This document shows, piece by piece, positions 1 through 37,291 of a stretch of 37,291 bases of DNA. Below the pieces are notes generated by a model, which did no database searches, was not told where the DNA came from, and worked only from the letters and a program-made list of their open reading frames with translations. This DNA comes from Rhodospirillales bacterium (GTDB taxonomy: Bacteria; Pseudomonadota; Alphaproteobacteria; Rhodospirillales; Magnetovibrionaceae), in NCBI GenBank assembly GCA_024653965.1, contig JANLGW010000125.1:1-37291 (forward strand). Direction: 5' to 3'. Made by a program: the position numbers and the translations under genes. Numbering within the stretch: position 1 is the first letter of the stretch; the number at the start of each line of letters is the position of its first letter.

Positions 1-121
1 CCGACAAAAAACCGCGACAAACCCGAAGATCGGTGAAACCGAACCCCTGTCCGTCGCGACGAAGGGGGTTTTAGGCCCCGAACCGACCTATGTCAAACCT
101 AAAAAACAAAAAAAATCATAA
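1..121 (+). CDS. Possible 3' end of a truncated gene
   Basis: One plus-strand frame is open from the window edge to a TAA at 119-121. It would encode about 39 residues ending in a basic, lysine-rich tail (…KPKKQKKS). The composition is plausible for a protein C-terminus, but the piece is too short to assign a family and no other evidence supports it. It could equally be non-coding sequence. The next gene on the same strand starts more than 200 bases downstream. Confidence 0.3.
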   Translation, partial: RQKTATNPKIGETEPLSVATKGVLGPEPTYVKPKKQKKS

Positions 122-338
122 CCTTGAATTTGGCGATCGAACCGCGCCCTGATACGTTGCACGAACGTTGACGCTTGCTCAGCCAAGGCCGGGCAGTATA
201 GTGCTGAAAGCCTTTTAAAACAAGGGATCGCCAGTATAGAAAACACCGATAGGATGATATAGCTTAGACAAACCACAACAACCACAACATCTGCTATCAT
301 ACCGCATCACTGGCCATAATTGAGGGGATATAACACCG
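122..338. other. Intergenic stretch without a recognised gene
   Basis: With the preceding 121 bases this makes about 340 bases with no confident gene. The stretch is AT-richer than the flanking genes and has an ACC-ACA-rich tract near 269-290. A GAGGGG at about 322-327 lies eleven bases before the ATG at 339 and can serve as its ribosome binding site. I see no clear -35/-10 pair and no stable hairpin. Confidence 0.4.
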
Positions 339-818
339 ATGGCGATGCCGAAATTTGCGAATCTTTTCACCATTGCCGCCACTTCACTGGTTTTAGGAGC
401 CTGCTCCCAAAGCGGAATGCTGGGTTCCGGCAACACGATGGAGGCACAAACGCAATCGGCGGGCCAAGATGGCGCAATGCCCGAAAAAGCCTTCAATCGT
501 TTTCCCGATATTCCCGTTCCTTCCGGCGCGCGAATGGACGTCAACCGCACCATTGTGTTTGGCGGCGGCGAAGGTTGGTTTGGCCAATTAGGCATCGACA
601 CCAAGCATGACAGCGATACCATGTTTGACTTCTACAAACAGGAACTGCCCAGCTTCGGCTGGCAGGAAATCACCTCGGTACGCGCCATGATGAGCGTGCT
701 GACCTATGAACGGCAAGGCCGGGTGCTTTCGATCCAATTGGAAAAGGCGACGATCAGCGGCGCCAAGGTGACCCTTACCGTTTCACCGCGCGGCGGCGGC
801 GCGCCGGTTATGAACTGA
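339..818 (+). CDS. Small putative lipoprotein of unknown function
   Basis: This is a 159-residue protein. It begins with a short basic segment, then a hydrophobic stretch ending in LVLGAC at about residues 17-22. That is a good lipobox, so the mature protein is probably lipid-anchored from the Cys at residue 22. The mature part contains a PDIPVPSGARMD segment, a region with FYKQELPSFGW, and a short C-terminal beta-rich stretch ending in a Gly-rich tail. The FYxxxLPxxGW pattern resembles small envelope proteins that are often annotated only as hypothetical. A second ATG lies two codons downstream. The gene converges with the TPR/SPOR gene that follows. No function can be given. Confidence 0.7.
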   Translation: MAMPKFANLFTIAATSLVLGACSQSGMLGSGNTMEAQTQSAGQDGAMPEKAFNRFPDIPVPSGARMDVNRTIVFGGGEGWFGQLGIDTKHDSDTMFDFYKQELPSFGWQEITSVRAMMSVLTYERQGRVLSIQLEKATISGAKVTLTVSPRGGGAPVMN

Positions 819-859
819 CGCAGGACTCACGGCCACCCCACCAATGACAAGACCGAGCC

Positions 860-2209
860 TCAACCAAAGTTGATGGTGGTCGGTTCACAATACTGGCGCG
901 CAGCTTTCAGCTTGCCGCACAACTCGACGGCAGCACCGTTGGACGGCAACGGCCCCGCCTTCAAGCGATAAAACACGCCCTTGGTCGCGCCAAGATCGAC
1001 ACGTTCGATGCTGGGCTGCAATCCCGAAAGCTGGTTGAAGCGTTTGGAAAGTTCCGCCCAACCTTTTTCGGCCGCGCCCTGTTGGCGATACGACGCCAGA
1101 TGCACAGCGGGTTGAAAGCCCGACATATTTTGCGTAGCGCCATTCCCGCCTGCGCTCTTGGATTGCGACGCCCCCCCTGAGGAAGACACGGCAGCAGGAT
1201 TCATGGAACCCTCAATCGCGGCGCGCTCCTTAGCATATTCATCCGACGTAATGAGATCCGCTTCTTTCAGCAGTTCCAAACGCCGCACCCCATCCGCCGC
1301 TTCCATCAGCCCCTTGGGCGGTGGCGCGGGATTAGTAACGGACGTGGGATTGGCCGGCATCAAAGCATCCAAAATCATGGAGCGTTCAGACGTATATTGT
1401 GCGGGCGACAACGCGCGCATCTCCAACGCCCGACTGATGGCGCGCAGACGGTTTGAAATCTGATCCACCGCCGGTACCGGACGATCAATGCCCGTCGCCG
1501 GAGCCTGAGCCGTCATGGGCAACAACGCGCCCAAATTCGCCTGGCGGCGCTGCACGAATTCTTCCTGAGTCAGCAGGCCTTCTTCCAAAAGCGACCGCAC
1601 CGCTTTAAACCGCGCAACAATGTTGAGATCGGCATCCTTAAACATCGGCATAGCCGCCTGCTGAGCCGAGACCGGAGCCTGCGCTTGCGGCTGCACATAC
1701 AGCTGCGATTGCGGCAAAGCCATACCTTGCTGCACCCCCGGCTGCTGCACGTCCATCGGCGCGCCGGGCAGCGGAGCCATGGCCCCGCTCTGCAGCAACT
1801 GCATATTGACCTGGGCAATATCGGTAATGGGACGGGTTTGTTTGTCCGCCCAAATCAAAATTTCATCCTGCGGAGCAGGATTGAGCGCCAGGATTTGTTC
1901 ATAATACTGCCGAGCGCGGGCCTCCTGACCCATATTTTGGTAATTCACCGCCGAGCCATATAGCGCATGCACGTCGTTGGGATAGGCCTTCAGCGCCCTA
2001 TCAAAGTGCGTCTGCGCGAGAACATTGTCGCCCTTCGCCAATTCAGCCAAACCCAGTTCGGCTTCGTCATTTTGAGGAATCTGGCCGGTGCTATTGTTTA
2101 AATCCCAAAATTGCGGCTTGAAGATTTGACTGTCTTGAATGGCGCCGCATGCGCTCAATCCGCCCAAGGCGAAAATCGCAGCGACGATGCGCAAACTGGT
2201 GCGGTTCAC
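860..2209 (-). CDS. TPR and SPOR domain lipoprotein
   Basis: This 449-residue protein starts at a GTG at 2209, chosen because AAGGGGG lies six bases upstream. An ATG eight codons earlier (2233) is the alternative. The N-terminus is a signal peptide ending in LGGLSAC, a lipobox, so the protein should be lipid-anchored. Residues of about 50-110 form two TPR-like helical repeats (ALKAYPNDVHALYGSAVNYQ and the following pair). A Gln/Pro/Ala-rich linker follows, then short alpha-helical repeats of the type LLxEGLLTQEEFxxRR, which occur three times. The last roughly 75 residues (VHLASYR… to the end) look like a SPOR domain, which binds denuded peptidoglycan at division sites. This suggests an envelope or septum role; the partner is unknown. 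Confidence 0.75.
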   Translation of the reverse strand: MNRTSLRIVAAIFALGGLSACGAIQDSQIFKPQFWDLNNSTGQIPQNDEAELGLAELAKGDNVLAQTHFDRALKAYPNDVHALYGSAVNYQNMGQEARARQYYEQILALNPAPQDEILIWADKQTRPITDIAQVNMQLLQSGAMAPLPGAPMDVQQPGVQQGMALPQSQLYVQPQAQAPVSAQQAAMPMFKDADLNIVARFKAVRSLLEEGLLTQEEFVQRRQANLGALLPMTAQAPATGIDRPVPAVDQISNRLRAISRALEMRALSPAQYTSERSMILDALMPANPTSVTNPAPPPKGLMEAADGVRRLELLKEADLITSDEYAKERAAIEGSMNPAAVSSSGGASQSKSAGGNGATQNMSGFQPAVHLASYRQQGAAEKGWAELSKRFNQLSGLQPSIERVDLGATKGVFYRLKAGPLPSNGAAVELCGKLKAARQYCEPTTINFG

Positions 2210-2389
2210 TTCAAGCCCCCTTTCCGGATTCATCGACCAATCACATCACGAGTCGATGGCATCACGCCAAACCGGTCACAGCGAATCGACCAGAATCGTA
2301 ATCCAATATCCCGATAACACTACCGATTGATCCTTAATGGAGTCTTTCTTGTGTGCAAAATGGCTTAAACGCAAAAGGAACCCCGGCGA

Positions 2390-2926
2390 TTATTTCTTCT
2401 TTTCGCCGTCAAGCAGTTGCTTCATGCGCTGCTCGTATTCTTCCAAAACGCGCGAGCAGCCCTGAATTTGCGCAAAGGGCAGACGTGCCGAAGTGCCGGT
2501 GGCCATGCTGTCGCCGCCGCCTTCGACCAGATACACCTCACTCACCATATTTTTGCCCAAGGCGCGATTTACGAAAGCCGCAATGTCGGCGTGTTTAGCA
2601 TTCACCGCATCGATGTTGATGTGACGGTTCGCCATCAGCGGCGCCGGGTTTTTTTGGAAATAATGCAAAATCGCTTCCGCCGCGCGGGGCGCCAACTGGC
2701 ACACCGTAGCCACATCGGCGGCCTTTGGCACCGTCATCACCGGCGTCATGGGCCGCACCTCAGGGATCAAAGCGCCGGGTTTGGGCTGCACACTGGCCAT
2801 GATGTGACGCAACTGCACATGGGAGTTGTCGCCCAGAAATTCGGCGCGCGCGCCGCCCCCCGACACCGCATCCGAAATCACGAGCGCCAGCATAACGGAT
2901 AAAGCGATAAAAATGCGTTTCATCAA
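2390..2926 (-). CDS. Secreted protein of unknown function
   Basis: This is a 178-residue protein with a clear Sec signal peptide. A basic MMKR start and a long hydrophobic core lead to a probable cleavage after GGGARA, near residue 28. The mature part has conserved-looking blocks (ILHYFQKNPAPLMANRH, IAAFVNRALGKNMVSEVYLVEGGGDSM) and ends in a charged helix with a KKK tail. Two cysteines in the mature part could form a disulphide. It precedes the TPR/SPOR lipoprotein gene on the same strand with a 156-base or longer spacer, so co-transcription is uncertain. I do not recognise the family; a periplasmic location is the only inference. Confidence 0.65.
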   Translation of the reverse strand: MMKRIFIALSVMLALVISDAVSGGGARAEFLGDNSHVQLRHIMASVQPKPGALIPEVRPMTPVMTVPKAADVATVCQLAPRAAEAILHYFQKNPAPLMANRHINIDAVNAKHADIAAFVNRALGKNMVSEVYLVEGGGDSMATGTSARLPFAQIQGCSRVLEEYEQRMKQLLDGEKKK

Positions 2927-3027
2927 GGTCTTCTATCCTCAGTTAACGGCCGCCCGCCAACACGTTATCATAGCCTTTAGTCTATCGCCACCCGCCTGAA
3001 CTTATCCTGAATGTAATACAACCAACT

Positions 3028-3846
3028 CTATGGCAGCACCATTTCGCCCTTCATAAAAAGCACCGCGCGCCCAGAAATTTTAACCCGCTCCCCCTCGATC
3101 TCGCAGCCCAAATCGCCGCCACGGCGGGAAACCTGGCGCGCGCGCATCGCCGTCTTACCCAAGCGTCTGGCCCAATACGGCGCCAGCACGGTATGCGCCG
3201 AGCCGGTCACCGGATCTTCGGGAATGCCGAGGCGCGGGGCGAAGAAGCGCGACACAAAATCGACGTCGCCGTCGTCACCGCCCCCCGGCGCGGTGACGAT
3301 CAGGCCGTGATCGCTCAACTCCGCTACCGCGCGCATCACCGGCTCGAGCTGGCGCACCGCGGGCGCGTCCTTGATCAGCGCCAGCACCATACCGTTCTTG
3401 GCCTTGCAGAATTCGAGCACCGGGTGGCCGAACGCGCGGAGCAGCTCTTCGGGGTGCGGCGCGGGCATGACCTTGTTTTGGGGAAAATCCATGGTCAGCA
3501 CACCATCATCGCCGCGCGCCACGGTCAAGATGCCGCTCTTGGTCAAAAAACGAACGGTATTTTCGCCGTGGCCCCGTTCGAAAAACAACACCCAGGCGGT
3601 GGCCAGGGTTGCATGGCCGCACAGGTCCACCTCCGCTTTGGGCGTGAACCACCGCAACTCGTAATTTGCGGTACCCGTTTTATCCGGGCCTAAAAACGCC
3701 GTTTCCGACAAATTGTTTTCCGCCGCCACGGCCTGCATAACATCGTCCGTCGGCCACACATCGAGCACACACACGGCGGCGGGATTGCCGCGAAAGACTT
3801 CCGTGGCGAAGGAGTCGATCTGATAAAGGGGCAGGGTTTGGCTCAT
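3028..3846 (-). CDS. PhzF family isomerase/epimerase
   Basis: This is about 272 residues. The ATG at 3846 was chosen because a GGAG lies eight bases upstream; a GTG three codons earlier is possible. PhzF proteins have a two-domain diaminopimelate-epimerase-like fold. Visible family signatures are the start (LYQIDSFATEVFRGNPAAVCVL), the NNLSETAFL segment with the catalytic Glu, the DLCGHATLATAWVLF block and the C-terminal DPVTGSAHTVLAPYWA block. The gene follows a GNAT gene on the same strand by only a short gap, so the two probably form an operon. The true substrate of most non-phenazine PhzF homologues is unknown, and no phenazine genes are present here. Confidence 0.9.
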   Translation of the reverse strand: MSQTLPLYQIDSFATEVFRGNPAAVCVLDVWPTDDVMQAVAAENNLSETAFLGPDKTGTANYELRWFTPKAEVDLCGHATLATAWVLFFERGHGENTVRFLTKSGILTVARGDDGVLTMDFPQNKVMPAPHPEELLRAFGHPVLEFCKAKNGMVLALIKDAPAVRQLEPVMRAVAELSDHGLIVTAPGGGDDGDVDFVSRFFAPRLGIPEDPVTGSAHTVLAPYWARRLGKTAMRARQVSRRGGDLGCEIEGERVKISGRAVLFMKGEMVLP

Positions 3847-3864
3847 GACGGTCACTCCACGGAT

Positions 3865-4281
3865 TTAGGTTTCAGGCCACGGCCCACGCAGGCCGAAGCA
3901 GTTGTCGAAGGGGCTGAGCCCCGCCTGGGGGTAGTAGGTCATCGCACCGGGCGCGGACAACAGCAAGAACATCGCCTGCTCGCCCGCTTCGGCGCGCACG
4001 CGCTTCATCAGGGCAAGGCCGATGCCCCGGCCCTGAAAGGCCTGATCCACCGCGAGGTCGGAGAGGTAACAACAATAGCTGAAATCGGTGACTGCGCGCG
4101 CCACGCCGACCAGCGATCCCAAACCGTCGCGCGCGGTGACGATCAGCCCCGCATGGTTGAGCATTTTGGCGATGCGCACACGATCGTCCACCGGCCGCCG
4201 CTCGGCCAGGGTCGAACGCCTGAGCACGTCGATGAATTCCTCCACGCTCAGGCCGGGTTCGATGGCGTAGGCGATGGTCAT
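3865..4281 (-). CDS. GNAT family N-acetyltransferase
   Basis: This 138-residue protein has an AGGAGG placed seven bases before its ATG. The acetyl-CoA binding motif A is visible as LAVDQAFQGRGIGLALMKRVRAEA, with the Q/RxxGxG/A signature QGRGIG. It is preceded by beta-strand residues YCCYLSDLAV and followed by a C-terminal segment with YYPQAGLSPF. Length and order fit small single-domain GNAT enzymes. It lies immediately upstream of the phzF-like gene. The acceptor (amino acid, small molecule or protein) cannot be told from the sequence. Confidence 0.88.
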   Translation of the reverse strand: MTIAYAIEPGLSVEEFIDVLRRSTLAERRPVDDRVRIAKMLNHAGLIVTARDGLGSLVGVARAVTDFSYCCYLSDLAVDQAFQGRGIGLALMKRVRAEAGEQAMFLLLSAPGAMTYYPQAGLSPFDNCFGLRGPWPET

Positions 4282-4356
4282 AAAAAAGCCTCCTGGGCAG
4301 GGATCGTAAAAAAAAGTGACGGATCGAACTCGGTTTTATCTTGATTTTTCAAGGTG

Positions 4357-4926
4357 TTAATTTTTTGAACTCTCCATCGCCGAGGGGGTTTTTGAGCGAT
4401 TTTGGGCCGTTTTTCGACGCATTTCCTGCGTTTTTGACAAGGTCGCCAACAATCGCGCAAGGGCGCGCTCCAGGCGGCCCTCGTAACGGCCCAGACGGTC
4501 CAGGGTTTCGCTTTCGTTGATAGCGACGGCGAAGGAATTGATCGCCGGGAACGTGCTGATGCGCGAAATCCGCAGCCGCGGAGTGACATCGCCATCCCAA
4601 TCGGGGTTGAGGAACCCGGCCTCGATGGCCGCCACGCGCATCATGCGCCACCACGTATCGGCAATGCGGCGCACCAATTCGTTTTCCAGCGTCCCGGTGG
4701 GCTGCAAATCGCGTTTGAGTTTTTTGAACAGCCGCTCGTAAGCCGCGCCGTCTTCACCCGGCAGCACCACCGTCTGGGAAAACAGGCCGTGGCGCAGGGC
4801 GTTGAAGCAGGCGCGCGGCGGCGTGACGACGGGGGCTTCTTGGACAAGCGGCTCCCATGCCTCGTTGGCCTCCTCCATGTTTTCGTTCTCGTCATAGTTT
4901 TCCGGCATGAAAAGATCGTCGCCCAT
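4357..4926 (-). CDS. Uncharacterised protein with an RHGL…VVLPGED motif
   Basis: The ATG at 4926 is preceded by GGGAGGTAG, so the protein is 189 residues; a longer frame to 5013 is less likely. The N-terminal 45 residues are acidic and probably disordered. The core reads NALRHGLFSQTVVLPGED, then a Tyr-Glu-Arg-Leu helix, then ENELVRRIADTWWRMMRVAAIE. This pattern (RHGL, VVLPGE, LV..IA..WWR..R...IE) recalls a widespread uncharacterised family seen in scattered copies in several phyla. I recall that pattern from general knowledge and have not searched it. The C-terminal roughly 30 residues are basic. No catalytic residues are evident. It stands alone between the GNAT gene and the DUF1127 gene. 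Confidence 0.7.
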   Translation of the reverse strand: MGDDLFMPENYDENENMEEANEAWEPLVQEAPVVTPPRACFNALRHGLFSQTVVLPGEDGAAYERLFKKLKRDLQPTGTLENELVRRIADTWWRMMRVAAIEAGFLNPDWDGDVTPRLRISRISTFPAINSFAVAINESETLDRLGRYEGRLERALARLLATLSKTQEMRRKTAQNRSKTPSAMESSKN

Positions 4927-5013
4927 CGCTACCTCCCGATTACAGTTTGGAAAGTAGGAAATATAATCCATATTAGGAAAAAAGTCAATATCCATCCCGG
5001 CCACCATGCCCAT

Positions 5014-5313
5014 TCACTCCACCCAAAAGGGCTTCTGCGCCTCGTTGAGCGCCTGGGCGCGGGTCAGGCCCACATCGGCCAACAGGTGCGCATCCAGCGT
5101 GATCAGGTGGCGGCGCGTATGGACGCGACGCTGCCACATGAGCATCGGAGCAAATGCCCGCGCAAACTCGGCGACGATCAAGCGTTTGCCATCTTCGAGC
5201 CAGCCGCGCCACGACAAGGATACGGCCTGGGACACGGCCTGGGACACGGCCTGGGATATCCCCTGGGACAATCCATCTCCGTAAATTGTATCGGTACAAT
5301 TATCGTGTACCAT
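5014..5313 (-). CDS. DUF1127 (YjiS-like) small protein with an internal SQAV repeat
   Basis: This is 99 residues. The start at 5313 is fixed by AAGGAGGT (plus-strand 5322-5329) eight bases upstream. The C-terminal 40 residues carry the DUF1127 signature: HTRRHLITLDAHLLADVGLTR, then QALNEAQKPFW. DUF1127 proteins are small, Arg-rich and common in alphaproteobacteria; some bind RNA or affect phosphate and carbon metabolism. An insertion of four tetrapeptides SQ(G/A)(I/V), about residues 16-31, comes from a 12-base tandem repeat. The gene is divergent from a MocR-type regulator, a pairing often seen in alphaproteobacteria. It is plausibly controlled by that regulator. Confidence 0.85.
   Translation of the reverse strand: MVHDNCTDTIYGDGLSQGISQAVSQAVSQAVSLSWRGWLEDGKRLIVAEFARAFAPMLMWQRRVHTRRHLITLDAHLLADVGLTRAQALNEAQKPFWVE
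5224..5271. repeat. 12-base tandem repeat inside the DUF1127 gene
   Basis: Four consecutive 12-base units read GGCCTGGGACAC, GGCCTGGGACAC, GGCCTGGGATAT and CCCCTGGGACAA on the plus strand. The first two are identical. Because 12 is a multiple of three, gain or loss of units keeps the frame. On the coding strand they give the repeated SQAV tetrapeptide. Confidence 0.9.
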
Positions 5314-5398
5314 GGCACAAAACCTCCTTAAACAAGAGACAATGCCAAAATATTCTTGACACAATTGGGAGTCAACGCGAGTATTGTGCCATGACAAT
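5293..5398. promoter_or_regulatory. Divergent regulatory region between the DUF1127 and MocR-type genes
   Basis: Three symmetric signals are present. CATGGCACAA at 5311-5320 and TTGTGCCATG at 5384-5393 are exact reverse complements, so both genes begin with the same TTGTGCC-ATG context, 73 bases apart. GGTACA and TGTACC at 5293-5311 form an inverted repeat with a 7-base spacer. ATTGT/ACAAT flank the MocR start (5383-5398). A TTGACA at 5356-5361 is a good -35 for the plus-strand gene; the matching -10 is weak (GAGTAT at 17-base spacing or TATTGT at 20). These are probable operator sites for the neighbouring regulator, which is an inference. Confidence 0.5.
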
Positions 5399-6875
5399 AT
5401 ACACCCCTGCCCTCGAAGGCCGCTCCGGCCCCAAATACCGCATCATCGCCGACGCCATCAGCGAAGACATTCGCCTGCGCCGCCTGCCCCCGGGGGAAAA
5501 ATTGCCCACCCATCGCGATTTGGCGTGGCGCTTAGGCGTAACGATCGGCACCGTGACGCGGGCCTATCAGGAATTGCAGCGCCGCGGCCTGACCGGCGGA
5601 CGGGTCGGCAGCGGCACTTACGTTTTCGATGCCTCGGCACGCCCGGTGTTCGCCGCGCCACGCTCTTCGCTGCTCGACATGTGCGGTTCGCAGCCCACCT
5701 TTGCCGATGCCGATTCCGGCGGCAGCAATGTTATTGCCGCCCTGCACACGGAATCCCTGGCCGGGGTCAATCTCAGCATGAACCGCCCGCCGCCCGGGCC
5801 GGAGAGCGCGGCGCTGGCGCGCACCCTGGCCGAGATTGCCCAGGCCGAAGGGCTGGAAATCCTCACCCGCTACAACCCCGCGCCGGGCATGGCCCACCAT
5901 CGCGCGGCCATGGCGGAGTTTATCCGCGAAGTGGGCTTGAACACCCGCGACGACGAACTGCTGCTCACCCACGGCGCGCAACACGCCATGGCGGCAACCG
6001 CCATGGCGTTGATCCGTTCCGGTGACGTAATCTTGACCGAAGAACTGACCTATCCCGGATTTTCATCGCTGGCGGCGAACTTAGGCGCGCGCATCCGCCC
6101 GGTCCCCATGGACGGCGAAGGCATCTTGCCCGATGCGTTCGAGGCCGCCATCGCCGCCACCGGGGCGCGGGTCGCTTATCTGGTGCCGGTGCTGCAAAAC
6201 CCGACCACGGCGACCATGTCGCTCAAACGCCTGCATGCCATTGCCGACATCGCCAAGCGCCACAATATGATGATCATCGAAGATGACGTTTATGGTTTCC
6301 AACCCGAAACGCGCAATCCCCCGTTGGCCGAACTTGCCCCGGACAACGTGGTTTACATCAACGGCTTTGCCAAGAGCTTCGCGCCGGGGCTGCGCATCGG
6401 TCTGCTGCGCCCGCCCCAGGCGCTGTTCAACGCCGTCTCTCAAACGGTGCAGATCACCGGCTGGATGATCGCGCCGTTGATGGGGGAAATCGCCACCCGC
6501 TGGATCCGTTCCGGCGACGCCCACGCCATCTTGCATTGGCACCGCAAAGAAATAAAAGCGCGCAACGCCATCGCCGCCGACCTGCTCGCAGGGCTGAATT
6601 TCCGCGCCCGGTCGGAAAGCCTGCATCTGTGGCTGGAACTGCCCGAAGGCCACGACGCGCAAGACACCATCGAGGCCTTGGCGGATCGCGATGTGATCTT
6701 GATCGGTTCGGAAAACTTCACCGCCGGGCAGGCTCCAACGCCCCGCGCGCTGCGCCTGTGCATCGGCTCGCCGCGCACCCGCGAACAGCTGATCGGCGCG
6801 CTCACCCATGTGCGCGACGTGCTCACCACCGAACCCGCGGCGGCGCAATCGCGCCATGAAACGATGGTGATGTGA
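5391..6875 (+). CDS. MocR/PdxR-type GntR regulator with aminotransferase-like domain
   Basis: This is a 494-residue protein starting at ATG 5391, where the family N-terminus begins; the frame stays open upstream but has no family similarity. Residues of about 10-80 are a GntR winged helix (LRRLPPGEKLPTHRDLAWRL, then TVTRAYQELQRRGL, then GRVGSGTYV). The rest is a fold-type I aminotransferase domain. NPTTATMSLKRL and DDVYGF mark the cofactor pocket. The Schiff-base lysine lies in NGFAKSFAPGLRIG. Such regulators sense an amino compound through PLP. No clear Shine-Dalgarno precedes the ATG, so the message may be leaderless. It is divergent from the DUF1127 gene, its likely target. Confidence 0.92.
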   Translation: MTIYTPALEGRSGPKYRIIADAISEDIRLRRLPPGEKLPTHRDLAWRLGVTIGTVTRAYQELQRRGLTGGRVGSGTYVFDASARPVFAAPRSSLLDMCGSQPTFADADSGGSNVIAALHTESLAGVNLSMNRPPPGPESAALARTLAEIAQAEGLEILTRYNPAPGMAHHRAAMAEFIREVGLNTRDDELLLTHGAQHAMAATAMALIRSGDVILTEELTYPGFSSLAANLGARIRPVPMDGEGILPDAFEAAIAATGARVAYLVPVLQNPTTATMSLKRLHAIADIAKRHNMMIIEDDVYGFQPETRNPPLAELAPDNVVYINGFAKSFAPGLRIGLLRPPQALFNAVSQTVQITGWMIAPLMGEIATRWIRSGDAHAILHWHRKEIKARNAIAADLLAGLNFRARSESLHLWLELPEGHDAQDTIEALADRDVILIGSENFTAGQAPTPRALRLCIGSPRTREQLIGALTHVRDVLTTEPAAAQSRHETMVM

Positions 6876-6883
6876 CGAAAAGA

Positions 6884-7146
6884 TCGTCACCCCCGCTGAA
6901 AAACGCGGATGCGCGGGTCAAGCCCGCGACTGCCCGGTTTATCAAAACGCGCCACCTCCACAATACAATCAATCAAAAATCGTCATGCCCGTGCTTGACA
7001 CGGGCATCCACGTCTTTAAAGGCATCACTTGAAGTCATGAACCCCCGGATCAAGTCCGGGGGTGACGAGTTAGGGTTGTTCTTGGAATCTGCCTCACAAC
7101 TGAAACCGTTAAATTGGGCAGCAGTGGCTCAAGCCCGCGCATGACG
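6884..7146. repeat. Cluster of intergenic palindromes with TCAAG/CTTGA loops
   Basis: Three perfect hairpins share the same 5-base loop: CGCGGG-TCAAG-CCCGCG at 6912-6928, ATGCCCGTG-CTTGA-CACGGGCAT at 6985-7007, and ACCCCCGGA-TCAAG-TCCGGGGGT at 7041-7063. A half unit, TCAAG-CCCGCGCATGACG, ends at about 7146. CGTCA or TGACG flanks most units. The layout suggests repeats inserted into or beside one another. They fill the spacer between the MocR-type gene and thiD and could act as a bidirectional transcription or mRNA-stability barrier. Confidence 0.85.
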
Positions 7147-7157
7147 GCGTCGGAATA

Positions 7158-7967
7158 TCACTCGCCCGTATAATCGCCCACCGTATGCGCATGATTCAAC
7201 GGGCCGTGGCCGTGGCCGTATTTTGGCGCGGTAAGGATAGCCTCGTAGACGTAGTTGCGCGCACGCTTGACCGCCCGCGAAAGCTCCAGGCCTTGCGCCA
7301 AACCGCAGGCGATGGCCGACGCCAAGGTGCAGCCGGTGCCGTGGGTATGGTTGGTGTCGATGCGCGGGCTGGTGAACACTTGCGGGCGCGAACCATCCCG
7401 CCACAGCACATCGGTCACGGTGTTGCCCGACAGATGCCCGCCCTTCACCAATACCGCGCCGCACTTCAAGCGCGCCAGCTTGTCGCCCGCCACCGCCAAG
7501 TCTTCGACGCTTTCGATCTTGGCTCCGGTCAGGGCCTCGGCCTCCGGCACGTTGGGCGTAATCAGGTAAGCTCTGGGAAGCAGGCGATCTTTCATCGCCG
7601 CCATGGCGTCGGGCTCCAACAACGCATGACCGCCCTTGGCGACCATCACCGGGTCCAAGACCATTCGCACATCGGGGGCTAGGCGCTCCAAGGCGTCGGC
7701 CACGGCATGAATGACCGAGGCGCGGTGCAGCATGCCCAACTTGATGACGTCGGCGCCTAAGTCTTCTAAGACGACTTCGATCTGGCGGATGATAAAGGCT
7801 TCGGGCACTTCATGAATGGCATGTACACCCAAGGTATTTTGCGCCGTCAACGCGGTGATCGCGGTCATGGCGAACCCGTTCAGGGCGGTAACCGCCTTGA
7901 TGTCGGCTTGAATGCCGGCGCCGCCGCCGCTATCGGACCCGGCTATGATGAGAACACGTCCTTGCAT
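7158..7967 (-). CDS. thiD: Hydroxymethylpyrimidine/phosphomethylpyrimidine kinase
   Basis: This is 269 residues from ATG 7967. The longer frame to 8003 would overlap glmM and lacks family similarity. The enzyme phosphorylates HMP and then HMP-P to give HMP-PP for thiamine synthesis in the cytoplasm. The substrate and nucleotide loops are clear: VLIIAGSDSGGGAGIQADIKA at the N-terminus, TALTAQNTLGV, MVLDPVMVAKGGHALL, and the C-terminal anion-hole motif THGTGCTLASAIA. It follows glmM by 16 bases at the end of a long minus-strand block. No TPP-riboswitch-like element lies directly upstream, so control is probably through the operon. The partner thiE lies near 28.6 kb. Confidence 0.95.
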   Translation of the reverse strand: MQGRVLIIAGSDSGGGAGIQADIKAVTALNGFAMTAITALTAQNTLGVHAIHEVPEAFIIRQIEVVLEDLGADVIKLGMLHRASVIHAVADALERLAPDVRMVLDPVMVAKGGHALLEPDAMAAMKDRLLPRAYLITPNVPEAEALTGAKIESVEDLAVAGDKLARLKCGAVLVKGGHLSGNTVTDVLWRDGSRPQVFTSPRIDTNHTHGTGCTLASAIACGLAQGLELSRAVKRARNYVYEAILTAPKYGHGHGPLNHAHTVGDYTGE

Positions 7968-7983
7968 GAACGCAGTGTAGCGC

Positions 7984-9330
7984 TTAAGCCGCCGCGCGGC
8001 CAATAATGTTCACCAGTTCGTCCACCACGGCGGTGACCAGGGTTTCGTTTTCCCCTTCGGCCATGACGCGGATCAGCGGTTCGGTGCCCGATTTGCGGAT
8101 CAGCAGCCTGCCCGATCCTTTTAAGCGGCCTTCGGCATCGGCGATGGCTTTTTGCACGTTCGCCTGTTCCAACGGCGACGCGCCGCTATAACGCACATTT
8201 TTAAGCAATTGCGGAAAGGTATCGAACAGACGGCAGGCCTCGGACGCAGGTTTGTTCCCGGCGACCAGCACCGCCAGCACCTGTAGCGCCGCCACTAGGC
8301 CGTCGCCGGTGGTGGCGAAATCGCCCAGCACCAAATGTCCCGATTGCTCGCCGCCCACGTTGCAGCCCTGGGCGCGCATGACCTCGACCACGTAGCGATC
8401 GCCGACCGGGGTGCGCAGCAGGCCCAATTCCTGGCTTTCGAGAAACTTTTCCAACCCTAAATTCGACATCACGGTGGCCACCACCGATCCGCCGCGCAGC
8501 AAGCCGCGCCGATGCCAATCCGCGCCAATCAAACCCATCAATTGATCGCCATCGACCAGCTGGCCCTTTTCATCGCTGATCAACACGCGGTCCGCATCGC
8601 CATCCAGCGCGATGCCGATATCGGCTTTGTGCTCCAGCACCGCCCTGCGCATCGCCTCGGTGGCGGTGGAACCGCAGCCGTCGTTGATGTTTTTGCCATT
8701 GGGCGACACGCCGATCTTGACGATGTCCGCGCCCAGTTCCCACAGCACTTCAGGGGCGACCTTGTAGGCCGCGCCGTGGGCACAATCGATAACGATCTTG
8801 AGGCCGCTCAGCGACGCGCCCTTGGGAAACGTCTGTTTAACGTATTCGGTGTAGCGCCCGACCACATCGTCCAAGCGCTTGGCGCGGCCGATGTCTGCCG
8901 CAGGAGCCAAATCCGCCGCCATGTTGGTATCCATACGGGATTCAATTTCCAGTTCCACCTCGTCGGACAGTTTGTAGCCGTCGGGACCGAAAAACTTGAT
9001 GCCGTTGTCTTGAAACGGATTGTGCGAAGCCGAAATCATCACGCCAAAATCCGCGCGCAGCGAACGGGTCAGCATCGCCACGGCGGGTGTCGGCACGGGG
9101 CCGGCCAGCATTACGTCCATACCGCAAGACAGAAACCCGGCGGTGAGCGCGTTTTCCAGCATATAACCCGATAGGCGTGTGTCTTTGCCGATCACCACCC
9201 GGTGGCGGTGGTCGCCGTTCTTGAAATGCAACGCCGCCGCCTGCCCCACCATCATGGCGGTCAGGGCGGTCATGGGGTGCTGGTTGGCGGTGCCGCGGAT
9301 GCCGTCGGTGCCGAAAAGCTTACGGGTCAT
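7984..9330 (-). CDS. glmM: Phosphoglucosamine mutase
   Basis: At 448 residues this is the usual length. It converts glucosamine-6-phosphate to glucosamine-1-phosphate for UDP-GlcNAc, and so feeds peptidoglycan and lipid A synthesis. The start [16 protein letters not shown] is diagnostic. The phosphoserine loop is ISASHNP, with the catalytic Ser at residue 102. The metal loop is DGDADRVL. The sugar-specificity loop is GGEQSGH, and the phosphate-binding loop near the C-terminus is [15 protein letters not shown]. It sits between folP and thiD, as in many alphaproteobacteria. Confidence 0.97.
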
Positions 9331-9423
9331 GGTCTCATCGATAAAAAGTTTCAGAAAAGTTACGCTCTTTGTAAATCAACTGGGCTTAAAGTGGGGTAAA
9401 TTTTGGTTACACAGGGTTTCATA

Positions 9424-9458
9424 TGCGTTTTAGGGGCGTTTTAAGAGGCGTTTTAGGC
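9424..9458. repeat. Short direct repeats after folP
   Basis: GCGTTTTA occurs three times at 11-12 base spacing (about 9425, 9436 and 9448), ending on the folP stop. Read on the folP strand this gives TAAAACGCC units directly downstream of the stop. No function is evident. The remaining glmM-folP spacer is AT-rich and probably holds the glmM promoter or leader. Confidence 0.5.
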
Positions 9459-10271
9459 GCTTTTTATCGCCGCCCACACCTTGAGCGCCTGTACCGTTTC
9501 GGCCACGTCATGCACCCGCACGATAGCTGCCCCCTGCTCCACCGCCCACAGCGCCGCCGCCAGCGAGCCGGGCAGACGCCGTTGCGGATCGGATTGCTCC
9601 GCCACTTGGCCGATGAAGCTTTTGCGCGACACCCCCAACAACAACGGCAGGCCCAAGTCTTGATAGAGGTCCAGCCGCTTGAGGATTTGCAGATTGTGCG
9701 CCGCCGTTTTGCCAAAGCCGATGCCGGGGTCTAAGGCGATGCGCGCACGATCGATGCCCACCGCCTCACACGCCGCCACGCGGGATTTGAGGTACGCCAA
9801 CACCTCGCCGGGCGCATCCGCATAAGTCGGGTTGGCCTGCATGGTGCCGGGTTCGCCTTGCATGTGCATCAAAACGATGGCCGCGTTCGAACACGATGCC
9901 ACCGCCAACGCGCCCGGCCCGCTCAACGCCGACACGTCGTTTAAGATAACCGCGCCCGCATCCAGCGCCGCCTGCATCACGTCGGCATGGCGGGTGTCGA
10001 TGGACACCTTGGCCCCGTCGCGCGCCAGACGTTCGACCACCGGCACGGTGCGGCGGATTTCTTCTTCGATGCTCACCAACGCCGCGCCGGGGCGGGTGCT
10101 CTCGCCGCCGATGTCGATGATGTCGGCGCCATCTTCGAGCATGCGATAGGCGCGCGCCAGCGCGTCGTCGAAGCGATAAGCCTCGCCCCCGTCGGAAAAA
10201 CTGTCCGGCGTGGCGTTGACGACGCCCATGACCAAGGGGCGGTTTAATGAAAGGCCTGCGAAAGTGTTCAT
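9453..10271 (-). CDS. folP: Dihydropteroate synthase
   Basis: This is 272 residues from ATG 10271. A longer frame to 10337 would run across the ftsH terminator hairpin and adds no family sequence. The enzyme joins 4-aminobenzoate to dihydropterin pyrophosphate in folate synthesis and is the sulfonamide target. Signatures seen are VMGVVNATPDSFSDGG (pterin and pyrophosphate loop), ADIIDIGGESTRPGA, VSIDTRHADVM, LDPGIGFGKT, and VSRKSFIG. The C-terminus carries VRVHDV before the last helix. It lies between ftsH and glmM. Confidence 0.96.
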   Translation of the reverse strand: MNTFAGLSLNRPLVMGVVNATPDSFSDGGEAYRFDDALARAYRMLEDGADIIDIGGESTRPGAALVSIEEEIRRTVPVVERLARDGAKVSIDTRHADVMQAALDAGAVILNDVSALSGPGALAVASCSNAAIVLMHMQGEPGTMQANPTYADAPGEVLAYLKSRVAACEAVGIDRARIALDPGIGFGKTAAHNLQILKRLDLYQDLGLPLLLGVSRKSFIGQVAEQSDPQRRLPGSLAAALWAVEQGAAIVRVHDVAETVQALKVWAAIKSA

Positions 10272-10286
10272 GTTGTCGCTCAACGC

Positions 10287-10314
10287 AAAACCCCGCCGAA
10301 TAAGATCGGCGGGG
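10287..10314 (-). terminator. Intrinsic terminator after ftsH
   Basis: On the minus strand a perfect 9-base stem CCCCGCCGA/TCGGCGGGG with a 6-base loop (plus 10291-10314) is followed by TTTT. It lies between the ftsH stop and the folP ATG. It may end most ftsH transcripts, so folP-glmM-thiD could have a separate promoter or depend on read-through. Confidence 0.7.
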
Positions 10315-10333
10315 CTTCGCGGTTTTGGGTTAA

Positions 10334-12280
10334 TCAAGCCTCAGGCACCGGCTCCGCGCCGAGGCCGGGGCTGTCTTTCTTTTCCTTGCCCTTGCCGGAG
10401 CTTGGCACCGATGTTTTGGCGCCGCCCGAAGTTGGCATGTCGTCGGGTTCGGGGCGATGCACGCCCTTGCCCGCGATCAGGTCGCGAACTTCGCTGCCCG
10501 ACAGAGTTTCGTATTCCAACAACGCCTGGGTGACGGTTTCCAGTTCATCGCGATGTTTGGTCAGGATGCGCCGGGCTTCGCCTTCGGCGGTATCGATCAA
10601 ACGCCGCACTTCCTGGTCGATCAGGTTGGCGGTGACTTCCGAAACGTTCTTGTGCTGGGTAACGCTGTGGCCCAAGAAAATTTCTTCGTCATTGTCGCTG
10701 TAACGCAACGGCCCCAGCTTTTCGGAAAAACCGAACTCGGTCACCATGCGGCGCGCCATGTTGGTGGCCTGCTGGATGTCGTTGCCGGCGCCGGTAGTGA
10801 TGTTATCCACCCCGAACACCAGTTCTTCCGCCATACGCCCGCCGAACATCATGGCGAGCTTGGATTGCAGCTGCACCCTTGAAAGCGTGTACTGATCGCG
10901 TTCGGGCAGGTTCATGGTCACGCCCAAGGCGCGGCCGCGCGGAATGATCGTGACCTTATGCAACGGGTCGCACTTGGGCATGTGAATGCCGACCAGGGCA
11001 TGCCCCGCTTCATGGTAAGCGGTGAGTTTCTTTTCTTCGTCCGTCATGACCATGGAGCGACGTTCCGCGCCCATCATGACCTTGTCCTTGGCGGCTTCGA
11101 AATCCGACATGGTGACGACCCGCTTGCCTGCGCGCGCCGCCAGCAATGCCGCTTCGTTGACCAAGTTGGCCAAGTCCGCGCCGGAGAACCCAGGCGTGCC
11201 ACGCGCGATGGTGCGCGGGTCCACATCGGGAGCCAGCGGAACTTTGCGCATGTGCACCTTGACGATCTTTTCACGGCCCAAAATGTCCGGGTTCGGCACG
11301 GTGACCTGACGGTCGAACCGACCGGGACGCAGCAGCGCCGGGTCCAAAACGTCTGGGCGGTTGGTGGCGGCGATCAAGATCACGCCTTCGTTGGACTCAA
11401 ACCCATCCATTTCCACCAGCAGCTGGTTGAGCGTCTGTTCGCGTTCGTCGTTACCGCCGCCCAAACCTGCGCCGCGATGACGTCCGACCGCGTCGATTTC
11501 ATCGATGAAGATGATGCACGGCGCGTTCTTTTTGCCCTGCTCGAACATATCGCGCACCCGCGAGGCGCCGACGCCGACGAACATTTCCACGAAGTCGGAA
11601 CCGGAAATGGTGAAGAACGGCACGTTGGCTTCGCCCGCAATGGCGCGCGCCAACAGGGTCTTGCCGGTGCCCGGAGGGCCGACCAGCAAACAGCCTTTCG
11701 GGATTTTGCCGCCGAGGCGCTGGAACTTGTGCGGGTCTTTCAGGAACTCGACGATTTCTTCCAGCTCTTGTTTGGCTTCGTCGATGCCGGCCACGTCTTC
11801 AAACGTCACGCGACCTTGTTTTTCGGTCAACAGCTTGGCCTTGGATTTGCCAAAGCCCATTGCCTTGCCGCCCGCGCCGCCCTGCATTTGTTTTAGGAAA
11901 AACACCCAGATGCCGATCAAAATCAAGAACGGCAGCATCGACACCAACATGCTGACCAGAGAGAACTGGCCTTCATCGGAGGGCGACGCCTGAATGCGCA
12001 CACTGTTTTCGCTCAGACTCTTCACTAGGCCGGGATCGTCTGGCGCAAACGTGGAGAACGTGCGCCCATCGCCCAAATGACCCGTGACGCTGACACCGCC
12101 GCCCTTGGTGGGTTTAAGCGTAACATCGCGCACTTCGCCGCCATTAACGGCGGTAAGAAATTCGGAATAAGCGAGGCTGCTCTGGACGCCCTGGGTTTGC
12201 GGACCTTGAAAAAGGTTGAAAAGCGCAAACAGCAAGAAGGCGATAATGACCCAGAAAACAATGTTTCTGCTGAAGTTCAA
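10334..12280 (-). CDS. ftsH: ATP-dependent zinc metalloprotease FtsH
   Basis: This is 648 residues. The start is a TTG at 12280 with AAGGA about eight bases upstream. FtsH is a hexameric inner-membrane AAA+ protease that degrades damaged membrane proteins and short-lived regulators such as LpxC and sigma-32. Two membrane segments flank a periplasmic domain (about residues 7-25 and 112-130). Walker A GPPGTGKT is at 201-208, Walker B is [11 protein letters not shown], and the second region of homology has [20 protein letters not shown]. The zinc motif HEAGH is near residue 425. The C-terminal tail is charged and Pro/Gly-rich. It lies downstream of tilS, a conserved order. Confidence 0.97.
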
Positions 12281-12343
12281 GGTCGTTTCCTTAACATTAT
12301 GATTGGGGGTTTCCCCCGATAAAAGCCGATATTGGGCAAAACC

Positions 12344-13480
12344 TCAACACTTCGTCTGCGCCAGCGCACTACCCAACACTTGAGATGTAAGGCGTTTACC
12401 GACCTGGGGCAAGGGCGCGCACGCAAAAAACCCGGGCTTTTTTGCCCGTAAAGGGGATTTCCGCGATGGTTCCGGCACAATGGTAAATGCCATTTTACCC
12501 CGCCGCACCACATATCCGCCCAAGGTCCGCGCCGCGCCGCCCGCGACATTTCCGCCCATCCACAAGGCCAACCGTTCCAGCTTGGCTGGGCTTGGGGCAT
12601 AGACCTGCGCACCCAAGGACCTAAGCAAGCGGCTCAAAACCCGTTCCCGCAAAGCCTGGGGCAACGCTTGAAAGGCAGCCCGATCCACATCGAAGCCCCC
12701 CTCAAAACCGTGATCCAAGTGCGGTTCAACCGCCGCCGCCTCAAACGCGCTCGCGGCGCGATCCAAAATTTCCGTCACCCGCCCCGCCGCCCGCGCCGCA
12801 CCGGCCAGACGCTCCGGCGTCACGCCCTCATCTTGCAATTTTGCAATCAAAGCGCGGGTGCGGACCCGTTCAAACGCACAATTTAAGTTGGAGGGATCTT
12901 CCACCCATTTCTGCCCCCGTTGATCGAGCATGGCGACCAAACGGGTTTTAGGCACCGCCAGCAACGGGCGGCACAGCCAAATACCATACCGTTCGCGCTT
13001 TGACGCCATTGCCGCAAGGCCGAACAGCGTGCTGGCGCGCTTTAAGCGCATCACGAAGGTTTCGGCCTGATCGCCTAAATGATGGGCGACAAACAACTGC
13101 CGGACCCCATGGGCGCGGCACCAACCTGCCATCAGGCCGTAACGGGCATCACGCGCACGCGCCTGCATGCCCGGCATACCGGCATTTCCACCCTGCCAAT
13201 TTAAAATGTGGTGTTCAACGCCTGCATCCCGCAACCATGAAGCCACCTGCAGGGCTTCGGTTTTGGACCCCGCCCGCAGGCCGTGATCGACGGTCAGGGC
13301 GACGATTTCGCAGTCCCGCGCCGCTGCCCAATCGGCCAACAACAAGGTCAGGGCCAGACTGTCCGCGCCGCCGGACACCGCTACCGCCACACGCTCGGCG
13401 GGCTTAACGTCAAACGAAACCATCAGCCGTTCGAACTCGGCGGCGGCGATGGCTTCAAATCGACGTTCCCGATCGGGCAT
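12344..13480 (-). CDS. tilS: tRNA(Ile)-lysidine synthetase
   Basis: This is 378 residues from ATG 13480; a TTG two codons upstream is the alternative. It converts C34 of tRNA-Ile(CAU) to lysidine so that the tRNA reads AUA, and it is essential. The PP-loop SGGADS near residue 40 binds ATP. VDHGLR, the HHLGDQAET motif and the R/K-rich segment RPLLAVPKTRLV are all typical. The C-terminal part is shorter and less conserved than in E. coli. The gene starts a few bases after cpoB stops and precedes ftsH. Confidence 0.95.
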   Translation of the reverse strand: MPDRERRFEAIAAAEFERLMVSFDVKPAERVAVAVSGGADSLALTLLLADWAAARDCEIVALTVDHGLRAGSKTEALQVASWLRDAGVEHHILNWQGGNAGMPGMQARARDARYGLMAGWCRAHGVRQLFVAHHLGDQAETFVMRLKRASTLFGLAAMASKRERYGIWLCRPLLAVPKTRLVAMLDQRGQKWVEDPSNLNCAFERVRTRALIAKLQDEGVTPERLAGAARAAGRVTEILDRAASAFEAAAVEPHLDHGFEGGFDVDRAAFQALPQALRERVLSRLLRSLGAQVYAPSPAKLERLALWMGGNVAGGAARTLGGYVVRRGKMAFTIVPEPSRKSPLRAKKPGFFACAPLPQVGKRLTSQVLGSALAQTKC

Positions 13481-13489
13481 GGACAAATC

Positions 13490-14578
13490 TCATTTGCAGC
13501 CGACGCGCTTGCTCTCGCGGGTCAATGCCTGTTCAAGTTCGGGTTTAAGCGGCGAGAATTCTTTGCGCACCTTGGCAAAGGTGGCGCAGGCTTCGGAAGT
13601 TTTTTCCAATTCCGCCATGGACATGCCCAGCTTCAACAAGGAGTCCGCAGCCTTCGGACCTTTGGGAGCCTTTTGATAGGCCTCGAAAAACGCCTGGGCA
13701 GATTCCTTAAAGCGCTTACGCACGTAATACGTTTCCGCCAGCCAATAGCGTGCATTGTTCGCCAAGTCATCCTTGCCGTGGGCGTCGAGGAAAACCTTAA
13801 ATGCGAGTTCGGCTTCGTCGTAACGCGCCTGGCGGGTCAGGTCGAAAGCGAAGCGATACTGATCTTGCACGCTGCCTGCGGGCAGGGCGGAAACCTTGGC
13901 GCCTTCTGCAGATTCGGCCCTGGGCGCAGCCTTACCGTCCTTGTTGACAATCGCATCCAGTTTATTTTTGGGCATGGAGCCCAACACATTGGTCTCTTCC
14001 GACGATGGCACGTAGGTGCCGTCCTTGCTCACGGTGCCTTGCGCCACAGCGCTTGGGTCGTCCACCGGGGGCATTGCGCCCTCTTTGGACACGCCTTGCG
14101 TGGCGGGTGCGGCAGAGGGCGTCGGCGCACTGTCCGGGCTCCCCCCTTCCAATCGGGCGAGACGGTAATCCAAATCCACCATCAATTTATCTAATTTTTG
14201 GGCCACCTGATCGATACGAAACGACAGGCTCTCGGATTGGCCAGTGGCATCGCGCACTTCAGCCTCCAGGGCGTCCAAACGCACCATCACGCGCGACAAC
14301 ATGCCTTCGTTATCATTGAACTCAACAGACTGCGCCCCGCCCGAAACAGGCGCCTTAGACACCGACGCCGCAGAAGCCGAGGACGGCGCAGCCCCGCCGG
14401 GGTTGCGTGCAATTTGCTGATTGAGGGTGCGGATATCGCGTTCCAAACGGTCGATGCGATCCATCAGGGGGCCTGAATTTTGGGCATCCTGGGCAAAAAC
14501 GTGTTGAGGTAAAAACACCGCAACAGCCCAGGTCAAAACAACCCAAGCCAAGGCTAAACTCATTTTATTGACCGTCAT
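13490..14578 (-). CDS. cpoB: Tol-Pal system protein CpoB/YbgF
   Basis: This is a 362-residue periplasmic protein. An N-terminal signal peptide ends near HVFAQDA. A coiled-coil segment with MDRIDRLERDIRTLNQQIARN follows, and then a second helix pair (MLSRVMVRLDALEAEV). A low-complexity Ala/Pro/Ser linker occupies about residues 150-235. The C-terminal roughly 120 residues are TPR repeats (YRFAFDLTRQARYDEAELAF, NNARYWLAETYYV, ADSLLKLGMSMAEL). CpoB links the Tol machine to peptidoglycan synthases at the septum. It sits downstream of pal. A methionine five codons in is an alternative start. Confidence 0.93.
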   Translation of the reverse strand: MTVNKMSLALAWVVLTWAVAVFLPQHVFAQDAQNSGPLMDRIDRLERDIRTLNQQIARNPGGAAPSSASAASVSKAPVSGGAQSVEFNDNEGMLSRVMVRLDALEAEVRDATGQSESLSFRIDQVAQKLDKLMVDLDYRLARLEGGSPDSAPTPSAAPATQGVSKEGAMPPVDDPSAVAQGTVSKDGTYVPSSEETNVLGSMPKNKLDAIVNKDGKAAPRAESAEGAKVSALPAGSVQDQYRFAFDLTRQARYDEAELAFKVFLDAHGKDDLANNARYWLAETYYVRKRFKESAQAFFEAYQKAPKGPKAADSLLKLGMSMAELEKTSEACATFAKVRKEFSPLKPELEQALTRESKRVGCK

Positions 14579-14650
14579 GCGCTTGATCCGTCTTGTTTGT
14601 TTCGGGTGCTCATCATCCCAAAACGAATGACTAAAGGCCCCAATTTAAGA

Positions 14651-14682
14651 CCCAATTAATTTAAGGCCCAATTAATTTAAGG
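14651..14682. repeat. Exact 16-base tandem duplication
   Basis: CCCAATTAATTTAAGG occurs twice back to back, preceded by a partial copy (CCCAATTTAAGA at about 14639-14650). Each unit contains AATTAATT. It lies upstream of cpoB on the coding strand, where it could contribute promoter-like AT-rich sequence. Confidence 0.9.
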
Positions 14683-14790
14683 AACTGTGCGTCGCCAATC
14701 CGGCAAAATTAGGGCCGAAACACCGTTAACGCAAATCTCAGTGAGTAGGAACCCAGGCTGGGGGTAAAAACCCTGGCGGGTAAAACAGTA

Positions 14791-14832
14791 AGGCGCCTGT
14801 CCCAGCGCCGAATTCGGACAGGACAGACGCCT
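14791..14832 (-). terminator. Hairpin downstream of pal, possible terminator
   Basis: AGGCGCCTGTCC (14791-14802) pairs with GGACAGACGCCT (14821-14832) with one wobble, giving a 12-base stem. On the minus strand it is followed by TACTGTTTTAC, so the T tract is weak. It probably attenuates or ends pal transcription, or stabilises its 3' end. Confidence 0.55.
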
Positions 14833-14870
14833 CACACGTTTAGACGCGGGCTATAAAGACCGCGCTAAAA

Positions 14871-15335
14871 TTAACGGACCATCGTAACCGCACGACGGTT
14901 CGCGGCCCAGGCAGTTTCGTCAGAACCCGGATTTTCCGGACGCTCTTTGCCATAGGAAATGGTCGCCATACGGTTAGCCGAAACGCCGAGAGACGTCAGG
15001 TAATCGTATACGGCATTCGCACGACGATGGCCCAGTGCAAGGTTGTACTCGCGGGTGCCACGTTCGTCGCAATGACCTTCGATGACGACCTTAACATTGC
15101 TGTTCGTCTTCATCCATGCAGCCTGCTTTTGCAGGGTTGCACGGGCTTCAGGCGTCAAGTCGTAACAATCGAAGCAAAACTGAACACGGTCGCCAACATT
15201 GGCAACCAGATCCGCCTGGCTACCCGGGCCGGTGTACGTACCATCACCAGCGCCCGAACCAGACTCAGTCGTCGGCGTGGCGCAAGCAGCGACCAGAGCC
15301 ACGACGGCAACCAAACTTAGAATTTTAAAACGCAT
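14871..15335 (-). CDS. pal: Peptidoglycan-associated lipoprotein Pal
   Basis: This is 154 residues with AGGAG six bases before the ATG. The signal peptide ends in LVAAC, so Cys18 is lipidated and anchors the protein in the outer membrane. The OmpA-like domain covers about residues 48-154: RVQFCFDCYDLTPEARATLQKQA, VVIEGHCDERGTREYNLALGHRRANAV with the conserved diaminopimelate-binding Asp and Arg, and a YGKERPENPG segment. Pal binds peptidoglycan and TolB to tether and constrict the outer membrane at division. It follows tolB after a 196-base spacer and may have its own promoter there. Confidence 0.97.
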   Translation of the reverse strand: MRFKILSLVAVVALVAACATPTTESGSGAGDGTYTGPGSQADLVANVGDRVQFCFDCYDLTPEARATLQKQAAWMKTNSNVKVVIEGHCDERGTREYNLALGHRRANAVYDYLTSLGVSANRMATISYGKERPENPGSDETAWAANRRAVTMVR

Positions 15336-15531
15336 AGAAATCTCCTATTCACTCGTCCACATGACTCATCATGGGACTCTCGTGATGTTCAGGACATCCG
15401 CCGCAAGTATGATCAATACCCACGTCAGACGTCCAATTCCATAACCCAAAACAGACCCAGCTCCCTAATCCAGGACATACTGTCCCCTGGAATTATTGAG
15501 TTTTTCCAGCTGGGACTATATGCCGTTACCG

Positions 15532-16893
15532 CTAAGGAATCAAGGGGGACCAAGCAGGATCTGATGCATCCAGGGGTGTAACGACTTCTCGTTCGTTATT
15601 TCCCGTGAAATCGATGGAGAAAATCCGGGTTCTCCCGCCCTTTCCCTGCTTATCATTGCGGTCTTGACGGAAATACATCAAAACGCGCCCGTTGGGTGCC
15701 CAAGTGGGCGCTTCGACTAGGAAACCCTGGGTTAGCAGGCGTTCGCCGGAGCCATCGGGACGCATCACGCCGATGTAAAACGTGCCTTTATGCATGCGCG
15801 TAAAGCCGATCCAATCGCCGCGCGGCGACCAAACGGGCGTGGCATACCGCCCATCGCCGAAGCTGATGCGCTTCACGTCGCCGCCGTTTTTATTCATCGA
15901 ATATAACTGCTGCGTGCCGGAACGGTCGGAGTTAAAGACGATATATTGGCCATCCGGTGAGAAACTGGGCGACGTATCGATGGCGCTGTGTTTGGTCAAT
16001 TGGCGCACATCGCGGGTGGCAAGATCCAGGGTGTAAATTTCGGAATTGCCATTTTTGCTCATGGAAAAGATCACCGATTTACCATCGGGCGAAAAACGCG
16101 GGGCGAAGGTCATACCGGGAAAATCGCCGAGCGCTTCCTGACGGCCACTGTCGATGTTGAAGATATAGACGCGCGGCACACCCTTGTAATAACTGAGGTA
16201 GGTAATTTCCTGCAACGTCGGCGAGAAACGCGGGGTCAACACCAGATCACGCCCGTCGGTAAGGAAACGATGGTTCTCGCCGTCTTGATCCATGATCGCC
16301 AGACGTTTAACGCGCGCCACCTTAGAACCTGATTCAGCGATATAAACGATCCGCGTATCGAAATAACCTTCTTCACCGGTAATGCGTTTGTAAATGGCGT
16401 CGGACACAATATGCGCCACGCGCCGCCAGTTGTTGGGCACGGTGAAATAGGCCAACCCCACCATCTGTTTTTCACTGAGCACATCCCACAGGCGAAACTC
16501 GACACGCAACCGACCATCCGTGGTCATTTCCACGCGCCCCTGCACCAACGCCTGGGCGTTGATGATGCGCCAGTCGCCGAAACGCGGCAGCACGTTCAGG
16601 CTTTCCCCCGTCTGAATGAAGGCCTTTTTATCAATCGGTGCGAACAATCCGGAACGTTCCAAATCGGCGGCGACGACACGCGCAATGTCTGCGCCGAATT
16701 GCTTCTCGCTCGCCCCCGCACCGTAAAAGTCCGTCACCGCAAGAGGCATCGGCTCGACCACGCCACGGGTGATGTCGATGGTAAGCTCTGCGTGCGCATC
16801 CGTATGCCAAAAAGCAACGGACAGCATGACCAGTGCCGAAAACAAACAAGCAAACGGGCGGGCAAACGGGCGGGCAAACAGCGACTGTGTCAT
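15532..16893 (-). CDS. tolB: Tol-Pal translocation protein TolB
   Basis: This is a 453-residue periplasmic protein. The signal peptide has a small repeated RPFARPFA segment and ends near HTDAHA. The N-terminal domain (about residues 35-170) precedes a six-bladed beta-propeller. The propeller blades are marked by repeated FSPDG-type motifs: [51 protein letters not shown] and [14 protein letters not shown]. TolB docks onto Pal and is released by TolA. Its ATG overlaps the tolA stop as ATGA, so translation is coupled. Confidence 0.97.
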
Positions 16894-17825
16894 AGGCCGA
16901 ACATATCCCTAGGGTTAAAGTTAAGTTTCATGTTTTGCCACCGCTCATACTTTTCCGGTGGCAGCTTGAACGGTTGGCAGCGCGGATTCAATACCGCCCT
17001 TAAGGCGCTTTCCGCCATGGTGCGATAAAAGGGATCGGTGGCCATGCGCGCATTGTCGAGCACCCGCGCCGTGCTCACCGTTCCATCGGGGTTCATCGTA
17101 ATGCGGATCGAAATCAGCATTTCATGCGCATCCTTCGCCCCCGCAGGCAAGTTCCAGCAACGGTGAATTTGTTGACGGACCAAATCAATTTCAGAAATGG
17201 TCATTTCCGCCCCGACATCGGTGCGCGGTTTATCGCTTTCCAAGGCATCGGCCATCATCTTGTCGAAATCAGGCTCGACCGGCTTGTCCTCTTTGGTTTT
17301 ATCGGGTGTCGGCGCGCTTTTAAGGTCTTCCAATGTTTTAAGCACCGCCTCGAATTGGTCCGACGCTTTAGGTTTGCGCGGCGGCACCGGGGCCGGCGAC
17401 AGTTTTTTCGTCTCGGTCTTTTTGGGCTCTTCCGGCTTTGGCTCAGGCTTGGGCTTGGCCTCATCCTTAGGTTTGGTTTCGGGCTGCGGCAGCAACGCCA
17501 CCTTTTCTTCCGAGGTTTCCGGTACCGGGGCAGGTTCAGGCGGCTGTTCGACCGCACCTTGCGGCGCGGGCGGCGGCGCGGGCGGTTTAGGCGTCGGTTT
17601 AACATCCGGTTTCGCCGAAGATTCCTTCGGCTTGGTCACAATGTTGGTTTTATCCGAAACGGTGACGATTTCCACCGAAATGGGAACATCCACCAACTCC
17701 GGAATATCGGTAAAGGACGGCAATCCAACATACGCCACGATGAAGATCACCGCGTGCAGCAATACCGAAATGATAACATTGCGCCCCAAAACGGCCTCAC
17801 TTCTTCTTTTGCGTGCTGGGCGCAC
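16890..17825 (-). CDS. tolA: TolA envelope-spanning protein
   Basis: This is 311 residues from GTG 17825, a start that overlaps the end of tolR by 29 bases. A TTG at 17789, just after the tolR stop and behind GAGG, is a reasonable alternative and would remove 12 residues. One membrane helix ([20 protein letters not shown]) is followed by a long Pro/Lys/Glu-rich stalk. The C-terminal domain (about 220-311) has the TonB/TolA-like [34 protein letters not shown] pattern. TolA transmits the proton-motive force from TolQR to TolB-Pal. Confidence 0.93.
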
Positions 17826-18255
17826 TTTGTTCGGTAATCAGCGCCACGCGCGAAAACCCCGCAGCGTTCAACACGCCCATGAGCTCCATCACCCGGCCAT
17901 AGCCTACGGTAGCGTCGCCGCGCACAAAAATACGCACCTCGGGATTGTTTTCCGAAATGGCCTGCAGGCGCGGCACCACGGCGTCGAGTTCCATGGCGGT
18001 ATCTTGCACATAGATCAAGCCGTCCTTATCGATGCTCACCGCCAGCGGTTCATCTTGCCCGGCGACGGCCTTGGCTTTGGTCTTGGGCAGGTCGACCTGC
18101 ACGCCCACGGTCAACAGCGGCGCCGTCACCATGAAGATGATCAACAGCACCAACATCACGTCGACGAACGGCGTGACGTTGATATCCGACATGGGCCGGG
18201 AACGGCGCGGCGAGCCGAAACCTTTACGATTGGATTGGTGAAGCATCCCCGCCAT
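17797..18255 (-). CDS. tolR: TolR proton-channel subunit
   Basis: This is 152 residues with a single N-terminal membrane helix. The sequence MSDINVTPFVDVMLVLLIIFMV carries the essential proton-carrying Asp at residue 32. The rest is a periplasmic domain (VGVQVDLPKTKAKAV, VSIDKDGLIYV, VRIFVRGDATVGYGRVMELMGVL) typical of ExbD/TolR. It lies two bases after tolQ and overlaps tolA. With TolQ it forms the motor that drives TolA. Confidence 0.96.
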   Translation of the reverse strand: MAGMLHQSNRKGFGSPRRSRPMSDINVTPFVDVMLVLLIIFMVTAPLLTVGVQVDLPKTKAKAVAGQDEPLAVSIDKDGLIYVQDTAMELDAVVPRLQAISENNPEVRIFVRGDATVGYGRVMELMGVLNAAGFSRVALITEQSAPSTQKKK

Positions 18256-18257
18256 AA

Positions 18258-18995
18258 TTACCTAGCCGCCTTTTCTTCCATCATGCGCGACAAGATCGCG
18301 GAAAACTCAACCGCAAAACCATCCAAGCGGCTGGCGTAACGGTCGAGATCGCGCGAAATTTTGTTGTAGGCCAACACCGCCGGAATAGCGGCCAGCAGGC
18401 CGAGCGCCGTTGCGAACAACGCCTCGGCAATACCCGGCGCCACCACCGCCAGCGACGTGTTTTTCGACACCGCAATGGATTGGAACGCATGCATGATGCC
18501 CCACACCGTGCCAAACAGGCCGATGAACGGCGCGGTAGACCCGGTCGATGCGAGGAACGTCATGTAGCGCTCGACACGCTCCATCTCGCGCTGCACGGTA
18601 ATCTGCATGACACGATCGATGCGCTCCGCCAAACTGGTGTTGGCGATGGTCGAACCGACGTGGCCCTTCTCCGCCGCGCGACGCCATTCGCGCATGGCGG
18701 AAACGAACACCGCACTCATCGGATCACGCGGCTGGCTGCTGATCCTGTCATAGATCGCATCCAACGACTGACCGGACCAAAAACCCTTTTCAAACTCTTG
18801 CGCTTGGCTGTTGAGTCTTTTCAGGTTGGTGACCTTTTCGAAGATGATCGCCCAACACCACACGGACGCGCCGACCAGCATCAAGATCACGCTTTGCACC
18901 ACCATGTCGGCGCGCCAAAATAGCGACCACATGGAAAATTCCAAAGCGTCAACCGACCCACCCAGGGCCACCGCGTCGATTACATTGCCTTCCAT
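18258..18995 (-). CDS. tolQ: TolQ proton-channel subunit
   Basis: This is 245 residues from ATG 18995, ten bases after the ybgC stop. The open frame extends to 19058 but that part is ybgC sequence in another frame. Three membrane helices are visible: MVVQSVILMLVGASVWCWAIIF near the N-terminus, then ASTGSTAPFIGLFGTVWGIMHAF, then GIAEALFATALGLLAAIPAVLAYN. The TAPFIGLFGTVWGI and EALFATALGL motifs are the ExbB/TolQ/MotA proton-channel signatures. It is the first tol gene after ybgC. Confidence 0.96.
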   Translation of the reverse strand: MEGNVIDAVALGGSVDALEFSMWSLFWRADMVVQSVILMLVGASVWCWAIIFEKVTNLKRLNSQAQEFEKGFWSGQSLDAIYDRISSQPRDPMSAVFVSAMREWRRAAEKGHVGSTIANTSLAERIDRVMQITVQREMERVERYMTFLASTGSTAPFIGLFGTVWGIMHAFQSIAVSKNTSLAVVAPGIAEALFATALGLLAAIPAVLAYNKISRDLDRYASRLDGFAVEFSAILSRMMEEKAAR

Positions 18996-19005
18996 CGTTT
19001 TTAAC

Positions 19006-19488
19006 TCATTCGTTGTTGCTGTCACGGTTGTCGTTATCGTTTTCGCTATCCATCTCAAACGCCTTCAAGCGTTTGCGGATATCATCGGGCAATCGCCCAG
19101 GGCCGCCGCCCAGCTTCATACACCCCAAACGGATGGTCATGCGTATCAAATCCACGCCGTCTTTGCGAATCGCTTGCGCGCCTTCCAACGACGCGCCGCC
19201 GACCCTGATCAGCTCTAAATAGACTTCCACCAGATCGTCGAGTCGCGCAGGGCTTAAATACTCGACTTCTATATGGCGCACAACAAAGGCAAGACCATGG
19301 CGATCTTGCAGGATCGAGTTTTCAATGCCCAACAGGCGCAACATCTCGGTCCGTGCGCGTTCGGCGAACTTCAAATAATTGGCGTAATACACCACTCCGC
19401 CCGCGTCGGTATCTTCGTAATAGACCCGAATCGGCAAAACGAAGGTCTTGCCATCGAAGCGGGGGGACATGTCGATCGCTTCAATCAT
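19006..19488 (-). CDS. ybgC: YbgC-type acyl-CoA thioesterase
   Basis: This is about 160 residues. It starts at ATG 19488 (or GTG 19494), in both cases overlapping the ruvB stop. It is a hotdog-fold thioesterase: [30 protein letters not shown] contains the catalytic Asp and is diagnostic. Tol-Pal-associated YbgC hydrolyses acyl-CoA or acyl-ACP thioesters at the inner membrane and has been linked to phospholipid metabolism. It is conserved directly ahead of tolQ, as here. The C-terminus is acidic with a Asp/Asn-rich tail. Confidence 0.93.
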
Positions 19489-20530
19489 CGTCACCGCCGA
19501 TGCTGATCAATTCCAATTGCGCCAAGGCCTTAGGCGCCATGAGCCCCAAATGCGCATAGGCCTGCGCGGTCAGCGCGCGACCGCGCGGCGTGCGCATCAA
19601 TAGGCCCTGCTGAATAAGATACGGCTCGATCACGTCTTCGATGGTGTCGCGCTGTTCGCTGAGCGCGGCGGCAAGCGTTTCCACCCCGACCGGGCCGCCG
19701 CCGTAATTTTGCGCGATACAGGTCAAATAACGCCGATCCATGGCGTCGAGCCCGGCTTTATCCACGTCCAGGCGCGTCAGCGCCGCGTCGGCGGCCAGGG
19801 CGTCCACCTTTTCGCGCCCGGCAACATTGGCGAAATCGCGCACCCGGCGCAGCAGGCGGCCCGCCACCCGGGGCGTGCCCCGCGACCGTTTGGCGATTTC
19901 CATCGCGCCGTCTTCGCTCATGTCGATGCCCAAAAGCCTGCCGCCGCGCTGCACGATGCCCACCAATTCTTCGGGCGAATAAAATTCCAGGCGCAGCGGA
20001 ATGCCGAAACGATCGCGCAACGGCGTGGAAATCAGCCCCGAACGTGTGGTCGCGCCGATCAGCGTAAACGGTTGCAAATCGATGCGCACCGAACGCGCCG
20101 CCGGACCTTCGCCGATGATCAAATCCAACTGAAAGTCTTCCATGGCGGGATAGAGGATTTCTTCCACCACCGGATTGAGGCGATGAATTTCGTCAATGAA
20201 CAACACGTCGCGCGGTTGCAGGTTGGTCAAGATCGCGGCCAGATCGCCCGCCTTCGCCACCACCGGACCGGAGGTCGCGCGAAAGCCCACGCCCAATTCC
20301 CGCGCGACGATCTGCGCCAAGGTGGTTTTACCCAAACCCGGCGGGCCAAAAAATAACGTGTGATCCATAGCCTCGGACCGCGCCCGCGCGGCTTTGATGA
20401 ACACGCCCAGGTTTTCGCGCACGCCCTTTTGGCCGACAAATTCGTCGAGCGACGTGGGCCGCAACGCATGTTCGGCGGCTTCGCCCTGCGGCGCTTGTTC
20501 GAGCGACACGATGCGATCTTGATCCGCCAT
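19481..20530 (-). CDS. ruvB: Holliday junction helicase RuvB
   Basis: This is a 349-residue AAA+ motor of the RuvABC resolvasome. The N-terminal [26 protein letters not shown] is diagnostic. Walker A is [14 protein letters not shown] and Walker B is [11 protein letters not shown]. Sensor motifs [19 protein letters not shown] and the arginine-finger region are present. The winged-helix DNA-binding domain ends with [13 protein letters not shown]. Its ATG shares one base with the ruvA stop. It drives branch migration during recombination repair. Confidence 0.97.
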
Positions 20531-21168
20531 CAGCGATGCTCCCCACTATGGGGGCCAAGTTCGGCAAGACCGCCCTTGATCAACTGCCCGACGTCGGCGC
20601 CCTCGCCCAGCTTATTGGCCACATGGCTGACCGCGCTCAAGGCATCGGATGGCGAATAACCCAAATTCACCAGCGCCGAGGTGGCGTCGCGCGTCGCACT
20701 CGACGCCCCGCCTGCGACCAGCGTCGCGACCTTTGCGCCTTTTGCGCCAACCGCCGGGCCCAACGCGAGCGCCGCCACCTTATCTTTCAATTCCGACACG
20801 ATGCGCGCCGCCAGCTTCGGCCCGACGCCATTGGCGCGTGCCACCTGGGCTTTATCGCCGGACGCCACCGCGTGGGTGATTTCATCGCCCGACAACACCG
20901 ACAAAATGGCCAACGCCACTTTCGCACCGACGCCCTGCACGGTGGTCAGCAGCTTGAACCACTCGCGTTCGGACGGCTCAAGAAATCCGTACAAATGAAT
21001 GTGATCTTCGCGCACATGGGTTTCGACATAAACCGTCGCCGCCTCGCCTTGGCCCAAGCGGCCCAAGGTGCGCGCGGAACAAAAAATCAAATAGCCCACG
21101 CCGCCGACATCCACCACGGCCCAGCCGTCGCCGATTTCTTCGATGCGGCCTTTCAGCAGGGCGATCAT
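20530..21168 (-). CDS. ruvA: Holliday junction DNA-binding protein RuvA
   Basis: This is 212 residues from ATG 21168, which has GGAGG six bases upstream and an ATGA overlap with ruvC. An ATG two codons earlier is too close to the ribosome site. Domain I begins [16 protein letters not shown]. The two helix-hairpin-helix motifs are seen as [18 protein letters not shown] and [21 protein letters not shown]. Domain III at the C-terminus has [14 protein letters not shown], which contacts RuvB. The tetramer holds the open four-way junction. Confidence 0.96.
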
Positions 21169-21683
21169 CGGCATCCTCCCATGGCACGAGCGCCCGCCGC
21201 CAAAATACGTGCTTGCGTTTGGCGATGATGGGCGTGGCAGATCGCCACGGCCAGGGCGTCGGCGGCATCGGCGCCCGCATTGCCCGACCCCGGCAGCAAG
21301 GTCTTCACCATCATCTGCACCTGTTCCTTGGCCGCATGGCCCGCGCCGACCACGGTCTTTTTCACCAAGTTGGGCGGATATTCCCCCACGCCCAAGCCCA
21401 ACCGCGCGGGCACCAGCAAGGCGATGGCGCGCGCCTGACCCAGCTTCAAGGTCGAAGTGGGGTTCTTGTTGACGAAGGTTTCTTCGACTGCGGCCTCGTC
21501 CGGGCCCCAGGTTTCCAGCACCTTCAGCAGACCGTCGTAAAGCTGCACCAAACGATCCGCCAGCGCCGCCTTGGCATCGGTGGTCAGCGTGCCGTGGGCG
21601 ACAAAGCTCAGGCGATTGTCACGCGCATCCAGCACGCCCCAACCGGTGCGTTGCAACCCTGGATCGATGCCGATGATGCGCAT
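21165..21683 (-). CDS. ruvC: Holliday junction resolvase RuvC
   Basis: This is 172 residues starting [19 protein letters not shown]. Asp7 is the first catalytic acid. [26 protein letters not shown] holds the second acid and the DNA-binding helix. [14 protein letters not shown] carries the last acidic pair. The enzyme cuts Holliday junctions symmetrically. It starts the ruvCAB cluster, 36 bases after yebC, and overlaps ruvA by ATGA. Confidence 0.97.
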
Positions 21684-21719
21684 GTCCTCCGCCTTTTGTT
21701 TTGTCCTCGCGCCCCGATC

Positions 21720-22466
21720 TTAGGCGCTCAACTTAGCCATGACCTCGTCCGATACCTCGAAGTTAGACGACACGCTTTGCACATCGTCGTTGTCTTCCAA
21801 GGCTTCGATCAGCTTCATCATGGTGGCCGCTGCAGTTTCGTCCAATTCCGTGGTGGTGGTGGGTTTCCAATCCAGGCGCGCCTCGAGCGGATCGCCGAAT
21901 TTTTCGCTCAGCGCATCACGCACGGCGGCAAAATCGTCCGGCGCACAGGTGACTTCATGACCGTCTTTATCAGACGCGACATCCGATGCTCCCGCTTCCA
22001 GAGCCACCTCGAACATGGTGTCGGCATCGGCCACTTTTACGGCGTATTCAATGACGCCTGTGCGCACGAACATGAACCCGACCGAACCGGTTTCGCCCAA
22101 GTTGCCGCCGTGTTTGGAAAACGCGGAGCGCACATCAGACGCGGTGCGGTTGCGGTTGTCGGTCAGCGCCTCGACGATCACCGCGGTGCCGCCCGGACCG
22201 TAACCTTCATAACGCACGGCTTCGTAGTTTTCATCGCCGCCGCCTTCGGCCTTTTTAATGGCGCGTTCAATATTTTCTTTGGGCGTGTTGACGGCGCGCG
22301 CGGCGATGATCGCGGTGCGCAGCCGCGCATTCGCCGCCGGGTCCGGCAAACCGGATTTTGCCGCGACGTAGATTTCACGCGCGTGTTTGGCGAATATTTT
22401 GGCGCGTTTTTGATCCTGCGCGCCCTTGCGGTGCATGATGTTTTTAAACTGGGAATGGCCTGCCAT
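21720..22466 (-). CDS. yebC: YebC/PmpR family regulator or translation factor
   Basis: This is 248 residues, the family length. The start [32 protein letters not shown] is characteristic, followed by [26 protein letters not shown] and [25 protein letters not shown]. YebC proteins have been described as DNA-binding regulators, and more recently TACO1/YebC members help ribosomes through proline-rich stretches. The sequence alone does not separate these roles. It is conserved upstream of ruvC, as here. The island at 22.5-24.4 kb begins just upstream of it. Confidence 0.96.
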
Positions 22467-22996
22467 GGTCTCGTGCCTTGAGTTTTGAATGCGTTAAGGA
22501 TTGGATTCGTGAAAATCCAGCTCGTGCTTTTACCACATCGGGGGGAAATAAATCATTAGCGGCGTTTTTTAAGGGCTGAAGGGGTGCAAGACAAGCCCGG
22601 AAACGGCTCAGGGTCGGATCGCTTTAGCTGAAATCGCTTATGTGATTCCAGCTAAAGCGTGAATCCGCCCCTACCAATATGTTAGAGGGCGATTCACGCA
22701 ATAGGTTGAAGCAAAAATGTTTCAACCCATTGCGATCGCAGTCTAAAACCCGCCCCCCGCCGGTAAACGTAGCGAAGGCACAGCCAATAGATGCATCCAT
22801 CCTATAGGTGCCACCATCTAATGAAATCCATAGATTGCAAAAGGTCCGCACTTTAGCGCTTACTATTGGTAATCGGCAGGTGCTCACTCACGCAGCCTGT
22901 TTGCGCACCCCACCCTCCCCCTCATGCGGTGGATTCCCCGTCAGAATACGGATGAGTTTCGCTCAATGGTGATGGAATGAATGACGCAATTTTTAC
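22467..22996. other. Long gene-free stretch upstream of yebC
   Basis: There are 530 bases without a credible gene. The only minus-strand frame here (22624-22887) runs through the palindromes and has no family look. The content is an AT-rich leader region for yebC (about 22467-22560), the three-hairpin element at 22617-22737, and about 250 bases up to the LuxR-type gene in which no clear promoter or repeat stands out. Confidence 0.6.
22617..22737. repeat. Cloverleaf-like palindromic element with three hairpins
   Basis: Hairpin A pairs 22621-22635 with 22644-22658 (15 bases, one mismatch). Hairpin B pairs 22657-22670 with 22687-22699 (one bulge). Hairpin C pairs 22697-22710 with 22721-22734 (14 bases, one mismatch). 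GATCGC at 22617-22622 matches GCGATC at 22732-22737 and closes the whole set. The result resembles a compact cloverleaf. It is probably a dispersed REP- or MITE-like element, or a structured RNA; nothing in the sequence decides between these. Confidence 0.75.
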
Positions 22997-23254
22997 GTGC
23001 TCGACAAGAAACATAAAATGGGTTGCAGAAAAAACACTCAAAAATGCCTGTCTCCTAGGGAAGTCGAGGTTATCTCCTTGCTTGCAAACGGCATGAGGAC
23101 GGGCCAGATCAGCCAGCACCTGGGTATTCGTTGCGTCACCGTCGATCTGCACATCCGCAATGCCCGAAAAAAACTAAACGCCGCGACGCGCGAACAAGCC
23201 GTCGCCATTGCCGTCGCCCATAACATGGTTGCAATTTTGAAAATGAAGCCGTGA
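22997..23254 (+). CDS. Stand-alone LuxR-type HTH protein
   Basis: This is 85 residues from a GTG at 22997; an ATG seven codons in (23018) is equally possible since neither has a strong ribosome site. The whole protein is a LuxR/GerE helix-turn-helix: CLSPREVEVISLLANGMRTGQISQHLGI, then TVDLHIRNARKKLNA, then TREQAVAIAVAHNMV. There is no receiver, autoinducer or PAS domain. The frame is closed by a stop just upstream, so it is not a fragment of a longer frame in place. It overlaps the next gene at its stop codon. It probably binds DNA as a dimer; the signal and target are unknown. Confidence 0.75.
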   Translation: MLDKKHKMGCRKNTQKCLSPREVEVISLLANGMRTGQISQHLGIRCVTVDLHIRNARKKLNAATREQAVAIAVAHNMVAILKMKP

Positions 23255-23562
23255 TGATTATCAAAGTTGACCCCAAAGATTTAGAGGCGCTCGCGAATGC
23301 CCTTTCAAACACGCCGACTTATGCGGTGAAGCTGTGGCGCGGCATCATGGAAACACATGATGACACCCCTTGTCCGGACTGTCAGTACGAGCACATGATT
23401 GGGCGCAAATGCTGCTGCTTGTGCCTGGAATCCAACCTGCTTCACGCTTGGTTTAGCGCGCCGAGCGGAGAACGCGTGAAGGCCGCCCACGACACGGTAA
23501 AGGCGCACCGCGAAATGGCGTGCGGTTCTTGTTCTTCCGCCCCCTCCTGCGCGCTTGGATAA
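23254..23562 (+). CDS. Small Cys-rich protein coupled to the LuxR-type gene
   Basis: This is about 102 residues. Its ATG at 23254 touches the TGA of the upstream gene, so translation is coupled. The middle has CPDC followed after about ten residues by CCCLC, a pattern that could form a zinc ribbon, and the C-terminus has another CGSC…C group. The N-terminal 35 residues are an alpha/beta segment (VDPKDLEALANAL, YAVKLWRGIM). No family is recognised. It may be a partner or regulator of the LuxR-type protein, by position only. Confidence 0.5.
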   Translation: MIIKVDPKDLEALANALSNTPTYAVKLWRGIMETHDDTPCPDCQYEHMIGRKCCCLCLESNLLHAWFSAPSGERVKAAHDTVKAHREMACGSCSSAPSCALG

Positions 23563-23706
23563 CAAAGGATCAGGCGGACAAAACTGGGAAAAGTGGAGGC
23601 ATAAAAGTTGTTTCGGTTTTAAATGCCGAAGGGCAAAAAGAACTTCATTCAGCAAACTCTTCAGATAGCCGAGTCAGTTTTAAATTAGCCCTCTATCTCC
23701 CAGACA

Positions 23707-23928
23707 TCAAATAACCAATGCCTTATCCAGCTTATCGAGCAACGCCAGAGCGCGTTTGCGGTCACCTTTCGCTACGCGGGCGCGAAAACGTGTCTCCGCA
23801 TCAAATTCGGTCAGGGCGATGGTAGAGAATTCTTCGATCAGTTTATTCAGGCTCACCCCACGGCGCACGGCCAACGCTTTAAGGCGTTTGTGTTTTTCAT
23901 CCTGAAGCCGGATCGTCATCGTTCTCAT
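23707..23928 (-). CDS. Ribbon-helix-helix antitoxin of a PIN module
   Basis: This is 73 residues with GGAGG six bases before ATG 23928. The N-terminal MTIRLQDEKHKRLKALAVRRGVSLNKLIEE is a ribbon-helix-helix fold: one beta strand that reads the operator and two helices. The basic C-terminal half (RARVAKGDRKRALALLDKLDKAL) is a likely toxin-binding segment. It follows the PIN gene by a single base, so the order is toxin then antitoxin. It is expected to bind the palindrome at 24364-24385 and repress the pair. Confidence 0.8.
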   Translation of the reverse strand: MRTMTIRLQDEKHKRLKALAVRRGVSLNKLIEEFSTIALTEFDAETRFRARVAKGDRKRALALLDKLDKALVI

Positions 23929-23929
23929 T

Positions 23930-24358
23930 TCAAGCCTCCAACGTCTTAATAAACATCCCCGGTGTCAACGCCCGTAACCCCAAGAATTTCATCTGCCCGC
24001 CATCAAAATCGCGAAGATTGTTGGTGACGATTGCAGTAGCCCCACCAGCCACCGCAAGTTCCACGATATGGTTGTCGGCCTCATCGCGTAAATTGGGACG
24101 CCACAGGTAATATACCGACACCCATCGACATACGCTAAGAAAAGCGTTCAACACCACCTCGCGCTCCTGCACGTCCAAGGCGCAGCCCCGGAACAAGGTG
24201 TCGCGCACCAGCAGACTTTCATACTCTGCCAATAACGCCGCTCCCATAAGAGGCTCAAGCCGTCTTTGCAGACACAGCCGGAGGAGTTCGCGGTTTGCAC
24301 CACTCCCCCCCTTAAGTGCGCCGACAAAAACGTTCGTATCAATGACAACCGTCTGCAT
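23930..24358 (-). CDS. PIN domain toxin
   Basis: This is 142 residues from ATG 24358. A longer frame to 24385 would start inside the operator. PIN-fold ribonucleases use four acidic residues. Visible are VVIDTNVFVGAL (first Asp), the Glu in LLAEYESLL, LRDEADNHIVELAVAGGA (Asp pair) and AIVTNNLRDF (last Asp). This is the family pattern of RNA-cleaving toxins neutralised by an upstream or downstream antitoxin. The predicted transcript begins at or next to the ATG, so the message is probably leaderless. Confidence 0.87.
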   Translation of the reverse strand: MQTVVIDTNVFVGALKGGSGANRELLRLCLQRRLEPLMGAALLAEYESLLVRDTLFRGCALDVQEREVVLNAFLSVCRWVSVYYLWRPNLRDEADNHIVELAVAGGATAIVTNNLRDFDGGQMKFLGLRALTPGMFIKTLEA

Positions 24359-24392
24359 TATGCATGATAGCGCATATGCTATCATTAATCAA
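24359..24392 (-). promoter_or_regulatory. Promoter and palindromic operator of the PIN/RHH module
   Basis: On the minus strand, TTGATT (24387-24392) and TATCAT (24364-24369) are separated by exactly 17 bases, a good -35/-10 pair. The start codon lies only five bases after the -10. A perfect 8-base inverted repeat ATGATAGC/GCTATCAT with a 6-base spacer covers 24364-24385 and overlaps the -10 and spacer. That is the expected place for autoregulation by the antitoxin. Confidence 0.7.
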
Positions 24393-24405
24393 AGAAAATG
24401 AACTC

Positions 24406-24423
24406 CTCCCGCCTTCACGGGAG
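24406..24423 (-). terminator. Weak hairpin downstream of ymdB
   Basis: CTCCCG and CGGGAG form a 6-base stem with a 6-base loop, followed on the minus strand by GAGTTCATTTTC. The T tract is delayed, so termination may be partial. It separates ymdB from the PIN module transcribed in the same direction. Confidence 0.4.
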
Positions 24424-24447
24424 CGGCAGCCTTTCGAGAGGCGCGCC

Positions 24448-25257
24448 TTAAGGCATCACTTCGATCAGCCTTCCCCCCAAACGCACGGGCGCAATGCGCG
24501 TGGCCAGCCCGGTGGTCTCGTCGCTTTCGACATAAACCGCGCACAGCGTACCTTCGCCCGTCGCCGGGGTAAGGCGCTCGCCCTTGACCTTGGTGATGAA
24601 GCGCCCGATGGCCGGGCCTTTGGTCATGCCGATCACGCTGTCGTAATCGCCGCACATGCCGACGTCGGTCTGGTACGCCGTGCCGCCGGAAAAAATCTGC
24701 GCATCCGCCGTGGGCACATGGCTGTGCGTGCCCACCACCATCGAGACTTGACCATCGAAGTGATGCGCAATGGCCATCTTTTCGCTGGTGGCTTCGGCGT
24801 GAACATCAACGAAAATAAAATCCATGCCCGCGCCCAGTTTTTTGTTAAGCAGCGCGCGTTGGATACCGGCGAACGGATCGTCCAGCGGGTCCATGAACAG
24901 GCGCCCCATAGCCTGAATCACGCACACCTTTTTTCCGCCTCTGGCTTCAAACACACCCATGCCACGCCCAGGTGTGCCTTCGGGATAGTTCACCGGGCGC
25001 AGCAGGCGCGGCTCGGTCGCCATGTAGTTGATAATTTCGCGCTGATCCCAGGCATGGTTGCCGGTGGTGATGGCATCCACGCCCAGATCGAAAAACGCGT
25101 TGCAGATTTCGCCGGTGATGCCAAAGCCGTGCGCGGCGTTTTCGCCGTTGACGATCACAAAATCGAGCGCCAGTTCGTCGCGCAGGCGCGGCAAATGCGT
25201 CTCGACCGCCTTGCGCCCGGACTTGCCCACCACGTCGCCGATATAAAGAACCTTCAT
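24448..25257 (-). CDS. ymdB: YmdB-family metallophosphoesterase
   Basis: This is 269 residues from ATG 25257, which overlaps the stop of the upstream gene as ATGA; a longer frame adds no family sequence. Metal ligands are visible in the order expected for this family: MKVLYIGDVVGKSGR, VNGENAAHGFG, TTGNHAWDQ, DVHAEATSEK, VVGTHSHVPTAD and GMCGDYDSVIGM. Members of this TIGR00282 family hydrolyse 2',3'-cyclic nucleotides and affect biofilm or envelope processes in some bacteria. It follows the formyl-THF cyclo-ligase gene. Confidence 0.92.
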   Translation of the reverse strand: MKVLYIGDVVGKSGRKAVETHLPRLRDELALDFVIVNGENAAHGFGITGEICNAFFDLGVDAITTGNHAWDQREIINYMATEPRLLRPVNYPEGTPGRGMGVFEARGGKKVCVIQAMGRLFMDPLDDPFAGIQRALLNKKLGAGMDFIFVDVHAEATSEKMAIAHHFDGQVSMVVGTHSHVPTADAQIFSGGTAYQTDVGMCGDYDSVIGMTKGPAIGRFITKVKGERLTPATGEGTLCAVYVESDETTGLATRIAPVRLGGRLIEVMP

Positions 25258-25859
25258 GTGATCTTGATCGCTTCTCGTTCCGTAATGATCCAATCGACCG
25301 GCTGGTCATATTCGTCTGTCGGCACTTCGTCAACTTCTTGGGCCGCATAGGCCACGCCGATGGCGACGCATTCGCCGGTCTTGCGCAGCAATTCCAAGGT
25401 ACGGTCGTAATAGCCTCCGCCCCAGCCCAACCGGTAGCCTTGCCGATCAAACGCCAGCAGCGGCACCAACACCACATCGGGGCGCATCATCGGTGCGGAA
25501 ACCAGCGGATGAAAGGTGCCGTGTTCGCCTTCGACCAGCGGCTCATTCGGCCGCCACGCGCGAAACCGCAGCGGGCGATCCTTAGCCACCACTTCGGGCA
25601 GGGTGAGCATGACCCCGGTGCGGTCCAACGCCACCAACGCCGGGCGCACGTCCATTTCCGAGCCGAACGGCCAATAGCCCGCCAAAATGGCGCGATCTGC
25701 GCCTGAGTGATCGCCAAATTGAGCGCTCGCCTGCGACCACGTGCCCAACAGATGCTCGAAAAATCCCCGAATGCCTTCATCGCCCAACGCCTTAGCGGCT
25801 TCGTCGCGCCGGGCCTTGGCTTGATTACGAAGTTTTGGCTTGTCGAAGATTGAGGACAT
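25254..25859 (-). CDS. 5-formyltetrahydrofolate cyclo-ligase
   Basis: This is 201 residues, the family length. It converts 5-formyl-THF to 5,10-methenyl-THF with ATP. Signatures are the basic N-terminus (KLRNQAKARRDE), the FxPxGSEMD-like segment YWPFGSEMDVRPAL, DVVLVPLLAFDRQGYRLGWGGGYYDRTLE with the Gly-rich ATP loop, and the C-terminal EVPTDEYDQPVDWIITE. It lies immediately after the 6S RNA, the classic ssrS-ygfA arrangement. A 13-base triple repeat sits right in front of its ATG. Confidence 0.94.
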   Translation of the reverse strand: MSSIFDKPKLRNQAKARRDEAAKALGDEGIRGFFEHLLGTWSQASAQFGDHSGADRAILAGYWPFGSEMDVRPALVALDRTGVMLTLPEVVAKDRPLRFRAWRPNEPLVEGEHGTFHPLVSAPMMRPDVVLVPLLAFDRQGYRLGWGGGYYDRTLELLRKTGECVAIGVAYAAQEVDEVPTDEYDQPVDWIITEREAIKIT

Positions 25860-25861
25860 AA

Positions 25862-25900
25862 AAAATCCGGTGAGAAAATCCGGTAAGAAAATCCGGTGAG
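25862..25900. repeat. 13-base tandem repeat, three units
   Basis: AAAATCCGGTGAG, AAAATCCGGTAAG and AAAATCCGGTGAG stand in tandem between the end of the 6S RNA and the cyclo-ligase ATG. The middle unit differs by one base. On the transcribed strand each unit reads CTCACCGGATTTT or CTTACCGGATTTT, directly in the leader of the downstream gene. Confidence 0.92.
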
Positions 25901-25902
25901 AA

Positions 25903-26073
25903 AAGTGGACGGCGCCACCTCGGCCGTGGGCGTTTGCATATCCTCTGTGGCCTGCTATTGCAGGTGGGCGCCATATACCGAACCCACGGGTTCGACAGGG
26001 ACAGCTCCCGAGGAAGACTTATAGCCCCAGGGAATGTCGATGCCTGCACGAGCCGCGTAGCCACCGTCCACTT
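25903..26073 (-). ncRNA. ssrS: 6S RNA
   Basis: About 170 bases lie between zapA and the cyclo-ligase gene, the standard ssrS position. The ends pair: AGTGGACGG near 26072-26064 with CCGTCCACTT near 25912-25903. Inside, further pairing is possible between the two halves. Short hairpins are CCTGC-TATT-GCAGG and CCCACGGGTTCG, as expected around the central bubble. 6S RNA mimics an open promoter and holds sigma-70 RNA polymerase in stationary phase. A possible promoter for it lies in the 3' end of zapA. Confidence 0.8.
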
Positions 26074-26076
26074 ATG

Positions 26077-26105
26077 AGTCTAGGCCTGCTCGACCCGAAG
26101 TGCAA
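26077..26105 (-). promoter_or_regulatory. Possible 6S RNA promoter inside the zapA 3' end
   Basis: On the minus strand TTGCAC (26100-26105) and TAGACT (26077-26082) are exactly 17 bases apart, and the 6S terminal stem begins about five to seven bases later. The match to consensus is moderate (three and four of six). Alternatively the RNA is processed from the zapA transcript. Confidence 0.4.
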
Positions 26106-26430
26106 TGGTTTCAATGCGCCCGGCCAAGGTTTCCAACAGCTCGGCGACACGATTTTTGTCCACGCCCGGCGCTACCGGCACGGGTGCAGGCGCGAGTTCG
26201 GCCTCGGCGCGCAGGCGCTGCACTTCGTCCTTCAATTCCACCAATTCGTCGGCCATCAGCAGCCCGGCCATCGCCAACAAGCGCGCTTCGCCCGCCTGAC
26301 CGATGGCGGCGACCAGATCGCCGACACGCCCATCCACCGCCTCGGCCAAATCCAAGATGTGCTGTTCTTCGCCGTCGGCGCAGGTGATTTCATAGGTATT
26401 GGCATTGATGGTGATCGATACACGCGCCAT
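26080..26430 (-). CDS. zapA: Cell division protein ZapA
   Basis: This is a 116-residue FtsZ-ring-associated protein. The N-terminal beta-alpha head reads ARVSITINANTYEITCADGEEQHILDLAEAVDGRV, typical of ZapA. A long helix (ARLLAMAGLLMADELVELKDEVQRLRAEAE) forms the tetramer. An Ala/Pro linker leads to a final helix (VAELLETLAGRIETIALRVEQA). It bundles FtsZ filaments. Gene order small coiled-coil protein-zapA-6S-cyclo-ligase is conserved in alphaproteobacteria. Confidence 0.92.
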   Translation of the reverse strand: MARVSITINANTYEITCADGEEQHILDLAEAVDGRVGDLVAAIGQAGEARLLAMAGLLMADELVELKDEVQRLRAEAELAPAPVPVAPGVDKNRVAELLETLAGRIETIALRVEQA

Positions 26431-26444
26431 GGCCCCGCCCCCCC

Positions 26445-26705
26445 CTAACCCGCCAACTGGGTTTTAAGCTTGGCGATGGCCCCGTCCAAACGTTCGGACG
26501 CGCTGCCCACCAGGGCGCGCAATTCGCCATTTTCGCCTTGCAGACGGCTGAGTTCTTGGGCCAAGGCGGGATCCACCTTATGCGCGGACGTCGCCTGAGA
26601 TGCCGCCTTAACCTCCAACGCCGCCTCTAAACGGCCAATGGCAAGCGCCAGGCGTTGCTCGGCGTTTTGCAGGCGATGCGTACTGTCGTTATCGATGCCG
26701 GACAC
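26445..26705 (-). CDS. Small coiled-coil protein of the DUF4164 type
   Basis: This is about 86 residues from GTG 26705, which has GGGGGAG eleven bases upstream. The frame is open to 26798 but the added part is not helical. The protein is almost entirely helical with heptad-like leucines (LQNAEQRLALAIGRLEAAL, ALAQELSRLQGENGELRALV, RLDGAIAKLKTQL). Such proteins sit directly upstream of zapA in many alphaproteobacteria and are annotated DUF4164. They may act with ZapA, which is an inference from position. Confidence 0.7.
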   Translation of the reverse strand: MSGIDNDSTHRLQNAEQRLALAIGRLEAALEVKAASQATSAHKVDPALAQELSRLQGENGELRALVGSASERLDGAIAKLKTQLAG

Positions 26706-26970
26706 GAGCGGCGGTACTCCCCCAATAATACTTCGCTTAAGTGCCGCGAAGTGCCGGGGAGCATAAGACCCCATCGCCCCAACCGTCAACCACCCCAAAC
26801 ACTTATCCGCACAAGTTCATAAAAGGCATTGACCGGGCCGGGCGTTCCGGCCAAAGTGCAGGCGGAAAAATTGGGGGCTTGGCGTGATCGAACACCTACA
26901 CAACCCACACCTTAGGGTATGTTCGCCGCAACCCGGCGGGGTGTTAGTGGTCTCAGGGCCTTCGTGATAA

Positions 26971-28032
<1,062 letters not shown>

Positions 28033-28057
28033 ACGCTTTGCGTTTGGCTGAAAATCG

Positions 28058-28087
28058 GGGCGGAGCCTACGGGTTCCGCCCTTTTTT
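28058..28087 (+). terminator. Intrinsic terminator of gap
   Basis: GGGCGGAGCC (28058-28067) pairs with GGTTCCGCCC (28072-28081) with one wobble around a TACG tetraloop, followed directly by six Ts. This is a strong Rho-independent terminator, so gap is probably monocistronic. Confidence 0.9.
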
Positions 28088-28185
28088 CATGGGTCATCGA
28101 AACATTATACCCACAAAAATTCTAAGTTTTTTTACTCGCTTTGGATCATGGCGAATCATTTTTGGAATCGCTACAAATTCCACCC

Positions 28186-28572
28186 ATGAGCGTCCAGCAC
28201 ACCATCAATCGCGCCCAGCGCACCATCTTCATCACCGGATCGGGTGACTTGAACCGCTCCATGCTGCAAGATTTATTCAGAAAAATCACCACCGACCCGG
28301 CCTTCGATCCAAGCTTCGACACCGTCGCCGACTTCAGCGATGTGGTGTATCTGGATTTAAACTTAACCGACATTCAATCGCTGGTGGAGCGCACCCTAGC
28401 CAAAGACATTCGCAATGGCCGTTTCGCCATCATCACCGGAACCGACCAGGGGCGTTATTCGCTGGGCGTCTATTTCTCGGTCTTGGCCGAAGGGGTAAGC
28501 GATACCCACCAGCGCATCTTCCGCACCGCCCCCGAGGCCCACAATTGGCTGGCAAGTTCGCCAATTCCTTGA
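28186..28572 (+). CDS. Small protein of unknown function, possibly SpoIIAA/STAS-like
   Basis: This is 128 residues from ATG 28186; a TTG at 28141 is less likely. It begins [21 protein letters not shown] and has alternating strands and helices ([67 protein letters not shown]). The C-terminal pattern resembles small STAS or SpoIIAA-like cytosolic proteins that alphaproteobacteria keep as hypothetical genes. No catalytic residues stand out. It stands between gap and thiE with no clear operon partner. Confidence 0.65.
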
Positions 28573-28648
28573 TCTCGATGATCTCTGTTCGTGTTGTCAA
28601 GATTGTGCCAAAGTGGCGAAACCTTTGGCCTTTTCCCGAACGGATCCC

Positions 28649-29284
28649 ATGACCTGCCGTCTTTACCTGATCACCCCGCCCGCATTTGATCCTGAAACCT
28701 TCCGCCCCCGCTTCGTCGAGGCGCTGGAGGGCGGCGACGTCGCCTGCGTGCAGTTGCGCTTAAAGGCTGCCGACGGCGGCCCTGCGGACCGTGAAACCGT
28801 GCGCGCCGCCGCGCGTGTTCTCATGCCCGAAGCGCAAAAGCGCGACGTCGCTTTTCTCATCAACGACGACGCCGAACTGGCCGCCGAACTGGCCGCGGAT
28901 GGCGTCCACGTGGGCCAAGACGATCTGAGCGCCCAAGCCGCCCGCGCCATCGTCGGCAAGAACGCCATCGTCGGCGTGACGTGCCACGATTCCCGCCATC
29001 TGGCCATGGAAGCCGCCGAGGCCGGGGCCGACTACGTCGCGTTCGGCGCGTTTTTCCCCACCCAAACCAAGGCCGCCAAGACCCAAGCCGACCCGGAAAT
29101 CCTCGAGATTTGGAGCACCATGACCAACGTGCCGTGTGTTGCCATCGGCGGCATTACGCTGGATAATTGCCAACCGCTCATTGACGCCGGGGCGGATTTT
29201 CTCGCCGTCGTCTCCGCCGTGTGGGATCACCCGGATGGCCCCGGCGTCGCGGTCAAAGCCTTCAACGCCGTTATGGCAAAATAG
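28649..29284 (+). CDS. thiE: Thiamine phosphate synthase
   Basis: This is about 211 residues from ATG 28649; a GTG at 28613 adds 12 unrelated residues. The enzyme couples HMP-PP (made by ThiD, encoded in this window) to the thiazole phosphate. It is a TIM barrel. Visible signatures are [61 protein letters not shown] and [10 protein letters not shown]. No TPP riboswitch is evident in the upstream spacer, and thiD is more than 20 kb away. Confidence 0.94.
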
Positions 29285-29384
29285 GCGCTGCATACAGATG
29301 CCCTGCACAGATACATGGACAGCGAGGGTAAAACCTGACATTTTCCCCTTTCATCACATAATACTAAGTAAATAGGACTAGACC

Positions 29385-30191
29385 GTGAGCGGCGTCGAAT
29401 TCGTAAAAAGCATTGAAAGCCTGCACGACAGCGCAGGCCGCATCACCAGCAGCCTAAAAAGCGTGGTGCAGGTCATCGACGCCATGGCCGAAGACAATGC
29501 GACGTTTATCGCCAACCCGAATGCCGCCCCCCCGGGCATCGAAGGCGATGCCATCCGCGCGCTTTTGCAAAGCATTCGCAAACAAATTTCCGAAATCGTC
29601 GATTACGGCCAACAATTTGAAACCAAGTTGAGCACTTATTCGTCGGGCATTTCCGACCTTACGCGCCAACTGGAACAAACCAAACAAGCCGCCATGCTGG
29701 ACCCCACCACCGGCATCGGCAACCGCCGCCGGTTCGAAGAAAGCCTGGCCGATATCCTTAAAAACCTGGAAGATTTCAACGGCAAAGTCTCGGTGCTGCT
29801 GGCCGATGTGGACAATTTCAAAACCGTCAACGACACCTTGGGGCACAACGTGGGCGATCAGGTGTTGCGGCTGGTGGCCAACACGTTTGTCACCGGCTTG
29901 AAGGGCGGCGACGTCGTCGCGCGTTGGGGCGGCGATGAATTTGCCGCCATCTTGCCCGACACCTCGTTGGAAAACGCCCTGCACGTTGCCGAAAACGTGC
30001 GCAAATCGATCGCCACCAAATCGCTTAAAAACAAAGACACCGGCGAAACCATGGGCAAGGTAACCTTATCCATCGGCGTTTCCACCCACCGCCAGGGCGA
30101 TAACGCGCACAAACTCATCTTCCGCGCCGATCAAGCGCTTTACGAAGCCAAGCGCCAGGGCCGCAACCGCTCCATTCCCGAGAACGACTGA
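29385..30191 (+). CDS. GGDEF domain diguanylate cyclase
   Basis: This is 268 residues from GTG 29385 with AGGA upstream. The N-terminal roughly 100 residues are helical with no recognised sensor domain and no membrane segment, so it is probably cytoplasmic. The C-terminal domain begins near AAMLDPTTGIGNRRRFEESL and carries the intact active-site RWGGDEF, then the C-terminal GVSTHRQGDNAHKLIFRADQALYEAKRQGRNR. The inhibitory site before GGDEF reads KGGD instead of RxxD. It should make cyclic di-GMP; target and signal are unknown. The ribosome site and lone position suggest a single-gene unit. Confidence 0.93.
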   Translation: MSGVEFVKSIESLHDSAGRITSSLKSVVQVIDAMAEDNATFIANPNAAPPGIEGDAIRALLQSIRKQISEIVDYGQQFETKLSTYSSGISDLTRQLEQTKQAAMLDPTTGIGNRRRFEESLADILKNLEDFNGKVSVLLADVDNFKTVNDTLGHNVGDQVLRLVANTFVTGLKGGDVVARWGGDEFAAILPDTSLENALHVAENVRKSIATKSLKNKDTGETMGKVTLSIGVSTHRQGDNAHKLIFRADQALYEAKRQGRNRSIPEND

Positions 30192-30291
30192 TCGGCGAAA
30201 GTCATTGCCCTGATGGCTTGGCGGTGTTAGCTTCCGCGCCATTCGGGCGCTTTGCGCCTTTTACTTTTCAGTTCTTTTTGACGGTGAAATC

Positions 30292-30861
30292 ATGAAGGTC
30301 AACGGCAACTCTATCCGCGCAGGGATGATTCTCGAACACCAGGGCCGCTTGTGGCGCGCCGTGAAAACCATGCACACCATGCCCGGCAAGGGCGGTGCGT
30401 TCATGCAGGTCGAACTCAAAGATATCCGCGACGGAACCAAACTCAACGAGCGTTTCCGCTCCTCCGATTCAGTGGAACGCGTGTCGCTCGAACAGCGCGA
30501 TTACCAATATCTGTACACCGACGGCACTACGTTCACCTTCATGGACACGGAAACCTTCGAGCAAATCGAACTCAGCGCCGACATGATCGGCGAAGACCAG
30601 GTGCCGTACCTGCAAGAAAACATGGTCGTCACCATCGAATCTTATGAAGACAGCCCCATCAGCGTGCAGCTACCGACCACCGTGATTTTAGCAATCACCG
30701 AAGCTGACGCGGTGATCAAGGGCCAGACGGCATCTTCAAGCTACAAACCCGCAATGTTGGAAAACGGCGTGCGCACCTTGGTGCCGCCGCACATCACCTC
30801 CGGCACCCGCGTGGTCATCAACACCGACGACGGCTCTTACGTCGAACGCGCAAAAGACTAA
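30292..30861 (+). CDS. efp: Elongation factor P
   Basis: This is 189 residues, the family length. EF-P relieves ribosome stalling at proline stretches. The N-terminal KOW-like domain carries the modifiable lysine at residue 33 in the loop MPGKGGAF. Two OB domains follow, with FRSSDSVERVSLEQRDYQYLYTDGTTFTFMD and the C-terminal TVILAITEADAVIKGQTASSSYKPAMLENG, VPPHITSGTRVVINTDDGSYVERAKD. It is closely followed by the inositol monophosphatase-family gene. Which modification it carries cannot be told here. Confidence 0.96.
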   Translation: MKVNGNSIRAGMILEHQGRLWRAVKTMHTMPGKGGAFMQVELKDIRDGTKLNERFRSSDSVERVSLEQRDYQYLYTDGTTFTFMDTETFEQIELSADMIGEDQVPYLQENMVVTIESYEDSPISVQLPTTVILAITEADAVIKGQTASSSYKPAMLENGVRTLVPPHITSGTRVVINTDDGSYVERAKD

Positions 30862-30884
30862 GCCTTAAAAGGACTTCATCGCTA

Positions 30885-31673
30885 ATGGCCCATCCCCGCT
30901 CCGCCCTGCTCAACGTCATGACCGCCGCCGCGCAAAAAGCGGCGCGGCGCTTGGTGCGCGATTTCGGCGAAGTGGAAAATCTTCAGGTGTCGAAAAAAGG
31001 CCCTGCGGATTTTGTCTCCATCGCCGACAAGAAGGCCGAAGACACGCTGGTCAAAGAACTGCAAAAGGCACGCCCCGATTTCGGTTTCGTGCTGGAAGAA
31101 AACGGCGCCATCGAGGGCAAGGATACGTCCAACACCTGGATTATCGACCCGCTCGACGGCACCACCAACTTCCTGCACGGCATTCCGCACTTCGCCATTT
31201 CCATCGCTTTGATGCGCGACAGCGAACTGTTCGCGGGCGTGGTTTACAACCCGGCGACCGACGAAATGTTCTGGGGGGAAAAGGGCCAGGGCGCGTTTTT
31301 GAACGGTCGCCGCCTGCGGGTATCGGCCCGGGCAAGCTTCGACGAGTGCCTATTCGCCACCGGCATCCCTTTTTTGGGCATGGAAAAAGACCCACGTTTC
31401 TTGGAACGCCTGGAAACCGTGATGAAGGTCTCAAGCGGAATCCGCCGTTTCGGGTCCGCTGCGCTGGACTTGGCCTATGTCGCCGCCGGCAGGTACGACG
31501 GCTTCTGGGAATGCGGTTTACAGCCGTGGGATATGGCGGCAGGCATCGTTTTGGTCCGCGAAGCGGGTGGTTTCGTCAGCGATATCTCCGGCAAACGCAA
31601 AATGCTGGAAACTGGCTCCGTCGTGGCGGCCGCCGACAGGGTTCACCCCCATTTGCTCAAATTGATCAAATAA
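30885..31673 (+). CDS. suhB: Inositol monophosphatase family protein SuhB
   Basis: This is 262 residues. Metal-binding motifs are present in order: VLEENGAIEG (first acid), WIIDPLDGTTNFLHGIP (DPxDGT core), and WDMAAGIVLVREAGG near the C-terminus. N-terminal helices MTAAAQKAARRLVRDF are typical. In bacteria, SuhB hydrolyses inositol-1-phosphate and in some species also assists rRNA transcription antitermination. It follows efp by about two dozen bases, which suggests an operon. Confidence 0.93.
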   Translation: MAHPRSALLNVMTAAAQKAARRLVRDFGEVENLQVSKKGPADFVSIADKKAEDTLVKELQKARPDFGFVLEENGAIEGKDTSNTWIIDPLDGTTNFLHGIPHFAISIALMRDSELFAGVVYNPATDEMFWGEKGQGAFLNGRRLRVSARASFDECLFATGIPFLGMEKDPRFLERLETVMKVSSGIRRFGSAALDLAYVAAGRYDGFWECGLQPWDMAAGIVLVREAGGFVSDISGKRKMLETGSVVAAADRVHPHLLKLIK

Positions 31674-31828
31674 TTTAAGTATTTTTCCCCAAAAATCGCC
31701 CCAAAGTCCCGTTATCCTTTGCGTTAAGGCGGTTGTATGCTTTTAAGCGCATTGGTATGGTTGTCGCTCGGGGGAATACTGATTCGCGCGCTGATCCGCT
31801 CACCGAGAGCCGGGGGAGAAAAGAAAAC

Positions 31829-33082
31829 ATGCGCTACTTAGACCGTTCGAAGTTTGCTCAAGGCCCACATCGCGCAACCGTGCGCCGTGCGCCTGTGTGG
31901 CTGTCGCTGTTTGCCGGCGTTTCGGTACTGGCGATGATGACTGCCGGACCGGCTCACGCCCAGTTCGCGGTGGACGTTTCCGACCCCAGCATCAGCGTCG
32001 ATCTTTCGGTCCTCAACGACGGCGGACTTTCTTCACCGTCGAACCTGCCGATGTATTCCTCATCGCCAAGCAGAGGCGGCGCATATCAAATGCCGGGGCA
32101 GATGCCTGGAGCGGATCTGCCCGTATCGACGCTTTATGTGCAGCCGACGGAAAGCTTCACCCTGCCGCAGCAGACCAAAAGCCTAATCGCCAAACCTGCG
32201 CCGGAAGTTGAACCTGCAACTAGCGTCGTCGAAGACATGTCCGCGCCCGCAGATTCCGACGCCGAAATCGAAAGCGCAACCGATACCGTACCCGAAACGC
32301 CCGCGCTCGAAGAACCAATAGCTGAAGCCCCAATGGCCGAAGAACCCGTAACTGATGAAGTTGCGTCTGCGCCGGAAATCGCAATGCCCGCCGCACCCGA
32401 AGCGCCGACCCAGGAAGCGCCCCCCCAAACGGCAAAAGCCGAACCGGAGCCTGCACCGGAACCGGAGCCCGAACCCGAGGTTGCTGCACCGGCCCCGACG
32501 AAGGACGTCGCCGAAACCGAACCCACGCCAGCGCCTGAGCCAGCGCCCGCAGAACCTGAAGTCGCCGCCGATACTGCGGCGCAGGTTCCACCGCCGCCCC
32601 AAGCACTGACGCAAACGCCGCCAACGGCCCCCTCGGCAACCCCGCCCGCGCAACCCGATGTCACCGCCGCCGCACCCGGCGCCGTGGTCGTTGATCTGCC
32701 GCCAAAATTGGAAGAACAGCAACAACCCGGCGTGGCATCGCTGCCATCCGCTACCGGCCCGCTTTCCGATGGCGACAACATGCGCATCGTGTTCGAGCAG
32801 GATTCGTCGAAACTGTCGAGCGATGTCCGCGACGCGTTGAAAACGTTATCGGATCGTTTGGGCCAGCAAGAAAGCCTGCGTTTGCAATTGCTGGCCTACG
32901 CTGGTGACGACAACACGTCGGCCAGCGCAGCCAGACGCCTATCGCTGTCACGCGCCCTAGCGGTGCGTTCATACCTGATCGAAAACGGTGTGCGCTCCAC
33001 CCGCATCGATGTGCGTGCACTGGGCAACAAATCCACCGAAGCGGTGACGGAACGCGTCGACATCACAATCGTGGAACGTTGA
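31829..33082 (+). CDS. Exported OmpA-family protein with Pro/Glu/Ala-rich linker
   Basis: This is 417 residues from ATG 31829, which has a GGGGGAG ten bases upstream; a longer frame to 31733 is less likely. A signal peptide (VWLSLFAGVSVLAMMTAGPAHAQ) leads into about 150 residues of low-complexity sequence rich in Ala, Pro, Glu and Thr. The last roughly 100 residues are an OmpA-like domain (IVFEQDSSKLSSDVRDALKTLSDRL, then RLSLSRALAVRSYLIENGV, then RIDVRALG). The protein is probably periplasmic and may bind peptidoglycan. It opens a three-gene envelope cluster. Confidence 0.85.
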   Translation: MRYLDRSKFAQGPHRATVRRAPVWLSLFAGVSVLAMMTAGPAHAQFAVDVSDPSISVDLSVLNDGGLSSPSNLPMYSSSPSRGGAYQMPGQMPGADLPVSTLYVQPTESFTLPQQTKSLIAKPAPEVEPATSVVEDMSAPADSDAEIESATDTVPETPALEEPIAEAPMAEEPVTDEVASAPEIAMPAAPEAPTQEAPPQTAKAEPEPAPEPEPEPEVAAPAPTKDVAETEPTPAPEPAPAEPEVAADTAAQVPPPPQALTQTPPTAPSATPPAQPDVTAAAPGAVVVDLPPKLEEQQQPGVASLPSATGPLSDGDNMRIVFEQDSSKLSSDVRDALKTLSDRLGQQESLRLQLLAYAGDDNTSASAARRLSLSRALAVRSYLIENGVRSTRIDVRALGNKSTEAVTERVDITIVER

Positions 33083-33091
33083 TCCCCGCGC

Positions 33092-33107
33092 GGGGCGATA
33101 GCGCCCC
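33092..33107 (+). other. Intercistronic hairpin
   Basis: GGGGCG and CGCCCC form a 6-base stem with a 4-base loop just after the OmpA-family stop. There is no T tract, so it is more likely an mRNA-stability or attenuation element than a terminator. Confidence 0.35.
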
Positions 33108-33168
33108 CCGTATGGAATGATGATCTTCGCCACAGTGTTGACACCGTCGCCATGGTATAGAGACACCC

Positions 33169-34347
33169 ATGGAACCTGATCAGATGACCCATCCGCGCCG
33201 TTTTTTGGTTCGCATGGCATTGTTTTTGGCCATCGTCTTAGCTGCCGCAGGCGCAGTGTTTATGCCGCTTGCAACCGCGTTTATGACCAATGCGGCGTTG
33301 AACGGTTTGATCCTTGGCGTGTTTGTGGTGGGCGCATTATATAACGTGCGCCAAGTCCTGCAGTTGGGGCCGGAAATCGATTGGATCGAAACGTTCCGCG
33401 CACGCGCGTCAACCGTCGTCAGAGTATCCACCACCACCAATACCAGCGCCGGCACCTCGCCCCGCCTGTTATCGCCCCTGGCCGCCATGGTGGGGGCGCG
33501 CGAAGAAATCAAACTTAGCGCCATGGCCTTGCGCTCGGTGCTGGACGGCATCGCCTCGCGCTTGGACGAACAACGCGACATTTCGCGTTATACCATCAGC
33601 CTGCTGGTATTCTTAGGACTGCTCGGCACGTTCTGGGGCTTGCTGGACACGCTGGGCGCCATCCGCGGCGTAATCGCCAACATTCAGGTCGGCGGCGGCG
33701 AAATCGGCCAAATGTTCAACGATTTGAAATCCGGCCTTGAAGCGCCGCTCACCGGCATGGGTACGGCGTTCTCCAGCTCGCTGTTCGGCCTTGCCGGATC
33801 GCTGATCTTGGGTTTTTTGGACCTGCAAACCGGTCAGGCGCAAAACCGCTTTTATACCGAATTGGAAGACTGGCTATCCTCCCAAACCAAACTCTCTTCA
33901 GGCACCCTCAACGTCGAAGGCGAGCAGACCGTTCCCGCTTATGTCGAGGCGTTACTTGAACAGACCGCCGAAAGCCTGGAAAACCTCCAGCGCACCATGG
34001 CGCGTGGTGAAGAGACCCGCATCCTGACGTCGGAAGCGCTGCACCAACTGTCCGACAAGATGAGCACCATCACCGACTTCATGCAGACCGAACAGATCAT
34101 CATGAAAAAGCTGGCGGAAACACACATGCTGCTGAAGCCCGCTTTAGAGACCATCGCCGGCGGCAAGGGTGGCATGGGCGGCGGCAGCGGATTGGACGAC
34201 GCCTCGCGCAGCCATCTGCGCAACATCGATCTGGCGGTATCGCGCTTGGTGGAAGAAACGCGCACCGGTCGCGAAGAACTGACTTCCCAGATCCGCAGTG
34301 AAATCAAAGTTCTCGCCCGCACCGTCGCCGGACGGGGCGAGTCCTAG
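33169..34347 (+). CDS. MotA/TolQ/ExbB-like proton channel family protein
   Basis: This is 392 residues; a second ATG five codons in is possible. Membrane segments are visible near residues 12-35 and 42-62, then at ISLLVFLGLLGTFWGLLDTLGAI (about 143-170) and GMGTAFSSSLFGLAGSLILGFLDL (about 200-223). The LLGTFWGLLDTLG and GMGTAFSSSLFGLAGSLILG patterns are those of the MotA/ExbB/TolQ channel helices. A long cytosolic tail with coiled-coil character follows. It lies between two OmpA-type genes and just ahead of the MotB-like gene. It is not the flagellar MotA or TolQ of this genome, since tolQ is elsewhere in the window. Confidence 0.85.
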   Translation: MEPDQMTHPRRFLVRMALFLAIVLAAAGAVFMPLATAFMTNAALNGLILGVFVVGALYNVRQVLQLGPEIDWIETFRARASTVVRVSTTTNTSAGTSPRLLSPLAAMVGAREEIKLSAMALRSVLDGIASRLDEQRDISRYTISLLVFLGLLGTFWGLLDTLGAIRGVIANIQVGGGEIGQMFNDLKSGLEAPLTGMGTAFSSSLFGLAGSLILGFLDLQTGQAQNRFYTELEDWLSSQTKLSSGTLNVEGEQTVPAYVEALLEQTAESLENLQRTMARGEETRILTSEALHQLSDKMSTITDFMQTEQIIMKKLAETHMLLKPALETIAGGKGGMGGGSGLDDASRSHLRNIDLAVSRLVEETRTGREELTSQIRSEIKVLARTVAGRGES

Positions 34348-34358
34348 GAGAAGCGGCG

Positions 34359-35405
34359 ATGGCTTCGCTCTCCCGCCGCGCGCGCCACCGCGCCGATATT
34401 TGGCCAGGCTTTGTCGATGCCTTGGCGTCGCTATTGATGATCATCATTTTTTTGCTGCTGGTGTTCGTGCTGGCGCAATTTTTCCTCGGCGAAGCGCTGT
34501 CGGGGCGTGAAACGGCGCTCAAAAAATTAGATCGTGAAATGGCGGAGCTTGCCGATCTTTTGGCTTTGGAAAAAAGTACCAGCCAAAAACTGCGCAGCGA
34601 TGTAGGCCGTCTTTCAGGCGAATTACAAACCTCCATCATTACCAACGACCGTCTGCAAGGCGACGTCGTCAAGCTGGAAGCGTTGAAAGCGCAGCTCGAA
34701 GCCGACATCGGAAAATTAGCCAGCCAGATTGAAGAAAAGGCCTCCGCCCTTCTCTCCGAACAAGAGTTGAGCGAAAGCGCGCGCGCCGAAGTGGCGCTGT
34801 TGAACCGCCAAATGGCGGAACTCAAAGATCAAATCGCGACGCTCAACGACGCTTTAGATGCGGCGGAGAAAAAAGCCACGGACCAAGGCGCGCAGATCGT
34901 ATCGATGGGCAAACGCCTTAACGCCGCGCTCGCCTCGAAGGTTATGGAACTGTCCACCTACCGTTCGGAATTCTTCGGCCGTTTGGTGCAAATTTTAGGC
35001 GCGCAGCCGGGTGTCGAAGTCGTCGGCGACCGCTTCGTGTTTCAGTCCGAGGTGCTGTTCGCCAGCGGTTCGGCGGAAATCAACGTCGATGCATTTACGC
35101 AATTGAGCGGCCTAGCCCAAACCCTTAAAGAACTGGAAGGCCAAATTCCCGCCGACATCGATTGGGTGCTGCGTGTCGATGGCCATACCGACCGGGTGCC
35201 CATCCAAACGCCCAAGTTCGCCTCCAACTGGGAACTCAGCTCGGCGCGCGCCATTTCCGTGGTTAAATACCTGATCGGCCAAGGCGTACCCGCCAACCGT
35301 TTGGCGGCGGCGGGCTTCGGTGAACACCAACCCATCACCCCGGGCAAGACCCAAGCCGCACTGGACCGCAACCGGCGCATCGAGCTCAAGCTCACGGAAC
35401 GGTAA
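34359..35405 (+). CDS. MotB-like OmpA-domain protein of the stator cluster
   Basis: This is 348 residues. A single membrane helix near the N-terminus, IWPGFVDALASLLMIIIFLLLVFVLAQFFL, carries an Asp (residue 20) at the position used for proton passage in MotB/TolR. A long coiled coil (about residues 50-190) follows. The C-terminal OmpA domain has VLRVDGHTDRVPIQTPKFASNWELSSARAISVVKYLI, which should bind peptidoglycan. It starts 11 bases after the channel gene, so the two are coupled. The target machine is unknown. Confidence 0.88.
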   Translation: MASLSRRARHRADIWPGFVDALASLLMIIIFLLLVFVLAQFFLGEALSGRETALKKLDREMAELADLLALEKSTSQKLRSDVGRLSGELQTSIITNDRLQGDVVKLEALKAQLEADIGKLASQIEEKASALLSEQELSESARAEVALLNRQMAELKDQIATLNDALDAAEKKATDQGAQIVSMGKRLNAALASKVMELSTYRSEFFGRLVQILGAQPGVEVVGDRFVFQSEVLFASGSAEINVDAFTQLSGLAQTLKELEGQIPADIDWVLRVDGHTDRVPIQTPKFASNWELSSARAISVVKYLIGQGVPANRLAAAGFGEHQPITPGKTQAALDRNRRIELKLTER

Positions 35406-35408
35406 TTC

Positions 35409-35446
35409 TTGCCAATTTTTGCCAATTCATCTATGATTTTGCCATG
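35409..35446 (+). promoter_or_regulatory. parDE promoter and phased TTGCCA repeats
   Basis: TTGCCA (35409-35414) and TATGAT (35432-35437) are exactly 17 bases apart and match -35 and -10 consensus at five of six positions each. The ATG of the antitoxin begins six bases after the -10, so the message is probably leaderless. TTGCCA recurs at 35409, 35419 and 35439, that is at 10- and 20-base spacing on one DNA face. This is a likely ParD operator. Confidence 0.65.
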
Positions 35447-35683
35447 AGCACAATGAACATCTCCCTGCCCGAAGCGCTGAAGTCCTTTGTGGACGAACAG
35501 GTCGCTTCGCATGGTTACTCAACCAGCAGCGAGTACGTCCGTGAATTGATCCGCATGGATCAAGACCGCCAGAATTTGCGCGCGCTGTTGCTCGAAGGTG
35601 CTGCATCCACGCCCACGTCACCCGTAAACGCGGCTTACTTTGACGGACTGCGCGAACGCGTGAAACGGCGCAAGACGGCGTGA
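35444..35683 (+). CDS. parD: ParD-type antitoxin
   Basis: This is 79 residues. The N-terminal MNISLPEALKSFVDEQVASHGYSTSSEYVRELIR is the ParD/CopG ribbon-helix-helix pattern. The C-terminal part (DGLRERVKRRKTA) is the toxin-binding tail. Its stop overlaps the GTG start of parE. It should repress its own promoter together with ParE. Confidence 0.9.
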   Translation: MSTMNISLPEALKSFVDEQVASHGYSTSSEYVRELIRMDQDRQNLRALLLEGAASTPTSPVNAAYFDGLRERVKRRKTA

Positions 35684-36012
35684 GCGCGAAGCCCGTCATC
35701 CCGCGCAAACGCGCCAACCAGGATATCGACGAAGCCGTTCTCTATTATGTCGCCGAAGCAGACAAAGACGTTGCACTCGGTTTCATTGATGCGCTAGAGC
35801 GGGCCTTTGAGCAGATAGCCCATCATCCGGCTTCCGGAGCGCCCCGCTACGCTCACGAGTTGGACCTACCGGGTCTCTATTTTCACCCCCTGAAGCGCTA
35901 TCCGTACCTTGTCTTTTACCGGGAACACGACGATCACATCGACGTATGGCGCGTTCTGCACGCAAGCCGCGACATTCCAGCATGGATGGCCGAGCCGCAG
36001 GAGATTTCTTAA
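35680..36012 (+). CDS. parE: ParE-type toxin
   Basis: This is 110 residues from GTG 35680, which overlaps the parD stop as GTGA. The RelE/ParE fold is seen in the helical N-terminal half (ANQDIDEAVLYYVAEADKDVALGFIDALERAFEQIAHHPASGAPRY) and the C-terminal strands LKRYPYLVFYREHDDHIDVWRVLHASRD. ParE toxins poison DNA gyrase, while RelE relatives cut mRNA; the sequence favours ParE but does not prove the target. Confidence 0.88.
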   Translation: MSAKPVIPRKRANQDIDEAVLYYVAEADKDVALGFIDALERAFEQIAHHPASGAPRYAHELDLPGLYFHPLKRYPYLVFYREHDDHIDVWRVLHASRDIPAWMAEPQEIS

Positions 36013-36107
36013 GCTCTAGCCCTAGCCCCTTTCAACCGCTATATACATTATATCGGCCCGTTACGGCGCTCCTTAGAATTCGCCCAAACAAAAGAATAGA
36101 ACCATAC

Positions 36108-37291
36108 ATGCTTACCCTTTTCCTCATCGTCTTCATCGACTTGGTCGGTTTCGGCATCGTCATCCCACTGCTGCCGTTTTATGGCGAGCATTTCCAGGCC
36201 GGCCCCTTCGTGGTGGCGATGATGATGGCGTCGTATTCCTTGGGCCAGTTTATCGCCGCGCCCTTTTGGGGCCGCTTGAGCGACACCATCGGGCGTCGCC
36301 CGGTGTTGATCATCAGCCTATTCGGCGCGGTGCTATCCTATATCTGGTTGGGCTTCGCGACGACCTTGTGGATGCTGTTCGCCGCCCGTACCGTGGGCGG
36401 GCTGATGGCAGGCAACATTTCCACCGCCTTCGCCTATATCGCCGACATCACCACACCGGAAAACCGCGCCAAAGGCATGGGCTTGGTGGGCGCAGCGTTC
36501 GGGCTGGGTTTCATCGCGGGCCCCGCCATCGGCGGCATCTTAGCAGGGTCCGACCCTCTGACCGCCGACTTTCAAACGCCCGCGTTCGTCGCGGCGGGCA
36601 TGTCGCTTTTGGCGTTCGCGCTCACCATCGCGCGTTTAAAGGAATCTCTGCCCGCCGACGTTCGCGCCAAACGCACCGCCCAACCCCGGCAAAGCCGTTT
36701 GAAGCAATTTAAGTCTGTCCTGAATAAACCCGGCATCGGCCTGCTGGTCTTGCTCAGCTTTCTCGCCACGTTCGTATTCGCGGGCATGGAAACGACGTTC
36801 GCCATGTGGTCGCGGCGTCAATTCGGCTGGGGGCCGGAGCAAAATGGATACCTGTTCGCCTTCATCGGCATCATCGCCGCCGTGCTGCAAGGCGGTGCGG
36901 TGGGACGCCTCACCAAGCGCTTCGGCGAGGGCAACTTGATCGTGCAGGGCGCAGTAGCGCTGGCCATCGGCATGGCGCTGATCCCCTTCAGCAACTCGAT
37001 CGAGTGGCTGCTCGTCGCCATGGTCGTCGTGGCGTATGGGTTCAGCATCATCAACCCCGCCCTCAACAGCCTGATATCGCTGCGCACCAGCGCCTCCAAC
37101 CAAGGCCAGATGATGGGGGTCGCACGCTCCGCCACCACGCTGGCGCGCGTCGTCGGTCCGGCCTGGGCGGGCGTGCTGTTCGCCGTGCTGGGCATGGATT
37201 GGCCGTATTATGGCGGCACGGTTTTGATGCTGGTGGTGGCGGCTTTGGCGCTGCGCGCGCTCAAAGACAATGAAGCGGCAAAGGCCGAGGC
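36108..37291 (+). CDS. MFS transporter, TetA-like, cut by the window end
   Basis: The frame from ATG 36108 stays open to the window end, giving at least 394 residues, so only the C-terminal tail is missing. At least ten hydrophobic segments are visible. The N-terminal FLIVFIDLVGFGIVIPLLPFYG and the loop GRLSDTIGRRPVLI (MFS motif A) are typical of the TetA-like drug/H+ antiporter branch. RTVGGLMAGNISTAFAYIAD matches motif B-type sequence. The central loop is short and basic. The substrate cannot be named. No strong ribosome site precedes it. Confidence 0.9.
   Translation, partial: MLTLFLIVFIDLVGFGIVIPLLPFYGEHFQAGPFVVAMMMASYSLGQFIAAPFWGRLSDTIGRRPVLIISLFGAVLSYIWLGFATTLWMLFAARTVGGLMAGNISTAFAYIADITTPENRAKGMGLVGAAFGLGFIAGPAIGGILAGSDPLTADFQTPAFVAAGMSLLAFALTIARLKESLPADVRAKRTAQPRQSRLKQFKSVLNKPGIGLLVLLSFLATFVFAGMETTFAMWSRRQFGWGPEQNGYLFAFIGIIAAVLQGGAVGRLTKRFGEGNLIVQGAVALAIGMALIPFSNSIEWLLVAMVVVAYGFSIINPALNSLISLRTSASNQGQMMGVARSATTLARVVGPAWAGVLFAVLGMDWPYYGGTVLMLVVAALALRALKDNEAAKAE

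Follow-up and report, generated by a model that had tools for sequence, protein, structure and literature searches.

A MotA/MotB-type channel pair related to ZorAB at a conserved chromosomal place in Alphaproteobacteria

The window, by which we mean the whole analyzed stretch of 37,291 nucleotides from a Rhodospirillales bacterium, harbors three adjacent genes downstream of efp and suhB, and a Tol cluster apart from them:

30292-30861, plus strand: efp, upstream of the OmpA-domain gene; conserved neighbor, counted as synteny
30885-31673, plus strand: suhB-like inositol monophosphatase gene, upstream of the OmpA-domain gene; conserved neighbor, counted as synteny
31829-33082, plus strand: OmpA-domain gene, 417 aa, start ATG (the mechanical open reading frame opens at 31733)
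33169-34347, plus strand: gene of a predicted MotA/ExbB/ZorA-superfamily channel, 392 aa
34359-35405, plus strand: MotB-type gene, 348 aa
13490-19058, minus strand: TolQ-TolR-(TolA)-TolB-Pal-CpoB-like cluster, apart from the three-gene locus; TolA is named by position, with no Pfam match

The open reading frames and their Pfam and NCBIfam matches bear out the layout described in the first-pass annotation, namely an OmpA-like, a MotA/ExbB-like and a MotB-like gene in a row, the last two separated by 11 bases, distinct from the TolQ/TolR genes of the same window and with no flagellar genes in the window, although the host genome carries flagellar genes elsewhere. A promoter/terminator scan yielded counts at shuffle level. 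The three-gene order was found in 21/21 near relatives (genus to order; L017-L037) with contig room for all three genes, two further loci cut by contig ends (L038, L039) being left out of this count. Since the order recurs in all of these relatives and the AlphaFold (AF2) model of the channel is confident (mean pLDDT 84.5; core helices 90-98 in blocks of 10), the locus is regarded as beyond chance.

As first described, the channel protein is of the MotA/TolQ/ExbB type with a long cytosolic tail: four core helices (residues 10-29, 42-82, 118-172 and 179-240) are followed by a helical tail (residues 257-391) with a conserved end, here RSEIKVLARTVA. Scanned alone, the protein scored 20.4 bits against PF01618, under the cut-off of 22.9, and 26.7 bits, over the cut-off, with its frame neighbors in the genome scan. 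A fold search (VIA) with the model returned ExbB (Z 11.6), TolQ (11.4), ZorA (10.9) and MotA (9.9) over 183-205 residues; unrelated helical proteins in the same list reached Z 8.7-9.3, so that the match exceeds the background of a helical model by a moderate margin only, and ZorA, ExbB and MotA were not separable or rankable by fold. Among the superfamily chains, the first helix was covered only by those of MotA type, whose alignments start at model residues 8-19. Foldseek with the same model had no match at E ≤ 0.001, the best being 1.1e-3, and the channel profile, searched against PDB sequences, matched coiled coils and the like only (best E 0.19); a PDB match of the single channel protein to YcfC (E 0.014) was taken as chance. 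By family match and predicted fold, the channel can be assigned to the MotA/TolQ/ExbB/ZorA superfamily. The motif at the end of the tail was present in its strict form in 115 of 138 close homologues, while of the other 23 tails 20 were near variants by eye, one (L172) was divergent and two (L057, L134) lacked it. Further, the channel helices carry the sequences GLLGTFWG and GMGTAFSSS, which resemble those of working ion-driven relatives.

The MotB-type protein is a full-length member of NCBIfam NF006543 (PRK09039.1-2; 460.8 bits against a cut-off of 305). The family is thus already catalogued with no function named, its name being 'peptidoglycan -binding protein', and its entry mentions neither the channel nor the OmpA partner nor ZorA. 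In agreement with the first description of a conserved membrane Asp and a peptidoglycan-binding-type domain, one transmembrane helix with Asp20 (WPGFVDAL) and a Pfam OmpA domain (PF00691, E 3.4e-17) were detected. Asp20 was invariant in 33/33 aligned rows, and the motif W.[FWY]VD was present in 177/178 MotB-type proteins, the sole exception being a broken open reading frame. Within the OmpA-type domain (GHTD and NWELSSARA), H276 and T277 were near-invariant and D278, R297 and R339-E342 invariant in the same 33 rows. In the model, a single long uninterrupted helix extends from residue 18 to 213. The spacer between the Asp and the peptidoglycan domain comprises 203 residues here, with a median of 245 in the 167 of 178 proteins that were measured (the four lowest values, 76, are pattern artefacts, and the lowest true value seen is 168). 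Alignments and models demonstrate the conservation of the Asp and of the peptidoglycan-domain residues as well as the channel family, its pairing with a MotB-type gene and its tail motif.

The pair had been called an orphan, which its distribution refutes: the channel profile matched in 267/387 genomes of Alphaproteobacteria. A MotB-type gene lay adjacent to 177 of 194 channel genes, a set defined by phmmer at E ≤ 1e-4 in the loci examined that includes very weak members and three proteins of another family (L253, L254, L262). Both efp and suhB were found upstream in 52/60 named loci that have 4.5 kb or more of upstream sequence. The named loci number 80, the best of at least 568 confirmed ones, and overlap in source: the locus of the window recurs as L005/L016/L041, L157 and L163 share one contig, and L021 and L101 seem to come from a single Magnetovibrio record. 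Plasmid-borne copies (5/72,556 records) were all on Sinorhizobium/Shinella replicons of 3.5-4.6 Mb, and scanning viral contigs with the MotB-like protein gave four pattern matches, none of which was confirmed; origins on plasmids or viruses were therefore discarded. The pair is a class-wide family with a conserved chromosomal place next to efp-suhB. Many lineages do without it, as 120/387 genomes of the class gave no match and the NF006543 cut-off was passed by 0/14 control genomes, Caulobacter included.

The OmpA-domain partner was confirmed as an exported protein with a long Pro/Glu/Ala linker. A signal peptide (AHA|Q by eye) precedes a P/A/E-rich linker (51 P, 42 A and 29 E in 240 residues; median 184 residues with 22% Pro across 135 proteins at a fixed cut), and the C-terminal OmpA domain (about residues 317-417, E 3.4e-11) carries the signature ARRLSLSRAL.VR..L...GVRSTRIDVRALG. 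In the host genome its profile (A6) matched this protein alone (151.6 bits; threshold E ≤ 0.001), and strong matches were found solely beside the channel/MotB-type pair. The co-occurrence of the three genes, as originally claimed, holds in close relatives, where the partner was present in 127/136 close loci, and fails in distant ones, where it was present in 7/51 more distant loci with room. These seven include one locus of a near relative that is a truncated fragment (L038) and two weak matches of an iterated profile (L088, L098); the locus of S. meliloti lacks it. The OmpA gene is hence a real, lineage-restricted companion of the pair and not a constant third component. In OmpA-type domains the H-T-D motif marks canonical peptidoglycan binding. 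It is kept in the MotB-type domain and missing from that of the partner, which speaks against canonical peptidoglycan binding by the latter.

In the channel tree (79 rows after removal of the fragments L091 and L098 from 81; no AglR or GldL reference among the rows, and a warning of long branches meeting), MotA and TolQ/ExbB were split from the channel family, ZorA and four others with a support of 100/98. The branch joining the channel family to ZorA without the four others had 88/79, and the channel family itself (98/97) lay outside the ZorA clade (95/96). Profiles built from small sets gathered in this analysis and cut to 330 residues gave an hhalign probability of 97.7% to ZorA (E 1.6e-12, 166 columns) versus 4% to MotA. 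PADLOC matched the pair with ZorA1 (channel, E 7.8e-12) and ZorB3, and the channel helix GM.TAF..SL.G is common to both families in the alignment. At the level of sequence, ZorA is the closest characterized relative of the channel family; the likeness to ZorA/ZorB, initially seen in the layout, is thus stronger than claimed. According to the available passages of PMC11890865, ZorAB likewise has a cytosolic tail on the channel and a MotB-type partner with a conserved Asp and a peptidoglycan domain. The window channel differs from ZorA in having one more helix at its N-terminus (alignments of ZorA chains start at model residue 29) and in its length (392 aa versus 688 in the ZorA of L181), and the spacer of the MotB-type protein is, by eye, much longer than that of ZorB.

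TolQ/ExbB share the channel fold (Z up to 11.6). However, alignments of their chains start no earlier than residue 29-39 of the window channel model, they form a separate clade (97/75) outside which the channel is placed in the tree, although a joint clade is no more than borderline rejected (AU test, p=0.0525), and TolR/ExbD lack the OmpA-type peptidoglycan domain that the MotB-type protein carries as PF00691. Flagellar MotA/MotB and PomA/PomB have four core helices and a MotB with a transmembrane Asp and a peptidoglycan-binding domain as well. Placement in the flagellar clade had been named as the outcome that would overturn a non-flagellar reading; instead, the MotA clade (99/95) excluded the channel and a grouping of both was rejected by the AU test (p=0.001). 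The long uninterrupted helix of the MotB-type model is another difference from flagellar MotB. The spread of the pair was independent of FliG, which was missing in 18/30 carrier genomes (chosen for distance; three of the FliG-lacking ones, G080, G109 and G104, have weak channel matches with E 2.9e-4 to 8.6e-24) and in 10/19 tested carriers with a MotB-type gene beside the channel, and present in 12/20 genomes without the channel. In the host genome itself, fragments of FliG lie at the ends of contigs, and there are two MotA-MotB pairs plus a third MotA, beside which no MotB was found.

An experimental lead may come from Komagataeibacter hansenii, a flagellum-less alphaproteobacterium with a MotA/MotB-type pair (MotA of 348 aa with four predicted transmembrane helices; MotB of 321 aa with an OmpA-like domain; PMC6570709, as are the following statements, from its available passages). 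Plasmid overexpression of motA/motB, on which all phenotypes rest, led to elongated, chained cells; transcripts of chaperones and translation factors went up, as did the cellulose yield and the spread of colonies, and in E. coli it was without effect. GFP was located at the poles, in longer cells at both, and the authors regard motA/motB as genes of motility that play a part in cell division and in cellulose production. Judged by size, the missing flagella and the BLAST partners named there, these genes are probable homologues of the pair; the channel family is present in another member of the Acetobacteraceae (L120). In the available passages of the open-licence literature nothing attributable to the function of the pair was found, with no tie in PMC9389320, PMC7327166, PMC6107284, PMC11527210, PMC7676999, PMC5539429, PMC10787603, PMC10592609, PMC10470522 or PMC5929573, and 'PRK09039' appeared only in papers unrelated by title. 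As possible leads, PMC10470522 reports RSP_1880 (peptidoglycan-binding domain) and RSP_1033 (OmpA family) among the proteins found with the division lipoprotein DalA; atu2682 of an Agrobacterium paper is, in the passage seen, a Bax inhibitor-1 and hence not part of the pair. The 'generic ion transporters' of Puente-Lelievre et al. 2025 (PMC12505986) are likewise non-flagellar A/B pairs, some of them without known function. As far as its passages show, that study did not examine a grouping of the channel family with ZorA; the word 'alphaproteobacteria' is missing from its main text and ZorAB was omitted from its phylogeny.

Taken together, the results agree with the first-pass annotation in that the pair is a non-flagellar channel pair that is probably ion-driven and peptidoglycan-anchored and has no assigned job. 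We favor, with a probability of roughly 0.55, that it is a rotary motor of the 5:2 type with a housekeeping task and kinship to ZorAB, serving maintenance of the envelope, the poles or division, and neither swimming nor phage defense. By analogy with its relatives, five channel subunits would encircle two MotB-type subunits, and ion flow past Asp20 would turn the channel ring relative to the MotB-type dimer, which would be tied to peptidoglycan by its long rigid helix and its peptidoglycan-binding domain. The conserved motif ending the cytosolic tails of the ring is a likely dock for a cytosolic partner, and the secreted OmpA-domain protein may be an added periplasmic component in Rhodospirillales-like lineages. 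For the role at the poles or in division, the Komagataeibacter phenotypes are the one, indirect, experimental pointer.

Alternatively, the pair could act as a Tol/Ton-like force transducer energizing the secreted OmpA protein, the Pro-rich linker of which would span the periplasm while its C-terminal domain would exert a pull on peptidoglycan or on a partner in the outer membrane, in the manner of TolA with TolQR or TonB with ExbBD. The tight linkage of the partner where present and its P/A/E-rich linker are in line with this, as is a motif near the mature N-terminus (V[DNE][LMFW][STG][VIAL][LIV]) in 34/112 partners versus 0.0018 in shuffles, a pattern chosen after examples had been looked at. 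However, 78/112 partners lack the motif in that form. The N-terminus of the partner looks like a cleavable signal (102/112 show a loose AXA-like pattern, without a chance control) and has no lipobox (0/112), so that the partner is probably not membrane-anchored like TolA or TonB; it was not found at 44/51 more distant loci with room, where the pair is mostly kept, and the MotB-type subunit has a peptidoglycan domain of its own, unlike TolR/ExbD. We therefore consider the transducer unlikely. Less probable still is a non-rotating tether between peptidoglycan and inner membrane, or a gated ion leak sensing wall tension: the very long MotB-type helix and its peptidoglycan domain would suit it and ion flow itself is inferred, but the conserved Asp and the channel helices are like those of working ion-driven relatives.

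A Zorya-type defense motor, i.e. ZorAB without the usual effectors or with unlinked ones, would explain the closeness to ZorA, the cytosolic tail, the peptidoglycan-domain partner and the PADLOC matches. Zorya systems combine ZorAB with linked effector genes ZorC/ZorD or ZorE (available passages of PMC11890865, in part general knowledge). As had been stated for ZorC/ZorD, no such gene is nearby: PADLOC detected 0 Zorya effectors in nine flanking proteins (E ≤ 0.001). The only other match in the flanks was to a GGDEF protein weakly resembling Cas10. Moreover, the channel family scored at most 57 bits with the ZorA1 model (window 42.6), in the core only, versus 293-473 for true ZorA, and the pair sits in the same chromosomal block in most named loci and is spread class-wide. 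We thus regard the pair as kin of the Zorya module and a defense function as very improbable. That it is one more set of flagellar stators in the host, to which the four core helices, the first helix aligned by MotA-type chains alone and the flagellar genes of the host could point, is strongly disfavored by tree, AU test, profile comparison, FliG distribution and the two MotA-MotB pairs already present.

Beyond the favored housekeeping motor, we tentatively raise the idea, with more doubt than confidence, that the pair forms a functional class of its own among the 5:2 rotary motors, one that is old within the Alphaproteobacteria and of common stock with the Zorya motors, in which the turning tail (motif like R-S-E-I-K-L-L-A-R-T-I-A) would drive a process linked to poles or division and the wall anchor would be a periplasm-spanning rod. 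The labels 'flagellar motor protein MotA' (Table 1 of PMC6570709, in the part available) and 'peptidoglycan -binding protein' hide the pair. Each of the Tol, Ton, flagellar and Zorya motors gave rise to a field of study. If the pair is a further branch, a basic energized envelope machine, kept in the majority of sampled genomes from a class with plant symbionts and magnetotactic bacteria, would still await an assigned function, and it would offer a tractable housekeeping model for the function of the ZorA tail. If the shared stock is true, the pair would be a housekeeping cousin of the Zorya defense machine and may tell what the tail does.

All three genes are encoded in the same direction and lie apart from the Tol-Pal cluster; the first-pass annotation had likewise set them apart from the TolQ/TolR of the window:

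31829-33082, plus strand: gene 1, exported protein; linker rich in P/A/E, OmpA domain at the C-terminus (ORF, domain search)
33169-34347, plus strand: gene 2, membrane channel (ORF, domain search)
34359-35405, plus strand: gene 3, MotB-type protein (ORF, domain search, NCBIfam)
13490-19058, minus strand: Tol-Pal cluster

Gene 3 was identified as a full-length member of NF006543 (PRK09039.1-2, 'peptidoglycan -binding protein'; 460.8 bits, cut-off 305). Gene 2 had no NCBIfam match at E ≤ 0.001 and, scanned alone, matched PF01618 below threshold. The PADLOC models ZorA1 and ZorB3 matched gene 2 (7.8e-12) and gene 3 (3.1e-25), respectively. In a tree of 79 rows and 203 columns (IQ-TREE, C20; AglR and GldL left out), MotA and TolQ/ExbB were separated (100/98) from the alphaproteobacterial channel family of gene 2, ZorA and four undescribed proteins. 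The family formed a clade (98/97) enclosing one long-branched outsider, L265, and ZorA a clade (95/96) enclosing one giant-tailed protein, L263; the branch uniting family and ZorA without the four undescribed proteins was weaker (88/79), with a program warning of long branches meeting. Forced grouping of the family with TolQ/ExbB was borderline (p = 0.0525) and with MotA was rejected (p = 0.001), which places the channel outside the flagellar MotA clade. In hhalign comparisons the family scored 98.3% (E 1.1e-14) against the four undescribed proteins, 97.7% (E 1.6e-12) against ZorA, 87.4% (E 3.7e-6) against TolQ/ExbB and just 4% against MotA. With the ZorA1 model, true ZorA proteins reached 293-473 bits; the family did not exceed 57 bits, and its match covered the core alone. 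Taken together, tree, hhalign and ZorA1 scores indicate at the sequence level that ZorA is the closest characterised relative of the channel family, yet that the family is not a ZorA. The likeness to ZorA/ZorB noted earlier was thus borne out by the PADLOC matches, the shared side of the tree and the hhalign result.

The predicted channel model (44 homologues, mean pLDDT 84.5) has core helices at 10-29, 42-82, 118-172 and 179-240 and a helical tail at 257-391. In structural comparison ExbB (Z 11.6), TolQ (11.4), ZorA (10.9) and MotA (9.9) were effectively tied, over a background of unrelated helical chains at Z 8.7-9.3; the highest identity was with ZorA (17%), and among superfamily chains MotA-type chains alone aligned the first helix (from residues 8-19). 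The tail ends in R.[ED][I..][KR]..[AT]R[TL].A in 115 of 138 close homologues; among the 23 failing this strict pattern, 20 were judged by eye to be near variants, L172 diverges, and L057 and L134 are without the motif. A shorter pattern was found in 112/183, compared with 0.0004 in shuffles. The Asp motif is present in 177 of 178 MotB-type proteins; the model of the gene 3 protein shows a single helix (18-213) followed by an OmpA-type domain. At a helix rise of 0.15 nm a residue, the part beyond the membrane would, in this monomer model, exceed 20 nm, enough to span the periplasm.

Other ZorA-like or alpha-family-like pairs were found as well. L253, L254, L261 and L262 represent another undescribed A/B pair family, the best profile match of the alphaproteobacterial channels (hhalign 98.3%); its channels are kin to ZorA, with frames 310-391 aa long, and each stands next to an ORF opening with ..YE.FSDM.LLMLA.., a likely transmembrane helix with Asp. 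Giant-tailed ZorA-like or alpha-family-like channels occur in Pseudomonadota outside the class (L263, 1366-5301, 1312 aa; L264, 913-5811, 1633 aa; L265, 1533-4679, 1049 aa), each adjoined by a weak to fair ZorB/MotB-like frame. The G589 genome (L260) holds two different ZorA-ZorB pairs (2258-4749 and 6175-8900) in a stretch of less than 7 kb.

Despite the kinship with ZorA, the pair is probably not a defence system: none of the nine flanking proteins matched a Zorya effector, in agreement with the earlier remark that no ZorC/ZorD-like gene is present. A flagellar role is strongly disfavoured by the failed MotA grouping and by the absence of FliG from 18 of 30 carrier genomes, which were picked for distance, not at random, and include three weak channel matches (10/19 among carriers with a MotB gene beside the channel); FliG was found in 12/20 genomes without the channel, the window's own aside. 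The 2.99 Mb draft host genome has two MotA-MotB pairs, a further MotA for which no neighbouring MotB was found, and fragments of FliG at the ends of contigs, so flagellar genes are present elsewhere in the host. The lone MotA/PomA-like gene (L002, G000:C61:1909-2244) has no MotB within the adjoining 1.5 kb, and its contig begins with a FliG fragment.

The ZorA-related pair is widespread in Alphaproteobacteria, where the channel profile matched 267/387 genomes at E ≤ 0.001 (260/378 good genomes). The relatives search found the channel in 24/31 genomes, the window's own included; Magnetovibrio blakemorei (L101) is the nearest named relative among the matches listed (74% channel identity). Four genomes of the same phylum outside the class carry the pair intact (L246, L247, L248, L257). 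A MotB gene adjoins 177 of 194 channel genes on the same strand, three had no room, and 14 had room without a match: L116 with a broken MotB ORF, ten weaker distant members and three of another family. At this locus, from a Defluviicoccus genome, the channel gene is intact and the neighbouring MotB-like gene is broken up among several frames (L116). Among small genomes, G087 and G267 (0.9 Mb each) have channel and adjoining MotB gene, and G117 (0.7 Mb) and G143 (0.8 Mb) a weaker channel match alone; an in-frame TGA in the channel gene of G087 (L090) may reflect decay or another genetic code. Neither the ZorA1 model nor NF006543 at its cut-off matched any of 14 control genomes, Caulobacter vibrioides included.

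Upstream, efp and suhB were found at 52 of the 60 loci with enough sequence among the best 80 of 568 confirmed loci. Both in the window and in L101, thiE and efp are separated by a GGDEF (diguanylate cyclase) gene, at 29385-30191 in the window; thiE directly adjoins efp in certain other relatives, among them L103, L106 and L109. A ParD/ParE toxin-antitoxin pair (35444-36012; PF03693 25.4 bits, PF05016 60.7 bits) separates the MotB-like gene from an MFS gene. These two genes are near neighbours in M. blakemorei, and the ParD/ParE pair is probably a local insertion.

The first-pass annotation had treated the three genes as a set, which holds for close loci and fails for distant ones. All three occur in order in 21/21 near relatives with room. 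In the wider set the OmpA gene was found at 134 loci and missing at 53, and a further seven had too little room; it accompanies 127/136 channels above 330 bits versus 7/51 below, these seven including one cut near relative and two weak profile matches. No OmpA gene was found at L116, L165 or L166, nor does one accompany the pair in S. meliloti. On 28 genomes a profile of its C-terminal domain scored 69-152 bits solely beside the pair (G000, G038, G032, G130). In G037 the adjacent match was weak (36.9 bits), and matches elsewhere reached at most 51.6 bits. These counts and profile results mark the OmpA protein as a genuine partner that is restricted to certain lineages. The H-T-D/R residues of OmpA-type domains bind peptidoglycan; the gene 1 family keeps R (in ARRLSLSRA) without the H-T-D present in the MotB-like domain. 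A signal-peptide-like start with a loose AXA-like pattern was seen in 102/112 OmpA proteins and a lipobox in 0/112. Near the mature N-terminus 34/112 carry V[DNE][LMFW][STG][VIAL][LIV], a pattern picked post hoc (0.0018 in shuffles), and 78/112 lack it in that form.

The MotB family is already catalogued and the channel already labelled in public annotation ('MotA/TolQ/ExbB proton channel family protein'); in the open-licence literature searched, no paper was found that describes the two genes as a class-wide motor related to ZorA, independent of flagella and joined in some lineages by an OmpA partner. The pair is therefore not a new kind of machine, though it merits experiment.

The one experimental lead comes from Komagataeibacter hansenii, which has no flagella (Jacek et al., 2019; PMC6570709). 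Overexpression of motA or motB there led to longer, mostly chained cells with septum-like regions and threefold colony spread. Transcripts for chaperones and translation factors increased as well, and the cells of E. coli showed no effect. GFP fusions localized to a single pole when cells were short and to both poles when they were longer. As described there, MotA (348 aa, four predicted TM) and MotB (321 aa, one TM, OmpA-like domain) fit the family in size, TM count, OmpA-like domain and BLAST partners, and are candidate members. Because of these overexpression and localization results we suggest, with modest confidence, that the task of the motor lies in envelope, pole or division work.
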